DNA from: Neomelitea salexigens DSM 19753
GTDB lineage: Bacteria > Pseudomonadota > Gammaproteobacteria > Pseudomonadales > Spongiibacteraceae
DNA length: 64,000 bases
Direction of reading: 5' to 3'
NCBI RefSeq assembly: GCF_000422345.1
Contig: NZ_AULP01000002.1
Coordinates: 372,001 to 436,000, forward strand
Position numbers and translations under genes: made by a program. The notes beneath the pieces are model-generated. The model was not told the origin of the DNA, did not search any database, and worked only from the letters and a program-made list of their open reading frames with translations. Positions 1 to 64,000 of the stretch are shown piece by piece (the stretch's first letter is position 1; each line of letters begins with the position of its first letter).

Positions 1-1
1 C

Positions 2-1150
2 CGCCACGAGATGATCGACGGCGCACTTTTTCAAGATGAGGTCAGCGAGCGCAACATCATGGCCGTGCCCTCGGTGTTGTTAAATGGCGCGCCGTTTTCA
101 CAGGGCAGGATCAGCCTTCAAGATATTTTGCAGAAGGTCGACAGCAATGCCGGAGAACGTCGCCGCGCCCAGCTGGCCGATAAAGATGCCTTCGACATGC
201 TGGTTATCGGCGGTGGCCCCGCCGGTGCATCGGCAGCCATCTATGCGGCGCGCAAAGGCATCCGCACGGGAATTCTGGCCGAGCGATTTGGCGGCCAGCT
301 GATGGATACCGTCGGAATTGAGAACTTTGTCTCGGTGTCAAAAACCGAGGGACCAAAATTGGCGGCGAACCTGGAAGCGCACGTCAGTAGTTACGACGTC
401 GATATTATGGAGGGGCAGCGTGCCCACGGCCTCAGCACAGACCAGCAAGGCCTTATCCACGTTGATATCGGCGACGGCATGGCGCTGCGCAGCAAATCGG
501 TGATGCTCGCCACGGGTGCCCGCTGGCGTGAAATGAATGTTCCCGGCGAACAACAGTACCGGGGCAAAGGTGTGGCCTACTGCCCACACTGCGATGGCCC
601 CTTGTTCAAGGGTAAGTCGGTAGCCGTAATCGGTGGTGGCAACTCCGGCGTTGAAGCAGCCATTGACCTGGCTGGCATTGTCGAGCATGTCACGGTGTTG
701 GAGTTTGACACTACCCTGCGCGCCGACGAGGTGCTGCAGCGCAAAGCAAACTCCATGGCGAATATCGAATTTATCCTGAACGCGCAAACCACCGAGGTAC
801 TCGGCGATGGCGAGCGTGTAACCGGCCTGCGATATACCGACCGCAATTCCGGCGCGTCGCGCGAGCTTGCACTGTCGGGCATTTTTGTTCAGATCGGCTT
901 AGTGCCCAACACGGAATTCCTGCAGGACAGCGTGGCGCTCAGCGAACGCGGCGAAGTGATCACTGGCGACCGTGGCGAGACCTCAATGCCCGGCGTGTTC
1001 GCGGCTGGCGACGCAACCACCACCCCCTACAAGCAGATTGTTATTGCCATGGGGGACGGTGCCAACGCCGCTCTCGGTGCATTCGACTACTTGATTCGTC
1101 AATCGGTAAGCGATGCGCAAGCCGACGGCGACCGACACCAAGCTGCCTGA
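2..1150 (+). CDS. ahpF: alkyl hydroperoxide reductase subunit F (5'-truncated by window edge)
   Basis: This is the C-terminal part of AhpF, the flavoprotein that passes electrons from NAD(P)H to the peroxidase AhpC. The reading frame is open from base 2, so the gene starts outside the window. The 382 residues seen hold the end of the N-terminal thioredoxin-like region, an FAD-binding GGGPAG motif, the redox disulfide CPHC (codons 581-583 and 590-592), the NAD-binding GGGNSG motif and a C-terminal AAGD FAD motif. About 140 N-terminal residues, including the second CxxC of the NTD, must lie upstream if the protein has the usual length of about 520. ahpC probably lies just outside the window. 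A strong terminator follows the stop. Identity is secure from near-continuous similarity to E. coli AhpF as I recall it. Confidence 0.96.
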
Positions 1151-1180
1151 TTCTCCCACCCTGTGCGACACCCCATGCTT

Positions 1181-1202
1181 GCCCCGGTATCGGGGCTTTT
1201 TT
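1181..1202 (+). terminator. intrinsic terminator after ahpF
   Basis: A GCCCCG / CGGGGC stem with a GTAT loop is followed by six T residues. It lies 30 bp past the ahpF stop, on the correct strand. Confidence 0.9.
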
Positions 1203-1584
1203 AGTGGCGCGACGTCGTACGCGCTTCGGCTCTGTGGTCCAACTGATTTGCCCAGTCTTCAAGCAGCTTGGCATTGCGATCATTTTTACGAAAGGCGATG
1301 TCGGCAATGTCACCGACGATCGGTACCGCGCCCAGGGCAAAGTCCAGGGCGATATTGCCAAGCATTTTTACCTTCAGTGCCCGCGGCGCCGATGCTTTGT
1401 GGGCCTGCCAGACAATGCCCAAGCCGAGCAGCGCCCCGACCACATCACCGGCCACAGGAAGTAGACCCAGCAAAGGGTCAATACCGATACGCCAACGGGT
1501 AAACGGAATTCCCCAAGCGCCGTCGAGTAGCGTCGCCCACTGACGGCTGCGACGCACCCGCAGTGCGATGTTGTCATCCGTCAT
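1201..1584 (-). CDS. DUF4112 family membrane protein
   Basis: A 127-residue protein with two hydrophobic stretches rich in Gly and Ala (around residues 35-60 and 75-95), joined by the PLLGLLPVAGDVVGALLG and LGAVPIVGDIADIAF repeats typical of DUF4112. The family function is unknown; the paired P-x-x-GD motifs suggest membrane hairpins. Its ATG overlaps the TGA of the upstream pmp3 gene as ATGA, which suggests translational coupling. The C-terminal tail is charged and ends RTTSRH. The 3' end abuts the ahpF terminator, so the two units converge. Confidence 0.85.
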   Translation of the reverse strand: MTDDNIALRVRRSRQWATLLDGAWGIPFTRWRIGIDPLLGLLPVAGDVVGALLGLGIVWQAHKASAPRALKVKMLGNIALDFALGAVPIVGDIADIAFRKNDRNAKLLEDWANQLDHRAEARTTSRH

Positions 1585-1739
1585 TTTTTGGCAATGATAT
1601 AAACCGCGTGGATAATGCCGGGAAGGTAGCCGAACAGCGTAAGGATGATGTTAATCCAGAAGTGTTTGCCAATGCCCACCTGCAGGAATACACCGAGGGG
1701 CGGCAGCAAAATGGCAAAGATGATGCGGATAATATCCAT
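1581..1739 (-). CDS. YqaE/Pmp3 family small membrane proteolipid
   Basis: A 52-residue protein read directly from the minus strand. It starts MDIIRIIFAILLPPLGVFLQ and ends IIHAVYIIAKK, with the family hallmarks LLPPLGVFLQVG and FWINIILTLFGYLPG. Two transmembrane helices flank a conserved polar turn. Pmp3/YqaE proteins are small stress-associated membrane proteins in bacteria, fungi and plants, linked in yeast to membrane potential and cation tolerance; the bacterial role is not settled. The stop codon is shared with the start of the DUF4112 gene (ATGA), so the two are probably made together. The promoter should lie in the 47 bp before the TonB-receptor terminator. Confidence 0.93.
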   Translation of the reverse strand: MDIIRIIFAILLPPLGVFLQVGIGKHFWINIILTLFGYLPGIIHAVYIIAKK

Positions 1740-1786
1740 AAAAAATCCCTGATAAACAAGCTGTTGAGTAACTTAAGGTAGCACAG

Positions 1787-1824
1787 AAAAAAAAGCGCCG
1801 TGAACCTCGGTAAGGCACCGGCGC
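1787..1824 (-). terminator. intrinsic terminator after the TonB-dependent receptor gene
   Basis: On the minus strand a GCGCCGGTG / CACGGCGC stem with one bulged base is followed by eight T residues. It lies 48 bp past the receptor stop codon. Confidence 0.85.
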
Positions 1825-1871
1825 AAATGGAGGAAGCGCAAATCTCTGCGGTATGGGGGCGTTAACAGCCC

Positions 1872-4151
1872 CTAGAACTGCACGCGGCCCTCTAGATAAT
1901 AAGATCGGCGTGGCTCCAGGGTGCCGCGATACCCGCCGACGTCCAACACCGTGGGCGAGCCAATACCAATCGTCAGCTCGTCGGTAATATTCTTACCCAC
2001 CAACGCCAGGGACCAGTCGCCATTGCTGTCGCCGAGCGCCAAGCGCGCATTGAACTTGGTGTAGGCTCCCTGAATGCCGCGAGGGTCGAGGTCACCCGAG
2101 GTAAAATGGGTATCTTTGAATGAGGCGTCAGCGGTGAAGTCGAGCATTAAATCGGCTGGCATGGGAATACTCACCGTACCCGATAGCGTGGCCGTCCACT
2201 CCGGCGTCTGTTGATTTTCTTTGCCGCTGAGGTCGCATATATCCTCGTCGGCAGTGGCCACACAGGGGCCCTCTTTGTATTCGAGCCACTCAAAATCCAA
2301 GTAGGCAAGCGAGCCGCTGAGCATAAACCATTCACTCATTAGCCAGCGCCCATCCAGCTCTACACCTTTCGTCAATGCACTACCTGCATTGGACACCACA
2401 AAACCGGCTACGCCGTCAAAGACACTCACCTGCATGTCTTCGTACTCAACGTGATACACGGCAATATTCAGTTCCGCCGCGCCATCAGCCAGCTGCATTT
2501 TACTGCCTATTTCTATGGCATCGGCCACTTCGTCTTCAAACTCAAAATTCTCGCCACCACCGCCCGGCCCATCTTTGGCATTGTTGTTGCGCGCGTCAAA
2601 ACTGCCTGACTTCGCCCCGCGGGTAACGGTGGCGTAGGTCATAATGTCTTCATTGAGATCCCACTGAACATTGACCGACGGCAGGGTGACACCCACCTCG
2701 CGGCCACCCTCGATCTCATGCTCCTCAATGTTCAGCGCACCCAGTACGGTCGCAGTCACCGGATCAACGGGATTTTTCGTCCCCGACTGATAGAGGAATA
2801 ATTCACGGAAGCCGGTTTTTTTCTCGTTCACGTAACGCAGGCCCAGCGTTGTTCTCAAAGAGTCCGTCCAGTTGAAGGTTACCTGGGCAAAGGTCGACCA
2901 CGCCTCGCTGTCCATGTAGAAGTCTTTCTCAAGGTCCGCAGCCACGTTGGTCTGTGTATTGATCAGGCAGCCCACCGGATTGCGGCCCGCATCTGCCAGT
3001 GCGCCATTGCGCACCTTCAAGGGCGTAGACTCGTAGAAGGTCATCTCGCCCTCCTGATAGAAGGCGCCGACAATGTAGTCGATAAACTCTCCACCTGGAG
3101 AGGTAAAACGGAACTCCTGGCTGCGTTGGTCGTACTCTTCAATACCCAACAGCGGTACGGTATCAAAACTGCTGGAATCGCCGTCAAACAAGTCCTCTGA
3201 CTCGAAGCCGGTCGCCGCGGTTACCGAGCTAAACGTCCCCTTCTCAAAATCGATATCGACGTTGAGTGTGGCATTGTAATTATCGATTTCGGCGTACTCT
3301 TCGGCGTCGGTATTTTTAATGCCGTCCAAGGTGACATTTTCACCGCTACAACCTGTCAGTGCGCTCTCGTGCGTAATTTCAAACTGACGACCATCCTGCT
3401 TGCGATTGGTTTTTTCAAGCTTCAGGCTGGTCGTGATGTCATCGCTGGGCAGCCAACCAAAGGTGATACGGCCTGAGAATTCCTCGACGCCCGGTTCATC
3501 GCGATCGACGGCGGGATTTTCATTGGTCATATAACCATCTTCGTCTCGCGTTCTCACCGCCGCACGAATGCCAAAGGTATCGCTGAGCGGCATCGACAAC
3601 ATTGCAGAGATTTCCCGCTGGCCATCCGGGCCGCCACGCAGCGCGCTAAAGTTCGCCTCCAGCTCGTCGCCGGGCTTGGCGGCAATCAAACTCAGGGCAC
3701 CGGCAATCGCATTTTTGCCGAACAGGATAGACTGCGGGCCGCGCAGCACCTCCACTCGCTCTAAATCCATGAAGGCCCCACGAGTTTGGTGGGGGCGCCC
3801 CAAGTGAACGCCATCTGAGAATATGCCCACTGACAGCTCAAAGCCCTGGTTTGAACCGGAGCCCACGCCGCGCATATACACATTGGGAATTAAACCGCCT
3901 TCCACCAATTTAAAATTCGGCGTGTAATCGGAAAGGTCGCTCAGGTTTTCAATACCGGCTTTTTTAAGCTTGTCACCGTCCAGTGCGGTTACTGAAACCG
4001 GCACATCCGACAAAGACTCCGCGCGCTTCTGCGCGGTCACGATCACTTCTTCCAGCTTGAGTTGCTTGGCGGGCTCAGATTCAGCAGCGCCGGGCAGGGG
4101 GGTAACCATTAGCGCACTCGCCGTGAGTGCGCCAGACAAGGCTTTGTGCAT
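1872..4151 (-). CDS. TonB-dependent outer-membrane receptor
   Basis: A 759-residue receptor. A signal peptide ends near residue 23 (GAAES), followed by a TonB box-like segment LEEVIVTAQKR and a plug domain (about residues 40-160) with MRGVGSG and VEVLRGPQSILFGKNAIAGA. The rest is a beta barrel ending in the outer-membrane signature RRSYYLEGRVQF with terminal Phe. The LEEVIVTAQKR type is common in marine gammaproteobacteria for receptors of varied, mostly unknown ligands, so a siderophore role should not be assumed. The gene follows an SDR gene on the same strand after a 93-bp gap with a 17-bp tandem repeat, and has its own terminator. No TonB-ExbB-ExbD genes or FecR-type regulator lie nearby. 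Confidence 0.93.
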   Translation of the reverse strand: MHKALSGALTASALMVTPLPGAAESEPAKQLKLEEVIVTAQKRAESLSDVPVSVTALDGDKLKKAGIENLSDLSDYTPNFKLVEGGLIPNVYMRGVGSGSNQGFELSVGIFSDGVHLGRPHQTRGAFMDLERVEVLRGPQSILFGKNAIAGALSLIAAKPGDELEANFSALRGGPDGQREISAMLSMPLSDTFGIRAAVRTRDEDGYMTNENPAVDRDEPGVEEFSGRITFGWLPSDDITTSLKLEKTNRKQDGRQFEITHESALTGCSGENVTLDGIKNTDAEEYAEIDNYNATLNVDIDFEKGTFSSVTAATGFESEDLFDGDSSSFDTVPLLGIEEYDQRSQEFRFTSPGGEFIDYIVGAFYQEGEMTFYESTPLKVRNGALADAGRNPVGCLINTQTNVAADLEKDFYMDSEAWSTFAQVTFNWTDSLRTTLGLRYVNEKKTGFRELFLYQSGTKNPVDPVTATVLGALNIEEHEIEGGREVGVTLPSVNVQWDLNEDIMTYATVTRGAKSGSFDARNNNAKDGPGGGGENFEFEDEVADAIEIGSKMQLADGAAELNIAVYHVEYEDMQVSVFDGVAGFVVSNAGSALTKGVELDGRWLMSEWFMLSGSLAYLDFEWLEYKEGPCVATADEDICDLSGKENQQTPEWTATLSGTVSIPMPADLMLDFTADASFKDTHFTSGDLDPRGIQGAYTKFNARLALGDSNGDWSLALVGKNITDELTIGIGSPTVLDVGGYRGTLEPRRSYYLEGRVQF

Positions 4152-4197
4152 AGTCGATCTCGCTTTTATAGTTATTGATGCGATGCTTAGCGACTTT

Positions 4198-4231
4198 CAG
4201 TATTGCACTATTTTCAGTATTGCACTATTTT
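4198..4231. repeat. 17-bp tandem repeat between SDR and TonB-receptor genes
   Basis: Two perfect copies of cagtattgcactatttt (4198-4214, 4215-4231) are followed by the partial third copy caatatct. They lie 46 bp or more upstream of the receptor start codon, in its probable promoter or leader. An operator array or slippage product are both possible. Confidence 0.85.
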
Positions 4232-4244
4232 CAATATCTGTACA

Positions 4245-4994
4245 TTAGCCAGCTGTCTGGCCGCCATCAATGGCAAACGCGACACCGGTAACAAAGCGCG
4301 CCTCCTGCGAGGCCAGATAGGCCACGGCGGCGGCAATTTCCTCGGGCTGACTCATCTCCAACAGGGGGAACATACGCCCCAAAAGCGCGGGGTCGGCCCC
4401 TTCCGGCATTTCAAATTTAGCACTCAGCGGCGTTTCCACCGCGCCGGGACAGACGGCATTCACGCGTACGCCCTTGCCCGAGAACTCCATTGCCAGCGAC
4501 TTGCTTAACATCACTACCGCGCCCTTGGTTGCGCAATAGCCCGCGTTGTAGGCCAAGCCCTCCAGGCCCGCCGTCGACGCCATATTAACGATGTTCCCCC
4601 GGGTCTCCACCAAGTGGGGCATTGCCGCCTGGCACATGTAAAACACCCCGTTTAGATTGATCGCAACGATCCGCTGCCATTCCTCTGCGGTAATGTCAGC
4701 AAGGTTGCGACACAGCGATATGCCGGCAATATTGCACAGCACATCCAGCCGTCCGAAATCGATCATGCATTGGGCAACTGCTTGCTGGCAGCTGTCGATG
4801 TTAGTCACGTCCAGCTCTTGGCACTGTACTCGGGCAGAGGGCGGCATCAGGCTGAGCGTTTCCTCTAGACCGCTCATATTCACATCGCAGAGCATAACGC
4901 TTGCGCCCTCTTGCGCCAGCCGAATCGCCGTAGCGCGCCCGATACCCGACGCCGCGCCAGTAACCAGCGCAACACTACCCTTATGTCTTTGCAT
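4245..4994 (-). CDS. short-chain dehydrogenase/reductase
   Basis: A 249-residue classical SDR. It has the cofactor motif TGAASGIG (residues 13-20), the NIAGI structural motif, a catalytic Ser in MASTAG and the YCATK pair (Tyr and Lys). The D after the second strand (LCDV) favours NAD over NADP. It is the usual family length. The start is supported by GGGAGA 8 bp upstream. The substrate cannot be told from the sequence. It is upstream of a TonB-dependent receptor on the same strand and could share its transcript, although the 93-bp repeat-bearing gap may hold a separate promoter. Confidence 0.88.
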   Translation of the reverse strand: MQRHKGSVALVTGAASGIGRATAIRLAQEGASVMLCDVNMSGLEETLSLMPPSARVQCQELDVTNIDSCQQAVAQCMIDFGRLDVLCNIAGISLCRNLADITAEEWQRIVAINLNGVFYMCQAAMPHLVETRGNIVNMASTAGLEGLAYNAGYCATKGAVVMLSKSLAMEFSGKGVRVNAVCPGAVETPLSAKFEMPEGADPALLGRMFPLLEMSQPEEIAAAVAYLASQEARFVTGVAFAIDGGQTAG

Positions 4995-5028
4995 ATAATT
5001 ATTCTCCCTAACTCAGCACTCTGCCCTG

Positions 5029-5586
5029 TTAAATTCGCTGGGCCGGCGCCATGTCACCGGGCCCGAGCAACGCCAGCGCCAACATCAAATAAAACACGCC
5101 GCCTAGCGCCACTGCCAGCCAATTCCAACCCTGTATTTTATCATTCAGCTCCACAGGGGGTTGCTGAACAGCGTTGATACGGCTCATCGCGGCATTTGCC
5201 GGCAGCAGGGCACTAAAAGACAGTATCGCCAACAGGCCCACTGGCGCTTCAAATTGCGACAGCACCTGAAAGGCAAGATAGAGGAGCGCCCACGCGCCGG
5301 CGACAAGCGTGCTTGCTATGTACCATTCTTTAAGCTGGTCGCGCAAATGATCAAACAATACATAGGCCCACAGCGGCGCGAACACGGCTCGCCAAAATGG
5401 CATCATCTGTGCGCCGGTTTTTTCTTTCACGCGCTGCCAGTTTTTATAAAACCAAAACACCTCATACAGCCCCAGCGTGCACACCGACATGACAATGAAC
5501 TTTGTCGTTGATACCGCAAAGTAACCGGGGAATTCTGCAACTTGATTGGCCGCTGACTGCTGCTCTAGCGACGAGGATTCTTCCAT
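5029..5586 (-). CDS. DUF4234-like membrane protein
   Basis: A 185-residue membrane protein. Near residue 25 it carries the motif KFIVMSVCTLGLYEVFWFYK, the pattern seen at the start of DUF4234-type proteins (a helix, then GLY..FW.YKNW). Four hydrophobic segments can be seen at about residues 28-47, 68-82, 90-130 and 155-175. Function is unknown. AGGGAT lies before the ATG. The stop lies 34 bp from the SDR start, and the DUF998 gene is 34 bp upstream on the same strand, so the three may be co-transcribed. Confidence 0.7.
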   Translation of the reverse strand: MEESSSLEQQSAANQVAEFPGYFAVSTTKFIVMSVCTLGLYEVFWFYKNWQRVKEKTGAQMMPFWRAVFAPLWAYVLFDHLRDQLKEWYIASTLVAGAWALLYLAFQVLSQFEAPVGLLAILSFSALLPANAAMSRINAVQQPPVELNDKIQGWNWLAVALGGVFYLMLALALLGPGDMAPAQRI

Positions 5587-5620
5587 AATCTATGATCCCT
5601 TTAACTGTTCATTGCCGACC

Positions 5621-6253
5621 TTATCGACGGCCCTGCAGCCAATAAAGCTGACCCGCCAGCGCGCTCAACCAAAGTACCGACACGCCGTAGTTAAGGCGCT
5701 GGTATACGCCAAAGTTTTCCCCTGACTCGATGGCTGCAGCCATGGGCCACAAGGTCAGAATTGCCAATGCGCAGCAAGCGGCTGATAGCACAGCCAGCCA
5801 GCGACACTGCAGCACGCGCCAGCTGAGGCTACTCCACAGTGCGCTCGCTATCAGTAAACTCAAAAACATCACCGCCCCAAAAAAATTGTGCAGCTGCTGA
5901 TCAACAGAAGGAGACGGCGGGTTACAACCCATGTCGCAGGAAAACAGGCCAGCTCCGATACTGGCCACGCCATGTACACCTATGAGCACGGCGCTAAACT
6001 TTGCCAACCGGGAGTGAGGGAAGGTTGTGAAAACCGCATAGGCGAACAGTAGAAACAGCCCGCCCAACGGGAAATTATTGATCAGTGGTGACAGCACATC
6101 GGTCGGCGCCCCAGTCGCGCCCAATTCACTCAGCGCTTGGTGGCGATGGCTATAGCCAGGGTAGAACGATGCGGCGAGCATCACCCCAACTAGCAGCCAG
6201 AAAGGAATTACAATACCGGCGATATACCCCAGCCGGCGCCAATCTTGCGCCAT
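5621..6253 (-). CDS. DUF998 family membrane protein
   Basis: A 210-residue protein with six hydrophobic segments and the DUF998 pattern: an early helix, then SHRHQALSELGATGAP, and the GLFSCDMGC motif near the middle. The family is of unknown function. I chose the ATG at 6253 over an upstream in-frame GTG at 6274 because AAGGA lies 8 bp before the ATG. It lies 82 bp after ilvD on the same strand. Cys residues in SCDMGC are conserved in the family as I recall, and could be periplasmic. Confidence 0.8.
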   Translation of the reverse strand: MAQDWRRLGYIAGIVIPFWLLVGVMLAASFYPGYSHRHQALSELGATGAPTDVLSPLINNFPLGGLFLLFAYAVFTTFPHSRLAKFSAVLIGVHGVASIGAGLFSCDMGCNPPSPSVDQQLHNFFGAVMFLSLLIASALWSSLSWRVLQCRWLAVLSAACCALAILTLWPMAAAIESGENFGVYQRLNYGVSVLWLSALAGQLYWLQGRR

Positions 6254-6335
6254 ACACTCATTCCTTGGTGTCACCGCTGGCCATGCAAGCTAGCGCGCCG
6301 CCGAAGCGCTGTGTGCTCCAGCGGCGCAGCGTGCA

Positions 6336-8177
6336 TTACAGCTGACTGATGTCCCTTACAGCACCTTTATCTGCGCTGGTTGCCATTTTGGCATAGGCTT
6401 TGAGCGCTGCAGAAACCTTGCGCGGACGCTCTTTTAGTGGCTTCCAGGCCTCGCTGCCTTTGGCATCCATCGCCTTGCGGCGCTTAGCCAGTTCAGCATC
6501 ATCGAGCAGCACATTAATGGTGCGCGCAGGAATATCAATGCGAATGATATCGCCCTGCTCTACCAAACCAATGGCGCCGCCCGCTGCGGCCTCTGGTGAG
6601 GCGTGGCCGATCGACAAGCCAGATGTACCGCCCGAGAAACGGCCATCGGTCAGCAGCGCACAGGCCTTGCCCAAGCCTTTCGACTTGATGTAGCTGGTGG
6701 GATACAACATCTCTTGCATACCCGGGCCACCTTTGGGGCCTTCATAGCGCACAATCACCACGTCACCGGCTTTTACACGGTCATTGAGGATGTCATCAAC
6801 CGCATCCTCTTGGCTCTCGCAGATATGCGCCGGGCCTTCAAAGACCAGGATGCTTTCATCCACGCCCGAGGTTTTTACAACGCAGCCGTCCTCGGCGATG
6901 TTGCCATGCAGCACCGCCAAACCACCTTCTTCCGAGAAAGCGTGATCCAGCGAGCGAATGCAGCCATTTTCACGGTCGGCATCCAGGGACGACCAGCGCG
7001 TGTCCTGGCTAAAGGCGGTTTGCGTCGGAATCCCTGCGGGGCCAGCCTTGTAAAAGGTTTTTACCGCGTCGTTGTCGGTCACCATGATGTCCCAGGTTTG
7101 CAGGGCCGAGGCCACACTGCTGGCATGCACGGTAGGCAGGCCGGTGTTGAGCAGGTCAGCGCGCGCCAACTCACCGAGAATACCCATAACACCGCCAGCG
7201 CGGTGCACGTCTTCCATATGGTAGAGCGGTGTATTCGGTGCAACCTTACAGAGCTGAGGCACGCGGCGAGACAATTCGTCGATGTCCTTCATGCCAAAGT
7301 CCAACTCCGCTTCCTGAGCGGCGGCAAGCAGGTGAAGAATCGTGTTCGTTGAGCCGCCCATGGCAATATCGAGTGCCATCGCATTATTGAACGCCTCACG
7401 ACTGGCAATATTGCGCGGCAGTACGCTGTCGTCGTCTTCTTCGTAGTAGCGCTTGGCAAGCTCAACAATTCGGCGGCCGGCTTCCAGAAACAGTTTTTCG
7501 CGGTCGGCGTGAGTGGCCAGCAACGAGCCATTACCAGGCAGCGACAGACCCAGCGCTTCGGTAAGGCAATTCATTGAATTCGCGGTAAACATTCCTGAAC
7601 AGCTGCCACAGGTTGGACACGCCGAGCGCTCGTATTCGGCAACGGTCTCATCGTCCGCATTTTCATCCACGGCGATAACCATGGCATCAACCAGATCCAG
7701 CTTATGCTCGGACAACTTGGTTTTGCCGGCTTCCATCGGGCCACCGGAAACAAAAATGACCGGAATATTCAGACGCATCGCCGCCATCAACATGCCCGGA
7801 GTAATCTTGTCGCAGTTGGAAATACATACAATGGCATCGGCGCAGTGGGCGTTGACCATGTACTCAACGGAGTCGGCAATGATATCGCGGCTTGGCAGGC
7901 TGTAAAGCATGCCGTCGTGCCCCATGGCAATGCCGTCGTCTACAGCAATAGTGTTGAACTCTTTTGCCACACCGCCCACTTTTTCGATCTCGCGGGCGAC
8001 CAGCTGCCCCATGTCCTTGAGGTGGACATGACCCGGCACAAACTGGGTGAAGGAGTTGGCGATGGCGATGATCGGCTTGTTGAAATCATCGTCTTTCATA
8101 CCCGTGGCGCGCCACAGCGCTCGGGCACCTGCCATATTGCGGCCGGCGGTGGAGGTTTTGGAACGGTATGCAGGCAT
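6336..8177 (-). CDS. ilvD: dihydroxy-acid dehydratase
   Basis: IlvD converts 2,3-dihydroxy-3-methylbutanoate (or the pentanoate) to the 2-keto acid, the third common step of valine and isoleucine synthesis. The 613-residue length matches the long enterobacterial type. Visible motifs are [12 protein letters not shown] and [19 protein letters not shown], whose cysteines bind the iron-sulfur cluster, and [17 protein letters not shown] near the C terminus. GAGGT precedes the ATG. No other ilv genes are in the window. It is divergent from the MscS gene across 161 bp. Confidence 0.97.
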
Positions 8178-8338
8178 GCTGACCTCTTTGTTAAATCGAC
8201 TCTCCGTTTGAGCCGGTCAGTTTAACACAGCGCTGGGCACTCACCCTATGCCTGCACAGGACTATCCGCGACACAGCGAGCAGACTACACTGAGCACCAT
8301 CAAAGCTCAGAAACTCGGCGAAGGTAAGGCAAAAACGT

Positions 8339-9427
8339 ATGGAACAGGCGATAGACGCAGCACAGGGCATTTTACCTACCTGGCTTGGGCTCTGGGTGCC
8401 AGCGCTTGTTGCTCTGCTGCTGATTGTCATTGGCTGGCTGATTACCCGCAAGCTCTTCAGCGTTCAGAAAGAACACGGCGCCGACATCCGCTACCGCGAG
8501 CAGGGCATGCGCCTGGTGTTTCGACTGCTTGGCCTGGTTGCACTGATTGCCACCTTACCCATGGACAGCGAACTACGCGGACAGCTGTTTTCGCTGGTCG
8601 GTCTGCTCGCCTCAGCGGCCATCGCGCTGTCGTCAACCTCGGTAATGGGTAACCTGATGGCGGGGTTTATGCTGCGCACCGTCAACAGCTTCAAAGCGGG
8701 CGACTACATAGAGTTTCGCAATGAATTGGGGCGGGTGAGCCAACTCGGCTTATTGCATGTGGAAATCCAAAACGAGACCAGCGAGTTGGTCACCGTGCCC
8801 AACCTGTTGCTGGTTCAGGAACCCTACAATGTGGTGCGCTCATCAGGCACCGTGGTGTCGGCGGACGTATCCCTGGGTTACGACGTTGACCGCCGCGACA
8901 TTGAGGCCGCGCTATTAAGTGCCCTCGATAAAGCAGAGCTTGAAAACGGCTTTGTGCAAATTCGCGAACTGGGTGATTTCTCCGTGCTGTACCGCGCCAG
9001 CGGATGGCTGAAAGAAGCCTCTCTGCTGGTAAGCACGCGCTCCAAGCTACGCGGGCGCATGCTCGACGCACTTCATGATGCCGGCATCGAAATCGTCTCG
9101 CCAAACTTTATGAACCAGCGCGTACTCAATGCCGACGAACCTATTATTCCGGTTAAACGACGCTATTACCGTGAGACTCACAACGATGGTCACGCCGAAG
9201 AGGTTTTATTTAATAAGGCGGAATTGAGCAGTGCCGTTACTGCATTGGAAAATAAAATTAACGCACTGAAAACCCAGTTGAAAAACGAGGAAGAGCCCCT
9301 GGAAGGCGAGGCCCGAGAAGCGGTGAAAGCCGAACTCGGCGCGCTTACAGAAGAGCTCGAAGCCGCTCGCCTGCTAGCAAAAAATGAAGCGGAGAAAGAT
9401 CGCGGCACTGCCAGCGAGGAGGAATAA
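8339..9427 (+). CDS. MscS family mechanosensitive channel
   Basis: A 362-residue small-conductance mechanosensitive channel homologue. Hydrophobic segments occur at about residues 15-38 and 55-75, followed by the pore-lining TM3 (residues 83-112; GLLASAAIALSSTSVMGNLM). The beta domain follows, with FKAGDYIEFRNELGRV and VTVPNLLL. After the MscS core (to about residue 280) comes a highly charged C-terminal extension (residues 285-362) predicted as coiled coil, rich in Glu and Lys, which is not standard for E. coli MscS. It probably protects against osmotic downshock. The stop codon directly abuts the stop codon of the convergent NUDIX gene, with no spacer, so no intrinsic terminator separates them. 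Confidence 0.9.
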   Translation: MEQAIDAAQGILPTWLGLWVPALVALLLIVIGWLITRKLFSVQKEHGADIRYREQGMRLVFRLLGLVALIATLPMDSELRGQLFSLVGLLASAAIALSSTSVMGNLMAGFMLRTVNSFKAGDYIEFRNELGRVSQLGLLHVEIQNETSELVTVPNLLLVQEPYNVVRSSGTVVSADVSLGYDVDRRDIEAALLSALDKAELENGFVQIRELGDFSVLYRASGWLKEASLLVSTRSKLRGRMLDALHDAGIEIVSPNFMNQRVLNADEPIIPVKRRYYRETHNDGHAEEVLFNKAELSSAVTALENKINALKTQLKNEEEPLEGEAREAVKAELGALTEELEAARLLAKNEAEKDRGTASEEE

Positions 9428-9913
9428 TCAGGCGTCGCGACGCCGCTGCGCCAGCCAGTCATTGATCGCCAGGCCAGTCCCCATATCCCACCCTTTGAGC
9501 TGCTCAACAGGAATGATTTTATAGTCATCCAACTCGTGATTCAGGCGAATCTCTCCAGCCGCTTTCACATGGTAGGCGATGATCACTTGGTTTTGCTGAG
9601 CGAAGGGGTACACCCCCACTAAATCAGTTTCCAGGGCGTGCAAATTAAGCTCTTCCTTGGTTTCTCGGCGAGCGCACTCCAGAGGGTCTTCGCCCGCCTC
9701 GAGAAAGCCCGTAATAATTGAGTAGAAGGCTTTGGGCCATGCCACATTGTGTGCCAGGACCACGCCGCCATCCACTTCGACAATCATCGCCACAACGGGC
9801 ACTGGGTTGTTGAAATGGACGTAGCCGCAGTCCCTGTCCGGGCAGCCACTGCGAATTTCGTTGTCCACCAAAACATCGCCCATAGGGCTGGCGCACTGCG
9901 GGCAGTAATTCAT
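9428..9913 (-). CDS. zinc-ribbon NUDIX hydrolase
   Basis: A 161-residue NUDIX protein. An N-terminal zinc ribbon has Cys4, Cys7, Cys24 and Cys29. The Nudix box follows as GFLEAGEDPLECARRETKEE, with catalytic REtkEE intact; the usual Gly after EE is Asn. NUDIX enzymes hydrolyse nucleoside diphosphates linked to another group. The N-terminal ribbon recalls NudC-type NADH/deNADding enzymes, but the protein is shorter and lacks the NudC SQPWPFPxS motif, so the substrate is open. It lies downstream of nhaA on the same strand across a 65-bp gap with a GC-rich hairpin. Confidence 0.85.
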   Translation of the reverse strand: MNYCPQCASPMGDVLVDNEIRSGCPDRDCGYVHFNNPVPVVAMIVEVDGGVVLAHNVAWPKAFYSIITGFLEAGEDPLECARRETKEELNLHALETDLVGVYPFAQQNQVIIAYHVKAAGEIRLNHELDDYKIIPVEQLKGWDMGTGLAINDWLAQRRRDA

Positions 9914-9934
9914 GGTTTTTTCCTTAAACGATGG

Positions 9935-9954
9935 GGCGGGGTGAAAGCCCCGCC
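9935..9954 (-). other. GC-rich hairpin between nhaA and NUDIX gene
   Basis: GGCGGGG / CCCCGCC arms with a six-base loop lie 25 bp past the nhaA stop. No T-tract follows on the minus strand, so it may be an mRNA end stabiliser or attenuator rather than a full terminator. Confidence 0.5.
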
Positions 9955-9978
9955 GCCACGATAACTATTCACGACAAT

Positions 9979-11157
9979 CTATTTAGGTAGCGCACGGCGC
10001 AGTAGGAAGTAACCCAACACACCGGACATCAACGAGCCGACAATAATACCCAAACGCTCGTCAAACAGTTGGTTTACCCCGGTCTCCTCGAAGGCGAGCG
10101 ACCCGATAAACAAACTCATGGTAAACCCAATACCGCACAGTGCTGCCGTGCCGTACAAGCTAATGGTATTCATACCTGAGGGCATCTCAGCCAAACGCAG
10201 CTTGATGGCCAGGTAGCACAACCCGAATATACCAATTTGCTTACCCAGGAATAAGCCTGCAGCAATGCCCATTGGCACGCCGTGCATCAACTGCTCAACA
10301 CCGACACCGCTTAGATTGATACCAGCATTGGCAAAGGCAAATACCGGCAGCACGAAAAATGCCACCACCGAGTGCAGGTCGTGCTCCAGGCTTTTTAATG
10401 GCGACGGATTATCCGGGTCTTTACTGCGCAGAGGAATGAACATTGCCATCACTACCCCGGCCAAGGTGGCGTGCACACCCGACTTCAACAAAGCCACCCA
10501 CATAATGGTGCCAAGAAGTATGTATGGGCTGTTGGCACTCACGCCGCGGCGATTGAGAATAATTAATGCGGGAATACAACTAGCGGCAATCACCAGCGCC
10601 ACAAAGGAAATATTGGCGGTATAAAACACCGCGATGATAATAATCGCGCCGATATCATCAAAAATTGCCAACGAAGTTAGAAAGATCTTTAAGCTCACCG
10701 GCACCCGCGAGCCCAGCAAACTCAACACGCCTAACGCAAAGGCTATATCCGTTGCCGCGGGAATCGCCCAGCCCTGCATGGCAACAGGATTTCCCTCATT
10801 AAAATAGGTATAAAACAGCGCGGGAACGGCCATGCCGCCGATGGCCCCGATACCGGGCAATATAATATTGCGGGGGTCAGACAATTCGCCCTCGACAAGT
10901 TCGCGCTTTAGCTCCAGGCCCACTAGGAAAAAGAACACGGCCATCAGGCCGTCGTTAATCCACAATAACAGCGGCTTGGCTATTTCCAGTGCGCCGACGC
11001 GGACTTCTACAGGTGTGGTAAGGAGTAATTCGTAATAGGGGGAGAGGGCAGTGTTGGCAAAGATGATCGCCAACAGGGCAGAAAACATGAGTAGCAATCC
11101 GCCGGAGGACTCTTGTTTAAAAAAGTTAACGATAAATGAACCGTTGGTATTCGCCAT
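9979..11157 (-). CDS. nhaA: Na+/H+ antiporter NhaA
   Basis: NhaA exchanges two external protons for one internal Na+ and supports pH and salt homeostasis. The 392-residue protein has the expected 12 helices. It shows the ion-site residues: Asp in PAATDIAFALG (E. coli D133), the tandem Asp in AIFDDIGAIII (D163/D164) and the Lys in LGKQIGI (K300). I chose the ATG at 11157 because AAGGAGA lies 6 bp before it and the N terminus MANTNG then fits the family; an upstream in-frame start at 11190 has no such support. No NhaR-type regulator is adjacent. Confidence 0.96.
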   Translation of the reverse strand: MANTNGSFIVNFFKQESSGGLLLMFSALLAIIFANTALSPYYELLLTTPVEVRVGALEIAKPLLLWINDGLMAVFFFLVGLELKRELVEGELSDPRNIILPGIGAIGGMAVPALFYTYFNEGNPVAMQGWAIPAATDIAFALGVLSLLGSRVPVSLKIFLTSLAIFDDIGAIIIIAVFYTANISFVALVIAASCIPALIILNRRGVSANSPYILLGTIMWVALLKSGVHATLAGVVMAMFIPLRSKDPDNPSPLKSLEHDLHSVVAFFVLPVFAFANAGINLSGVGVEQLMHGVPMGIAAGLFLGKQIGIFGLCYLAIKLRLAEMPSGMNTISLYGTAALCGIGFTMSLFIGSLAFEETGVNQLFDERLGIIVGSLMSGVLGYFLLRRALPK

Positions 11158-11307
11158 AAGTCTCCTTCTTAAGGGGGGGATGAGCGGCACAAAAACACAG
11201 ATCTCGACCCTATTATTGCAATAGCGCTAGGCCGCTGTCAGCAAAAATTGCTATGGAGATTGTTCTTCAAAAAAGGGGGGACTGGGGTCAACGAGATGCA
11301 GCGTTGC

Positions 11308-12252
11308 TTAGCCGCAAGACACTTGATTACGACCGCCCGCCTTGGCGTGATACATATTGCGGTCAGCAGCCTCGACAATCGCGCCAAGCTCGCTCGAACC
11401 GTTTGGCACATCGCAATAAATTCCTGCACTTATTGTGACAACCGGGGCGGCCTGGGACTTCATATGGCACATGGCCAGCGCCTCGACGTCTTTCCGAACA
11501 CGCTCTATATGGCTGTGAAACTCGGTCTTATCGCCTTCAGCGGACGACAACACAACGAACTCTTCACCACCATAACGCGCCACAACATCGCCAGCACGAA
11601 AGAAGTGTGACTGTATTATCGCAGCAACACTGACCAACACCCGGTCACCCGCAGCGTGACCGTAGTAGTCGTTGTAATCCTTAAAATAATCGACGTCGAA
11701 AAATGCCAGGCTCAGCGGCATCTGCTGGCGCTGATGCACGGCCAGTGCGCGCTTGAATTCGGCATCAAAGTAGCGGCGGTTGTATACGCCAGTGAGAGGG
11801 TCATGAGTTGCCAGGGCCTCTAGCTCGATATTCTGCTCGGCTAGGAATTGATTCTGCTTTTCAACCTGTCGGCGATAGGCCTGCAATTCACTGACATCAT
11901 GACTAACAAGAATAAGATGGCTAACACAGCCGCCTGAATCACAAATAGGAGAAATGCATAGGCGGCTGCAAAACGAGTTGCCGCGGCGAGTCATCAGCTC
12001 AACCATGAGATGAACACTCTTACCTAGCTGAATCGCGCGTCGCACAGCATCACCGATACATTTTTCTCGACTCAACCGGCGCAAAAATGTCAGTCCTTTG
12101 CCAATAAGCTTTTTCGAACTGCACTCAAACATTCGCTCGAAGGCGCGATTAACATAAACTATCTCACCGCCGCGGCGCTGACTCACCGAGGCAATTAGGA
12201 CGCCTTCATCTGTTGAGTCCAATGCTTTGGAGAATAGCTCTTTATTAACCAC
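11308..12252 (-). CDS. PAS-GGDEF diguanylate cyclase
   Basis: A 314-residue cytoplasmic protein with an N-terminal PAS domain (about residues 8-130; EIVYVNRAFERMFECS) and a C-terminal GGDEF domain (about 150-310) starting HDPLTGVYNRRYFD, with an intact YGGEEF active site. It should make cyclic di-GMP in response to whatever the PAS domain senses. A short linker with coiled-coil character (YRRQVEKQNQFLAEQN) joins the domains. No RxxD inhibitory site is evident five residues before GGEEF. The start is GTG at 12252 with AAGGA about 9 bp upstream. It stands alone on the minus strand. Confidence 0.92.
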   Translation of the reverse strand: MVNKELFSKALDSTDEGVLIASVSQRRGGEIVYVNRAFERMFECSSKKLIGKGLTFLRRLSREKCIGDAVRRAIQLGKSVHLMVELMTRRGNSFCSRLCISPICDSGGCVSHLILVSHDVSELQAYRRQVEKQNQFLAEQNIELEALATHDPLTGVYNRRYFDAEFKRALAVHQRQQMPLSLAFFDVDYFKDYNDYYGHAAGDRVLVSVAAIIQSHFFRAGDVVARYGGEEFVVLSSAEGDKTEFHSHIERVRKDVEALAMCHMKSQAAPVVTISAGIYCDVPNGSSELGAIVEAADRNMYHAKAGGRNQVSCG

Positions 12253-12393
12253 CGCTGTCCATCCTTGTTCGCGCTAGCGAGCAATTTCATGTTTAGTCAG
12301 AAAACTGAAACTACTTGATTACATCTAACACGGCGATATGTAATTACCGACTGAACACTTCCTCAAATACGAATATACCACCTCGAATGAACG

Positions 12394-13560
12394 CTAGTCG
12401 CTTTCCAGAAACTCACTGAGAATACTATCGATAAACGCAAAACCGCGCTCGCTACAAGCGATAAGTGTAGGCTCGTCAATCAGCAAACCGCGAGCTCGAA
12501 GGCGCTTGAGAACGGGCGCAATATCCGCAATGGGCAGGCCAGTACGCTGTAAATAAAGTTCACTCTCAACGCCCTCGCGCAAGCGCAGCACGTTCATCAT
12601 AAACTCAAAGGGTAAGTCGGCGTCGGCGACGTTTTGCACTTGACTACTTCGCGACGGTGAGCGACTCAAGTAATCCTCTGGCTTGCGGGTTTTTTGGTAG
12701 CGTCGCACGCCGCCAGGCAAGGTCACTTTTCCGTGAGCACCAGCGCCCAGCGCCAAATAGTCGCCAAAGCGCCAATAGTTTAGATTGTGGCGAGCGCGGC
12801 GACCGTCGCGGGCGAAGGCCGACACTTCATAGCGAGCCAGGCCAGCAGCTGACAGCAGCGCAAAGCCAGCTCGCTGCATGGCCATTAAGGCACTCTCTTG
12901 GGGTAGCTCGGGCGGGCGCTTGTAGAATTCTGTATTCGCCTCGATGGTGAGCTGATACCAGCTGATATGCGGCGCGCCGCTGTCGATCGCCATGCGCAGA
13001 TCATTCAGTGCATCGGCTTCAGTCTGGCCACTTAGCCCGTGCATCAAATCAATATTGAAGTTGTCGTAACCCGCATCGCGCGCGCTGGCAATAGCCGCCA
13101 AGGCGTCGTCGGCGCTGTGAATGCGGCCGAGCTTTTTCAGCTGCTGGGCGTCAAAACTTTGCACCCCAATCGACAAGCGGTTAATACCCAGCTCACGGTA
13201 GGCCGCAAACCGCCCCTGCTCAAGCGTGCCGGGGTTCGCTTCAAGGGTAATTTCAATATCGCGGGAGAACGTCAGGCGCTGGCGCAGGCCATCAAAAAGT
13301 TGCGCATACGCGCTTGCCGAGAACAGACTGGGCGTGCCGCCGCCGATAAAAATAGAGGCCAGCTCACGGCCCTGAATGTAGTCGAGGTCTTGATCGAGGT
13401 CTTGATCGAGGTCTTCGAGCATGGCGGCAATGTATGCCGCCTCCGGCAGGTCGCCGCGCTGGGCGTGGGAGTTAAAGTCGCAGTAGGGGCACTTCCGCAC
13501 ACACCAGGGAATATGAATATACAGCGACAGAGGCGGCAGCTGCGCCCCGACGCTACTCAT
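12394..13560 (-). CDS. hemW: HemW-like radical SAM heme-related protein
   Basis: HemW is related to oxygen-independent coproporphyrinogen oxidase (HemN) but is thought to act as a heme chaperone. The 388-residue protein carries the radical SAM cluster motif C20-x3-C24-x2-C27 (CVRKCPYC), with FIGGGTPSL and SIGVQSFD downstream. It has CxxxCxxC without the extra Cys that HemN has, as HemW does. Its ATG overlaps the ubiD stop (ATGA), so I chose 13560 rather than the upstream in-frame codon inside ubiD. Unusually, a 12-bp tandem repeat encodes an [10 protein letters not shown] acidic insertion near residue 45. In E. coli hemW follows rdgB, not ubiD. Confidence 0.9.
13383..13419. repeat. 12-bp tandem repeat inside hemW
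   Basis: Three copies of tcgaggtcttga (13383-13394, 13395-13406, and 13407-13419 with one change) encode repeated Asp-Gln-Asp-Leu. The reading frame is kept, so copy-number change would lengthen or shorten an acidic loop by four residues. Confidence 0.9.
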
Positions 13561-15023
13561 TCCAGGCCCAGCTCCGACCAAATATCGTCGACTTTCTTCA
13601 CCACGTCGGGGTCCTTAACAATTGGTCGACCCCACTCCCTGTCAGTTTCGCCCTGCCATTTATTCGTGGCGTCCATACCCATTTTAGAGCCGAGGCCAGA
13701 GACCGGCGAGGCGAAATCCAGATAGTCGATCGGTGTATGCTCTACCATCACCGTATCGCGCTGTGGATCCATGCGGGTGGTGATCGCCCAAATCACATCG
13801 TTCCAGTCACGGGCGTTGACATCGTCATCGCAGACAATGACAAACTTGGTGTACATAAACTGGCGCAGGAACGACCAAACACCAAACATCACGCGCTTGG
13901 CGTGTCCCGGATACTGCTTTTTAATCGTGACCACCGCCATGCGATAGGAGCAACCCTCCGGCGGCAAATAGAAATCGACAATTTCTGGAAACTGCCGGCG
14001 CAGCAGGGGCACCAACACTTCGTTCAAGGCGACACCCAGCACAGCAGGCTCATCTGGCGGACGCCCGGTGTAGGTGCTGTGATAAATCGGGTTTTCTCGG
14101 TGGCTAATGTGCGTCACGGTGAACACGGGGAAGCGGTCGACTTCGTTGTAATACCCAGTGTGATCGCCATAGGGGCCTTCGTCGGCCATCTCTTCCGGAT
14201 CGATGTAACCTTCGAGAATAAACTCACAATTGGCGGGCACCTGCAGGTCGTTGCTGAGGCTCTTCACCAACTCGGTTTTTTCACCACGCAGCAAACCGGC
14301 AAAGGCGTATTCGCTGAGTGTGTCGGGCACCGGCGTCACCGCGCCAAGGGTCGTCGCGGGGTCGGCCCCCAGCGCAACGGAAACGGGAAAACGCTCACCC
14401 GGGTGCTGCTGTTTGAACTCCTGAAAATCCAGCGCGCCGCCGCGGTGAGATAACCAACGCATAATCAGCTTGTTCTTGCCGATCACCTGCATGCGATAAA
14501 TGCCTAGATTTTGCCGCTCTTTATTGGGGCCGCGGGTAATGACCAACGGCCAGGTAATCAGCGGCGCGGCGTCTTCTGGCCAGCAGGTTTGAATAGGCAG
14601 CAGGTGTAAGTTGACGGCGTCGCCCTGAATCACCTTTTGCTGGCACACCGCCTTGGACACCATCTTCGGGCCCATATTGAGCACTTGCTTGAAGATCGGC
14701 AGCTTACTCCAGGCGTCGCGCAGACCTTTCGGGGGATCAGGCTGGCGTAAAAATGCCAACAGCTCGCCCACCTCTTGCAGCGCCTCGATATCTTTTTGGC
14801 CCATCCCCATGGCCACACGCTTTTCAGTGCCGAATAAATTTGCCAGCACCGGTACGGAGTAACCCTTGGGGTTTTCAAACAGCAATGCCGGTCCACCTGC
14901 TCGCAATACGCGGTCGCAGATTTCGGTCATTTCAAGGTTGGGGTCTACAGGATAGCTAATACGCTTCAACTCGCCTTGCTGCTCAAGGTAGTTGAGAAAA
15001 TCGCGGAGGTCTTTGTGCTTCAT
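13557..15023 (-). CDS. ubiD: 4-hydroxy-3-polyprenylbenzoate decarboxylase UbiD
   Basis: UbiD decarboxylates 3-octaprenyl-4-hydroxybenzoate in ubiquinone synthesis, using prenylated FMN supplied by UbiX. The 488-residue length matches E. coli UbiD. It starts [19 protein letters not shown] and contains [20 protein letters not shown], which carries the catalytic Glu region of the family. No ubiX is seen in the window. It ends in an ATGA overlap with hemW. Upstream, a 76-bp gap with a 14-bp-stem hairpin separates it from rho on the same strand, so it may be transcribed through from rho or from a promoter in that gap. Confidence 0.95.
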
Positions 15024-15059
15024 AATCCGGTGTCCGATATCCGGCGCCCGGCGGGCGGG

Positions 15060-15092
15060 GTCGGGGTTTCGCCACTGCGGCGAAACCCCGAC
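15060..15092 (-). other. long perfect hairpin between rho and ubiD
   Basis: A 14-bp perfect inverted repeat (gtcggggtttcgcc with its complement, 5-base loop) lies 8 bp past the rho stop. The minus-strand sequence beyond it is GC-rich with no T-tract. It is probably an mRNA 3' stabiliser or processing site rather than an intrinsic terminator. Confidence 0.7.
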
Positions 15093-15099
15093 AGCGGCC

Positions 15100-16368
<1,269 letters not shown>

Positions 16369-16544
16369 AAGTTCTGGGTTGTTGGCTACGATTAGATAAG
16401 GCTTGGACGATACGCAGGAACGGCAAAGTCGCGGCCGGCGCGTGCTCGACGTATTAAGCAGATATGAAATAAATTAAGGTGTTATTTTTGAATATTTTGA
16501 GGATTGATCGAACTCTATCACCGAATGGCAGGTCCGTAAAGCAG

Positions 16545-16576
16545 AAAAGAAAAGGCCCCGCGTTGATGCGAGGCCT
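16545..16576 (-). terminator. intrinsic terminator between trxA and rho
   Basis: On the minus strand AGGCCTCGC and GCGGGGCCT pair with one wobble, then TTTTCTTTT follows. It lies just past the trxA stop, so rho must have its own promoter in 16369-16544. Confidence 0.85.
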
Positions 16577-16583
16577 CTTGCTA

Positions 16584-16910
16584 TTACAGTGCGCTGTCAA
16601 CGAAGTCGCACAGCTGCGACTTGGACAAGGCGCCTACTTTGGTGGCTTCAGCATTACCGCCTTTGAAGATCATCAGCGTGGGAATGCCGCGAACACTGAA
16701 TTTGGCAGGGGTTTCTGAGTTGGCGTCAACGTCGATCTTGCAGATCTTGATCTTGCCAGCGTAATCGCCAGAGATCTCATCAAGGACCGGCGCGATCATT
16801 TTACAGGGGCCACACCACTCCGCCCAAAAGTCTACCAATACGGGCAGATCGGACTTCAGCACTTCTTCTTCAAAGCTGCTGTCGGTGACGTGAACGATGT
16901 TGTCGCTCAT
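16584..16910 (-). CDS. trxA: thioredoxin 1
   Basis: A 108-residue thioredoxin with the active-site WCGPC (Cys33, Cys36) and the cis-Pro region GIPTLMIF. It reduces disulfides in the cytoplasm. The start is set at 16910: GGAGA lies 8 bp upstream, and the N terminus [18 protein letters not shown] fits E. coli TrxA. An in-frame extension to 17063 exists but runs into the divergent waaA start and has no family match. It is followed by a terminator and then rho, the same order as in E. coli. Confidence 0.97.
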
Positions 16911-17061
16911 CTTGGTTCTCCAAGTTGATATCGTGATAACGGATCGCGGATGATAACACAGCTCTAGACGCGATGTGAAAGCCATCAACATTGGCCTGCG
17001 CTGGCCAGCGTCGCCAGCGACCGCTATGCTAGCCGCCGTATCACTGACTAAGCTTAACGCC

Positions 17062-18324
17062 ATGCCGCGCCTACTCTACAGCCTGTTCTTCTACCTGATT
17101 TTGCCACTGGTCCTGCTACGGCTAGCCTACCGAGCGCTGCGCGCCCCCGACTACCGCCGCCGCATCGGCGAACGCTTTGGCTTTGTCTCAGCGCCCGAGC
17201 AAACAGGAGGGCTATGGGTACACGCGGTTTCCGTTGGCGAAAGTATCGCTGCCGCACCGCTGATCCAACATATGCTGGACCAACACCCAGAGCTGCCCAT
17301 TGTCGTCACCTGCATGACACCCACCGGCTCCAGCCGGATTCGCGCCATGTTTGGTCAACAGGTGCACCATGTCTACGCCCCCTACGACCTGCCTGGTGCT
17401 GTGGCCCGCTTCCTGCGCCGCACCCAACCGCGCGCAGCGGTCATTATGGAAACCGAGATCTGGCCAAATATGGTGCAAATGACGGCGCAGCGCGGCATTC
17501 CTGTTTTGCTCGCTAACGCCCGTCTTTCCACGCGCTCAGCACGAGGCTACCAACGCCTATCCGGACTGAGCCGGCCAGTGATGCAAGCCTTTAGCCGGAT
17601 CGTCGCCCAGGGCCAGGACGACGCTGAACGCTTTCTGAGTATTGGCGCCCGCGCTGATCAACTGCGCGTTTCCGGCAGCATAAAGTTTGATGTCGCCATT
17701 CCCGACACCCTCCGCCAACAGGCACAGCAAACGCGTAAGCAATTTGGCCAGGACCGCCCAGTGTGGATCGCCGCCAGCACCCACGACGGCGAAGACAGCA
17801 TATTACTGGACGCCCACCAGCGCGTACTCAAACAACAACCCAATGCCCTGTTGCTATTAGTTCCCAGACACCCCGAACGCTTTGACACCGTTGCCAAGCT
17901 GGTGGCCGCTAAAGGCCTGCGCTGCCAGCGCCGCAGCACCGAGAGCGCCATATCTCCGGACACGCAAGTCCTGCTGGGCGATACCATGGGTGAACTGCTG
18001 CTGCTGTTGGGCACCGCAGATATCGCCTTTATCGGTGGCAGCCTGGTGCCGCGCGGCGGCCACAACAGTTTGGAAGCTGCCGCCTGGGGCTTGCCGGTAC
18101 TGGCTGGCCCCAGCGACTTCAACTTTGCACAGATTAGTGAATTATTGCAGACCGCTGGCGGCCTAAGCCTGCTAGACAGTGCCGAAAGCATCGCCGATGA
18201 ACTCATCGCCTTGCTTGCCGACAGCCAGGCAAGAGAAACCCGCGGACGCAACGCCCTGGCAGTTGTCGAGGCCAATCGTGGCGCACTAGCAAAATTGATC
18301 GAGGAAGTTGAAGGCGCGCTATAG
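17062..18324 (+). CDS. waaA: 3-deoxy-D-manno-octulosonic acid (Kdo) transferase
   Basis: WaaA (KdtA) adds Kdo to lipid IVA at the inner membrane during lipopolysaccharide synthesis. The 420-residue protein begins [20 protein letters not shown], an N-terminal membrane anchor, then [10 protein letters not shown], containing the catalytic Glu of the family. [18 protein letters not shown] and [12 protein letters not shown] are also hallmarks, and [13 protein letters not shown] binds the CMP-Kdo. I chose the ATG at 17062 because it fits the family N terminus; no good Shine-Dalgarno is present, and an in-frame ATG at 16975 would add 29 unrelated residues. It diverges from trxA across 151 bp. Confidence 0.94.
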
Positions 18325-18384
18325 CGTTAGCGCACCTTCGTATAGCGCAAATTACACGGTGGGAACCGCGTTAGCAGGCGGGAA

Positions 18385-19821
18385 TCAGCCTTTGCCATTG
18401 CCGTTCAGTAATACTGCATCACCTTCCTGCAGCCACTGATTAAGCCCCTTCACATCCGCAGGGCTTAGAGTGCCCGCGTTCAGTTTGAGCTTGAGCATGT
18501 CCACAACGTAGTCGTAGCGGGCATTACTGTAATCACGCAGCGCTGCATATAGCTTGCGCTGGGCGTCCAATACATCCACCACGTTGCGCGTGCCGACATC
18601 GTAACCGGCTTCGGTCGCATCCAATGCGCTGCGCGCTGAAATAATATTCAGCTTGCGCGCCTTTACAGTTTGCACGGCGGTATTCACCGCAATGTGCTGA
18701 GCGCGCGTCCCGGCAATGACCTGACGCTGAGTCAGCTGCGCGGTGTACTGCGCCGAATTGTACTGCTCGTAGGCTTGGCGGCGACCCGCACTAACGCCAC
18801 CACCGGTAAACAGCGGCACCGTCAGCGTGACACGCAGGGCCTCAGTTTCATACTCACTGTCGGGGGGCACGGCGAAAGAGCTACTGGGATTGAAGCGCCG
18901 CGAACCGTCCAGGTCTTCCTTGGTATAACTGAAGCTACCGCTAATCTTTGGCAGGTGCTCGCTCTTTTTCGCACGGGCATTTTCATAGGCGGAACCAGAC
19001 GCCGCCGTTGCCACTTTAAGCTGGTAGTTGTTCTTTAAGGCCATATCGACCCAGGCCGCGCGGCTGGCGGGTTGTGGGTTATCGATAGGGAAACTCTCTT
19101 TCAAAGACCACAGCTTGCCGTGCTCCTGACCAGTGAGAGTGGTGAGGTTTTCACGGGCAATCGCCAGTGCGCCTTCAAAACCCAAGCGCTGAGCTACGGT
19201 AGAGTCGTATACCGCGCGCGATTCATGCACATCGGTAATGGCGATTAAGCCGACATCAAAGCGCTGCTGCGTTTGCTCGAGTTGGCGCTTGGCCGCGCGC
19301 TCTTCGGCACGAGAAGCGTCGAGATTTTCCCGCGCCTTTAGCACTTCAAAATACGCTTCGGATACACGCACAATCAACTCTTGCTGGTCATACGCCAACT
19401 GCGCCTTAGCGCGTTCCGTGATCTTTTGGCCCGCTTTAAAGCTAAACCACGCCGGCAGGTCGAAAATAGCCTGACTCAGGCTCAAGGAGTAATTTTCCGC
19501 TTCTGAGCCGGTATGCACTTTTTGGTCAATTATCGACGTCGATCCGCCACCAAAAGCACCCGCCGTAAAAGTCGTACTCTTAGACTGCGCGTCGGTCTCA
19601 GTATCCTGGTAGTAGGCTTGGCCACTCAGCTGGGGTAACAGCGCTGAGCGACTGAGGTTTTCAGACTCCAGATCGGCGCGGTAGGTCGCCTCTGCGGCTT
19701 TTAACTGCAAATCGTTATTCACCGCAAGCTCGTAGACATCTAGCAATGTGTCGGCATGGGCACCGGAAATACCCAAAGCCAGTGCAACAGCTGCACTGAG
19801 AAAGTGACGTTTGGCAATCAT
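18385..19821 (-). CDS. tolC: TolC family outer-membrane channel
   Basis: A 478-residue outer-membrane efflux protein. The signal peptide (FLSAAVALALGISGAHA) is cut near residue 23. Two homologous OEP halves follow, with long helical segments such as VSEAYFEVLKARENL and the repeat counterpart TVQTVKARKLNIISARSAL, plus the typical GYDVGTRNVVDVLDAQ motif near the C terminus. It serves as the exit duct for RND, MFS and type I export systems. Its position beside yqiB-cpdA-yqiA-parE matches E. coli, which supports a true TolC. The gene converges with waaA across 60 bp with no clear terminator. Confidence 0.92.
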   Translation of the reverse strand: MIAKRHFLSAAVALALGISGAHADTLLDVYELAVNNDLQLKAAEATYRADLESENLSRSALLPQLSGQAYYQDTETDAQSKSTTFTAGAFGGGSTSIIDQKVHTGSEAENYSLSLSQAIFDLPAWFSFKAGQKITERAKAQLAYDQQELIVRVSEAYFEVLKARENLDASRAEERAAKRQLEQTQQRFDVGLIAITDVHESRAVYDSTVAQRLGFEGALAIARENLTTLTGQEHGKLWSLKESFPIDNPQPASRAAWVDMALKNNYQLKVATAASGSAYENARAKKSEHLPKISGSFSYTKEDLDGSRRFNPSSSFAVPPDSEYETEALRVTLTVPLFTGGGVSAGRRQAYEQYNSAQYTAQLTQRQVIAGTRAQHIAVNTAVQTVKARKLNIISARSALDATEAGYDVGTRNVVDVLDAQRKLYAALRDYSNARYDYVVDMLKLKLNAGTLSPADVKGLNQWLQEGDAVLLNGNGKG

Positions 19822-19941
19822 AGAGTTAACCTGTTCTGCTAACGGAGGGGCTGCGTCAGGCCCGCAGTGTATCAGACTCGCCCTATGCGAGAATGATTAT
19901 TAAAAAATCTTATTGAATTAGAACGCAAATTCGGGAGCCTT

Positions 19942-20403
19942 GTGAAGACGCCGAACTACCAAGTTGACCTCAACGCGCATCTTGCCGACTGTGAGATGAA
20001 TTATCTGCGTTTGCAGAAATTACTACCCGACGCCCTTCAGGCCGGTGACGAGCTCTGCATTGGGGTAGGCAATCACGCGCTCAATATTCGTGTGCGCGAG
20101 TGCGCACCGTATACCAGCTTTCTCGACTTGCGGCTGGCCCAGGCAAAAACGCAAGCCTGGGCCGCTATGTGCTTACAGGTGCGTATCTATCACGACGCAA
20201 AGCTTGCCGAGGTCAGCGGCGCCGAGCAGGTCTACGCCCTGCGGCAACGCTACGACTACCCGAATAATAAAATGTTCCAACGCGACGAAAAGGCCCAGCT
20301 AAACCGCTTTCTTGGCGAATGGCTAAGTCAGTGCTTGCGGCACGGTCACCGGCACGACAGCGCTGTATTAGAAAAGGTCAGCGCGACCGGTACACAATTT
20401 TAG
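19942..20403 (+). CDS. yqiB: DUF1249 protein YqiB
   Basis: A 153-residue protein matching DUF1249/YqiB: it begins VDLNAHLADCEMNYLRLQKL and contains RQRYDYPNNKMFQRDEKAQL near the end. The function is unknown. The start codon is GTG with GGGAG 6 bp upstream. It is followed by cpdA, yqiA and parE as in E. coli. In E. coli nudF lies between tolC and yqiB; here the 120 bp between them hold no room for it. Confidence 0.88.
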   Translation: MKTPNYQVDLNAHLADCEMNYLRLQKLLPDALQAGDELCIGVGNHALNIRVRECAPYTSFLDLRLAQAKTQAWAAMCLQVRIYHDAKLAEVSGAEQVYALRQRYDYPNNKMFQRDEKAQLNRFLGEWLSQCLRHGHRHDSAVLEKVSATGTQF

Positions 20404-20525
20404 CAGCGAGACTGCAGTCGCAAATCACACATTTATTGTCGCGCGGCAACGCCCGCCAATGGACTGCGTCTGGATTTGTGGCAATCCATACCGTATAAAA
20501 GCCGAAGACATTAACGAGGCTTATC

Positions 20526-21329
20526 GTGAACAGCGCCAACGCAACAGCGACGTCCCCTTTCTGCCTGGTGCAGATTACCGACTGCCACCTGGGCGCTAAC
20601 CCGGGCAGCTCGCTGTTGGGCATGGATACCGACCACAGCCTCGACGAAGTGCTCGCTTTGGTGCAACGCCAGCACCCGCACATCGACATGCTGGTAGTCT
20701 CTGGCGACCTCTCTGGTGACAGCAGCGCCGCGGCGTATCAGCGCCTGCTTCCCAAGCTCGATGGGCTGGCGGACACGATTGTATGGCTACCCGGCAACCA
20801 CGACGACCCCGCTACCATGCACCAATGTGCGGGCGAGGCGTTGATGCCAAAGCAGGCGACACTCGGTAACTGGCAGCTGTTATTTTTAAACTCGGCGGTT
20901 AGCGGCCAAGTAGGCGGCCATCTCGCTGAAAGTGAATTGGCGCTGTGCCGCCAACACCCCTGCGACAGCAACACCTTTATCTTTGTCCACCACCACCTGA
21001 ATAAGCTCGGTGCCGAATGGCTGGACGAGCAATTGATCGATAACGCCGATGCGCTGTTCGATATTCTCGACGACAAACCCGGCGTGGCGGCCATTGTATC
21101 CGGCCACGTACACCAAGCCTCGGAGCAGCGCCATCGCCAGCAACGCTTGCTGACGACGCCTTCAACCTGTATACAATTCGCGCCTGGCAGCCGCGACTTT
21201 GCCCTAGACGACCTAAACCCTGGCTACCGCTGGTTCACCTTGAACACCGACGGCAACTGGCAGACAGGCGTGGAGCGCGTTAGCGGCGTGGAATTTACGG
21301 TAGATAAAACGGCAAACGGCTACGAATGA
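20526..21329 (+). CDS. cpdA: 3',5'-cyclic AMP phosphodiesterase CpdA
   Basis: CpdA hydrolyses cAMP to AMP and lowers CRP signalling. The 267-residue protein has the class III phosphodiesterase metal-ligand motifs in order: QITDCHLG (D-x-H), VVSGDLSGD (GD), LPGNHDD (GNH[DE]), VHHH and SGHVHQ (GHxH). It uses a GTG start with GAGG upstream. The stop overlaps the yqiA start as ATGA, so the two are coupled. Fe/Mn-type metallophosphatases of this group can act on other phosphodiesters, but synteny with yqiB-yqiA-parE strengthens the CpdA call. Confidence 0.92.
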   Translation: MNSANATATSPFCLVQITDCHLGANPGSSLLGMDTDHSLDEVLALVQRQHPHIDMLVVSGDLSGDSSAAAYQRLLPKLDGLADTIVWLPGNHDDPATMHQCAGEALMPKQATLGNWQLLFLNSAVSGQVGGHLAESELALCRQHPCDSNTFIFVHHHLNKLGAEWLDEQLIDNADALFDILDDKPGVAAIVSGHVHQASEQRHRQQRLLTTPSTCIQFAPGSRDFALDDLNPGYRWFTLNTDGNWQTGVERVSGVEFTVDKTANGYE

Positions 21330-21913
21330 GCGCAACAGTCATTTATATACACGGCTTTCTCTCTTCCCCCCAATCACACAAAGCACAACTGGTTAAACAC
21401 TACTTTGCGCAGCATCACCCGTCGGTCAGGCTGTGTATTCCCAGCATGCCCAACAACCCGGCAGGGGCCTTTGCCAAACTGGCGCAAGTGGTGGAAGAGG
21501 AACTGGCCGCAGCACCGGACACCCTGGCACTTATCGGCAGTTCGCTGGGCGGCTTCTTCTCGACCGTACTGGCCGAGCGCCACCAGCTAAAAGCCGTGCT
21601 GGTCAACCCGGCAGTTACCCCGGGAGAGTGGGGAGAGCAGTTCATCGGCGAATACGACAACCCCTATACCGGCGAGCATTTCAGCGTGACAGAAGAAGAC
21701 CTCGCCTGCCTGCGCGCGCTAACGCCAGCCGACATTACACCCGAGCACTACTGGCTAATGGCGCAAGAGGGCGACGAAACGCTGGATTACCGCCTCGCCG
21801 TGGCGGCTTATCGCGACTGTAAGCAGCTCGTTGAGCCCGGCGGTGACCACAGCTTCGTGAATTTCGAAGCGCATTTGCCCGCAATAGTGGAATTTCTGGG
21901 CGTGGCTGGTTAA
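21326..21913 (+). CDS. yqiA: YqiA-type esterase
   Basis: A 195-residue alpha/beta hydrolase of the UPF0227/YqiA type. It starts with the strand IYIHGFLSSPQSHKAQL, has the nucleophile elbow IGSSLGG (Ser), an Asp in EGDE and a C-terminal GGDHSF with the likely catalytic His. E. coli YqiA has esterase activity on short acyl substrates; the physiological substrate is unknown. It overlaps cpdA by four bases. Confidence 0.9.
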   Translation: MSATVIYIHGFLSSPQSHKAQLVKHYFAQHHPSVRLCIPSMPNNPAGAFAKLAQVVEEELAAAPDTLALIGSSLGGFFSTVLAERHQLKAVLVNPAVTPGEWGEQFIGEYDNPYTGEHFSVTEEDLACLRALTPADITPEHYWLMAQEGDETLDYRLAVAAYRDCKQLVEPGGDHSFVNFEAHLPAIVEFLGVAG

Positions 21914-21974
21914 CAATAGCCCACCCAAACCGATTCATTCACGGCGCCGCGATGCGGCCTCGCAGTGGTAGAGC

Positions 21975-23864
21975 ATGTCACAATACACCTCACAATCGAT
22001 CGAAGTTCTCACCGGCCTTGAGCCTGTGCGCAAGCGTCCGGGCATGTACACCGACACCGCCCGACCCAACCATCTGGCGCAGGAAATTATCGACAACAGC
22101 GTCGACGAAGCGCTGGCCGGCCACGCCAGTCAGATCACCGTCACCCTGCACAACGATGGTTCGCTAAGCTGCGCCGACGACGGCCGCGGTATGCCGGTAG
22201 ACATCCACCCGGAGATGGGCCTGCCAGGTGTCGAAGTGATTCTCTCCACCCTGCACGCCGGGGGTAAATTCTCCAACGACAACTATCAGTTCTCCGGCGG
22301 CCTCCACGGCGTGGGAGTATCGGTGGTCAACGCTCTGTCATCGCTACTGGAAGTCACCATTAAACGCGACGGCCAGGTTCACCAAATGCGCTTTGCCAAT
22401 GGCGACAAAGCCTCCGACCTGGAAGTCATCGACAGCTGCGGCAAGCGCAATACCGGCACACTGCTGCGCTTTTGGCCAGATGCCCAATACTTCGACAGCG
22501 CCAAATTTTCGGTGCGCCGCCTCAAGCATGTGTTGCGTGCCAAAGCCGTACTCTGCCCGGGCCTGAAAGTTATTTTCAAAGATGAAACCGGCGAAGAGAG
22601 TGAGGAGTGGTACTACGAAGATGGCCTGCCCGACTACCTGGCCAGCCACACTCGCGAATACGAAACCCTGCCCGCGCAACCCTTTGTCGGCCATTTCAGT
22701 GGCAACACCGAAGGCGTGGACTGGGCTGTGCAATGGCTGCCCGAAGGCGGCGAGCCGCTGGCCGAGTCCTACGTTAACCTGATCCCCACCGCTCAGGGTG
22801 GCACCCACGTTAACGGCCTGCGCAGCGGCTTGCTGGATGCCATGCGCGAGTTCTGCGAGTTCCGCAACATGATCCCGCGCGGCGTCAAATTGACCCCAGA
22901 CGATATCTGGGACAAGTGCAGCTATGTGCTGTCTTCCAAGCTGGCCGACCCACAATTTTCTGGCCAGACCAAAGAGCGTCTCAGTTCCCGCGAAGCCTCA
23001 GCCTTTGTATCGGGCGTGGCCAAAGATGCGTTCAGCCTGTGGCTAAACCAGCATACCGAAGAGGCCGAAAAACTCGCCGAGCTGTGCATCAGCAATGCCC
23101 AAAGCCGACTGCGCAAAGCCAAAAAAGTGGTGCGCAAGAAAGTCTCCGCCGGACCGGCACTGCCCGGCAAATTGGCAGACTGTGCCGGGGTAGAAAGTGA
23201 GCGTTCAGAATTGTTCTTGGTGGAAGGGGACTCGGCGGGGGGCTCGGCTAAACAGGCTCGCGACCGTCAGTTTCAGGCCATCTTGCCGCTGCGCGGTAAA
23301 ATCCTGAATACTTGGGAGGTGGACTCCCAGCAAATTCTCGCCTCGCAGGAAGTTCACGACATCTCCGTGGCACTGGGGGTAGACCCCGACTCCGACGATT
23401 TAAGCGGTCTGCGCTACGGCAAGATCTGTATTCTTGCCGATGCAGACTCCGACGGTGCCCACATCGCCACACTATTGTGCGCGCTGTTCCTGCGTCACTT
23501 CCGCCCGATGGTCGAACAGGGCCACGTATTTATTGCCATGCCACCGCTGTACCGCATCGACGTTGGCAAAGAGGTGTTTTACGCCCTCGACAACGACGAA
23601 AAGCAGGGCATTGTCGACCGCATAGAGGCGGAAAAAATCAAAGGCAAAGTATCCGTCACGCGCTTTAAGGGCCTCGGTGAAATGAACCCCTTACAGCTGC
23701 GCGAAACTGTTATGGACCCGGATACTCGCCGACTGGTGCGCTTGGGCATCGAACCCGGCGATGACACCGATGCCCTGATGGATATGCTGCTCGGGAAAAA
23801 GCGTGCCGCAGACCGCAAGCAATGGTTGGAGCGCAACGGTGACGAGGCCGACGTCATCGTTTGA
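21975..23864 (+). CDS. parE: DNA topoisomerase IV subunit B
   Basis: ParE is the ATPase subunit of topoisomerase IV, which unlinks replicated chromosomes. The 629-residue protein shows the GHKL ATPase features (IDNSVDEAL, DDGRGMPV, GGLHGVGVSVVNALS) and the TOPRIM domain with LFLVEGDSAGGSAKQARDR and DADSDGAHI. The length and the CxDGxG-less hinge fit ParE, not the longer GyrB with its insert. Order cpdA-yqiA-parE is conserved. parC is not in the window. Confidence 0.96.
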   Translation: MSQYTSQSIEVLTGLEPVRKRPGMYTDTARPNHLAQEIIDNSVDEALAGHASQITVTLHNDGSLSCADDGRGMPVDIHPEMGLPGVEVILSTLHAGGKFSNDNYQFSGGLHGVGVSVVNALSSLLEVTIKRDGQVHQMRFANGDKASDLEVIDSCGKRNTGTLLRFWPDAQYFDSAKFSVRRLKHVLRAKAVLCPGLKVIFKDETGEESEEWYYEDGLPDYLASHTREYETLPAQPFVGHFSGNTEGVDWAVQWLPEGGEPLAESYVNLIPTAQGGTHVNGLRSGLLDAMREFCEFRNMIPRGVKLTPDDIWDKCSYVLSSKLADPQFSGQTKERLSSREASAFVSGVAKDAFSLWLNQHTEEAEKLAELCISNAQSRLRKAKKVVRKKVSAGPALPGKLADCAGVESERSELFLVEGDSAGGSAKQARDRQFQAILPLRGKILNTWEVDSQQILASQEVHDISVALGVDPDSDDLSGLRYGKICILADADSDGAHIATLLCALFLRHFRPMVEQGHVFIAMPPLYRIDVGKEVFYALDNDEKQGIVDRIEAEKIKGKVSVTRFKGLGEMNPLQLRETVMDPDTRRLVRLGIEPGDDTDALMDMLLGKKRAADRKQWLERNGDEADVIV

Positions 23865-23968
23865 TGGCTGTCATAAATTCACAGTAAAAGCGTCGCCAGC
23901 AAGCATTCACTAATTGTGGCCGCCGCGTAGTATCGGCAGGCACACACTAACAATAACAGGAATGCACC

Positions 23969-24754
23969 ATGGAACAGCAACGGGAACCAATTCCCGGCTG
24001 GGCGCGCGCTTTTCTCGCCCTCGTCGACAAACTGATCTGGAACGCACCTGGCAAGCCGCGCATTCGCGTTGCCTGGGCAGTGGACTTCCACAAGATTTTT
24101 ACCCTGTTCATCATCTACGCGATGATGAATTACTACGACAATTTCACCACTACTGCCTGGGTCTACCTTGGCCTGCACGGCATCTATGGCTATTGCTGGC
24201 TGATAAAAGACTTCGGCTTTCGCGACCACCAATTCAATGACCGCATCAGCGTACTTGCCTCCATCAACCTCTATGTTTTTCTCATCGGCTGGTACTGGAT
24301 CACCCCATGGCTATTAATTTCGGGCTTCATTGAGCCCAGTGGCCCTGTCGTATTTGCCGCCATTGCCATTCACACCCTCGGGGTTGTCACCATGATGGCC
24401 GCCGATGGCCAGCGCCACTGGATACTTAAATACCGCCAACAACCGGGGCTGATTACCGACGGCGTCTACCGTTACACCCGCAACCCGAATTACCTTGGCG
24501 AGCTGATGCTTTACGCGGCCTACCCGATGCTGGCCCAACACTGGATCGCCTGGGCGATCTACGCCTACATGGCCAGCTATTTCCTGGCGCGGATGAAGAA
24601 CAAAGATCACGCCATTTCCCGCCACCCGGGCTGGCAGGAATACAAACAACAAAGCGGCTTGCTGATACCCTGGCGCTTACTGACCGGCGCCGCTATTGCC
24701 GACCGCCTAAAACAATCCCCCTCGCACCCGGAGGCCAGCATCAATGCAAAATGA
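23969..24754 (+). CDS. isoprenylcysteine carboxyl methyltransferase-like membrane protein
   Basis: A 261-residue integral membrane protein with about six helices. Near residues 165-180 it has GVYRYTRNPNYLGELM, the cofactor-pocket signature shared by ICMT, phospholipid methyltransferases and DUF1295 steroid-reductase-like proteins. The C-terminal HPGWQEYKQQSGLLIPW is typical of DUF1295. It may therefore be a SAM-dependent membrane methyltransferase or a steroid/lipid reductase-like enzyme; the sequence alone does not decide. It overlaps the next membrane-protein gene by 11 bp, and the pair ends at a terminator, so they form a two-gene unit. Confidence 0.75.
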   Translation: MEQQREPIPGWARAFLALVDKLIWNAPGKPRIRVAWAVDFHKIFTLFIIYAMMNYYDNFTTTAWVYLGLHGIYGYCWLIKDFGFRDHQFNDRISVLASINLYVFLIGWYWITPWLLISGFIEPSGPVVFAAIAIHTLGVVTMMAADGQRHWILKYRQQPGLITDGVYRYTRNPNYLGELMLYAAYPMLAQHWIAWAIYAYMASYFLARMKNKDHAISRHPGWQEYKQQSGLLIPWRLLTGAAIADRLKQSPSHPEASINAK

Positions 24755-25148
24755 AACTTCCTGGAAACGCTTTTATCGCTTCGCCGCATTCTTCAACTTC
24801 GCGGCGGCGTTTATGCTGTTATTTGCCACTGAGGCCTTCTTTGCCCTGCTGCAAATGCAAAGCCTCTATGTGCCCGAGCTACTGCCCTGGGCTCATCAAT
24901 TTGGTGTGCTGGTATTGGTGTTTGGCTTTGGTTATTGGCGCATTGCCGGCAGCCCAAAAGACCACAAAGATATTATTTGGATGGGCTGCATCGGCAAAAC
25001 CCTGGTGTTCGTTGCGGCCTGGGTGGATACATTGAGCTTTCCGGCGCTGATGCCCTTTGCCATTTTTGTGATCGCCGATCTTGCCTTTGCGGTGTTTTAC
25101 GGCCTGTACCTACTCAACAATGCCCGATACGAGGGTCAGCTGCGCTAG
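24744..25148 (+). CDS. small four-helix membrane protein, unknown function
   Basis: A 134-residue hydrophobic protein with four predicted helices (about residues 10-30, 45-65, 78-95 and 100-125). I do not recognise the family with confidence; the helix layout and size recall DoxX-like or YndJ-like small membrane proteins. It overlaps the upstream ICMT-like gene by 11 bases, which suggests translational coupling and a joint role in membrane lipid or quinone chemistry (inference). Confidence 0.65.
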   Translation: MQNETSWKRFYRFAAFFNFAAAFMLLFATEAFFALLQMQSLYVPELLPWAHQFGVLVLVFGFGYWRIAGSPKDHKDIIWMGCIGKTLVFVAAWVDTLSFPALMPFAIFVIADLAFAVFYGLYLLNNARYEGQLR

Positions 25149-25171
25149 CCCTCAATTGACGCGTAGTGCTT

Positions 25172-25201
25172 GTGGAAGGCTCCTGGGCCTTCCACCTTTT
25201 T
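25172..25201 (+). terminator. intrinsic terminator of the ICMT-like operon
   Basis: GTGGAAGGC / GCCTTCCAC arms with a six-base loop are followed by C and TTTTT. It overlaps the stop codon of the convergent small lipoprotein gene. Confidence 0.88.
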
Positions 25202-25403
25202 AATTCTCGTCAGACTCTATGGCCCGACGCTCGCGATCATACTCGTCGTAAGGCTGCGCCGCCTGCGCGATACAGGCCTCGTATTGAGAGGGCGGCAGCT
25301 TATCGCACTCGAAACGATTACTCGCCTGAATACTCTCGTAGACCTCCCGGCTCGCACAGCCGCTGAGTAAAAACAGCGCGCCAACCGTCAATACACGTTT
25401 CAT
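25200..25403 (-). CDS. small lipoprotein of unknown function
   Basis: A 67-residue protein with a short signal sequence and lipobox LLSGC (Cys16). The mature part is charged and carries two more Cys (FECDKLPPSQYEACIAQ) that could form a disulfide in the periplasm. C-x8-C with a Y.AC motif occurs in other small gammaproteobacterial lipoproteins. It lies 21 bp downstream of rluF on the same strand. Confidence 0.72.
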   Translation of the reverse strand: MKRVLTVGALFLLSGCASREVYESIQASNRFECDKLPPSQYEACIAQAAQPYDEYDRERRAIESDEN

Positions 25404-25424
25404 ATACGCGCCCTAACAATGCCG

Positions 25425-26225
25425 CTAGCGCCGGCGACCGCCTGGTTTAGGGCCGGTTTGTCGCCGTGGGCGCGACTTACCTGCCGCCTTTGCGGTGCCC
25501 GACAAACCGCCCACTGCTTGATTGATCTCTGCCATTTCCTCAGCGCTGAGATTGCGCCACTGACCGAGTTTCAGCGCATCCAGTTTGACGTTCATAATCC
25601 GCGTGCGCTTGAGCCGCGTCACTTCATAGCCGAAGTGTTCGCACATTCGCCGAATCTGGCGATTCATACCCTGCACCAAGATAATTTTGAACACATTGCG
25701 GCTGAGGATCATGACCTTGCAGGGCTTGGTCACCGTGCCCAGGATAGGCACGCCTTTGGCCATTCGCTCGGCAAACTGTCCGCTCAGCGGCTTGTCGACG
25801 GTGACGATATATTCTTTCTCGTGGGCATTTTCAGCGCGCAAAATTTTATTCACGATGTCGCCATCGCTAGTGAGGAAAATCAGCCCCTCGGAATCTTTGT
25901 CTAAACGGCCGACGGGAAAGATGCGCTTTTTGTGCCCAACGGCGTCAATAATATTGCCCGGCACATGGGCTTCGGTAGTACAGGTAATACCGACCGGCTT
26001 GTTGTAGGCGATATATACCCTGTCGGTTTTATCCGCATTAACCGTACGAATGCGCTTGCCTTCCACCATCACGACATCGCCCGGCATCACCTGTGCACCC
26101 AGGCCGGGGCGTTTACCATTGACACTGACTTGGTTCTGCAAAATCAGCTTGTCGGCTTCGCGACGCGAGCAATAGCCCGAGTCACTGATAAACTTATTTA
26201 GGCGCCGTCCTTCACCATTACTCAC
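25425..26225 (-). CDS. rluF: 23S rRNA pseudouridine synthase RluF
   Basis: RluF modifies U2604 of 23S rRNA (and U35 of tRNA-Tyr) in E. coli. The 266-residue protein has an N-terminal S4 domain ([19 protein letters not shown]), the catalytic-Asp motif [14 protein letters not shown] and [27 protein letters not shown] and [13 protein letters not shown] agree with RluF over RluB and RluE. A basic tail ([17 protein letters not shown] region) ends the protein, as in E. coli RluF. The start is GTG at 26225 with GAGAG upstream. Confidence 0.92.
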
Positions 26226-26345
26226 ACTGCATCTCTCTTTACTTGCTATTCACACCCGCTACCGATTGTGGTCTCGGGATAACAAGTCTGACACAGAAAT
26301 CATTGAGATGAACTACAACCGCGGAGCAAAGCAGATGCGAGAGAG

Positions 26346-26383
26346 AAAAAAGAGGTGGTCGCCAGGGCGATAGCGGCCACCTC
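26346..26383 (-). terminator. intrinsic terminator ending the catabolic cluster
   Basis: On the minus strand GAGGTGGCCGC pairs with GCGACCACCTC (one mismatch), followed by TTTTTT. It lies just past the last SDR stop codon and marks the end of the long minus-strand cluster. Confidence 0.88.
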
Positions 26384-26400
26384 CCTCCCCGAGGGGATTC

Positions 26401-27177
26401 TTAACGGGCGGTATAGCCACCGTCCATAACCAGTTCCGAGCCGGTCATATAACTTGCCGCGTCGGAAAGCAAAAACACGATACCCTGAGCGATTTCCTCT
26501 GCCCGCGCCATGCGCCCCATCGGGATGCTGGCCACTACTCGCGTAGCGAAGGCATTGGCATCGTCCTCTGACAGTTTGGCCAGGGCACCGCTTACCAGAG
26601 GCGTTTCTACATAACCGGGATGAAGGGAGTTCACCCGAATACCGTAGTCACGATCAGCGCAATACAGCGCCAGCGACTTGGTCAGTGCGCGCACGGCGCC
26701 TTTGCTGGCGTTGTACGCTGGCAGCATTGGGTCGCCGACAATACCTTCAATCGACGACACATTGACGATCGACCCGCCGCGCGCTTTCATAGTCTGGATG
26801 GCCGCACGACTGCCGAGAAACACCGCGTCGCTATTAATGGTCTGGGTGCGCCGCCAACCCTCCAGACTTTCGTCCTCGGGGCCGCAAATTACCGCGATAC
26901 CCGCGTTATTCACGACGCCGTCCAGCTGACCGAAGCTGGCGACAACCGTTTCCATGCAATGCTGCCACTGCTGCTCGTCGCACACATCCAAGGGGAAGAA
27001 TTCCGCATCGGCGCCCTCCGCGCGCAGTGCCTCACACAGTTCTCGGCCAGCGTCCTGATCGATATCGCTCACCGCCAGCTTCGCCCCTGCCGCCGCCAGA
27101 GCATGGCACGCCGCCGCACCAATGCCTTTGGCGGCACCCGTGATCAACACCACTTTGTCTTTACAATGAATACTCAT
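26401..27177 (-). CDS. short-chain dehydrogenase/reductase (last gene of cluster)
   Basis: A 258-residue classical SDR with TGAAKGIG, VVNNAGIAV, the Ser in NVSSIEG and YNASK. DxD after the second strand (SDIDQDA) points to NAD. Start ATG at 27177 has AGGAGA about 8 bp upstream; a GTG one codon earlier is less likely. It ends the catabolic cluster and is followed by a terminator. It is 9 bp from the upstream SDR, so the two are co-transcribed paralogues. In the cluster context it may oxidise a hydroxyl on a ring or acyl-CoA intermediate; the substrate is unknown. Confidence 0.88.
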   Translation of the reverse strand: MSIHCKDKVVLITGAAKGIGAAACHALAAAGAKLAVSDIDQDAGRELCEALRAEGADAEFFPLDVCDEQQWQHCMETVVASFGQLDGVVNNAGIAVICGPEDESLEGWRRTQTINSDAVFLGSRAAIQTMKARGGSIVNVSSIEGIVGDPMLPAYNASKGAVRALTKSLALYCADRDYGIRVNSLHPGYVETPLVSGALAKLSEDDANAFATRVVASIPMGRMARAEEIAQGIVFLLSDAASYMTGSELVMDGGYTAR

Positions 27178-27186
27178 CACACTCTC

Positions 27187-28005
27187 CTATGCTGCGGTGA
27201 AACCGCCATCCACGGTCAGCTCAGCGCCACTGATATAGGCGCTGGCATCACTGGCAAGAAACAGCGCCGCATTGGCAATATCCTCGGCTGTGCCGAGCCG
27301 CCCCATCGGGATCATCTGCTGCTCCAATACCGCACTGGCTTCCTCGCGAGACTGGGTGAGCCCAACATCCACAAAGTCGTCGTAAACCTGTTCAGCCATA
27401 GCGGTATCGATCAAACCGGGGTGCAGCGAATTAACGCGAATGCCGTAACCAAAGCGGGCGAACTCGACCGCAGAATGCTTGCTGATAGAGCGCACCGAGC
27501 CCTTGGTTGCACCGTAAATGCTGTGGCCAGGGACGCCAATTAACCCGGCGATGGACGACAGATTTATAACGCTGCCACCGCGACCAAAGCAGCCGCTGGG
27601 CTGCATGGTTTCAGCCGCATAGCGCAGGCCGAGAAACACCGATTGCACATTGACCTCGTGGATACGGGTCAGTTGCTCTACCGAGTTGTCTTCCAGGCGA
27701 CCGCCAATGTAAATGCCAGCGTTGTTCACCAGAATATCCCAGCGGTTGTGCCACTGTTTCAACTCTGCCACCAAGGCCTGCCAGTCTTCCTCCAACACCA
27801 CATCTTGCTGAATAGCGCGCGCGTCAAAGCCCTGTTCATTCAGTTCCGCTGCCAAGCGCTGACAGGCGGCCACATCGATATCACTGAGCAGCACCGAGGC
27901 GCCCGAGTATGCCATGCGTTGGGCGCAGGCCTTGCCAATGCCCGCCGCCGCTCCGGTCACCACAGCGACTTTGCCCTGCAGCGAAAAAGGATTGTTCTCT
28001 TTCAT
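27187..28005 (-). CDS. short-chain dehydrogenase/reductase (first of tandem pair)
   Basis: A 272-residue classical SDR with TGAAAGIG, NNAGIY, Ser in NLSSIAG and YGATK. LLSDIDVAA favours NAD. It shares extended similarity with the next gene, including RVNSLHPG and a C-terminal SGAELTVDGG, which points to a local duplication followed by divergence. It contains an extra 14 or so residues around NSVEQLTRIHEVNV and MQPSGCFGRGG. Only 26 bp separate it from the reductase gene upstream. Confidence 0.88.
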   Translation of the reverse strand: MKENNPFSLQGKVAVVTGAAAGIGKACAQRMAYSGASVLLSDIDVAACQRLAAELNEQGFDARAIQQDVVLEEDWQALVAELKQWHNRWDILVNNAGIYIGGRLEDNSVEQLTRIHEVNVQSVFLGLRYAAETMQPSGCFGRGGSVINLSSIAGLIGVPGHSIYGATKGSVRSISKHSAVEFARFGYGIRVNSLHPGLIDTAMAEQVYDDFVDVGLTQSREEASAVLEQQMIPMGRLGTAEDIANAALFLASDASAYISGAELTVDGGFTAA

Positions 28006-28031
28006 TGTTATTTTCCGTTGTGTATTGAGGT

Positions 28032-29027
28032 TCAGCGCGCGGCGATATCCACTACGGCGCGGCCACGAATTTGTCCCTGCAAAATTTGCCCAGCGGCTTC
28101 AGGAAGGTTGTCGAAATCAATTTCAACCGCCATCGCTTCCAGTTTGTTCAGGTCGACAGACTCAGCCAAACGCTGCCAGGCGCGCTCACGCAGCGCCATT
28201 GGCGCGTGTACCGAGTCCACGCCCAGCAAGGCGACATTGCGCAGTGCAAAGGGCATCATGTTGCCGGGTAAGTCCAGGCCCTGGGCTAAGCCGCACGCGG
28301 CCACGGCGCCGTTGTAATGAAGTTGGGCAATAACGTTGGCCAGGGTATGGCTGCCACAGGAATCCACCGCCGCTGCCCAGCGGGGCGCCTGCATCATCTC
28401 ACCGGCTTCTGACAACTCGCGGCGATCGATCACGGAGTTTGCACCCAGGCTCTTTAAATATTCGCTTTCTTCAAGGCGGCCCGTCGACGCTGCCACGGTA
28501 TAGCCCAGGCCCGCCAACAACATAATGGACACGCTGCCCACTCCCCCCGACGCGCCGGTTACCAGCACTTCGCCCGACTCAGGGCTAATACCGAGCTGCT
28601 CCAGTCGCAGCAGAGACAACATCGCGGTGTAGCCCGCCGTACCCAGCAGCATGGCGTGGCGGGTAGTGAAAGCCTCAGGCACCTTCAACAGGTAGTCGCT
28701 CGAAATACGCAGGCGCTGGGTATAGCCGCCATTGTGCGTTTCTGAGGCGCCATAGCCATTCATCAGCACCTTGTCACCGACCTGAAAGCGGCTGCTCCCA
28801 GACTTAACCACAGTGCCTGCCATATCAATGCCGAGAATCAGCGAAGGCTTTTGAACAATGGGAATGGCGTCACTCATCGCCAGGCCATCTTTGTAGTTAA
28901 CGGTAGAGTATTCCACCGCTACCTCCACATCGCCGTCGCCAAGTTGCTCGCTGCTGAGCTGCTGAAATTCAACGCGGTAGCCACTGTCGTCGCGTACGCC
29001 AAGCAAGGCTTTGTATGTGTCTGTCAT
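28032..29027 (-). CDS. AcuI/YhdH-like zinc-free acryloyl-CoA (enoyl) reductase
   Basis: A 331-residue medium-chain dehydrogenase/reductase of the AcuI/YhdH type. The start KALLGVRDDSGYRVEF, the NYKDGLAMS motif and GIDMAGTV are diagnostic, with the NADPH site VTGASGGVGSVSIMLL. It lacks the zinc ligands of alcohol dehydrogenases. Characterised AcuI reduces acryloyl-CoA to propionyl-CoA with NADPH. In this cluster it may detoxify acryloyl-CoA or reduce another short enoyl-CoA released from the substrate (inference). AAGGA precedes the ATG. It lies 17 bp after the DUF1329 gene. Confidence 0.88.
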   Translation of the reverse strand: MTDTYKALLGVRDDSGYRVEFQQLSSEQLGDGDVEVAVEYSTVNYKDGLAMSDAIPIVQKPSLILGIDMAGTVVKSGSSRFQVGDKVLMNGYGASETHNGGYTQRLRISSDYLLKVPEAFTTRHAMLLGTAGYTAMLSLLRLEQLGISPESGEVLVTGASGGVGSVSIMLLAGLGYTVAASTGRLEESEYLKSLGANSVIDRRELSEAGEMMQAPRWAAAVDSCGSHTLANVIAQLHYNGAVAACGLAQGLDLPGNMMPFALRNVALLGVDSVHAPMALRERAWQRLAESVDLNKLEAMAVEIDFDNLPEAAGQILQGQIRGRAVVDIAAR

Positions 29028-29044
29028 GGTGAGTCCTTTTGTTG

Positions 29045-30421
29045 TTAGTTACCCAAGCGGCGCAGGGCACCGTTGGTTAAATAGCGGTTGTAAATATCGT
29101 GATCGTTCACCCGCATTCGGTGGCCGCCAGAGATTTCTGCCAGCTGTTCTATACGGGTCATTTTTCCGGTCTGCACATCGAAAGCGTGAACATGGCACCA
29201 CGACCAATAGGGGTGCTTACCGTCCATTACCCGGCGGTCGCCGTCCTCGTATAGCCCATAGGCACCATCGAAGGAACGGAATAGATCGCCGCGCCGGTCA
29301 AAGGTGACCATGCCCAGCGGCAACTGGGTGCGCGCATCAAACCACACCCGTTTAACGCCAACGGGTGCGCGCGGGAAGCCAGTGGGCTTGGCATCAACGG
29401 CAATGGCCTCTGGGACCAATTCCACGTCGGTATCCCAGAAGGTTTCTCCCTGTGGGCCGCCATGGGTGTTGTGCGACCAGTCTTCACTTTGCGAGGCCCA
29501 GCCACCGCTGACGGCGGCCAGCATGGGTCCGCGCCACACCACTTTGTAGTCGCCCCAGGTGTGCAGGGGGTCACCCGCCGCCCACGCGTCGGACAGGTAT
29601 AACGAGGAACCCGGTACCAACGGTTCAAAGCGCTGATCGGTGGGGAAGCGACGAATACGTTTAAAATCGGGAATATAGCCGTATAACTCGGGAAATTTGT
29701 TTTGGTCGTAGTGCCAAATATTCAAGAAAGACGTGCCGCGCACGCTGTCTGGCGCCGTGAAAAAGACACTCTGATAGCGCAGCTTGTCTTCGTGGCCCTT
29801 CCAGTAAACGCCGGGCAGTACCAAACGCCCCGTCGGCGCATATTCAGCCCAGCCATTTTCGTAGCCGTAGCTGACTTTGCCATCGCGGTTGAGGTCGTAT
29901 TCGCGGATCGCATAGAACGAAGCATCGTGTCGCCCCCAGCTTAACGTTAGGCCGGCAAAAAGCTCCACACCGGTCTTGGCATCGGGAAAGGGCAAGCCAC
30001 CAATCCAGGGTTTGCCGTCGGCCGTCACAACATTGCCATTGTCGTCAAAGCGCGCTTGGCCGCGGTGGCGAAAGCTCGCTTCCATATATTCCCATGGGCT
30101 CAGCTTCATCACATCGCGAGTGGTCTCACGCAATCTCAGGCGACGCCCCATGTCTTTGACTTGCATGTACTTCACCGGCTCGAGAAGGTCTTTTACCAGC
30201 TCGACATTACCGGCGTCGATCACATCACCGGCCTTGAGCTTGCCGCCGGTATATTGCTCTATCGACAGCAACTCCTCTGGATACGCCGCCGCATAATCAC
30301 CGTGTTTTTCCATTGCCGCCCAAGCCGGCATAAGCAGGCCCGCACCGACAAAACCTGAGCCTACACGCAAAAATTCACGCCGGGAAAACTGTCGGTCAAA
30401 CCGCCTGATATGAAAACTCAT
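29045..30421 (-). CDS. Tat-exported DUF1329 protein (copy 1)
   Basis: A 458-residue DUF1329 protein. The N terminus has a twin-arginine signal: SRREFLRVG, then a hydrophobic stretch GSGFVGAGLLMPAWA. The body carries DUF1329 features such as PEELLSIE, YMQVKDMGRRLRL, SFLNIWHYDQNKFPELYGYI and LYLSDAWAAGDP. I recall the family having a LolA/LolB-like fold, which would suit carrying a lipid-like molecule through the periplasm; this is inference. I chose the ATG at 30421 (GAGGA 8 bp upstream) because the longer reading frame would run back into a terminator. It is a paralogue of the protein at 33390-34769. Confidence 0.88.
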   Translation of the reverse strand: MSFHIRRFDRQFSRREFLRVGSGFVGAGLLMPAWAAMEKHGDYAAAYPEELLSIEQYTGGKLKAGDVIDAGNVELVKDLLEPVKYMQVKDMGRRLRLRETTRDVMKLSPWEYMEASFRHRGQARFDDNGNVVTADGKPWIGGLPFPDAKTGVELFAGLTLSWGRHDASFYAIREYDLNRDGKVSYGYENGWAEYAPTGRLVLPGVYWKGHEDKLRYQSVFFTAPDSVRGTSFLNIWHYDQNKFPELYGYIPDFKRIRRFPTDQRFEPLVPGSSLYLSDAWAAGDPLHTWGDYKVVWRGPMLAAVSGGWASQSEDWSHNTHGGPQGETFWDTDVELVPEAIAVDAKPTGFPRAPVGVKRVWFDARTQLPLGMVTFDRRGDLFRSFDGAYGLYEDGDRRVMDGKHPYWSWCHVHAFDVQTGKMTRIEQLAEISGGHRMRVNDHDIYNRYLTNGALRRLGN

Positions 30422-30437
30422 ACAACATCCTCGCGGT

Positions 30438-30464
30438 AAAAAAGCCGGCGACAAAGTCGCCGGC
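30438..30464 (-). terminator. intrinsic terminator inside the catabolic cluster
   Basis: GCCGGCGAC / GTCGCCGGC arms with a TTT loop are followed by TTTTTT on the minus strand. It lies after the DUF1302 gene and ends only 16 bp before the next start codon, leaving no room for a promoter between them. Readthrough may set the level of the downstream genes. Confidence 0.9.
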
Positions 30465-30502
30465 AAGGTCCCATTACTTCCTGAGGGTGGGGGTAGGGTT
30501 CG

Positions 30503-32419
30503 CTAGAATTGGTAGGCTACGCGCAGACCAAATTCATCGGCCCAGTCCACGGTTTGCATGATATTTTCATTCTCGTTGGCGCCATCAACGTAGCCGTCCA
30601 TGTGGTTGTAGAACATTTCTATGTTCCAGTTACCAGAGGGCTTCCATTTCAGTGCCGGCTGCACAAACAAGCCGCCGCGCGTGTCATACAACACCGACAA
30701 ATCTGCTCGCCATACCAAGCCAGGGAAGGGCTGCTGAAGGGCGAGTACCAGGCCGTTCCAGCCACCATCCACACCTTTAGGCGTGTTGTTGACCGTGCCG
30801 CCCATACCACTTAAGTGGCGGCCAAACAGATCGCTCTCACTGCGATGCATCCACTGGAAAACCATGTAGGTGGCAGGGAAGCTGCGGCTGAAGCGCTGAT
30901 ATTTTTCTAATACCAGAGCAGTCACGTATTCATCTTCAACAATGTATTCCTGCCCCAGGTCGATAGGGGTAAAGGTTTTATCCGGCGTGAAGGAAACCTC
31001 GAAGTTCAGAATCAACTGATCCGTCCAGCTGCCGGGCTCGCCACTGAATACATAGCTGATACCGGTGCCGAAAACATCCTCGCGGTGGTAGGTGCGCTCA
31101 ATGTGACCGCGCAGACCGCCGCCGCCCTGACCAGACAGCGGGTTATTCAGGAAACCACCCGTCAGGATGAAGAACAGATCGAGCTCTTCTTTTGCCGCAT
31201 CAATGCCCTGAACCGGCCGTGCCAACAGCAACTGCGATGCGGGGAAGTCGGTAACAATGTTGTTCAGACCTTCGGTGCCGTCGAGGCGCGCCATCCCCGC
31301 ATAGGTAAACCACTCCTCTGCACTCCATACCCCGGTGGGGTCCACTTCAAGCGGCGTTTCGGCAAGAATAGCACCGGAGCCGGGTAGGCCTGGAGCATCG
31401 CGGTTCACACCAGACTTAGTCCAGCGCACAACCCCGTCGGGGTTGTAGCGGTTGGTATACATAAACTGCAGACCAAAGTCGCCAAGAAAGCCTTTCAAGC
31501 GAAAACCGCTATTCACTTCTTCGTCAACACTGCTGTAGCGATCGTGCACGGTAAACTGTGAAGGGATCACGTTGTAGGGCGTGTTCGGGTTGCCGTAAAT
31601 GGTCGGCTGAAAGCTCTGCGCAAACATGTCCAGTTCCCAGTTGGAATTCAGCTGGTAGGACACGCGGATGGCTGGCGAGGCGATACGCTCATCGGCGTAC
31701 TCCTCGGAAGCGAAATCGAAGATCGAGTGACGGCGCAAATCCAAGCCGTTGGCCACGTCGAATACCCGGAAGAACAAGGCCTGCCCCCAGGCAATTTGCT
31801 GGTTACCGGCGCGCACTAATAGCGGCCCGTTCTGATAGTCCAGGTACAGCGACGGAAAGTCGACCATGTAGTTGTCGCCAGCGATCTCCAGCGGATTCTG
31901 TTCACCGCCGTTTTCAAAGTCGTCGTACTCGAAATAATTGGGTTCGCCATAGAGGTAACCCGCGGCGTTGCTGTTCACCGAGTCCGGATCAAATTCATCG
32001 TATTCGGCTGCGTCAAAGATGCCGCGCAGCTTTGCCGTCGCTGACCAGTTGTCACTAAACTTGAGCTGCAGGGTGCTCTCTAAACGCACCTGGCTGTGAT
32101 TAAAATCGTTGTCGGCCGGAACACCGTTGCGCGTCGCGGTATCCGAGATCGGCGCACTGATAGGAATGGGCAAATTCAGGCCGAGCAGCGTACCCACGTT
32201 GAGGCCACCGTTACGCTCAACCTCCTTGCCATTAAAGAGGTTACCGCGCTGGTTGTAGGGGTTTTCGTCACTTACCGTTTTGGCAGCCAGCTCTACACGA
32301 ATCAAACCACTAAGGCTGTAGTCGACACCCAGCAGCTCACCACTGGCCGACCACGATGGACTAGACAGTGCCATCGCCGTTGTGGCGAGAGCCCAATTAA
32401 GCCGATTATTATTTTTCAT
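30503..32419 (-). CDS. DUF1302 outer-membrane protein
   Basis: A 638-residue DUF1302 protein. The signal peptide ends near SPSWSA, then come beta-strand-rich segments with aromatic alternation such as LIRVELAAKTV, FNHSQVRLESTLQLKFSD and NWELDMFAQSFQP, ending DEFGLRVAYQF with terminal Phe, as in outer-membrane barrels. DUF1302 genes are usually found beside DUF1329 and RND/MMPL genes in bacteria that use hydrophobic compounds. It may be the outer-membrane channel for such a compound (inference). GGAGA precedes the ATG. It is followed by a strong terminator. Confidence 0.87.
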   Translation of the reverse strand: MKNNNRLNWALATTAMALSSPSWSASGELLGVDYSLSGLIRVELAAKTVSDENPYNQRGNLFNGKEVERNGGLNVGTLLGLNLPIPISAPISDTATRNGVPADNDFNHSQVRLESTLQLKFSDNWSATAKLRGIFDAAEYDEFDPDSVNSNAAGYLYGEPNYFEYDDFENGGEQNPLEIAGDNYMVDFPSLYLDYQNGPLLVRAGNQQIAWGQALFFRVFDVANGLDLRRHSIFDFASEEYADERIASPAIRVSYQLNSNWELDMFAQSFQPTIYGNPNTPYNVIPSQFTVHDRYSSVDEEVNSGFRLKGFLGDFGLQFMYTNRYNPDGVVRWTKSGVNRDAPGLPGSGAILAETPLEVDPTGVWSAEEWFTYAGMARLDGTEGLNNIVTDFPASQLLLARPVQGIDAAKEELDLFFILTGGFLNNPLSGQGGGGLRGHIERTYHREDVFGTGISYVFSGEPGSWTDQLILNFEVSFTPDKTFTPIDLGQEYIVEDEYVTALVLEKYQRFSRSFPATYMVFQWMHRSESDLFGRHLSGMGGTVNNTPKGVDGGWNGLVLALQQPFPGLVWRADLSVLYDTRGGLFVQPALKWKPSGNWNIEMFYNHMDGYVDGANENENIMQTVDWADEFGLRVAYQF

Positions 32420-32440
32420 CTCGCTTCTCCGAGGCTATTT

Positions 32441-33388
32441 TTAAAGAGAAATTTTGATCACTTTGGCTTGTTCACCGACGGCATAAAAAGCGTTACCGAG
32501 TACCGCGATATCGCTGTACCAGCTTTCTAAAAATGCGTCGTGATTCAGTACCCGCGCCTGACTGCTGGTCGGCGAAATACTCAAGGCCTGACGAATTCCC
32601 GTCGCCACCGCCTTGCCATCCGCGCGGATGGCAACATCCATTAAGATGGCGTCGCTATTACTGGTAATGGCTTTCCAGCTTTCGCCGCCATCCCTGCTGC
32701 GCAATACCGTTCCGCTCTGGCCAACCGCATAGGCCAAACCGGTATCGCTGAGGGCGAGGCCAAACAGCGACGCTTCGCCGCTGTGCAGCGACTGCCAGCT
32801 TTTCCCAGCGTCATCGGAGCGCGCGACCATGCCAAACTCACCGACAATGTAAATGCGACCGCGCGCATCTATTGCTGCGTTATACACATGTGGCTGATAG
32901 TTCTGGCCGATCAGCGCCGGCCAATCGATCTGTGACTGCTGCCAACTGCGACCACCGTCTTGTGAACACAGCACCGCACCAAAAGCACCAGTGGCGACCG
33001 CCAGACCGAAGTCTCCCTGAGCGACGGCAAACAAGCGCTCTTTCACCGGCGCCTCGATCGCCTTCCAGCCGTCGCCGGCATTGTGAAAAATGCCGCCCTG
33101 CTGGCCCACAGCCAACAGGTTGCCCTGGCGCTCCGACACCGCCAGTAGCGCGCGACTATCACCAACATTGCTGTTGCTCTGCCACTGGCTACCGTCGCGG
33201 CTCTGCCACAAGCGGCCATTGCTACCCACGGCAAGCAAGCCGTCACTGCTGGTATTCACGCCGAAAAGCACATCGTGGGGATGACCTCGGTGTACCTGTT
33301 CACTGCTGGCTGCGGCGGCGGGCATCGCCCCCGCCGTCAGCAGCAGCGCACAAACCCCCGCGGCAACGCGGTTCTTAACGCTAGCCAT
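32441..33388 (-). CDS. YCF48-like beta-propeller protein, exported
   Basis: A 315-residue protein with a signal peptide (AGVCALLLTAGAMPAAAA) and repeated BNR/YCF48 motifs: SRDGSQWQ, SQDGGRSWQ, SDDAGKSWQ and SRDGGESWK at roughly 45-residue steps, giving a beta propeller in the periplasm. YCF48/HCF136 helps assemble photosystem II in cyanobacteria and plastids; in heterotrophs such proteins are regular partners of DUF1302/DUF1329/RND genes and their role is unknown. GGGAGG precedes the ATG at 33388; the longer frame would overlap the DUF1329 gene. One base separates it from that gene. Confidence 0.87.
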   Translation of the reverse strand: MASVKNRVAAGVCALLLTAGAMPAAAASSEQVHRGHPHDVLFGVNTSSDGLLAVGSNGRLWQSRDGSQWQSNSNVGDSRALLAVSERQGNLLAVGQQGGIFHNAGDGWKAIEAPVKERLFAVAQGDFGLAVATGAFGAVLCSQDGGRSWQQSQIDWPALIGQNYQPHVYNAAIDARGRIYIVGEFGMVARSDDAGKSWQSLHSGEASLFGLALSDTGLAYAVGQSGTVLRSRDGGESWKAITSNSDAILMDVAIRADGKAVATGIRQALSISPTSSQARVLNHDAFLESWYSDIAVLGNAFYAVGEQAKVIKISL

Positions 33389-33389
33389 A

Positions 33390-34769
33390 TCAGCCTCCCA
33401 GGCGCTGCATCGCTTGCACGGTGAGGTACTTGTTGTACACGTCGACATCGCCGGGATTGAAGTTGGTCTTGTAACCGCCCGTTACGCCCTTGGCCTGTAC
33501 AAAACGGCTCATGCGGTTGGACTGCACGTCGTGGCTGTGAACACTGGACCAAGACCACGCGGGGTTGGCGCCGTCCATATTGGTCATCTTGTCGTTCGAC
33601 TGCTGCGCGTAATGCGGCTCAAACGACTTCCAGATTTCACCGCGACGGTCGTAGGTCACATAGGCGACATACATTTGGTTGCGCACATCGATCCATACAC
33701 GGCGCTTACCCACGGGCGCACGCGCATAGCCGGTTGGCTCCGACTCCAGCACGATGCACTCCGGCACCAGTTCCATGTAGGTGTCGAAGAAGGTCTGATC
33801 TTTAGGGCCACCGTGCACGGGTTTTTCCCAGTTGTCGTGATGGCCACCGTGGAAATTGCGCGGACCGATGCAACCCAGCATTGGCTGGCGACCGACAATT
33901 TTGTAGTTGCCCCAGGTTTGCAGCGGGTCACCGGCCGCCCAGGCATCTGACAGGAACAGAGTGATACCCGGTACCAGCGGCTCAAAACGCTGGTTAGTGG
34001 GGAACTGCCTTACCCGGCGGAAAGCGGGGATATAACCGTGCAGTTCTGGGAATTTACGCTGATCGTAATGCCAAATGTTCAGGAACGAGGTACCGGCACT
34101 GTCGTTGGGCGCGGTGAAGAATACCGACTGGTAGCGCAGCAGGTCTTCTTTGCCCTTCCAAACCTGACCGTCGGCACGTGACGTAGTATTCAGCTCACTC
34201 CATACAAAGTCGTACTGGTAAGACAGACTGCCGTTGTTGTCGATATCCCAGTCGCGCACTGCGTACTGCGACCAGTCGTGACGACCCCAGCTCATCGTTA
34301 GGTTGTACTGCGCCTCAACACCATTCTTGGGCTCGGGGAAGGGGTTACCGCCGATCCAGGGCTTGCCGTCTTTCGTCCACACGTTGCCGTCGCTGTCCAG
34401 CACTGCCTTACCCTTATTGCGCAGGGTGGCCTCGAGGTATTCAGCGGGGTAGAGCTGCGTAATATCTTTTACCGGTTCAACAATGTGAATACGGCGACCC
34501 ATGGTTTTTACTTGCATATACGCAACGGGGTCGAGCAAGTGCTTCACATGTTCAACGTTATCGGCGGTAATCACATCGCCCGGTTTGATCTTGCCTTTGG
34601 TTTGCATCTCGATAGACAGCAGTTCATCGGGATAGGCCTTACTCATGTCAGCGCCGTTGGCGATCAGTGGCCACAGCGGCGCAATCACGCCCGCTGCACC
34701 AATACCTTTAACGGTTTTTTCCAGGAAACTGCGACGGCTAAAGTCAGTATCGTATTTTTTAATATGCAT
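33390..34769 (-). CDS. Tat-exported DUF1329 protein (copy 2)
   Basis: A 459-residue DUF1329 protein. A twin-arginine motif SRRSFLEK is followed by a hydrophobic segment GIGAAGVIAPLWPLIANGA. It shares with copy 1 the segments PDELLSIE, YMQVKTMGRRIHI, SFLNIWHYDQRKFPELHGYI and FLSDAWAAGDPLQTWG, so the two are clear paralogues. GGAGG lies before the ATG. The gene sits between the RND transporter (59 bp) and the YCF48 gene (1 bp), so it belongs to that transport unit. It probably acts in the periplasm or at the outer membrane. Tat export implies it is folded before export, perhaps with a cofactor. Confidence 0.9.
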   Translation of the reverse strand: MHIKKYDTDFSRRSFLEKTVKGIGAAGVIAPLWPLIANGADMSKAYPDELLSIEMQTKGKIKPGDVITADNVEHVKHLLDPVAYMQVKTMGRRIHIVEPVKDITQLYPAEYLEATLRNKGKAVLDSDGNVWTKDGKPWIGGNPFPEPKNGVEAQYNLTMSWGRHDWSQYAVRDWDIDNNGSLSYQYDFVWSELNTTSRADGQVWKGKEDLLRYQSVFFTAPNDSAGTSFLNIWHYDQRKFPELHGYIPAFRRVRQFPTNQRFEPLVPGITLFLSDAWAAGDPLQTWGNYKIVGRQPMLGCIGPRNFHGGHHDNWEKPVHGGPKDQTFFDTYMELVPECIVLESEPTGYARAPVGKRRVWIDVRNQMYVAYVTYDRRGEIWKSFEPHYAQQSNDKMTNMDGANPAWSWSSVHSHDVQSNRMSRFVQAKGVTGGYKTNFNPGDVDVYNKYLTVQAMQRLGG

Positions 34770-34828
34770 CGTTTACCTCCGGGGGGAACCCTTGATTATC
34801 TTTTTATTGATTGTCGGTCAGCTCAGGC

Positions 34829-37288
34829 TCAGCTGACCGCCTCGGCCCTGATTGCAGCGCGTTGCTGAACGGCTGCGCGCTCGTCTTCTTCTAAAAGTTT
34901 GCTAATGTCCATACCCTCGCCCAAGACCAGAATGTCTTTGCTGGACACGAATTTCGGCTTCATTACCCACACCAACAACGGCAGCACCACCAATGCGATC
35001 ACCATGTTGATCAGCATCACCAGCACCAGTAGCAAGCCCATGTCGGCCAGGAATTTCAGGCCGGATAGGAAGTACCAGGGAAGAATGCCCAGCAGCATGA
35101 TGCTGGCAGTGAACATAATGGCCTTACCGGTAGTGGTCAGCGCGGAGGTGATGGCCACGCCATAGTCCTCACACTCGTGATATTCCTCACAGATACGACT
35201 GAGCAGATAGATGCCGTAATCGATACCCACACCGACACCAATGGCAGCAACCATCAGCGAGTTGATGTCCAGACCAATGCCCATGAACGACATGCTGGTG
35301 GTCAAAATCATGTTGGACAGGTTAACCGGGATCAGCAGCACCACACCGGCAACCACCGAGTGATAGGCATAGCTCGACACTGCCAAAATGACCAGGTTGA
35401 GCAAACCCATAATCAACCAGTGATAACGCTCTACCACATGGTTAATGGCCTGCTGGATAGCGATGGTGCCGCTGCCGAGGCGCACAGTGAAAGCGTCGTG
35501 GTCTGCACCCACTTGCTCCACGGCCGCCCGCGCGGCCGCCAGCGCGTTGTCGACGGTGTCTTGTTTGTTATCGGCATACCAAAAGGACACAGTGGAGTTT
35601 TGCAATTCAAAGTCCACGACATTCGAGAACGCTTTGGGGCTGGTTCCCATCAGTACTGCCGACGCCGCAGCGTTAGCAGCTCGGTCGTTATTGTCCAGCG
35701 GCAACCACTTGCTGTGGCCACCGGAGATCAGCCGGTTGGCATCCATTAAGTAGTCGGCAAAAGACAGCGTCGCCCGCGGCGCGTGCTCGCCCGACTCCAT
35801 AATCGATTGCAGCTGCAACATCGTTGCCACCGCATCGGCTTGTTTGGCCACGCGATCGCTACCGCTGTCGCCCTTCGCCTCCAGGATCACTTCGAGCGTA
35901 TTCACACCGGGGAAGTGATTATTGATCTGGGCCACCGATACGTTGTACTCGGAGTCCTCCCACAACAGGTTGCTGCCCTCCACCGGGTTACCGATCTGGA
36001 TACGCATCGAGTGGTACAGCGAGAACACACCCACCGCGATCACCACAATCATGGTGTAGGGAGCAATACGACCTTGGGACAAGCGGGAAATACTGGCTAG
36101 TGCTGCTTTCACCTTGCCGTGGAAACCACCGGAATGATCGCTGACAATCTTTTTCAAGTTGCGCGGCTCAGGCAGCACTGACAGCAACAGCGGTGCAAGA
36201 AATACCCCAGTCGGCGCTAACATCATTGCCCAGAAACCGCAGAACAGCGCGAAGCGTTCCATTGCCGGAATCGGTGCGATAGAAATCAGGAAGATACCCG
36301 CTGCGTCGGTGATAATGCCCAGAATAGATGGCGCCATCATCACGCTGGTTGTTAAACCTGCGGCTTTTACCTTGTCGCCGAGTTGATCGAAAATTTCATA
36401 GAAACGCTCGGTGAACTGTACGCAGTGACTAAACGATCGCGCGATCAACAGCAGCGGCACAATCATCAACAATGGCTCGATCGGCATCTTCATCCAACCG
36501 GCAAAACCAAAACCCCAAATCGCGGCAACAATACTGGCAAATATCGGTGTAACAACGCCGGCCATGTTCTGCGTATAGAGCACCAGGGCGATGACCAATG
36601 CACTTAGAGTAATGGCGAAAATACCAATCATTTGATGCTGGTATTCATAGACCCAACCGGTCAGCGCTGGCTGGCCCGCCATGTAGACATCGTGATTTGC
36701 ATCCGTCGCATCATCGGCCAGTTTTTTAACAAAAGCGAAGGCCTCACCGTAGTCCAGGCGCTGCTCAATAAATGTTGCTGTCACCAATGTTGCAGTTTCG
36801 TCTTCTGAAATAAGAAACCGGCGTGCATTCGGCGACTTGCGAACATTGTCTTTAAATTGCTGCACTTCTTCGGGCGTTGCCGGTACCGAATCCCCCATCA
36901 AAGGTTGGGCATCAATACCGAAAGGCGTCGCCTCTGCGTAGCGCGCTTTTGCCGATGCAATCGATAGTATCTGGTCGTGATCCACCCCCGGCGACAAGTC
37001 AATGTCGCGAGTGAGATCCCAGACTTTCGACAGCGTTTCAGCATTGTATATATCGCCGTTTTTATTCTTCACCATCAAGGTGAATGTCAGTGGATTACCG
37101 AAATTCGGATGGTCCTTAAAAACATGAATAAACGGATCGTCCTTGGGAAGCAGGTCTGAAAAAATGGTTTCTAAACGAACATTTTTCAAACCGGCGGCAA
37201 AGAACAGGGTAATTGCGAGAAACAATATCGAAGCAATTATTCGGTGCTCAAGCACCGCCATTGCAATTCGGCCTCTTATATTATTCAT
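34829..37288 (-). CDS. RND superfamily (MMPL-type) transporter
   Basis: An 819-residue transporter of the RND/MMPL type with two repeated halves: one helix near residue 15, a periplasmic loop (about 35-220), five helices (about 225-395), a second helix near 410, a second loop (about 430-610) and a last five-helix block (about 625-780). The second block contains GIGLDINSLMVAAIGVGVGI, with the polar and Asp residues of the proton relay. It resembles exporters that move lipids or hydrophobic molecules (HpnN, MmpL), not tripartite drug pumps, and no adaptor protein is encoded nearby. AAGGA lies before the ATG. A 169-bp gap upstream holds the 17-bp shared element. Confidence 0.9.
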   Translation of the reverse strand: MNNIRGRIAMAVLEHRIIASILFLAITLFFAAGLKNVRLETIFSDLLPKDDPFIHVFKDHPNFGNPLTFTLMVKNKNGDIYNAETLSKVWDLTRDIDLSPGVDHDQILSIASAKARYAEATPFGIDAQPLMGDSVPATPEEVQQFKDNVRKSPNARRFLISEDETATLVTATFIEQRLDYGEAFAFVKKLADDATDANHDVYMAGQPALTGWVYEYQHQMIGIFAITLSALVIALVLYTQNMAGVVTPIFASIVAAIWGFGFAGWMKMPIEPLLMIVPLLLIARSFSHCVQFTERFYEIFDQLGDKVKAAGLTTSVMMAPSILGIITDAAGIFLISIAPIPAMERFALFCGFWAMMLAPTGVFLAPLLLSVLPEPRNLKKIVSDHSGGFHGKVKAALASISRLSQGRIAPYTMIVVIAVGVFSLYHSMRIQIGNPVEGSNLLWEDSEYNVSVAQINNHFPGVNTLEVILEAKGDSGSDRVAKQADAVATMLQLQSIMESGEHAPRATLSFADYLMDANRLISGGHSKWLPLDNNDRAANAAASAVLMGTSPKAFSNVVDFELQNSTVSFWYADNKQDTVDNALAAARAAVEQVGADHDAFTVRLGSGTIAIQQAINHVVERYHWLIMGLLNLVILAVSSYAYHSVVAGVVLLIPVNLSNMILTTSMSFMGIGLDINSLMVAAIGVGVGIDYGIYLLSRICEEYHECEDYGVAITSALTTTGKAIMFTASIMLLGILPWYFLSGLKFLADMGLLLVLVMLINMVIALVVLPLLVWVMKPKFVSSKDILVLGEGMDISKLLEEDERAAVQQRAAIRAEAVS

Positions 37289-37431
37289 CTTGCCGGTCCT
37301 TCAAGATCGCGGAAAATTAGTCATTAATTTTCCCGCGTATTATTTTTTTTAACGTATCAACGAGAACGTGATTAGCAGTCAGATTAATCGCTTATTAAAA
37401 GGCCGGTAATGCCTATTCCCGACCCTTTTTC

Positions 37432-37448
37432 TGTTAATTTACGACAGC
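37432..37448. promoter_or_regulatory. 17-bp element, copy A (upstream of RND operon)
   Basis: The sequence tgttaatttacgacagc, 144 bp upstream of the RND start codon, is repeated exactly at 41763-41779, upstream of the acyl-CoA dehydrogenase operon. A shared operator for the AraC-type regulator is the simplest reading. A weak -10-like TAATAA lies at 37392-37397. Confidence 0.6.
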
Positions 37449-37457
37449 CTTTTCCGG

Positions 37458-39062
37458 CTATGACGCGAAGTCATAAACATGATTTTTTTGCTCTTGGAAA
37501 AGCTGATAACAGAAGCGCGCCTGCGGTTTTTCGGATGCGGTTTTCGGTATTTCTGACATGACCTGGATGTAGCTCGGCAGCTCTGTTCTGCCCAGCACGG
37601 CCCGACAGTGATCGAGCAGTTTTTGCGGGCTGAACAAACACACATCCACCGGCACTACCGCAGCGATAACATCTTTCTCGCCGGGCACACCGTTGGTAGC
37701 GGGAATACCATAGACAAAAACATCGGCAACATCGGGATACTCGGCAATAGTTTTTTCAATCTTTGCAGTATCGATGAATTCGCCATTGCGGCGAATTTCA
37801 TCACCTTTGCGACTGTCGAAGTAAAACCATCCGTCCTCATCACGGTGGCCAATGTCACCGGTAAAGAACACGCCGTTTTGTACTTTCTTTGCCGATGCTT
37901 CTGGGTTTTTGAAATAGCTTACGGCCAGTGTGGGTTGCCCTGGCGCCGCCTCGAACACAATTTCTCCGCGCTCATTCGGGGCACATTCGCGGCCGTCTTC
38001 ATCGACGACTTTGGCAATCAAACTGGCAGGGGGCTTACCGATACTGCCGATGGGTCCACCCGGTGGATTAAAGGTCATACCCCCTTCGGCGGCGCCGTAA
38101 AACTCGAACAGCTCAACGTCAAAACGCTGTTTGAAATCTTCCCATATCGCGGCGGGCATACCCGCACTGAGAATATAGCGAACCGGGTTATCGGCATCGT
38201 CGGCTTTGCGCGGCTCACTGTATATTGCCGTGGTCATGCCGCCGAGCAGGTTGAACATGGTACAGCCGTAGTGGCGGCAAATATCCCATAAACGGGATTT
38301 ACTAAACTTGCGGCTAATGACCCCGCGCAGACCCATTTTCAATACATTGCCCAGAGTGACCAGTTGCGCGTTAGCGTGGGTTAGCGACAGGCCGGTGTAG
38401 GGGCGGTCCTCACTTTGCAAACCGATCGCGGGCCCAATTGATGCCACATTGTCAAAGCGTGTATATGGCGCGCGTATCGCTTTTGGGTCGCCGGTGGTGC
38501 CTGAGGTATACAGCATTTGCATCACCTCGTCGGCGCTCTCTACCCGACAGGCGCGCTCTTCATAGGGACCGGAAATCACGTCGCTGTATCGTGCAACGCG
38601 CTCGTCAGCCGATTGCAGGCTAACCTTCTCGCCGGTGTCCATCACCCAGATCCAGCGGATCTGCGGCATGTCCTTACACACCTGGTAGACGCTGTTAAAA
38701 CAGTAGTCTGCACAGACCACGCCCGAGCACTCGGCCCAGCTCAGCATATAGCGCAAACGGTCGCCGCCGGTGCGCGGGTCGATAGGCACGTAAACTGTAC
38801 CCGCCAGGGAGCTGCCGACCATGCAGTCAATAAATTCCGGGTGGTTTTGCATCACTAACGCGAAGCTACTACCGCGCTCCATGTTCTGCTCCAGCAAAGC
38901 CTGGTTGACTCGCTGCCCTTGCTCCCACAAATCGCGGTAGCTTCGCTTTTCATCTTCAAAGCCACCACAGGGTTTGATGTTTACAAATGTCAGCACGTCC
39001 AGATCGGGCTGTTGCTGCATTTTCGCCTCAATTAAATTGGCGAATATTCGTTGATCTTTCAT
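37458..39062 (-). CDS. acyl-CoA ligase (AMP-forming), CaiC-like
   Basis: A 534-residue member of the ANL superfamily that activates a carboxylic acid to its CoA thioester. It has the ATP motif YTSGTTGDPKAIR, the A5 motif YGAAEGGMTF, the Asp of FTGDIGHRDEDGW, the KGDEIRRNGEFI hinge and a C-terminal Lys in TASEKPQARF that should serve the adenylation step. The overall type resembles crotonobetaine/carnitine-CoA ligase-like enzymes. I chose the ATG at 39062 with GGGGA upstream over a TTG four codons earlier. It is third in the acd-thiolase-ligase operon, 17 bp after the thiolase gene. The substrate is unknown. Confidence 0.88.
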   Translation of the reverse strand: MKDQRIFANLIEAKMQQQPDLDVLTFVNIKPCGGFEDEKRSYRDLWEQGQRVNQALLEQNMERGSSFALVMQNHPEFIDCMVGSSLAGTVYVPIDPRTGGDRLRYMLSWAECSGVVCADYCFNSVYQVCKDMPQIRWIWVMDTGEKVSLQSADERVARYSDVISGPYEERACRVESADEVMQMLYTSGTTGDPKAIRAPYTRFDNVASIGPAIGLQSEDRPYTGLSLTHANAQLVTLGNVLKMGLRGVISRKFSKSRLWDICRHYGCTMFNLLGGMTTAIYSEPRKADDADNPVRYILSAGMPAAIWEDFKQRFDVELFEFYGAAEGGMTFNPPGGPIGSIGKPPASLIAKVVDEDGRECAPNERGEIVFEAAPGQPTLAVSYFKNPEASAKKVQNGVFFTGDIGHRDEDGWFYFDSRKGDEIRRNGEFIDTAKIEKTIAEYPDVADVFVYGIPATNGVPGEKDVIAAVVPVDVCLFSPQKLLDHCRAVLGRTELPSYIQVMSEIPKTASEKPQARFCYQLFQEQKNHVYDFAS

Positions 39063-39079
39063 GGTGTCCCCCAACAGTC

Positions 39080-40315
39080 TTATTCTTTGGACAATATGCT
39101 TAACACCAGCGCAGCAGCGTCGCTGCCAATGAAGCCGCCGCCGTTTTCAGCCAGAGCATGCTTCGCGCCGTTAACTTGTCGGTCTCCCGCCTCGCCACGC
39201 AGTTGTGTTACCAACTCGACGATTTGGGCGGCACCGGTGGCGCCAATCGGGTGACCCTTGCGCATTAATCCACCCGAGGTATTCACCGGCACGCTACCGC
39301 CCAACGTGGATTCACCGCGAGCGACAAAGTCGCCGCCTTCACCTTCTGCACACAGGCCGAGGTATTCGTAGTATTTAATTTCAGAGATCGCCGAGGCATC
39401 GTGCAGCTCTACGCAGTCGATATCGTCGGCGCCGATGCCCGCTTGCTGATAAATGGCTTCTGCGGCCTGCGGCACCATTTCCGGCTCGTCGTCAACGCGG
39501 TCCCAACCACTGTGCAGAGAGGAGGCGCGTACGCGCACGCAGCGCGACATACCCAGCTCTCGCGCTTTCTTTTCACTCACCATGACCAGCGCCGCCGCGC
39601 CATCGCCAATGGGCGCGCACATTGGCAGGGTCAATGGGTCGACAATCGCACGCGCCGACAAGACGTCTTCGGCCGTAATACGGTGGCGAAATTGGGAGAG
39701 CGGGTTGATGCTGCCGTGAATGGAGTTCTTCGCCGACACCGCCGCCAGTTGTTCACGGGTGGTGCCATACTGGTGCATATGTTCACGCGCCCAGGTGGCG
39801 TAAATATCGATAAATAACGATCGACTGATACCAGCCTGGCTCATATCGAGGTCCATACCGATGGCGGCATTGCGCGCTTGCAGGCTTTCTCGAATACTGT
39901 CCATCTGGTCGATATCCACCGCGCCGGTAAATACCGAGAAGGTTTTTTCTTTGTCTTGGTGATAAAGCTTTTCGTAGCCGCACACCAACACCACATCGTA
40001 GACGCCGAGGCTGATCATGGTGGCCGCTTGCTGAAAGGCCGTTGCCGAGGTGGCACAGGCATTTTCAACATTGATGACGGGAATGCGGCCAATGCCCATG
40101 TTGCGTAGCACCACCTGGCCTGGCACACAGACTTGGCCGGTAATGACCGCCGCCGCGCCATTTCCCATGTAGGCGGCATTCAACTCAGAGGCTTCTATAT
40201 CAGCATCGCGCAGCGCCTGCTGAATAGCGGCGCCAGCGAGCTGACTCAAACTTTGGTCAATAGCATTCCCAAAGGGCGTCATTCCGACGCCCGCAATATA
40301 GGCTTTTTGTTCCAC
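39080..40315 (-). CDS. thiolase (SCP-x/lipid-transfer type acetyl-CoA acetyltransferase)
   Basis: A 411-residue thiolase. The nucleophile Cys is in VENACATSA, the active-site His in KGHPIGATG; ELHDASAISE is typical. The C-terminal Cys of biosynthetic thiolases (CxG) is replaced in HALAENGGGF, as in SCP-x-type thiolases that act on branched or ring-bearing substrates such as steroid side chains. It may therefore cleave a bulky 3-ketoacyl-CoA. The start codon is GTG with GGAGA upstream. It lies 13 bp after the acyl-CoA dehydrogenase gene and 17 bp before the ligase gene. Confidence 0.87.
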   Translation of the reverse strand: MEQKAYIAGVGMTPFGNAIDQSLSQLAGAAIQQALRDADIEASELNAAYMGNGAAAVITGQVCVPGQVVLRNMGIGRIPVINVENACATSATAFQQAATMISLGVYDVVLVCGYEKLYHQDKEKTFSVFTGAVDIDQMDSIRESLQARNAAIGMDLDMSQAGISRSLFIDIYATWAREHMHQYGTTREQLAAVSAKNSIHGSINPLSQFRHRITAEDVLSARAIVDPLTLPMCAPIGDGAAALVMVSEKKARELGMSRCVRVRASSLHSGWDRVDDEPEMVPQAAEAIYQQAGIGADDIDCVELHDASAISEIKYYEYLGLCAEGEGGDFVARGESTLGGSVPVNTSGGLMRKGHPIGATGAAQIVELVTQLRGEAGDRQVNGAKHALAENGGGFIGSDAAALVLSILSKE

Positions 40316-40328
40316 GGGTTTCTCCGGC

Positions 40329-41657
40329 TTAGTTGCCCAGTTTTTCTTCGTCGATCAAGTAGCTGCCGCCCTTAATAGCCAGGACTTCGTTACAGCCGTC
40401 TTCAATCATTGATGCGCGGGCATCGCGGAGCATTTTTTCCATCGGGTACTCGCGAGTCAGGCCATTGCCTCCGAATATTTGCAGCGCATCGCTGCACACC
40501 TCAAAGGCCTGTTGTGTGCCGGTGGTTTTCGAGAACATGGCTGAACACAGCGAGGGAATCGCCGTTGCCGGGTCGTTGTTGTAGTCGAGGGCACGACGCG
40601 TCACTGCGCGCGAGGTCTCCACCTTGCGGAACATATGGAAGAGGCGGCTTTTCACCGATTGGTGATGAATAATTTGCGTGCCACCGGCAACGCGTTCGTG
40701 AGCGTAGTCCAGTGCCATGTCTGCGGCCGCCTGCGCCAAGCCGGTGAAGGTGGCCCCCATCAGTGCGTTGGCTTCAGCGTGAATGCAGTACACGGCGCGC
40801 TGGTAATCTTCAGGACCGGCCAGCAAATATTTGCGCGGCAGTCGAACATTGTCGAAGAAAATTTCACCTTGGTTCAGCGCGCGCTGCCCCATTTTATCCA
40901 GCGGTTTGCCGCGGGAGATGCCCGGCAGGTTCATTGGGAAAACCAACACGCAGCCATTGTGCGGGTCAACACCGTTACCGCTGTCGGCCGCGCAGTACAA
41001 AATACAAACGTCGGCGATCACGCCGTTGGAAACCCAAGCCGCTTTCTGGCCGTTCAAAATAATGTCGTCGCCCGTCAAATCTGCAACCAGGTTCGGGCGG
41101 CCGTACTTGCCACCCGGCTGAGCGGCAGCGCCGTTGGGGTCGAGCATGTCTGAACCGTGGTCGGGTTCGGTAATACCCCAGCAGCCAAGCATCGCGTCGG
41201 GGAATTCTTCCAGTAGGTCAGCGCGACCAAATTTGGCTGACAGCCACTGCGGCAAAATTCCGGCGCCCACAGAAATCGCCAGACCGGCGTCGCCATAGCC
41301 CAGTTCTTCAAACAGAATGCTAAACAGCAGGGCGGCCTCGCGCGGCGGCATTTCAGAAAGGGCTTCAATCGTTACGCCCAGCTCCAAGTACTTCTCGCGG
41401 AATTCCCAAAAACGCGAATCCTTGGCAATCACCTCTTCCGGGCTCAGCTTATCGAGTTCAATACCAATGGGGCGCACCACGTTAATCGCAAAGTCGCGCA
41501 GGGTTTGTTGGAATTCAGCAATATGTTCGGGCAAGCTCGCCTCGGCACCTGAGATGGTCAGCTTGCTTTTGGGGGTAGCCGGCCAGCGGTAAAGAGGGGC
41601 TTCTAAGTTGCGGTAGTCAACATCCACAGGGCCTGTGGCAAGAGCGGTATCGTTCAT
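40329..41657 (-). CDS. acyl-CoA dehydrogenase
   Basis: A 442-residue FAD-dependent dehydrogenase. Visible features are CWGITEPDHGSDM (the FAD/substrate signature), VSNGVIADVCILY, the FGGNGLTREYPMEKMLRDARA motif and MIEDGCNEV, whose Glu fits the catalytic base. The N terminus is longer than usual and starts MNDTALATGPVDVDYRNLEAPLYRWP. It is the first gene of the acd-thiolase-ligase operon, divergent from the AraC gene. AGAGGA lies before the ATG. It should oxidise the acyl-CoA made by the ligase at 37458-39062 to the enoyl-CoA. Confidence 0.88.
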   Translation of the reverse strand: MNDTALATGPVDVDYRNLEAPLYRWPATPKSKLTISGAEASLPEHIAEFQQTLRDFAINVVRPIGIELDKLSPEEVIAKDSRFWEFREKYLELGVTIEALSEMPPREAALLFSILFEELGYGDAGLAISVGAGILPQWLSAKFGRADLLEEFPDAMLGCWGITEPDHGSDMLDPNGAAAQPGGKYGRPNLVADLTGDDIILNGQKAAWVSNGVIADVCILYCAADSGNGVDPHNGCVLVFPMNLPGISRGKPLDKMGQRALNQGEIFFDNVRLPRKYLLAGPEDYQRAVYCIHAEANALMGATFTGLAQAAADMALDYAHERVAGGTQIIHHQSVKSRLFHMFRKVETSRAVTRRALDYNNDPATAIPSLCSAMFSKTTGTQQAFEVCSDALQIFGGNGLTREYPMEKMLRDARASMIEDGCNEVLAIKGGSYLIDEEKLGN

Positions 41658-41711
41658 GACATTTCCTCTACTTCGTTATGTTTGTTATGAGTAAGCGATA
41701 TCGATGGGAGG

Positions 41712-41740
41712 ATAGTAGCCAGCGCCCCGGCAAAGTTAGA
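41712..41740 (-). promoter_or_regulatory. possible activator-dependent promoter of the acd operon
   Basis: On the minus strand TACTAT (41712-41717) stands 17 bp from TCTAAC (41735-41740), a poor -35 box. A weak -35 beside the 17-bp element fits AraC-type activation. This is a guess from spacing only. Confidence 0.35.
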
Positions 41741-41762
41741 TGTTTACAGCAGACAATCTGGT

Positions 41763-41779
41763 TGTTAATTTACGACAGC
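41763..41779. promoter_or_regulatory. 17-bp element, copy B (between acd and araC genes)
   Basis: An exact second copy of tgttaatttacgacagc. It lies 24 bp before the chosen AraC start and about 23 bp upstream of the predicted acd -35 box, so it could serve autoregulation and activation together. Confidence 0.6.
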
Positions 41780-41802
41780 AATTTTCAGCGCGTGACGTGT
41801 TC

Positions 41803-42843
41803 ATGGAGATTCGGTCTTCTTTATCGGTGCCGCCAGCCCGACACCTTGGCTACGGCCTAAACCCCTTAATTACCTTGCTTAAAGAGCATGGTGCGGACCC
41901 GTTGCTGGTGCTGGATAAAGCCAATATTCCACCCGAAGCGCTGGACAGCCCCACCTACCAACTTACCCCACAGCAAGAGTTGAGTTTTACCTCTGAAGTG
42001 ATTCGCGCGCTGGATAAGCCCGAGCTGGGGCTGGTGGTGGGTAGCCGCTATCACCTGTCGGCATATGGCTTATTGGGACTGGCGGTAATGACCAGCGAGA
42101 ACCTGCTTCAGGGCATGCAGGTGCTGTATAAAAATATTCTGATGACGTGGACCTATATGCAGTGGATTACCACCATTCGCGACGACCGCGCCTATATCAG
42201 TTTGGAGCCTCTGCGCGACCTCGGTGACAGCCACCAATACATGATTGATCGCGGCCTGGTCGCCTCGCATATTATTTTTAAGGAAGCCCTCGGCCAGCCC
42301 ATTCCCGTACACGAGGTGCATTTACGCCAGCCGGAACCCAGCTACGCAGAAGAGTACCGGCGCTATTTCAACTGCCCGGTGTATTTCGAAGCTGCCGAAA
42401 ATTGCTATGTCTTCGACAGCGCGCTGCTGTACCAAGAATTGCTGCAGGCCGAACCAGAAACTGCCCGCATTTACGACAGCCAGTGCGAAATGATATGCGA
42501 ACAACTGGCCAAGAATTACACCTTCTCGGACGTGGTGCGCAATCAAATCCTGTCATCACCGCGGGAAATTTTTACACTGGAAACCATCGCCGATCGCTTA
42601 GGCATGACCGCTCGCACGGTGCAGCGCAAGCTCAGCCAGGAAGACAGCAGCTACAAAACCATTCTGGAGGACGTGCGCAAAAATCTGGCGGTGGAGTACC
42701 TGCAAACCACCTCATTTACGCTGGAAGAAATTGCCGTGCGCCTCGGTTATGCCGACTCATCCAGCTTTTGTCACGCCTATAAACGCTGGACCGGCGTTAA
42801 CCCCGGCGAGCGCCGTCAGGCGGCGGGGGCGCCGCGAAACTGA
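41803..42843 (+). CDS. AraC family regulator (Arabinose_bd type), cluster regulator
   Basis: A 346-residue regulator. The N-terminal ligand-binding domain (about residues 20-200, with GLVVGSRYHLSAYGLLGLAVM) is of the OruR/Arabinose_bd type, and the C terminus (about 250-346) is an AraC HTH domain: TIADRLGMTARTVQRKL and the second helix-turn-helix ending LGYADSSSFCHAYKRWTG. I place the start at 41803, which fits the family N terminus and leaves the 17-bp element outside the gene; an in-frame start at 41740 is possible, and neither has a strong Shine-Dalgarno. It is divergent from the acyl-CoA dehydrogenase operon and probably activates it. Its 3' end overlaps the convergent second AraC gene by 28 bp. 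Confidence 0.87.
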   Translation: MEIRSSLSVPPARHLGYGLNPLITLLKEHGADPLLVLDKANIPPEALDSPTYQLTPQQELSFTSEVIRALDKPELGLVVGSRYHLSAYGLLGLAVMTSENLLQGMQVLYKNILMTWTYMQWITTIRDDRAYISLEPLRDLGDSHQYMIDRGLVASHIIFKEALGQPIPVHEVHLRQPEPSYAEEYRRYFNCPVYFEAAENCYVFDSALLYQELLQAEPETARIYDSQCEMICEQLAKNYTFSDVVRNQILSSPREIFTLETIADRLGMTARTVQRKLSQEDSSYKTILEDVRKNLAVEYLQTTSFTLEEIAVRLGYADSSSFCHAYKRWTGVNPGERRQAAGAPRN

Positions 42844-43823
42844 GAGGGCGGACAGCCCGACCAGCGCCGAAAGGCATGGCAAAAGTGAGCGGCATCGCTG
42901 TAGCCCAGCAGCGATGCCACCTGCTCGATCGACATTGCCGTGCCCTGTAAATACTCCCGCGCTAACTCATAGCGCAGGTCATCAACAATTTTTTGATAGC
43001 CGCTACCACTGGCCCGCAAGCGGCGCCGCAGTGTGCGCCCCGAGATATTTAACTTTTCCGCCACTGCCTCAATACCGGGAAAGTAACCCGGCCTGAGCAG
43101 AAGCATTTCCCTCACTTCATCAACAATATTGTGCTCTTCTGACAGGCGCGCCTTGATGCGCTCGCAGCGATCTATGCACAGCGCCGCGGTATCGCTGTCG
43201 CACTGCAACAACGGTGTTTCCAATACATCGAGGGAGAAGCGCATGGCGTTCTCTGTTGCGCCAAACGTGGGAGCCACGCCAAATACATCCCGGTAACGGC
43301 TCAACTCCACCTGCCGGGCGTGGCGAAAACACACCTCAGCGGGGTGGAAGTCATCGCCCAGCAAGCCGCGCAAAATCATGAAAGTAGCGGTCATTTCCCG
43401 CTCGCTGAGCATGGGTAGATCTTCGACGTGGTAATCATCGGCGGCCATTGCCATCACCACAAAGCCGTCTTCAACGCGCATGTTGTGCTCGTAAAAGGCA
43501 AAACTCAGCTCCACAAAGTGGTAGGCCAACTTCAGCGCCTCGCGCATTGTCGAGGCACTCATCAACGCGTAGCCATACAAACCGAATACGCTCAGTGGGT
43601 AGCAGTTGCCCACATACAAACCAATACCGGGGTCACCGCTCACCCGGCGCAGGTTGCGCAGGAAGGTCAGCTCCTGACTGAGGTTAACGTGCTGTTCCGG
43701 GCGCTCCAGGATCGACAGCGACAAACCCGTGGCTGTGAGCGACTGCGCGACAGAAATGCCCTCGCTGCGCAGCTTCATCAACGGCGCAAGAATGGTTTTG
43801 GCAGAGTGGTATTTGGGCTTCAT
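42816..43823 (-). CDS. AraC family regulator (Arabinose_bd type), second copy
   Basis: A 335-residue regulator with the same architecture: LYVGNCYPLSVFGLYGYALM in the ligand-binding domain and a C-terminal HTH with VAEKLNISGRTLRRRLRASG and LGYSDAAHFCHAFRRWSG. It is a paralogue of the protein encoded convergently at 41803-42843, and the two 3' ends overlap by 28 bp. It is divergent from the saccharopine-dehydrogenase-like gene; the gap holds two 17-bp direct repeats 21 bp apart, a likely binding site. Ligand unknown; in this family ligands are often fatty acids, amino acids or their derivatives. Confidence 0.88.
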   Translation of the reverse strand: MKPKYHSAKTILAPLMKLRSEGISVAQSLTATGLSLSILERPEQHVNLSQELTFLRNLRRVSGDPGIGLYVGNCYPLSVFGLYGYALMSASTMREALKLAYHFVELSFAFYEHNMRVEDGFVVMAMAADDYHVEDLPMLSEREMTATFMILRGLLGDDFHPAEVCFRHARQVELSRYRDVFGVAPTFGATENAMRFSLDVLETPLLQCDSDTAALCIDRCERIKARLSEEHNIVDEVREMLLLRPGYFPGIEAVAEKLNISGRTLRRRLRASGSGYQKIVDDLRYELAREYLQGTAMSIEQVASLLGYSDAAHFCHAFRRWSGCPPSQFRGAPAA

Positions 43824-43854
43824 GGGTCACCGATTTTTTGCTCACGCTAGCATC

Positions 43855-43892
43855 GCTGTCCTCATTTCGCAAATAGCTGTCCTCATTTCGCA
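43855..43892. promoter_or_regulatory. direct-repeat operator candidate for the second AraC regulator
   Basis: gctgtcctcatttcgca occurs at 43855-43871 and again at 43876-43892, a 21-bp period, two helical turns apart, which matches the layout of AraC half-sites. It shares the GCTGTC core and 12 of 17 positions with the reverse complement of the element at 37432 and 41763. Confidence 0.68.
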
Positions 43893-43997
43893 TTCAGACG
43901 AGAGCATCACTTAATTAACGTAATTAGCGACGCAAATCGCCGCCCAGGCGGCGTGGCCAAGTACTCACTGAAAAACAAAAATTACAGGAGCAAGACC

Positions 43998-45110
43998 ATG
44001 TCAGAAGCACCCAAAATTCTCATCTATGGCGCAAGCGGTTACACCGGCAAACTCGTGGCCGAGTGCCTGGCGCAGCGCAACCTGCCCTTCTACTTTGTTG
44101 GTCGCAACCAGCAAAAACTCGAAGACGCCCTCGCCATCGTGGAAGAGCGACTGGGCCACAAAGCCCCCGCCACCATCGTTCGCGCCAGCAACGACAAAGC
44201 CGAATTGGCGCCACTGTTTGCAAAAGTGGAAGTGGTTATCAACGTTGCCGGCCCCTTCATGCAGCTGGCATGGCCGGTGGTTGAAGCCTGCCTGGAAAAC
44301 AACTGCCACTACCTGGACACCACTGGCGAGCAAGACTTCGTGATCGCCGTTCGCGACAAATACGGCAAGGCTTTCGCCGACAAAAACCTGTTGCTCAACC
44401 CTGCCAACTCCTACATGTGGGCAGCGGGTGCCCTGGCCGCTGAAGTTGTACTGGAAACCGAAGGCGTCGACACTCTCGACATCACCTACCAGATCAATAA
44501 CGCGCTGCCTTCGCAGGCCTCAACGAAATCCTTCCTGCGCATGGTAAACAACCCGCAGTACATGATTAAAGAGGGCGAAATGGTTGAGTGGCAGGGCGAC
44601 CGTCACTTCACTGTTTGCGTTCCCCACCTGTCGCAGCCGGTGCTGGCCCTGCCCTGGAGCGGTGGCTGTGAGCCCGCTTGGTACGAGCACGACGACCGCG
44701 TGCGCAACTGTCGCGTACTGACCGCTTTCGGTGATGAAATCATCGAAAACGTCGTTGCGGTTATCCATCGCTTCAACGAAGAATCCAAGGGTATGAGTCA
44801 GGAAGAGAAAGAAGAGCTCACCAACCGCTACGGCGATGAAATGACCCCCGCCGAGCCACCCAAAGACGATCGCGACCTGCACCGCACCGTGATCACCTGT
44901 ATTGGTCAGGGCCGCCAAGTGACGACGGTGTTCCCGCTGTCGCTGAACGCTCCGTATACCTTTACGGGTGAAATCTGCGCCGAGGCCGCCCAACGCCTGC
45001 TCAACGGCCAACTCAAAGCCGCCGGTTTCCAAAGCGCCACAGGGGCATTCGGACACCGCGAGCTGCTGCAAACCTTCCACGAACTGGGTTACACCAACCT
45101 GCCAGCGTAA
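43998..45110 (+). CDS. saccharopine dehydrogenase-like oxidoreductase
   Basis: A 370-residue protein. It opens with a Rossmann segment ILIYGASGYTGKLVAECLA, then FVGRNQQKLEDAL and VVINVAGPFMQLAWPVVEAC, typical of saccharopine dehydrogenase-like (trans-acting enoyl reductase type) proteins rather than lysine-pathway enzymes. Such proteins are found in mycobacterial and proteobacterial lipid loci, with mostly unknown substrates. Start ATG at 43998 has CAGGAG 8 bp upstream; the longer frame from 43953 crosses a hairpin at 43938-43953. A terminator follows. It is probably a single-gene unit controlled by the adjacent AraC protein. Confidence 0.83.
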   Translation: MSEAPKILIYGASGYTGKLVAECLAQRNLPFYFVGRNQQKLEDALAIVEERLGHKAPATIVRASNDKAELAPLFAKVEVVINVAGPFMQLAWPVVEACLENNCHYLDTTGEQDFVIAVRDKYGKAFADKNLLLNPANSYMWAAGALAAEVVLETEGVDTLDITYQINNALPSQASTKSFLRMVNNPQYMIKEGEMVEWQGDRHFTVCVPHLSQPVLALPWSGGCEPAWYEHDDRVRNCRVLTAFGDEIIENVVAVIHRFNEESKGMSQEEKEELTNRYGDEMTPAEPPKDDRDLHRTVITCIGQGRQVTTVFPLSLNAPYTFTGEICAEAAQRLLNGQLKAAGFQSATGAFGHRELLQTFHELGYTNLPA

Positions 45111-45118
45111 AACTACCA

Positions 45119-45142
45119 AGCCCCGCTTTCGCGGGGCTTTTT
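45119..45142 (+). terminator. intrinsic terminator after the saccharopine-dehydrogenase-like gene
   Basis: AGCCCCGC / GCGGGGCT arms with a TTTC loop are followed by TTTT. It lies 8 bp past the stop codon. Confidence 0.92.
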
Positions 45143-45241
45143 GTTTGGCTGACGACGGCTTAAGAATGTACGAATTAAGGCGAGTAAACGCCGCGAATCG
45201 CGTTCAGGGCAACAGGCAAAATAAAACTGTTGATCTGCCGC

Positions 45242-46330
45242 CTACAGCCGCCACGTGTAACTCAAACTTAAACCGAAAGCTTTCGCATCACTCGGTTTGA
45301 TGGCGTCGCTTTTTAGGTCTAATTTCAAGCCCTGATAATTTACACCCAGCATCAGCGCCTGCTGTTCTATATCGACCCCCAGCTGCCACTGCGTCCCGCT
45401 ACTCACCCAAGACGCATGAAGCTGTGGGAAAAGGTATTTGTCGACACTGCGCAGTCCAGCAGTGAGTTGCACACTGCCGCGCCATTGGTGGCTAAGCATG
45501 GCGGCAATCCGGCGGGGCAAGGTCTGACTGTGGTCGCGATAGGACTCAATCCCCGACACCGTCGGCTTTACGTCGATAAAGCCGTGATCGTCGTAGCTTA
45601 CGGTATCGCTAATGGCCGAGGCCCGCGTGTAGGTAACATCTCGCCAACGGATCTCTGACACCAGGTCGCGGGCACGCACATCCAGCGTCCATCGCTCGGC
45701 AAATGGCCAGCTCAGGTCAAGGTCGAGGCTGAGGCCATTGCCTCGGACATTTTCCTCTTCGCGCTTAAGCAAGGCATCTCGGGAATAGTTGTAGTCGAGG
45801 ACAAGATCGGCCTCGACTTTGTCTTCGAGCGTGCGCAGCTGACCACTCAGCGTGCCATCGGTCAGCTCTTCCGCACGGAGGTAATTGGCGCGTAGTTTCA
45901 GTTTGGCCTTACCCGGTAGCGAAAAATAATAGCCAAGCCCTAAGCCCTTAGCGCGCAAGTGGTTGGGCTCGATATACAGGTGATAGTTGCGCTGCTTATC
46001 CAGTTCTTTGTCGTTTTTATCAGCATAGGCGACTTCTGCGGTGTCATTGCTGAATTCCAGGAAGTAGTCGTAGCGATAAAAGGCGCTCACTTCCCAGTTG
46101 CCGTCGCGTTCGCCGACTTCAAATTTATTGTGAGTGAAGGCGAGATCGCCTCGACTGAAGCGCGGACCGTTTAGATCATCTAATAGCTGCTTTATCGGCG
46201 CGATTTCGCTATAGGCATCGGATTCTGCTTGGAAATAAAAAGCATTTTCGGCATGGCTGAGTGGCATGCTAAGTAGCCCTGCCAGCAATACGATTACTGA
46301 GTATGTACGTGTATGGGTTTGCGCTTTCAC
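45242..46330 (-). CDS. probable outer-membrane beta-barrel protein, unknown family
   Basis: A 362-residue protein with a signal peptide (VIVLLAGLLSMPLSHA, cut near residue 27). The mature part is rich in amphipathic beta strands, for example NWEVSAFYRYDYFLEF, GLGLGYYFSLPGKAKLKLRA and LSLDLDLSWPFAERWTLDVR, and ends GLSLSYTWRL. The pattern fits an outer-membrane barrel of about 14 or 16 strands, without a plug. I do not recognise the family. It follows the large lipoprotein gene on the same strand after a terminator and 72 bp, so it may have its own promoter or be read through. Confidence 0.68.
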   Translation of the reverse strand: MKAQTHTRTYSVIVLLAGLLSMPLSHAENAFYFQAESDAYSEIAPIKQLLDDLNGPRFSRGDLAFTHNKFEVGERDGNWEVSAFYRYDYFLEFSNDTAEVAYADKNDKELDKQRNYHLYIEPNHLRAKGLGLGYYFSLPGKAKLKLRANYLRAEELTDGTLSGQLRTLEDKVEADLVLDYNYSRDALLKREEENVRGNGLSLDLDLSWPFAERWTLDVRARDLVSEIRWRDVTYTRASAISDTVSYDDHGFIDVKPTVSGIESYRDHSQTLPRRIAAMLSHQWRGSVQLTAGLRSVDKYLFPQLHASWVSSGTQWQLGVDIEQQALMLGVNYQGLKLDLKSDAIKPSDAKAFGLSLSYTWRL

Positions 46331-46350
46331 GGTAAACGCTCTGTGTAAGA

Positions 46351-46377
46351 AATAGAAAAGGGAGGCTAGGCCTCCCT
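46351..46377 (-). terminator. intrinsic terminator after the large lipoprotein gene
   Basis: AGGGAGGC / GCCTCCCT arms with a 3-base loop are followed on the minus strand by TTTTCTATTTCTT. The T-tract is broken by a C, so termination may be incomplete. Confidence 0.7.
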
Positions 46378-46402
46378 GTTTACGTTTATTTAACGCGCTT
46401 AC

Positions 46403-48802
46403 TTAGAACGATTCAAACTCGCCATCAGTATAGGTGATAACCGGCGCGCCGGCGTCTTCATCTATGTCGGCATATTTTACGCCGTCCTGCTCGATGGTAC
46501 CGCTCAGTTCGCCGTCGGCATCTTCCGTCAGGGTCATAACCACATCGTTGTGGTTGCTAACGGTAACGCTGCCACCCTCAGGTGCATCCTCGGAGAGGTC
46601 TGCGGTGTGAGCAATTGTCAGCGTATTGCCACTGTAGGCAAGCTCAACATCCAGATCAGCTTCTTCAAGGCCGGTGCGGGTTCCCGTCGCCGTGAGCTTC
46701 ACAAAGTCGGCTACGCCGTCCAGCGCGATATCAAAGCTGACTGCAATGGCGGCACTGGCGTATTGCTCAGCGCTTTCCTGCAAGCTGCAATCGTAGCTGG
46801 CATCCCACTGGTAGGGCTCATCCATCGAATAGGAGTAGCTATACTCGTCTGTGCAAACCTCGTGGATACCGTCAGCTTGCAGAGCCAGGCTGGCGTTGAA
46901 GGCATCACCGTCGTTGTTGGCAATGGAACCCGACAGGGTGAGTTCAAAGCCATCAACCATTACCGTGCTTTGGCTATTTTCGTAGCCGCTGTCTTCATAG
47001 CCGTTGTCGCCTCCCCAGCTTGCCTGATCCCCCCACTCCTCAGAATACGCAGAGTCGAAACGCTCAACGCCAAGCTCCAAGCCGCCGCTGAACGTCACCG
47101 TCTGCTCACCTTCCAGCGCTGTTTCCAAGCTGCCATTGATAATGGCGCGCAAATTGGTAACAGTGAATTCGTCGGTATATTGGCCGTCATACTGGTAGCC
47201 GTTTGCTGACTGAGTGTCGGTTTCGCTGCCGCTCCACTCCCCGACCAGACTGCCTTCAAAAAGCGAGCCTTCGGCGATAGTAAAGGTCACGGTATCCGTG
47301 CTGGCAGAGCCGCTAAGCTGCATATCCGCCGTAATTTCCGACGTGCCAGATTCGGTGGTTTCCGTGGTGCCATTCTGCGGGCCTTCAATGGCCACCGCAC
47401 GCGCGGTTTTCACCTCACCGGCCTGCTCTTGCTCAGCAGGGGCGAACTCGGAGGTCTCGGTGCTTTGCTCATCGATCTCCGAATCATCCAGCGCCGTCAA
47501 GACAACCGCCGCACCGTTAATGGTTTGATCGACGCTGTAGCGAATGCCGCCTTCCACTTGCTCAATGGCGACGGTGACACCCTCTTGCTCGAAACTTTCG
47601 GGCAGCGGTTCTTCATCCGCCTTGGCATCTTGCACCGCCTCAAAGGCATAGGAAATGGCGTTCAATCCCATCGCCGCCGCTTCAACAACCGCAGAGGCGT
47701 CAGTGGACAGCACGTCGCTGGCCATGTCCACTTGTGTTTGAAAACCGGCCAACGCTTCACCCTCTTCACCCTCTGGTTCTAGGAAGGCGGCAGTGCCAAC
47801 ATTGCGCAGCTGCTTAACGAAGGCCTTACTCGCCTGCAAGCCCTGCGAGCCGACATCATCAGGCACTTCACCCTGGCTGGGTGTCGTTGAACCGTTGGTT
47901 TCAGCATTGCCCTCTTCGACATCAATTTCAGTGGCGAGCGCGTCAATATCTTCATTGTCCGCGCCTTCAACAGCGGCCACTTTATCCATCAGTTCCTGGG
48001 CAGCTTCCAACAGCTCCTCCACAGAAATAGAAGGGTCTCCATCCTCTTTATCGGCCATACCGGCCGATTTGTATTGATCGGAAAAAGTGGTCAGCGCATC
48101 TTCAATCCGCCCATTCGCCTGCAATGCGGAAGCGATGGCCGCGGCTGCTTTCACGTTATATTCCAGCGCCTCTTTACCTGCGGCATTCAGTGACTCAGCA
48201 TTGGTAATGTCGACAATAGGCTGGTTCAGCAAATCGCTGCTTGCCAGGCCTAGTTTATTGGCCACCTGGGCATTGGCGGCAATGGCTGCATCTTCTGCTC
48301 GTGCTCCAGCCGCGACTTTCTGCAGGCCAAGTGCTGCTGCAGCGCTGGTGAGAGGAGTGATACTGGCTGACACGTTACCCGAGGCAGAGGGCAGCATGGC
48401 CTGCATGCTAAAGTCTGCGGCCAATGGGTAATCCTCACCAAATTTAACTGTCGCCATGTCTCCATCGTGCTCGCAGGCGACTAGGTCACAGCGCATGGTG
48501 GTGCCATCTTCTGCCGTAATTTCTATCAGCAGAGCACCGCCCTGATAATTACTATTAAGGGTCAGAGAATAGCTGCCATCGTCCGCCGTCGTGTCCGGTT
48601 CAGCAACGCTGCTGCTTTTGTCTACCGAACCATCGTCGGCAATGGCGTAGGCGTTAACCACACCACCGATAACAATACCTTTAGACGCACCACCGCTGAC
48701 AGTGCCCGGCGAGCTGCTGCCGCCTCCACTGCTGCTACCACCGCCACCACAGGCGGCTAGAGTGGCAGTGATGGCGGAAGCCAGAATCCAATTCTTATTC
48801 AT
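46403..48802 (-). CDS. large surface-type lipoprotein, unknown function
   Basis: A 799-residue lipoprotein with lipobox TLAAC (Cys18) and a Gly/Ser linker (CGGGGSSSGGGSSSPG) that would extend it from the membrane. Next is a short carboxypeptidase-regulatory-like module (SKGIVIGGVVNAYAI to ALLIEITAEDG), an Ala-rich helical region (about 150-330) and a repetitive acidic C-terminal half rich in Gly, Ser, Thr and Asp, probably beta-structured. It is very acidic, as in proteins of marine bacteria. The start at 48802 has GGAGA 8 bp upstream; the longer frame from 48853 has no signal peptide. I do not recognise the full-length family. Confidence 0.75.
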   Translation of the reverse strand: MNKNWILASAITATLAACGGGGSSSGGGSSSPGTVSGGASKGIVIGGVVNAYAIADDGSVDKSSSVAEPDTTADDGSYSLTLNSNYQGGALLIEITAEDGTTMRCDLVACEHDGDMATVKFGEDYPLAADFSMQAMLPSASGNVSASITPLTSAAAALGLQKVAAGARAEDAAIAANAQVANKLGLASSDLLNQPIVDITNAESLNAAGKEALEYNVKAAAAIASALQANGRIEDALTTFSDQYKSAGMADKEDGDPSISVEELLEAAQELMDKVAAVEGADNEDIDALATEIDVEEGNAETNGSTTPSQGEVPDDVGSQGLQASKAFVKQLRNVGTAAFLEPEGEEGEALAGFQTQVDMASDVLSTDASAVVEAAAMGLNAISYAFEAVQDAKADEEPLPESFEQEGVTVAIEQVEGGIRYSVDQTINGAAVVLTALDDSEIDEQSTETSEFAPAEQEQAGEVKTARAVAIEGPQNGTTETTESGTSEITADMQLSGSASTDTVTFTIAEGSLFEGSLVGEWSGSETDTQSANGYQYDGQYTDEFTVTNLRAIINGSLETALEGEQTVTFSGGLELGVERFDSAYSEEWGDQASWGGDNGYEDSGYENSQSTVMVDGFELTLSGSIANNDGDAFNASLALQADGIHEVCTDEYSYSYSMDEPYQWDASYDCSLQESAEQYASAAIAVSFDIALDGVADFVKLTATGTRTGLEEADLDVELAYSGNTLTIAHTADLSEDAPEGGSVTVSNHNDVVMTLTEDADGELSGTIEQDGVKYADIDEDAGAPVITYTDGEFESF

Positions 48803-49168
48803 TGCTATTCTCCAGTACAACAATTGGACGGTCGGTACAGACAGCCACAGCATCGCGACGCCAAATTAGCGATACTCTGTGTTGAGGCTGAAAACGCGGC
48901 TGCGTCATTGGACTCGTCCTTGATTTATATGAGGGCGTGTAACGTGGCTGATCTCTGGCTTCCCTTCCGTCGACAACCGCTTGCGCACTAAAATCACACA
49001 GGGGCAATATTTAGCAGCGCACTAAATATTTATAGCCGATGGCCTATCCATTGACAAGCAAGTCCTAAAAAACGTGGGGCAAGCCGGTTTTCAATCAAGC
49101 TCGAACACCCCATGCTGCACAGGTACCCGTCAGGCGTAGTAGCCGAGCGCCAACCAACAGGAGAGTCT
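48803..49168. other. 366-bp intergenic region
   Basis: No gene can be supported here. On the minus strand a plausible sigma-70 promoter (TTGTCA at 49052-49057, 17-bp spacer, TATAAA at 49029-49034) would give the lipoprotein mRNA a leader of over 200 nt. A 10-bp direct repeat gcgcactaaa occurs at 48983-48992 and 49017-49026. A TTGACA on the plus strand at 49051-49056 lacks a matching -10 box. CAGGAGAG at 49159-49165 is the ribosome site of the next gene. Confidence 0.55.
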
Positions 49169-50233
49169 ATGTTCCAGCTAGGTAACGCGCATTTTCGCCA
49201 CCCAGTGATTCAAGCACCGATGGCGGGCTCACAAGACAGTGAACTCGCGCTAGCTGTCGGCCATGCCGGCGGGCTGGGTTCGCTGCCCTGTGCCATGCTA
49301 AGCCTCGATAAGCTGGAGCAGGAACTCCAGGCATTGCGGGGTTTGGAGAGCTATAACCTCAACTTCTTTTGTCACGATGCAGCAGCAGCCGAGCTCACTC
49401 GCAATGCTGAGAAACTCCAGCACTGGCAACAGCTATTGCAACCTTTTTACGAAGCGTGGGGAATCGCCCCACCCGACCCAATGACACCCGCAAGCCGCCA
49501 ACCCTACAGTGCAGCGCAGGCAGAGTTGCTGGCCGCGTATCGGCCACCGGTAGTGAGTTTCCACTTCGGATTGCCGAAAGCCGCTTTGCTGCGCCAAATA
49601 AAAAGCTGGGGCAGCGCCGTTATTTCAACTGCCTGCACCGTCGATGAGGCAGTGCATCTGCAGAGTGCAGGAGCAGACGCCATTATCTTGCAGGGGCTGG
49701 AGGCAGGAGAGCACCGCGGTCACTTCCTGCGCAGCGACCTGGCAGGACAGATGCCCACACTGAAGCTACTAGAAGCTTGCCGAGATAGAATTTCGCTGCC
49801 ACTTATTGCGGCTGGCGGCCTTAGCACCGCCCCTGCGGTTCGCCTCGCCATTGCCTCGGGCGCCAATGCCGTGCAGGCTGGCACCGCCTATTTGTTGTGC
49901 CCAGAGGCCAAAACCGCTGCGGTTCACCGTCGTGCCATAACATCGGCTGTCGATGCGTCCTCGGCTGAGGCGACCCAGCTGACGAACTTATTCTCCGGAA
50001 GACCGGCGCGCGGGCTAAGCAACCGGCTCATGCAAACCCTGGGGGCACTTCGCGACGACCTGCCGGCGTTCCCACTTTGCAGCGGCCTACTTGCGCCGCT
50101 AAGCGCGGTGGCAGAAGCCCAAAACAGCGATGACTTTTCACCACTATGGGCCGGGACTTCTCTGCGAGACTGCCGCGCTGCGTCTGCTGCAGAGGTAACT
50201 CAGCAGCTGGTCTCGGAAACTTTCGAGGGATGA
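49169..50233 (+). CDS. nitronate monooxygenase family protein
   Basis: A 354-residue FMN-dependent TIM barrel of the nitronate monooxygenase (2-nitropropane dioxygenase) family. Signatures are HPVIQAPMAGSQDSE, GGLGSLPCAMLS, ADAIILQGLEAGEHRGHF with the catalytic His, and IAAGGLSTAPAV for phosphate binding. These enzymes oxidise alkyl nitronates such as propionate 3-nitronate; related members act as enoyl-ACP reductases (FabK). The length and QGLEAGEHRG motif favour NMO. Start ATG at 49169 has CAGGAG upstream. Confidence 0.85.
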   Translation: MFQLGNAHFRHPVIQAPMAGSQDSELALAVGHAGGLGSLPCAMLSLDKLEQELQALRGLESYNLNFFCHDAAAAELTRNAEKLQHWQQLLQPFYEAWGIAPPDPMTPASRQPYSAAQAELLAAYRPPVVSFHFGLPKAALLRQIKSWGSAVISTACTVDEAVHLQSAGADAIILQGLEAGEHRGHFLRSDLAGQMPTLKLLEACRDRISLPLIAAGGLSTAPAVRLAIASGANAVQAGTAYLLCPEAKTAAVHRRAITSAVDASSAEATQLTNLFSGRPARGLSNRLMQTLGALRDDLPAFPLCSGLLAPLSAVAEAQNSDDFSPLWAGTSLRDCRAASAAEVTQQLVSETFEG

Positions 50234-50325
50234 AGTTCCGCAAGCAAGGCTAGGACAACGAACACAAATCGTTGCACAATTGGACTGACGGCAAACCGCC
50301 TATCAGACTTGTCAGGGAGACAACT

Positions 50326-50739
50326 ATGGAGCCACAAAGCGCCAACCCTCGCAGCCCCTTCGACTGCTATGTAAACGCATGGCGACATTACGCGGACTTT
50401 AGCGGTCGCTCACGGCGGCGCGAATACTGGTTTTTTGTGCTGTTCAATATATTGATCAGCATGGCGCTAAGCATAATCGACAGCGCTTTGGGCCTGGGCA
50501 ATGCCGAAATTGGCGCTGGGCTGTTTAGCGGCCTGTATGGCTTGGCGGTGTTGTTGCCATCAATAGGCTACGCTGCGCGCCGCCTGCACGATATCGGCCG
50601 CAGCGCATGGTGGCTGCTGCTAATTGTGATTCCGCTACTGGGCCCCTTGGTTATTTTGGTGTTTACCGTGCTCGACAGCCAGCCCGGCGACAATGCCTTT
50701 GGCCCCAACCCCAAAGGCATTAACGACCCCACTAGCTAG
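50326..50739 (+). CDS. DUF805 membrane protein
   Basis: A 137-residue protein of the DUF805/YhaH type. SPFDCYVNAWRHYADFSGRS and REYWFFVLFNILI open it, followed by helices about residues 38-58, 62-85 and 100-120 and the family end GDNAFGPNPKG. GRSAWWLLL is also typical. Function is unknown. GGGAGA lies before the ATG. Its stop overlaps by four bases the stop codon of the convergent nitroreductase gene. Confidence 0.86.
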   Translation: MEPQSANPRSPFDCYVNAWRHYADFSGRSRRREYWFFVLFNILISMALSIIDSALGLGNAEIGAGLFSGLYGLAVLLPSIGYAARRLHDIGRSAWWLLLIVIPLLGPLVILVFTVLDSQPGDNAFGPNPKGINDPTS

Positions 50740-51401
50740 GAAATCAGCGTGGCGACGTCCTCCAGCGGCGCGCGATCCATGATCACTTTATTGATTTGCT
50801 CACCGGGCTGCTCGTAGCCGAAAGACAGCCCACAAATGATGCCGTGCCCCTCAGGCAGGTTGGCGATCTCTTTGACCGGATCGGGGAAAAAGGCCAGCGC
50901 GCCCTGGGGAATGCTGGCCAGGCCGTAATCGACGAGCAGCAACATTAGCGTCTGCAGGTATATGCCAATATCGATGGCGTTCACCGAACCCATGCTGGTG
51001 GGCATAGAAATGAACGCGACGTGCGGGGCGCCAAAGAACTGCCAGTTCTTCAACATTAGGGCCTGACGCTTGTCTTTTTCGTGGCGCTCAATGCCCATGG
51101 TGCCGTAGTAGGTCATCGCGCAGTCGAATTGCCGCTCTTTATACACGCCCTCTAGATCGGCATCGCCGGGTTTAAACGCGGGCGACGGCGCCTTACCACT
51201 GAGAATCTCAGTGACAATGGCGTCTTCCAACTTGTTGCGCGCCTCGCCACTCACTACGGTGATATGCCAAGGCTGGGTATTGCAGTTAGATGGCGCATGG
51301 CGGGCAATATCCAAAATTTCACGCAACAGTTCTTCAGGCACCGGATCGGGCTTAAAGCCCCGAATGGAACGGCGGGCTTTTACGGCTTCAGCTACACGCA
51401 T
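50736..51401 (-). CDS. nitroreductase family FMN protein
   Basis: A 221-residue flavoprotein of the nitroreductase family: RRSIRGFKPDPVPEE with the FMN phosphate-binding Arg residues at the N terminus, RHAPSNCNTQPWHITVV, and ASIPQGALAFFPD and LPEGHGIICGLSFGYE near the C terminus. Such enzymes use NAD(P)H to reduce nitro groups, quinones or other acceptors; the physiological substrate is unknown. It is a single gene, convergent with the DUF805 gene. Confidence 0.88.
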   Translation of the reverse strand: MRVAEAVKARRSIRGFKPDPVPEELLREILDIARHAPSNCNTQPWHITVVSGEARNKLEDAIVTEILSGKAPSPAFKPGDADLEGVYKERQFDCAMTYYGTMGIERHEKDKRQALMLKNWQFFGAPHVAFISMPTSMGSVNAIDIGIYLQTLMLLLVDYGLASIPQGALAFFPDPVKEIANLPEGHGIICGLSFGYEQPGEQINKVIMDRAPLEDVATLIS

Positions 51402-51564
51402 AATCTCTCACTGTCTTTGGCTCAAACGCCCTAGTCTAAACCAGTCGCGACAATGGGCAAGAGTTCACAGCCCGGTAAAATCACTATGACAGCTCAGCCC
51501 CTTGTTCCTACAATACGGTAAAAGCAATTAGCGCAGACCCGCAGCAGCACTACGGAGCATACCC

Positions 51565-53382
51565 ATGGCCCTTCGCGGCTTTTTCAACCATTACTACTCC
51601 GATACCGCCGCCTCCCGGCTGCTCAGGGATGTACGCTATATTCATCTTCTGGCGGCAGCGGGCGCAGCCGCGTTAATGGTGCTACTGAGCCAAGACCTGC
51701 CCCACCACTTCATCACGAACTGGTTGAGCACCTTGCTATGCATACAAGGTGGGCTAACCCTGATTCCACTGCTATTTCGCCACTATGGCTGCACCAACAC
51801 CGCAAAAAGTTGGCTCGTGCCCTATGGTGCGCTTAGCGCCCTCGGCCACCTTACCTGGGGCTGCCTGTTTTTGACTTTTGCCGACCACTTAACGCTGTGG
51901 CAGCAGATTTTAGTGATGCTGCTTTTGTTTGTGATTTTGTCCATGTCGATGCCAATGCTGGCGCGCTTTTACCCGCTGTTTTGCCTGGATGTCGTGATGA
52001 TTGGTCTGCCGTTTTTGGCGCTGCTGGCCGAGCGTCAGGATTTTGCATGGCAACTATGGTTTGTGGCAGGACTGCTGCTAATGGGTACCCTCAGCCTGTT
52101 GTGTCGCGGCCACACTGAGGCTCAACAGCACTTGGATTCGGTTAAGCGCGACCCACTCACCGGCTTGCTTAACCGGGAAGCCTGCATTGCTGCTCTGGCA
52201 AGCACAGAGGGAGAGGCGCGCGGCGCGCTTATTTGCCGACTGCACAACTATCGCGCCATTTGCGATGCTTTTGGCAATCGCGCCGGCGATGCGGTGCTGC
52301 AACACTGTGCCAACAGTCTGCGCTATATCAGCGAGCAGCAAAAACTCACTGCCCGTATTGGCGAAAACGAATTCTTTCTACCACTCGCCGTTGCCGATTC
52401 GACACTCTGGCAGAAACGCGGCCGACACCTGCTTCGCCAGATCGGCGCACAAATGAGCTGGGGAGAGCACCTTATCGCTCTCGATATCGGCATCGGTCTG
52501 GCGGCAATAGCCAGCAACCGCGGATCCGGTACGCCCGAAGAAGCCCTGCGTCATGCACAACTGGCAGCTGCCGTGCGCAACCCACACAACCAGATCAACC
52601 AGTACCACCCCGAATTATGGGATCGGCTGCAGCGCGATGTCAGTCTGCGCTCAGCACTGCAAAGCCCCGCGTTATACGAGCAACTAACGCTGCACTTTCA
52701 GCCGAAGAAGCGACTGAACGACGGCGCAATCAACGGCGCCGAGGCGCTGTTGCGCTGGCAGCATCCCGAACTTGGGGCCGTACCGCCCGACGAGTTTATC
52801 GCCATTGCAGAACAGAGCGAGGTGATCAATGACCTTGGCGACTGGGTGATCCAACAAGCCGCCAGGCACCTGGCTGAAATTCCCGGGGGTGAGTCGTTTT
52901 GCATTGCGGTGAACGTATCGATGGCACAATTTACCAGCCCGCTCCTGCTGGCAAGCCTTCGCGATGCCGTCGCTGGACTGCCGAGCAATCGGCGCTTGGA
53001 GTTAGAAATTACCGAGAGCGTGATGATGCTGGAGCCTTCGCTGGTTAACGATACGCTGGCAACCCTCGCCAGCCTCGGTGTCAATGTCGCCCTTGACGAC
53101 TTTGGCACGGGCTACTCGTCGCTGCAGTACCTGGCAACACTGCCCATACACACGCTGAAAATCGATCGTAGCTTTGTCTCTGACCTGACCCAGGATAAAC
53201 ACCGGGCGGTGATTAAGGTCATTATTGAAATGGCCCATGCACTGGGTATTAACGTTGTTGCCGAAGGCGTGGAGAGCGCCGAGCAACTGGCTGTTCTCGC
53301 AGAGTATCACTGCGACGAAGTCCAGGGTTACCACATTGCCCGACCGGCGCCATTCAGCTCGCTCGTTGCCGCACTGCGCTAA
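51565..53382 (+). CDS. membrane EAL-domain protein with degenerate GGDEF domain
   Basis: A 605-residue signalling protein. Residues about 25-185 hold five or six transmembrane helices with no large loop. A GGDEF-like domain follows, starting KRDPLTGLLNREA near residue 195, but its active site is GENEF (near residue 266) instead of GGDEF, so cyclase activity is unlikely. The EAL domain (about 355-605) keeps the catalytic set: EALLRW (near 393), NVSMAQF, ELEITES, DDFGTG (near 512), LKIDRSF and EGVES (near 567). It should hydrolyse c-di-GMP, perhaps activated through the degenerate GGDEF domain. GGAG precedes the ATG. Confidence 0.9.
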   Translation: MALRGFFNHYYSDTAASRLLRDVRYIHLLAAAGAAALMVLLSQDLPHHFITNWLSTLLCIQGGLTLIPLLFRHYGCTNTAKSWLVPYGALSALGHLTWGCLFLTFADHLTLWQQILVMLLLFVILSMSMPMLARFYPLFCLDVVMIGLPFLALLAERQDFAWQLWFVAGLLLMGTLSLLCRGHTEAQQHLDSVKRDPLTGLLNREACIAALASTEGEARGALICRLHNYRAICDAFGNRAGDAVLQHCANSLRYISEQQKLTARIGENEFFLPLAVADSTLWQKRGRHLLRQIGAQMSWGEHLIALDIGIGLAAIASNRGSGTPEEALRHAQLAAAVRNPHNQINQYHPELWDRLQRDVSLRSALQSPALYEQLTLHFQPKKRLNDGAINGAEALLRWQHPELGAVPPDEFIAIAEQSEVINDLGDWVIQQAARHLAEIPGGESFCIAVNVSMAQFTSPLLLASLRDAVAGLPSNRRLELEITESVMMLEPSLVNDTLATLASLGVNVALDDFGTGYSSLQYLATLPIHTLKIDRSFVSDLTQDKHRAVIKVIIEMAHALGINVVAEGVESAEQLAVLAEYHCDEVQGYHIARPAPFSSLVAALR

Positions 53383-53463
53383 TCCTGCGCTGGCCTAGGG
53401 GGCTTTGCAGCCGGTATCATGCGCCACCACACCCTTACGCTGCGACGTAGTTAAAGAGCTGTA

Positions 53464-54237
53464 ATGACCGAACTCGCACCCCTGCAATATATTCTGATTG
53501 GGCTGATTTTTGTCTGGAGTGGCTTTGTTCGCTCCGGCCTTGGCTTCGGTGGCGCCGTGCTCTCGCTACCCTTCCTGTTACTGGTACACAACGCACCACT
53601 CGTTTACCTGCCGCTGATCTCCGTTCACTTACTGGTGTTTTCATCGTTAACCATCGCCCTGAACAATCGTCAGCGCCTCGGAGGCAGCAGCAACGCCCAG
53701 AGCACGGTGGACTGGCAGTATTTATGGAAGGCGCTGGCGGTGATGATCGGCCCCAAATTACTCGGTGTCTTCGGTTTGATTACCCTGCCCAGCGGCGTAC
53801 TCAGCGGTATTATTTTTAGTATCGTGATGCTGTATTCACTGAGTTATATTTTTAATAAGCCATTTCGCAGCAACAACCGTCTGGTCGATGCCGTGTTTCT
53901 GATGGTTGGTGGCTATATCAGTGGCACCTCACTCATCGGCGCGCCGCTGATCATAGCGGTAGTCGCCCAACACGTCGCCAAGGAGCGCCTGCGCGACACA
54001 CTGTTTGCGCTGTGGTTTATTCTGGTGACCATTAAAATGGCTGCCTTCGTCTGGGCCGGTGTCGACCTGCAGCTTATTCACCACCTCTGGTTGCTGCCCT
54101 GCGCTGCCGTCGGCCATGTTATCGGCTTGCGGGTGCACGACCGCCTGCTACAGGCCGAAACGCCGGTATTTTTCCGGGTAGTCGGTAGCGTGCTGTTGGC
54201 CATTAGTGTGGTCGGTTTATTTTCGGCATTTCGCTAG
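53464..54237 (+). CDS. TauE/SafE family permease
   Basis: A 257-residue membrane protein of the TauE/SafE (sulfite exporter) family, with eight helices and the two repeated motifs GFVRSGLGFGGAVLSLPFLLL and GGYISGTSLIGAPLIIAVVA. Family members export sulfite, sulfoacetate or other organic anions. AGAG lies 6 bp before the ATG. It follows the EAL gene by 81 bp and converges with the symporter gene across 16 bp. Confidence 0.85.
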   Translation: MTELAPLQYILIGLIFVWSGFVRSGLGFGGAVLSLPFLLLVHNAPLVYLPLISVHLLVFSSLTIALNNRQRLGGSSNAQSTVDWQYLWKALAVMIGPKLLGVFGLITLPSGVLSGIIFSIVMLYSLSYIFNKPFRSNNRLVDAVFLMVGGYISGTSLIGAPLIIAVVAQHVAKERLRDTLFALWFILVTIKMAAFVWAGVDLQLIHHLWLLPCAAVGHVIGLRVHDRLLQAETPVFFRVVGSVLLAISVVGLFSAFR

Positions 54238-54253
54238 GGCCACGCGCTACCCT

Positions 54254-55681
54254 TCATTCAGGAGACGCTTCCGGCACTGGCTGCCCGCGCCGGTAGATAC
54301 GGCTGGCCCCATACACCGCCACCCCGGCAAGAATACCAGGCAAGCCTTCATAAACCATGTTGTGAAGGTCGAAATAACGCCACAGTAGTGCCGTGGCGAT
54401 GCCAACCACACTCATCGTAATACTGACGCCCTGGCCGGGGCGACCGCCAAAAATAAGCACCAGCAACAGCGGCACAAATGCACTGGCTAATCCGGACCAC
54501 GCCATAACTACCATGGCAAAAACGCTTTGCGCACTGAGTAGCGCCCAGGTCAGAGCCGTGGCGGTAATACCAAACGTCGACAGCTTTAGCAGCCAGGGTT
54601 TTTCAATATTCTGTGGCAACAAGTCGTGGGTCAGCGCCGCGGATGAACTCAGAATTAAGGAGTCGGCGGTGGATAGCGTCGCGGCAAACACCCCGGCGAG
54701 AATCAGGCCAACCAGCACCGGCGGTAAAAGCTGTTGCGCCATGGTAGGCAAAGCGAGTTCAGCATCGAAGCTGCCAGCCTCGGGCAGGTATAGCCTCGAC
54801 AGCAAGCCAACAGACGTGGCCATTAAGTAAAACGCGGTGAACCACAGGTAATACCACTGGCGCGCGCGATTCATATCAGCGCCATCGCGCAGGGTCATAA
54901 ACCGCACCATCACATGGGGCTGACCAACCACGGAAAGGCCGGCAAACAGCCAACCCAATGCGAATAACACCGCCCCCATTACGCCGGGAAAGGCGAGATC
55001 CTCGGGAAACCAGTTCATGTAATCGGGTACGTCGCGCAACTGAGAGAGGGTCGCCTGAGCTCCACCCAGGCCATCGACCGCCACCCACAACAGCAGTCCC
55101 ATCGCGGAGATCATCACCATCGACTGCGCGGCATCGGTCCAGATTGATGCGCGAATCCCTCCTGCCAAGCAGTACATCAATACCAGTACAGCACCACTGA
55201 CCGCCCCCGCCCATATCGGCCAGTCGAACAAGACATGCAGCGCCTTGCTGCCAGCAAGCAATTGCGCAGCGGCGTAGGCGACCAGCAGCAGCAAACAAAT
55301 GGTTGCGGCTAACCTTTGGTAAGCGGGTTTTGCACTACCTGTCCACGACGACAACACGCCGATATAGCTAACCTCACCATTCCTGGCAGTCATCGCACGC
55401 AGTCTGCGATGCACAAAATGGGAAGCGATAAAGTCACCACTGATCCAACCCAGCATGACCCAAAACGCGGACAAACCAACAGTGTAGGTATAGCCAATAA
55501 CACCGATGAACATATAGCCGCTGTTATTAGTAGCCACCGCTGAAAGGCCGACTAACCAGGGCTTAACACTGTTGCTGGCTAGGTAGTAGTCCTTGCTGTG
55601 ATGGCTACTGTAGAAAAGTGACGACAGGCCGATAAGGACAAATAGACTTAAAAAAGCAATAAAACTCCAGGCAGTAAGCAT
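54254..55681 (-). CDS. sodium:solute symporter, PutP-like
   Basis: A 475-residue SSS-family symporter with 12 or 13 helices. SVKPWLVGLSAVATNNSGYMFIG at the start of TM2 and SVVGQPHVMVRFMTLRD in the middle match PutP-type sodium/proline transporters. FAATLSTADSLILSSSAALT carries the Ser/Thr of the Na2 site. The substrate could be proline or another osmolyte. It is last of a run reading ectA-ectB-ectC-ask-TPR protein-symporter, with a 36-bp gap to the TPR gene, so a role in taking up compatible solutes under salt stress is likely but inferred. AGGA precedes the ATG. Confidence 0.87.
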   Translation of the reverse strand: MLTAWSFIAFLSLFVLIGLSSLFYSSHHSKDYYLASNSVKPWLVGLSAVATNNSGYMFIGVIGYTYTVGLSAFWVMLGWISGDFIASHFVHRRLRAMTARNGEVSYIGVLSSWTGSAKPAYQRLAATICLLLLVAYAAAQLLAGSKALHVLFDWPIWAGAVSGAVLVLMYCLAGGIRASIWTDAAQSMVMISAMGLLLWVAVDGLGGAQATLSQLRDVPDYMNWFPEDLAFPGVMGAVLFALGWLFAGLSVVGQPHVMVRFMTLRDGADMNRARQWYYLWFTAFYLMATSVGLLSRLYLPEAGSFDAELALPTMAQQLLPPVLVGLILAGVFAATLSTADSLILSSSAALTHDLLPQNIEKPWLLKLSTFGITATALTWALLSAQSVFAMVVMAWSGLASAFVPLLLVLIFGGRPGQGVSITMSVVGIATALLWRYFDLHNMVYEGLPGILAGVAVYGASRIYRRGQPVPEASPE

Positions 55682-55717
55682 AGGCTTCCTATTGTTACTG
55701 CCCGGTGCCGAGCAGCG

Positions 55718-56608
55718 TTAAATATTGTCGTTTGCTGTTGAGTCAAGTAACTCGTGGACCAAGGGGTGGTCACGCAGAGACTCCAGTGTAGGGTCTCGCT
55801 CCAACTCCTCACGATAGGCTTCAGCTTGAGAAACCGCCTTAGCAAAGTAACGTGCGGCGTCATCGAGATTGCCCATTGCTGAGTGAGCGCAGGCTAACTG
55901 ATAAAATGCGTGGCCATTAGTTTCGTCGAGACTGAGGGCCTGATGACACAGATTAACCGCCCACTGTGGCTCGCCCTGATCCAGCGCGGCGTCAGCCTTG
56001 TAGGTGATGGCTTCGATGTCACTGGGGCGAATGGCCAGTATTTGGTCGTAGATGCCAATTTTACCCGCCGGACTGGCCTCCTGACTGGCACGCAACCACA
56101 GCGAATGGATCTCCTGCGTGCGGTTGATTTCTTCACGGTTGGATTCGATGTGCTCAGTTTCTTGCTTGAGTTGCTTCTCTATCGCACGCAATCGCTTTTC
56201 GTATTCTTCAACGATTTCGGCCACCTGCTCACTGGCAACACTATGCACTTTATCGCGAATATCACGCAGAGAATTCCAACCGATCAACACCAGCGCCGAA
56301 CTGACACCCGCGATTAAATAGAAGAAATACGTAACCGTATTGGTAGCGTAGGACACCGCTTTGTCTGCAGCGCCAAGCTCGCGATCCACCACTTCCTGAG
56401 TGAGTTCGCGATGCTTGCGCTCCATATCCATTCTTAGCGACCGCACTTCATCGAGGATATAGCGCTCGATGAAGGGGGAGTAGAGTGGCTCTTGCAGTTG
56501 ATCAATATGCTGATCGATCTGCTCGTCACTAACCTCTTGCTCTGAAGCAGCAAACGCCATTAAGGGTAGCAGCGCTGCCACTATCCAGCACAGGGTCAAG
56601 CCACGCAT
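55718..56608 (-). CDS. TPR membrane protein overlapping ask
   Basis: A 296-residue protein with a signal-like N terminus (CWIVAALLPLMAFAAS), an acidic region, one transmembrane helix at about residues 94-115 (FFYLIAGVSSALVLIGW), a coiled coil (about 120-170) and three TPR-type repeats (about 175-280, ending with the repeat around FAKAVSQAEAYREEL). The TPR part is probably cytoplasmic, the N-terminal part periplasmic. Function is unknown. The start overlaps the end of the aspartokinase gene by 13 bases, with GGAGAGG upstream, so it is in the ectoine operon. It could be a sensor or scaffold for osmotic state; that is inference. Confidence 0.75.
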   Translation of the reverse strand: MRGLTLCWIVAALLPLMAFAASEQEVSDEQIDQHIDQLQEPLYSPFIERYILDEVRSLRMDMERKHRELTQEVVDRELGAADKAVSYATNTVTYFFYLIAGVSSALVLIGWNSLRDIRDKVHSVASEQVAEIVEEYEKRLRAIEKQLKQETEHIESNREEINRTQEIHSLWLRASQEASPAGKIGIYDQILAIRPSDIEAITYKADAALDQGEPQWAVNLCHQALSLDETNGHAFYQLACAHSAMGNLDDAARYFAKAVSQAEAYREELERDPTLESLRDHPLVHELLDSTANDNI

Positions 56609-58035
56609 ATTGCCTCTCCGTGATCATGGACTTCTACTAAACAACGGTGCAGATTGGCGACCGCTGCCTCGTAGTCATCTTCATTGATCACGAACTGCAT
56701 GTCCACTTGACGCATAGACTGGTGCATAGCCAGTACACTGATATCCGCCGACGCCAATGCCGAGACCGTTTTTGCCAGCATACCTGGCACCTTCATATCA
56801 CTGCCAATGGCCGACACAATGGCCACCTTGCGCGTGCTAACTTCGGCAGTCGTGAATTCATCATTTACTGCTTTAACAATGCGCTTCACCGTTTTCAGGT
56901 TAGTGCCCAAGTAGTGGGTAATGGTGTTGGCGTTAATATCTTTGGTGATCACCGTCGCTTTAAAGCGAGAGATCGCACTGAGTATTCTCTGCTCGTAGTC
57001 CCACAGTGAACCGACCATGTCTTGGTCGAACACTTCCAGTGCATAAACTTGCTTGCGACCGGCAATAATTTCTACACAGGGGCGCTCACTGGTGTATTCA
57101 CCATCAATCAGCGTGCCGCCGTGCTCTGGTTCAAAGGTATTTTTCACCCGCAGCGGAATATTGTCCTGGCGCAGGCCCTTGGCGGCACGCGGATGAATCG
57201 CCTCCATGCCCAAATTGGCCAGCTGGTCGGCAACATCGTAATTAGTGCGGCCAATCGGCACGACTTTCTCTGCGCCAACCAGGCGTGGATCTGCACTGCT
57301 CAAGTGGTATTCCTTGTGAATGATCGCTTCTTCCGCCTTGCTCATTACCGCCAAACGACTAAACGTCATTTCGCTGTAACCGCGGTCAAAAGTCGCCATC
57401 AAGCCTTCACTGCAGTAGGCATAACCGGTAACAATGGGCAGCTCTTTCTGCACGTCGATCTTTTCCAGCTCACGCAGAATGTGGGCATCCAAGGGAATTG
57501 CCGATTCCATTCTCCAGCCGGAAAGATCAACAAAACGCGCGTTAATACCGTCGCGCTGCAGCAACTGGGCGGTGTTCCATGCACTGTGCACTTCGCCGAT
57601 ACTGGCCAGCATTTCACGCACCGTTAGCAGGTGATCTTCCAAACCAAAGTGTCCGTGCTGACACAGGCGGTGCAGGTTATCCATGCAGCGCTCAGCTTCG
57701 AACAAGCGGCCGTCAATAAACGCATTGGCCTCATTAAGTTGCTCGGCGTCGTCAAACAGCTCTTCGTTGATTTGATGCAAGGCCTTAGCAACATTGCGCA
57801 ACGCTTCGCGCCACAGTGCCTCACTGCCTTCATCATCGGCGAACAGGCCGTAGACACCCGGATTACCGTTGCGCTTATTTTCCAGCAACATATCCGTCAC
57901 GCCACCATAGGCAGACACAACAAAAATTCTGCCGTACAGGTGGTCACCTTCAGCACCCGCCAAAATAATATTGTCGCGAACCGCGGCATAATCGCTCATT
58001 GAGGTGCCGCCAATTTTTTCTACACTGTGTGACAT
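56596..58035 (-). CDS. ask: aspartate kinase, ectoine-operon type
   Basis: A 479-residue aspartokinase of the Ask_Ect type, which gives feedback-resistant aspartyl phosphate for ectoine synthesis. It opens VEKIGGTSMSDY (the KxGGTS family motif), has PLDAHIL and AYCSEGLMATFDRGYSE in the kinase domain and ends with two ACT domains (STRKVAIVSAIGSDMKVPGM). I chose the ATG at 58035, with GGAG 8 bp upstream, over an ATG four codons earlier without one. It lies 53 bp after ectC and overlaps the TPR gene by 13 bases. Confidence 0.92.
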   Translation of the reverse strand: MSHSVEKIGGTSMSDYAAVRDNIILAGAEGDHLYGRIFVVSAYGGVTDMLLENKRNGNPGVYGLFADDEGSEALWREALRNVAKALHQINEELFDDAEQLNEANAFIDGRLFEAERCMDNLHRLCQHGHFGLEDHLLTVREMLASIGEVHSAWNTAQLLQRDGINARFVDLSGWRMESAIPLDAHILRELEKIDVQKELPIVTGYAYCSEGLMATFDRGYSEMTFSRLAVMSKAEEAIIHKEYHLSSADPRLVGAEKVVPIGRTNYDVADQLANLGMEAIHPRAAKGLRQDNIPLRVKNTFEPEHGGTLIDGEYTSERPCVEIIAGRKQVYALEVFDQDMVGSLWDYEQRILSAISRFKATVITKDINANTITHYLGTNLKTVKRIVKAVNDEFTTAEVSTRKVAIVSAIGSDMKVPGMLAKTVSALASADISVLAMHQSMRQVDMQFVINEDDYEAAVANLHRCLVEVHDHGEAICVA

Positions 58036-58088
58036 CGTATTCTCCATTCGGTCATTAAAAAGGACGTTATTCGCGTGCTTTTTAATAA

Positions 58089-58472
58089 TCAGTCAATGGG
58101 ATAAACGCCATTTTCATCATGAACTTCCTTGCCACTTAGTGGCGGATTAAATACACAAGCCATTTTCATGTCCTCGCTACCACCGCGAAGTAAGTGCTTG
58201 TCGTGCTTGTCGAGGATATACAGCGTACCGGGCTCAATTTTGTATATCTTGCCGTCTTCAACGGTTTCGATCTCACCATTACCCGCCATGCAGTACACAG
58301 ACTCCAGGTGATTCTGGTAGTGGATTGGTGTTTCCGTGCCAGCAAGAATCGTGGTGATATGGAAAGAAAAGCCCATATTGTCGTCTTTCAGCAGCATGCG
58401 CACACTTTGCCAATTGCCGCCGTCGACTTTGCGTTCTGAATTTTCACACTCTTCCAATGTTCTTACGATCAT
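58089..58472 (-). CDS. ectC: L-ectoine synthase
   Basis: EctC cyclises N-gamma-acetyl-L-2,4-diaminobutyrate to ectoine, with loss of water. The 127-residue cupin protein starts [21 protein letters not shown] and contains [28 protein letters not shown], spanning the iron-binding and substrate residues. The start at 58472 fits the family; the longer frame from 58529 has no support, and only a weak GGA lies upstream. Its 92-bp gap to ectB carries two hairpins. Confidence 0.96.
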
Positions 58473-58505
58473 TACTCGATTTCCAATTTCTTTAGTTGTT
58501 GCAAA

Positions 58506-58526
58506 GACCCGCTCATAAGGCGGGTC
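58506..58526 (-). other. hairpin 1 between ectB and ectC
   Basis: GACCCGC / GCGGGTC arms with a 7-base loop, followed on the minus strand by TTT. It may act as a weak attenuator or mRNA stabiliser. Confidence 0.6.
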
Positions 58527-58532
58527 CAAACC

Positions 58533-58550
58533 CGAGCCCGGGCGGGCTCG
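58533..58550 (-). other. hairpin 2 between ectB and ectC
   Basis: CGAGCCCG / CGGGCTCG perfect 8-bp arms with a 2-base loop, upstream of hairpin 1 in the ect transcript. No T-tract follows. Confidence 0.6.
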
Positions 58551-58564
58551 AATACAAGGCAGGA

Positions 58565-59836
58565 TTAAGACGCTTTTTTAACGTCTTTCAACAAGACTTC
58601 CGAGACGGCATCGGCGACGATATCCATGCCGCGAATCAGTTCGTCTTTGTCGATGGTCAGCGGGCAGAAACATTTTACGATATGCCCACGGTTACCGCAG
58701 GTTTCAATCACTAAGCCGCGCTCAAAACAGGCACGGGCTACCGCGTCGGCGGTATCACCATCGGCAAGGGCGATGCCCTGCATCATGCCGCGACCTTTAA
58801 CAGCCGCTCGCGTAACACCGTAGCGATCAGAAATTTTCTTGAAGCGGTCGCGTACAATCGCCGACTTTTCAATGATCTCGTTCGAGAAGCTCTCGTCTTT
58901 CCAGAAATGGCGAATGGCAGCCGCTGCGGTAACAAAAGCGTGGTTATTGCCACGGAAAGTACCGTTGTGCTCACCCGGTGCCCACACGTCCAGGTCGGGG
59001 CGCAGCAATACAATTGCGCAGGGCAGGCCGTAGCCACTCAGCGACTTCGACATCGTCACGATGTCGGGTTTGATACCGCTTGGCTCAAAGCTGAAGAAGG
59101 TACCCGTGCGGCCACAGCCGGCCTGGATATCATCAACAATCAACAGGATGTCGTGCTTGCGACACAGCTTTTCCAAGCCGCGCAACCAATCGCTATTGGC
59201 GACGTTCAAACCGCCTTCACCTTGCACACACTCCACCAGCACCGCTGCGGGAAGATCAATGCCCGAAGACGGGTCACTAAGTAGCTTATCCATCATCTTA
59301 ATGGTGTCGACGTCGCGACCGTGGTATCCACAAAATGGCATACGCGAAATGTCGCCCAAGGCAACACCGGCACCACCGCGGTGATGACCGTTACCCGTTG
59401 CAGCAACACTGCCCAGGGTCACGCCGTGGAACCCGTTGGTAAACGAGATAATGGTATTGCGGCCCGTTACCTTACGCGCCAGCTTCATGGCGGCTTCAAC
59501 CGCGTTGGTGCCGGTGGGGCCAGTGAACTGGAAGGTGTATTCCATATCGCGCGGCTTGAGAATGTTCTCGCTAAACGCGTTCAAAAAGTCGGCCTTGGCG
59601 TCGGTGTGCATATCCAAACCGTGGGTAATGCCGTCGCGCATGATGTATTCAACCAGTGCTTCTTTAAGCACCGGGTGGTTGTGACCATAATTCAGCGTGC
59701 CGGCACCGGCGAGGAAATCCAGGTATTGATTACCATCGACGTCGTACAGGTATTCACCCTGCGCCTTATTAAACGTTACCGGGAATGAACGTGCATAACA
59801 CTGCACTTCAGATTCAAGCTGATCAAAAATACTCAT
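58565..59836 (-). CDS. ectB: diaminobutyrate-2-oxoglutarate transaminase
   Basis: EctB transaminates L-aspartate-semialdehyde to L-2,4-diaminobutyrate with glutamate as donor. The 423-residue PLP enzyme has class-III features: [54 protein letters not shown] and the PLP lysine in [12 protein letters not shown] near residue 264. AGAGGA precedes the ATG. It lies 38 bp after ectA and is followed by two hairpins before ectC. Confidence 0.96.
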
Positions 59837-59874
59837 AATAATGTCCTCTTAGCATCCTTTAATGTTGTCGACCG

Positions 59875-60411
59875 CTATTGTTCTAAAGGGGGTCGAGGGA
59901 AGGGTCCGATGCGAAGCAATGCCTCGCTGTCGTGTTTTCCGTGGAAATGGGCCTCGCGCTCGAACCAGATGTCGTGATTCAACTCGGTGTTCATATCCCG
60001 AGCGAAGCTGCGGAACAGTGCCCATGACGCCTCGTTGTCTGGCGTGATCGTCGTTTCTAAAAATCGCACATCGGCGCAAGCTGGCCGCTGCACAATTTCC
60101 TGCATCATTTTTTTTGCCAATCCCCGGCCACGTTGGCTCTTATCAACCACAACCTGCCACACGAATACTGTGTCGGGCTTGGCTGGGGGAATGTAGGCAG
60201 AGATAAAACCGACCAGCTGGCCATCTTCTTCTACGGCAACCGAGGTTTCTGAAAAGTGGGTACACTGCAGCAGATTGCAGTAGACCGAATTCGGATCGAG
60301 GGGGGGGCTATTCGCCACCAATTGATTGAGTGGATAGCCATCTTCCGCCGTAGGTTGGCGAAAAACCAGCTCAAAAGCGTCCGCTGACGTCGCTTCATTT
60401 GATTTCAACAC
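59875..60411 (-). CDS. ectA: L-2,4-diaminobutyrate N-acetyltransferase
   Basis: EctA acetylates L-2,4-diaminobutyrate with acetyl-CoA, the committed ectoine step. The 178-residue GNAT protein has PPLDPNSVYCNLLQCTHF, FVWQVVVDKSQRGRGLAKKM with the acetyl-CoA site Q/RxxGxG/A (QRGRGLA), and LETTITPDNEASWALF. The only available starts are GTG at 60411 and TTG at 60408, with no Shine-Dalgarno. The predicted -10 box is so close that the leader would be about 9 nt. A 19-bp palindrome covers the start codon. It is the first gene of the ect operon. Confidence 0.94.
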   Translation of the reverse strand: MLKSNEATSADAFELVFRQPTAEDGYPLNQLVANSPPLDPNSVYCNLLQCTHFSETSVAVEEDGQLVGFISAYIPPAKPDTVFVWQVVVDKSQRGRGLAKKMMQEIVQRPACADVRFLETTITPDNEASWALFRSFARDMNTELNHDIWFEREAHFHGKHDSEALLRIGPFPRPPLEQ

Positions 60412-60425
60412 AATTTATTTGTGTT
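60407..60425. promoter_or_regulatory. palindromic operator candidate for EctR
   Basis: aacacaatttatttgtgtt is a perfect inverted repeat (7-bp arms, 5-bp centre). It covers the ectA GTG and the predicted transcription start and abuts the -10 box, a position where a MarR-family repressor would block transcription. Confidence 0.7.
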
Positions 60426-60426
60426 C

Positions 60427-60454
60427 ATTATAAACCGGCCACAAAAATGAGCAA
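60427..60454 (-). promoter_or_regulatory. predicted sigma-70-type ectA promoter
   Basis: On the minus strand a perfect TATAAT (60427-60432) follows TTGCTC (60449-60454) at 16 bp. Transcription would start near 60420, giving a very short leader. The -35 match is partial. Confidence 0.65.
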
Positions 60455-60573
60455 AAAATAAACAATTTATGCTGTATTCGGCCTGTTTATGAACTCAACC
60501 TCCCAAATAATTACTTAGTACACGAAGCATTATAACCTTATGGCTGCACATTTTTCAAACAAAGGCTTAGAGA

Positions 60574-60595
60574 GCAATGCATCATGGCAATGCAT
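60574..60595. repeat. direct repeat upstream of ectR
   Basis: gcaatgcat occurs at 60574-60582 and 60587-60595, 13 bp apart, ending 47 bp before the ectR start codon. Each copy contains the palindrome atgcat. It may be a binding site for ectR control. Confidence 0.45.
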
Positions 60596-60642
60596 TTTTG
60601 CCGCAAGCGCACTAAAATGGGCCGATTGCGAGGACATCCAAC

Positions 60643-61164
60643 ATGAAAGATGACGACAATATCGAAGAGGTTTTGATTGCTCTGCGGCGCGTTACCCGCG
60701 CCGTTGACCTGCACTCCAAACACCTGATGAAGACCTCCGGCTTGACGGCGCCACAGATGCTGATTCTGCAAACCCTGCGCGATCAGGGCGACGCCATCAT
60801 TTCGGATATCGCCAAACAGGTGAGCCTAAGCCAGGCAACCGTCACCAGCATCATCGACCGACTGGAAAAGCGCCAGCTTGTGGTCCGCGAACGCTCGAGC
60901 CAGGACAAACGCAAGGTTTTTGCCTGCCTGACCGAGCAGGGCGCTGAAATTATTCGCAACGCGCCAACACCACTCCAGGAATACTTCAAGCGGCAGTTCC
61001 GCGACCTGCAGGACTGGGAACAAATGCAGATCATCAGCTCGCTACAGCGCGTCGCGCAGATGATGGATGCACAACATATCGACGCGGCACCGCTGCTGGA
61101 TGTGGGTGCCATCGACCGCCAGAGTGAACACGAGCAACCGAGCTTTGGCTTCAATGAAAAATAG
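60643..61164 (+). CDS. ectR: MarR family regulator EctR
   Basis: A 173-residue MarR-type regulator: helices and the winged HTH around TAPQMLILQTLRDQGDAIIS, SLSQATVTSIIDRLEKRQLV and the wing RERSSQDKRKVFACLTEQG. In methylotrophs and other ectoine producers, the divergent MarR gene ectR represses the ect operon. The divergent placement 231 bp from ectA supports that role here. GAGGA precedes the ATG. The 3' end contains the start codon of the cytochrome lipoprotein gene (11-bp overlap). Confidence 0.9.
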   Translation: MKDDDNIEEVLIALRRVTRAVDLHSKHLMKTSGLTAPQMLILQTLRDQGDAIISDIAKQVSLSQATVTSIIDRLEKRQLVVRERSSQDKRKVFACLTEQGAEIIRNAPTPLQEYFKRQFRDLQDWEQMQIISSLQRVAQMMDAQHIDAAPLLDVGAIDRQSEHEQPSFGFNEK

Positions 61165-61510
61165 TCGCGCGGCCATTGTTCTCTTAGCCATGCTGCTGGC
61201 CGCTTGCGGCGAACCCGGCAACAAGGCGGTAATGCCATCATCCTCTGACTTAAAGACGCTCTATATCCAGAGTTGCTATAGCTGCCATAGTCGCGGCACC
61301 AAGGGAGCCCCTCGCAGCGGCAATGCCGAAGACTGGCGGCCGCGACTTGAAAAGGGCATGGATACCCTTCTGCAGCACACCACAGGTGGCTTTAAGGCAA
61401 TGCCAGCAAAAGGGATGTGTGGCAGCTGCAGCCGCGAGGACTATCATGCGTTGATCACGTTTATGGCTACACCGCATCAAACCTCGCCTAAAGCGGCCGA
61501 AAACGACTAA
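61154..61510 (+). CDS. cytochrome c5-like lipoprotein
   Basis: A 118-residue protein with lipobox LLAAC (Cys18) and one heme c motif CYSCH (Cys41, Cys44, His45). AMPAKGMCGSCS near residue 85 offers the Met axial ligand and two more Cys, as in cytochrome c5 family proteins. It is probably a membrane-anchored periplasmic electron carrier. The ATG at 61154 lies inside ectR, 11 bp overlapping, and no Shine-Dalgarno of its own is obvious, so it may depend on ectR translation. A longer frame from 61067 lacks a signal peptide at its end. Confidence 0.83.
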   Translation: MKNSRAAIVLLAMLLAACGEPGNKAVMPSSSDLKTLYIQSCYSCHSRGTKGAPRSGNAEDWRPRLEKGMDTLLQHTTGGFKAMPAKGMCGSCSREDYHALITFMATPHQTSPKAAEND

Positions 61511-61590
61511 GCTAGAACCTCGTGGCGCTGATCTAGCGCCAATGCAAACACGTATTTCGACTCATAAGAACGTGCGCAGAGGACGCTGCT

Positions 61591-62550
61591 ATGGAAATTC
61601 CCCACCCGATTCAAATTGGTATCAGTGCTTGCCTGCTCGGCGACCAAGTTCGTTATGATGGCGGCCACAAGCGCCTCCCTTTTGCTACCGATGAGCTCAG
61701 CCGACACTTCGACTTTGTAAAAGTCTGTCCCGAGCAGGCCATCGGTATGGGCGTACCGCGCCCAACCATCCGCCTGGTCGGCGACCCGGAGAATCCGCGC
61801 TTACAGGGCAGCAAGGAAGGCCCGGATCTGGATGTCACCGAGAAAATGCAGGTTTTCGCCAGCGACACTGCCGCCAAGCTCGGACATATCAGTGGCTATA
61901 TTTTTTGCGCCAAGTCACCCAGCTGCGGCATGGAGCGCGTTCCCGTTGTCTCTGAAACGGGTCAGGGCTTAGGCAAGGTCGGCGTAGGCATTTATGCTCG
62001 CAAGCTGATGGAAGCCTTGCCACTACTTCCCGTAGAGGAAAATGGCCGCTTGAACGACCTGCCCCTGCGAGAGAATTTTGTACTGCGCGTTATCGCTTAC
62101 TCGCGCTGGCAGGCCATACAAGCAGAGGGGCTGACGGTGGCCGCACTGCAGGAATTCCATCGCCGGCATAAGTTTCTATTGCTCGCACACAACCAGTCTA
62201 TCTATCGGCAGTTGGGGCCACTGGTCGCCGATACCCTTAGTGACAACCTAGAGAAAAGTGCCGACGAGTACATCCGCCGCTTTATGGACGCTCTGAAGAA
62301 ACCCGCGAACCCCAAAAACCATCGCAACACGCTGATGCATATTCAGGGCTTTTTCAAAGACCACTTGGAAAAAGAGGACCGAGCACAACTAACCAAGGTG
62401 ATTGAGGACTACTCCAACGGCCTGCTGCCACTGCTGGTGCCACTGGAGATGCTGGCCATGTTTTTGAAAAAGTACCAAGTCGACTACTTATTGGATCAAT
62501 ACTATTTCGATCCCTATCCGCGCGACCTTAAATTGCGGGTGGGCCTGTGA
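61591..62550 (+). CDS. DUF523-DUF1722 fusion protein (YbgA-like C terminus)
   Basis: A 319-residue protein in two parts. The N-terminal DUF523 domain (about residues 5-150) has GISACLLGDQVRYDGGHK, VCPEQAIGMGVPRPTI and AKSPSCGMERV, whose cysteines (Cys in ACLLG, CPE, SCG) are conserved and likely bind an iron-sulfur cluster; related TudS proteins desulfurise thiouracil. The C-terminal DUF1722 domain (about 185-315) resembles YbgA, with HKFLLLAHNQSIYRQLG and QGFFKDHL. In many gammaproteobacteria this gene precedes a photolyase, as here. GAGGA lies before the ATG. The stop overlaps the phr start. Confidence 0.87.
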   Translation: MEIPHPIQIGISACLLGDQVRYDGGHKRLPFATDELSRHFDFVKVCPEQAIGMGVPRPTIRLVGDPENPRLQGSKEGPDLDVTEKMQVFASDTAAKLGHISGYIFCAKSPSCGMERVPVVSETGQGLGKVGVGIYARKLMEALPLLPVEENGRLNDLPLRENFVLRVIAYSRWQAIQAEGLTVAALQEFHRRHKFLLLAHNQSIYRQLGPLVADTLSDNLEKSADEYIRRFMDALKKPANPKNHRNTLMHIQGFFKDHLEKEDRAQLTKVIEDYSNGLLPLLVPLEMLAMFLKKYQVDYLLDQYYFDPYPRDLKLRVGL

Positions 62551-63917
62551 CAGCACTGGCCTGGTTTCGCAACGACCTTCGCAGCCTCGACCACGCGGCT
62601 CTCAGCGCCGCAGTGGCAGCCAGCCCCTGCCGGGCCGTCTATTTCCTGTGCCCGGCGCAACTCGACGAACACGGCATCGCACCGATACGTCGCCACTATT
62701 TGCGCCGCGCATTGCAGGCCTTGGCGGAGCAGCTCGCCGCATTGGGAATACCCTTCGACATTATCGATGCCGCGCATTTTCGCCATGTTCCAAAGATGCT
62801 GGCGGACTACTGCCAGCAATACGGCATTGCACAAATATTCGCGCATGAAGAGCTACTGGTTGATGAAATGCAGCGCGATGCCGCCTGCAAGCAAGCGCTG
62901 CCGATTCCCCTTACCCTGCTTGATGACTGCCTCATTCACCCAAACCTGGGCACCAAAGACGATGGCAGCGCCTATAAAGTGTTTACGCCGTACTCGCGTC
63001 GTGCCCGCCAGCGCTTGCGCGAGCACTTCCCACGCGTATTGCCACGCCCTCCAGCGCAAGCGGCAGCTGCGGCGATCCCCCGCATCGAGGCCTTTGGCGA
63101 AGAACGCGACGCCAGTGACTGGCCAGTGTCAGAGAACGCGGTGCTTGAGCAGCTCCGTGAGTTCTGTAGTGAGCAAGCGCCAAGTTATAGCGACCAGCGC
63201 AATTTCCCCGCTATCGACGGCACCTCGCGCTTATCGGCGGCCTTAGCGCTAGGCGTGATCAGCCCCAGGCAATGTTTAGCGCGCCTGCAAATGGAGTGCG
63301 GCGAGGCCATGTGGGACGCGAAATCCAGCGCAGGCAACTGGTTTAATGAATTGCTGTGGCGCGAATTTTACCGCCAAGTGGCCTACCACTTCCCCCAGGT
63401 GGTTAAGGGGCGCGCCTTTCAAACTGACACCGAAAAATTGCGCTGGCGCAACAATCCCGAACACTTTGCCGCCTGGCAAGCGGGTGAGACCGGCTACCCA
63501 ATAGTGGATGCTGGCATGCGCCAGCTCGCACAAACTGGCTGGATGCATAATCGTCTGCGCATGGTAACGGCCTCCTTTCTCTGCAAGCACTTACACATCG
63601 ACTGGCGCTGGGGCGAGCGGCACTTTCTTGAGCAGCTTATCGACGCCGATTTCGCATCAAACAATGGCGGCTGGCAGTGGGCGGCCTCCACGGGCACCGA
63701 TGCCGTGCCTTACTTCCGCATTTTTAATCCCACCACACAGAGTCAGCGCTTCGACGCCGATGGCGAGTTTATCAAGCAGTTTATTCCCGAACTGCGCGAG
63801 CTCTCCGGCAAGGCGCTGCACCAACCCAAAAATGTCGCCGGCTACCCCCAGGCGATTGTCGACCACAAAGAAAGTCGCGAAACCTGTTTAGCACTTTTTC
63901 AGGAAATTAGGGACTAA
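62547..63917 (+). CDS. phrB: deoxyribodipyrimidine photolyase
   Basis: PhrB repairs cyclobutane pyrimidine dimers with blue light. The 456-residue class I photolyase has the N-terminal alpha/beta (antenna) domain starting TALAWFRNDLRSLDHAAL and the FAD domain with NELLWREFYRQVAYHFP, GMRQLAQTGWMHNRLRM and NNGGWQWAASTGTDAVPYFR. The start is GTG within the DUF523 stop (GTGA), a four-base overlap. The length is close to E. coli PhrB (472). Confidence 0.95.
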   Translation: MTALAWFRNDLRSLDHAALSAAVAASPCRAVYFLCPAQLDEHGIAPIRRHYLRRALQALAEQLAALGIPFDIIDAAHFRHVPKMLADYCQQYGIAQIFAHEELLVDEMQRDAACKQALPIPLTLLDDCLIHPNLGTKDDGSAYKVFTPYSRRARQRLREHFPRVLPRPPAQAAAAAIPRIEAFGEERDASDWPVSENAVLEQLREFCSEQAPSYSDQRNFPAIDGTSRLSAALALGVISPRQCLARLQMECGEAMWDAKSSAGNWFNELLWREFYRQVAYHFPQVVKGRAFQTDTEKLRWRNNPEHFAAWQAGETGYPIVDAGMRQLAQTGWMHNRLRMVTASFLCKHLHIDWRWGERHFLEQLIDADFASNNGGWQWAASTGTDAVPYFRIFNPTTQSQRFDADGEFIKQFIPELRELSGKALHQPKNVAGYPQAIVDHKESRETCLALFQEIRD

Positions 63918-64000
63918 AGCCCGGCAAGCTCTGTTGAGACTTTAACGCTGGCGCCGTCACAGCGCGGTGTTCTATGCTAGATAAGCAACGACGACGCCAC
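63918..64000. other. 83-bp non-coding end of window
   Basis: No gene, terminator or repeat can be supported in the last 83 bases. Confidence 0.5.

Follow-up and report, generated by a model that had tools for sequence, protein, structure and literature searches.

Movement of very hydrophobic substrates and toxic intermediates across the two membranes of Gram-negative bacteria is poorly understood, and the set of DUF1302, DUF1329, YCF48 and RND genes is a recurrent, little-characterized candidate in hydrocarbon degraders. The four-component set was characterized in Castellaniella as AmeABCD. In the available text of that study, the deletion mutant tolerates monoterpenes less well and its de-energized cells accumulate more Nile Red; real-time Nile Red efflux is almost identical in the mutant and the wild type (PMC6394551). 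In the available account of Pseudomonas putida, PP_0765, PP_0766, PP_2018 and PP_2019 (DUF1302, DUF1329, a periplasmic protein and an efflux-type transporter) work jointly and are proposed to form a transport system; these homologues are needed for Tween 20 use (PMC10866462). Operons of COG4447, COG1033, PF07044 and DUF1302 genes are described in the AphS, AphR and AphT aromatic regulons, with predicted catabolic co-regulation and a suggested role in coping with toxic aromatics (PMC6449761). Delftia nanopods are reported to contain DUF1302 and DUF1329 (PMC3110197), and DUF1329, YCF48 and MMPL belong to a “Nanopod” cluster reported to be expressed in a benzene culture (PMC13101534). The initial annotation of the locus described here called such a system undescribed and without a biochemical model. 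AmeABCD, with its deletion mutant and dye-accumulation assay (PMC6394551), and the P. putida co-folding and Tween 20 fitness data (PMC10866462), as those sources present them, overturn both statements.

The window, by which we mean the whole 64,000-nucleotide stretch analyzed, encodes eleven genes on the minus strand from 26401 to 41657, all with clear families (Table 1). The run begins with an acyl-CoA dehydrogenase, an SCPx-type thiolase and a CoA ligase, continues with a five-gene cassette (RND, DUF1329a, YCF48-like propeller, DUF1302, DUF1329b) and ends with an AcuI-like reductase and two SDRs. Pfam and NCBIfam matches confirm this gene content as the initial annotation had read it. The two carriers match Pfam DUF1329 with E-values of 2.8e-66 and 1.5e-50. 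Family searches found no membrane-fusion-protein match among the eleven proteins. The propeller likely starts at the ATG at 33388, as the open reading frame called from 33448 would overlap DUF1329a, and the most likely start of DUF1329b is the ATG at 30421 rather than the TTG at 30466. A relative of the neighboring DUF5938 gene sits within the equivalent block in Rhodocyclales and Ideonella (synteny).

Table 1. Genes of the run and its neighbors in the window
Feature	Coordinates	Strand	Evidence
Acyl-CoA dehydrogenase, 442 aa, first in run	40329..41657	-	Pfam Acyl-CoA_dh_1/M
SCPx / lipid-transfer-protein type thiolase, 411 aa	39080..40315	-	Pfam Thiolase_C_1
AMP-binding acyl-CoA ligase, 538 aa	37458..39074	-	Pfam AMP-binding, E 2.3e-49
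RND/MMPL transporter, HAE3-like, 819 aa	34829..37288	-	Pfam MMPL, E 3.4e-21; NCBIfam HAE3; motif alignment
DUF1329a, twin-arginine LolA-fold predicted periplasmic carrier, adjoins RND gene	33390..34769	-	Pfam DUF1329; Tat motif
YCF48/BNR-type propeller, Sec-like signal, corrected start	32441..33388	-	Pfam PSII_BNR, E 8e-13; sequence
DUF1302 predicted outer-membrane barrel, 638 aa, C-terminal Phe	30503..32419	-	Pfam DUF1302, E 2.9e-30
DUF1329b, second twin-arginine carrier, corrected start	29045..30421	-	Pfam DUF1329; Tat motif; separate paralogue clade
AcuI/YhdH-family enoyl-CoA reductase (MDR)	28032..29027	-	NCBIfam AcuI, TIGR02823
SDR oxidoreductase 1	27187..28005	-	Pfam adh_short_C2
SDR oxidoreductase 2	26401..27180	-	Pfam adh_short_C2
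AraC-type regulator, divergent	41740..42843	+	Pfam Arabinose_bd + HTH_18; kept with block
Second AraC-type regulator	42816..43823	-	Pfam; kept with block
Saccharopine-dehydrogenase-like DUF5938 protein	43953..45110	+	Pfam; synteny

Both DUF1329 paralogues have a twin-arginine (SRRxFL) motif before a hydrophobic stretch, and the genome encodes TatC. With an SRRxFLK-like motif and TatC present, the carriers are candidate Tat substrates that would be exported by this route. Counts of the motif were 38/40 versus 0/36, and 47/47 in a second set that partly overlaps the first. Thirteen relatives hold 24 a/b pairs, matched by eye, or 48 Tat-type DUF1329 genes. In the DUF1329 tree, b forms one clade (support 92/95), whereas the a sequences make up one side at weak values (50/28); only for DUF1329b does the tree support a separate group of ancient origin. 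A Tat-type profile at E ≤ 1e-60 matches 2 of 398 Pseudomonadota genomes, this genome included; within the genus, 12 of 18 genomes have matches. Full-text literature searches on DUF1302 and DUF1329 found no description of a Tat-type DUF1329 pair in the text they covered. Residues 148-458 of DUF1329a are predicted to have a LolA fold, based on comparison of the model with solved Lol structures; this places the protein in the LolA superfamily, with putative lipid or lipoprotein carriage. A DxDxDG calcium loop (“DIDNNG” and “DLNRDG” here) was considered for DUF1329 and rejected, as the aspartates are not conserved across 42 rows (one a gap there).

The best NCBIfam match of the RND transporter is HAE3 (TIGR00921), with 147 bits where the cut-off is 351.9, and the RND profile also matches NPC1-type proteins. 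The transporter has SHxxQ at 287-291 in an N-half helix and DY at 690-691 (motif alignment); MmpL3 has DY in both aligned halves. Of 41 aligned RNDs, 40 have SHxxQ; L049, which does not, is the lowest-scoring full-length RND, and no YCF48 or DUF1302 was found in its stretch. The TM4 motif is weakened as a unique signature. The N half of a further RND from this genome (partial L009 open reading frame) likewise contains no DY, and it carries an IH, so the asymmetry of the halves is not peculiar to this RND set. The predicted fold of DUF1302 best matches OprD/Occ porins, with moderate model confidence. These porins are uptake channels.

The same genome encodes a second five-gene cassette (L021). 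Across 185 genomes sampled at class level (DUF1329 at least 100 bits, DUF1302 at least 66 bits), 40 of 69 strong DUF1329 matches lie within 5 kb of DUF1302, 38 of these 40 on the same strand; the other 29 have no DUF1302 within 5 kb, some perhaps due to fragmented contigs. This proximity and the second cassette indicate grouping beyond chance, and the linkage across genomes on which the initial annotation had staked its proposal is conserved. The carriers of L054 and L057, both outside the genus, are about 8-9 kb away from DUF1302. All four families occur together in five of the six plasmid regions opened; the record of the sixth, from P. veronii, ends within the stretch, where YCF48 and an RND in two open reading frame pieces are visible. 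Neighbors of the plasmid cassettes vary (AlkB and rubredoxins, phenol hydroxylase, beta-oxidation genes), and paralogous cassettes of one genome adjoin different catabolic genes. Outside the genus, single-carrier cassettes occur at four Rhodocyclales/Ideonella loci and in G210. Distance matrices of the five components correlate (r 0.82-0.97 in 19 chosen cassettes).

The enzyme block is kept together with the cassette, a pairing that recurs in Rhodocyclales and Ideonella. An orthologue of the ligase adjoins the window-type RND at all 10 places in 9 genomes, and none of the 7 genomes without this orthologue has such an RND. It is highly improbable, given these counts and this recurrence, that the transporter and enzyme genes are unrelated genes that happen to adjoin, a reading that the varied neighbors of other cassettes would suit. 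It would also suit G572 and G576, of the same genus, which have lost the whole five-gene cassette as a unit and retain every enzyme gene at full length. Between G572 and G581, dN/dS is 0.014-0.065 for six of the seven enzyme genes, with the ligase saturated; dS is saturated in many pairs, and the values are low where computable. The initial annotation took the cassette to be a necessary route feeding the enzymes, which these two genomes contradict; the cassette is an accessory and not an obligatory feed line. The set might instead remodel outer-membrane lipids or nanopods during hydrocarbon growth and carry no substrate, as the Delftia nanopods (PMC3110197), the expressed benzene-culture cluster (PMC13101534), both as described in the available text, and the LolA-type model of DUF1329a could suggest. 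We regard this as quite improbable, since in the genus sample window-type cassettes occur solely with the window’s enzyme block, a restriction not expected of a general envelope role.

The catabolic operon probably handles a hydrophobic acid or hydrocarbon-derived compound. NCBIfam matches fall below curated cut-offs for the acyl-CoA dehydrogenase (17 of 17), the thiolase (the best 25 of 53, led by PRK08256 with 313 bits against 436) and the ligase (the best 25 of 96), so a choice among steroids, terpenoids, alkanes and alicyclic acids is not possible. For the SDRs, the one model passed among the best 25 matches is that of a broad “glucose 1-dehydrogenase” subfamily. The MDR reductase scores 431.8 bits against the AcuI equivalog, below its cut-off of 440 and thus outside AcuI acrylyl-CoA reductase as defined there; it passes the broader TIGR02823 (397.5 bits, cut-off 297.25).

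To our leading reading, relay mechanism included, we give a rough probability of 0.48: the five genes form a two-carrier variant of an AmeABCD-like envelope cassette, joined to a catabolic operon. Families, predicted folds and the linkage kept in other genomes uphold the broader earlier idea of an envelope-spanning, hydrophobe-handling set linked to CoA enzymes. In the relay, with its protein contacts, order and direction as we envisage them, DUF1329a and the proton-driven inner-membrane RND would exchange a hydrophobic cargo, either the substrate or an intermediate, and the two Tat-exported LolA-fold carriers would pass it across the periplasm. The OprD-like DUF1302 barrel would then move it through the outer membrane, and the propeller may be a docking or assembly factor. 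Net flow is most likely outward, a slight preference (about 55:45 over inward), and would relieve the inner membrane of toxic load during enzyme work.

The cassette may, with a somewhat lower probability, be an accessory uptake route, in which DUF1302 would admit a poorly soluble substrate and the carriers would bring it to the RND for entry into the inner membrane, feeding the CoA ligase. NPC2 hands sterol to NPC1, a parallel for carrier-to-RND insertion, and the NPC1-type matches of the RND profile are consistent with it. The catabolic linkage of cassettes, including those in plasmid regions, and the different catabolic neighbors of paralogous cassettes also point to uptake. The OprD/Occ-like model of DUF1302 and the Tween 20 dependence of P. 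putida, as available text describes it (PMC10866462), favor uptake too. Under uptake, the cassette would matter when substrate is scarce or insoluble and can be lost. Known RND, LolA and hopanoid systems work outward, which counts against uptake, as does the persistence of the enzymes without the cassette. The direct experiment on a homologue, in the part of the study available, points to efflux (PMC6394551).

A more specific form of the AmeABCD-like reading is speculative and rather unlikely: DUF1329a and b may fold in the cytoplasm, possibly around ligand, be exported folded by Tat and act in series (a on the RND, b on DUF1302), as part of a five-protein cartridge gained or lost whole with cargo set by the enzyme block. 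If true, this would be a new way of moving hydrophobes across the periplasm, with a LolA-fold carrier that uses Tat and works in a pair whose members cannot replace each other. The Tat-marked two-carrier subtype, with several paralogous cassettes and different enzyme neighbors in one genus, is a tractable model, and the two natural deletions with intact enzymes make direction and substrate testable by strain comparison.

The fold of DUF1329a 148-458 is common to the solved structures of the Lol system (LolA, LolB, LolA3), but DUF1329a has about 105 extra mature N-terminal residues, a Tat motif and an adjoining RND gene instead of LolCDE. Judged by locus numbers, the P. putida set in the available text consists of two gene pairs that lie apart, with one DUF1329 named and a role on Tween 20 (PMC10866462). 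The Aph-regulon operons have the same four families as here but serve aromatic catabolism, and the available description mentions no Tat or two-carrier feature (PMC6449761). Castellaniella defragrans AmeABCD shares with this locus a DUF1302 outer-membrane protein, a DUF1329/LolA periplasmic protein, a COG4447 propeller and an RND (HAE3 in AmeABCD, HAE3-like here), and both lie beside hydrophobe catabolism genes, although the enzymes differ (PMC6394551). The four families that mark an AmeABCD-type set are encoded together here and in the second copy. The conserved A-B-C-D order with one DUF1329 that marks the AmeABCD lineage is absent here: AmeABCD is described as 1302-1329-COG4447-RND, whereas the order here is RND-1329a-YCF48-1302-1329b (D-B-C-A-B'), with two DUF1329 proteins that both have Tat motifs, a comparison made by description (PMC6394551). 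Based on the two DUF1329 genes and this order, we file the locus as a variant that probably works like Ame and not as a member of the Ame lineage.

All eleven genes of the run read in the initial annotation are present, with the families it named. From position 41657, the order is an acyl-CoA dehydrogenase, an SCPx-like thiolase, an AMP-binding CoA ligase and, after a 169-base gap, the cassette: an MMPL/RND transporter (819 aa), a DUF1329 protein (DUF1329a), a YCF48/BNR propeller, a DUF1302 protein and a second DUF1329 protein (DUF1329b). An AcuI/YhdH-family reductase and two SDRs follow. Upstream of the run are genes for two AraC-type regulators and a DUF5938 protein. The gap falls inside a lower-GC stretch and could hold an internal promoter dividing enzymes from cassette. 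Elsewhere in the window, two adjacent genes encode a 362-aa protein and an 816-aa lipoprotein-like protein containing Gly/Ser; neither matched any Pfam or NCBIfam model at the limits applied.

Coordinates of features in the window and at loci of other genomes
Feature	Location	Strand	Remark
Gene run	26401-41657	-	eleven genes
DUF1329b		-	most likely start 30421
YCF48-type propeller	32441-33388	-	most likely start 33388
RND	34829-37288	-
Ligase-RND gap	37289-37457		putative promoter
362-aa protein	45242-46330	-
816-aa protein	46403-48853	-
Split DUF1302 gene, second PM1 plasmid cassette	L041:26415-29563
DUF1329 fusion	L047:8131-10725	-
DUF1329 fusion	L049:6677-9250	+
Tat-type cassette, genus	L093:13035-14303
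Tat-type cassette	L032:3817-21377

Of 18 genomes of the genus, 11 carry a ligase orthologue (at least 70% identity), at 12 places in all; one copy, in the MAG G573, has an in-frame TGA. A window-type RND (at least 82%) occurs at 10 places in nine of these 11 genomes and in none of the seven genomes without the ligase orthologue. The two that have the ligase orthologue but no such RND, G572 and G576, have full-length ORFs for SDR2, SDR1, reductase, ligase, thiolase, dehydrogenase, both AraC regulators and DUF5938, and all five cassette genes are missing. The decayed scar in G572 is a broken RND start (about codons 1-138) abutting the final ~80 codons of DUF1329b, and no DUF1302 was found in that assembly. 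G576 has just 212 bases at the cassette site, with a remnant of the DUF1329b end (~70% across 102 bases), and still carries a cassette (L093) like the second one of N. salexigens. The losses were probably independent: the scars differ, and each of the seven enzyme genes compared is closer between G572 and an intact genome (G581 or G587) than between G572 and G576. Between G572 and G581, dN/dS is 0.014-0.065 in six of the seven, the ligase being saturated. Since the five genes were lost together and the enzymes are full length with low dN/dS where computable, the cassette behaves as one unit and the enzymes stay useful without it. This contradicts a model in which the cassette is an obligatory feed line to the enzymes, and is compatible with a device for tolerance or an aid to uptake under some conditions.

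Among 19 loci found via DUF1329a, eight have relatives of the window's ligase, thiolase and acyl-CoA dehydrogenase genes ahead of the RND gene. Four of the eight are Zhongshania loci, from three genomes; the others are in Azoarcus sp. Aa7, Aromatoleum toluolicum, a Rhodocyclaceae MAG and Ideonella. The last four have a DUF5938 relative inside the enzyme block, and in Ideonella block and RND are ~3 kb apart with a LuxR-type gene between. The remaining 11, some of them short contigs, are without a window-type block. Ten window-type loci were compared in relatives (L081-L089 and L091, four being the same places as L022-L025). Eight have all 14 genes; L089 ends at a contig edge and L091 at the end of the examined stretch. 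A further cassette (L090) has a 77%-identical RND and neighbours other than the window's.

We predict that the cassette would work as an accessory hydrophobe relay. An outward direction appears slightly more likely, given the Ame mutant phenotype (below) and the persistence of the enzymes once the cassette is lost; known RND, LolA and HpnN systems also run outward. Slightly less likely is an inward relay, to which the tight catabolic linkage, a dependence on homologues during growth on Tween 20 and a DUF1302 barrel modelled as Occ-like point.

The N. salexigens genome (3.44 Mb in 21 contigs) contains four DUF1329 and two DUF1302 genes, with two complete five-gene cassettes, both ordered RND-1329a-YCF48-1302-1329b. 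The second (L021) has neighbours unlike the window's: AMP ligase, enoyl-CoA hydratase, PHA-synthase-like, PHA-depolymerase-like, aldehyde dehydrogenase and PF10118 genes. In 38 relatives searched, 13 genomes have 48 Tat-type DUF1329 genes, which we matched by eye from coordinates into 24 pairs (23 same-strand, one divergent). At E<=1e-60, Tat-type DUF1329 was found in only 2 of 398 Pseudomonadota genomes, N. salexigens counted. One Tat-type cassette of the genus (L093) is beside a cytochrome P450 and an AMP ligase, and another (L032) has aldehyde dehydrogenase, FAA hydrolase, acetaldehyde dehydrogenase and ferredoxin-reductase-like genes nearby; these differing neighbours suggest that substrates differ per cassette.

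Outside the genus, cassette composition is variable. Rhodocyclales and Ideonella loci have a single carrier in the stretch examined (L040 ends inside it), L054 and L057 have a carrier ~8-9 kb beyond DUF1302, and genome G210 carries the set RND-1329a-YCF48-1302 twice, with one b-type gene at another place. In the DUF1329 tree, b-type copies form one clade (support 92/95) and a-type copies are placed together on one side, weakly supported (50/28). Over 19 selected cassettes, the distance matrices of the five components show pairwise correlations of r 0.82 to 0.97 (0 of 500 permutations reach the observed value for each pair), much of this being the product of shared ancestry alone. On a plasmid of Methylibium petroleiphilum PM1, an alkane 1-monooxygenase gene is followed by rubredoxin genes and, from ~9 kb downstream of it, by two five-gene cassettes; the cassettes are inverted to each other, and an IS3-family transposase gene interrupts the second's DUF1302 gene. 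Two DUF1329 proteins of ~860 aa (L047, L049) have an N-terminal TPR region fused on.

Compared with the genes around it, the propeller evolves much more quickly (window and relatives L081-L088, L091). Mean identity over ten window-type cassettes is 65%, versus 78-89% for the other ten genes, and dN/dS in three intact pairs is 0.06-0.11, versus 0.009-0.036 for other genes computable there, DUF1329b excluded. In cassette RNDs, SHxxQ is conserved in the N-half helix (residues 287-291 of the window's RND), where MmpL3 has DY, and DY is retained in the C half (690-691). Another RND of the genome is asymmetric too.

An RRx[F/L]-type motif lies within the first 70 residues of 38 of 40 Tat-clade DUF1329 ORFs; one exception is truncated by a contig end and the other is called too far upstream, its displayed part ending YGRR. 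In a second Tat-type set, which shares some genomes with the first, the motif is in 47 of 47, although in six the pattern's first match is upstream of the start, with SRRRFM nonetheless visible. It occurs in none of 36 ordinary DUF1329 ORFs, searched over the entire stretch before the domain; most start with Sec-like signals, and L069 is a near miss (MRRRFY). The motif is therefore a feature of this clade of LolA-fold carriers, for which Tat export is predicted. TatC is encoded in the N. salexigens genome.

The system, which the initial annotation gave as possibly undescribed, is of a kind already described. AmeABCD of Castellaniella defragrans has the same four families. A mutant deleted for it tolerates monoterpenes less well and, when de-energised, accumulates more Nile Red, although its real-time efflux nearly equals that of the wild type (PMC6394551). 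All four families are also found together in aromatic regulons (PMC6449761). Parts of the set are reported next to phenol-hydroxylase genes (DUF1302 and DUF1329; PMC7012976), in nanopods (the same two; PMC3110197) and in a benzene consortium (DUF1329, YCF48 and MMPL; PMC13101534). In P. putida, use of Tween 20 requires PP_0765, PP_0766, PP_2018 and PP_2019, and weak contacts with both RND and DUF1302 are predicted for DUF1329 (PMC10866462). The window cassette is therefore a variant of an already described kind of system.
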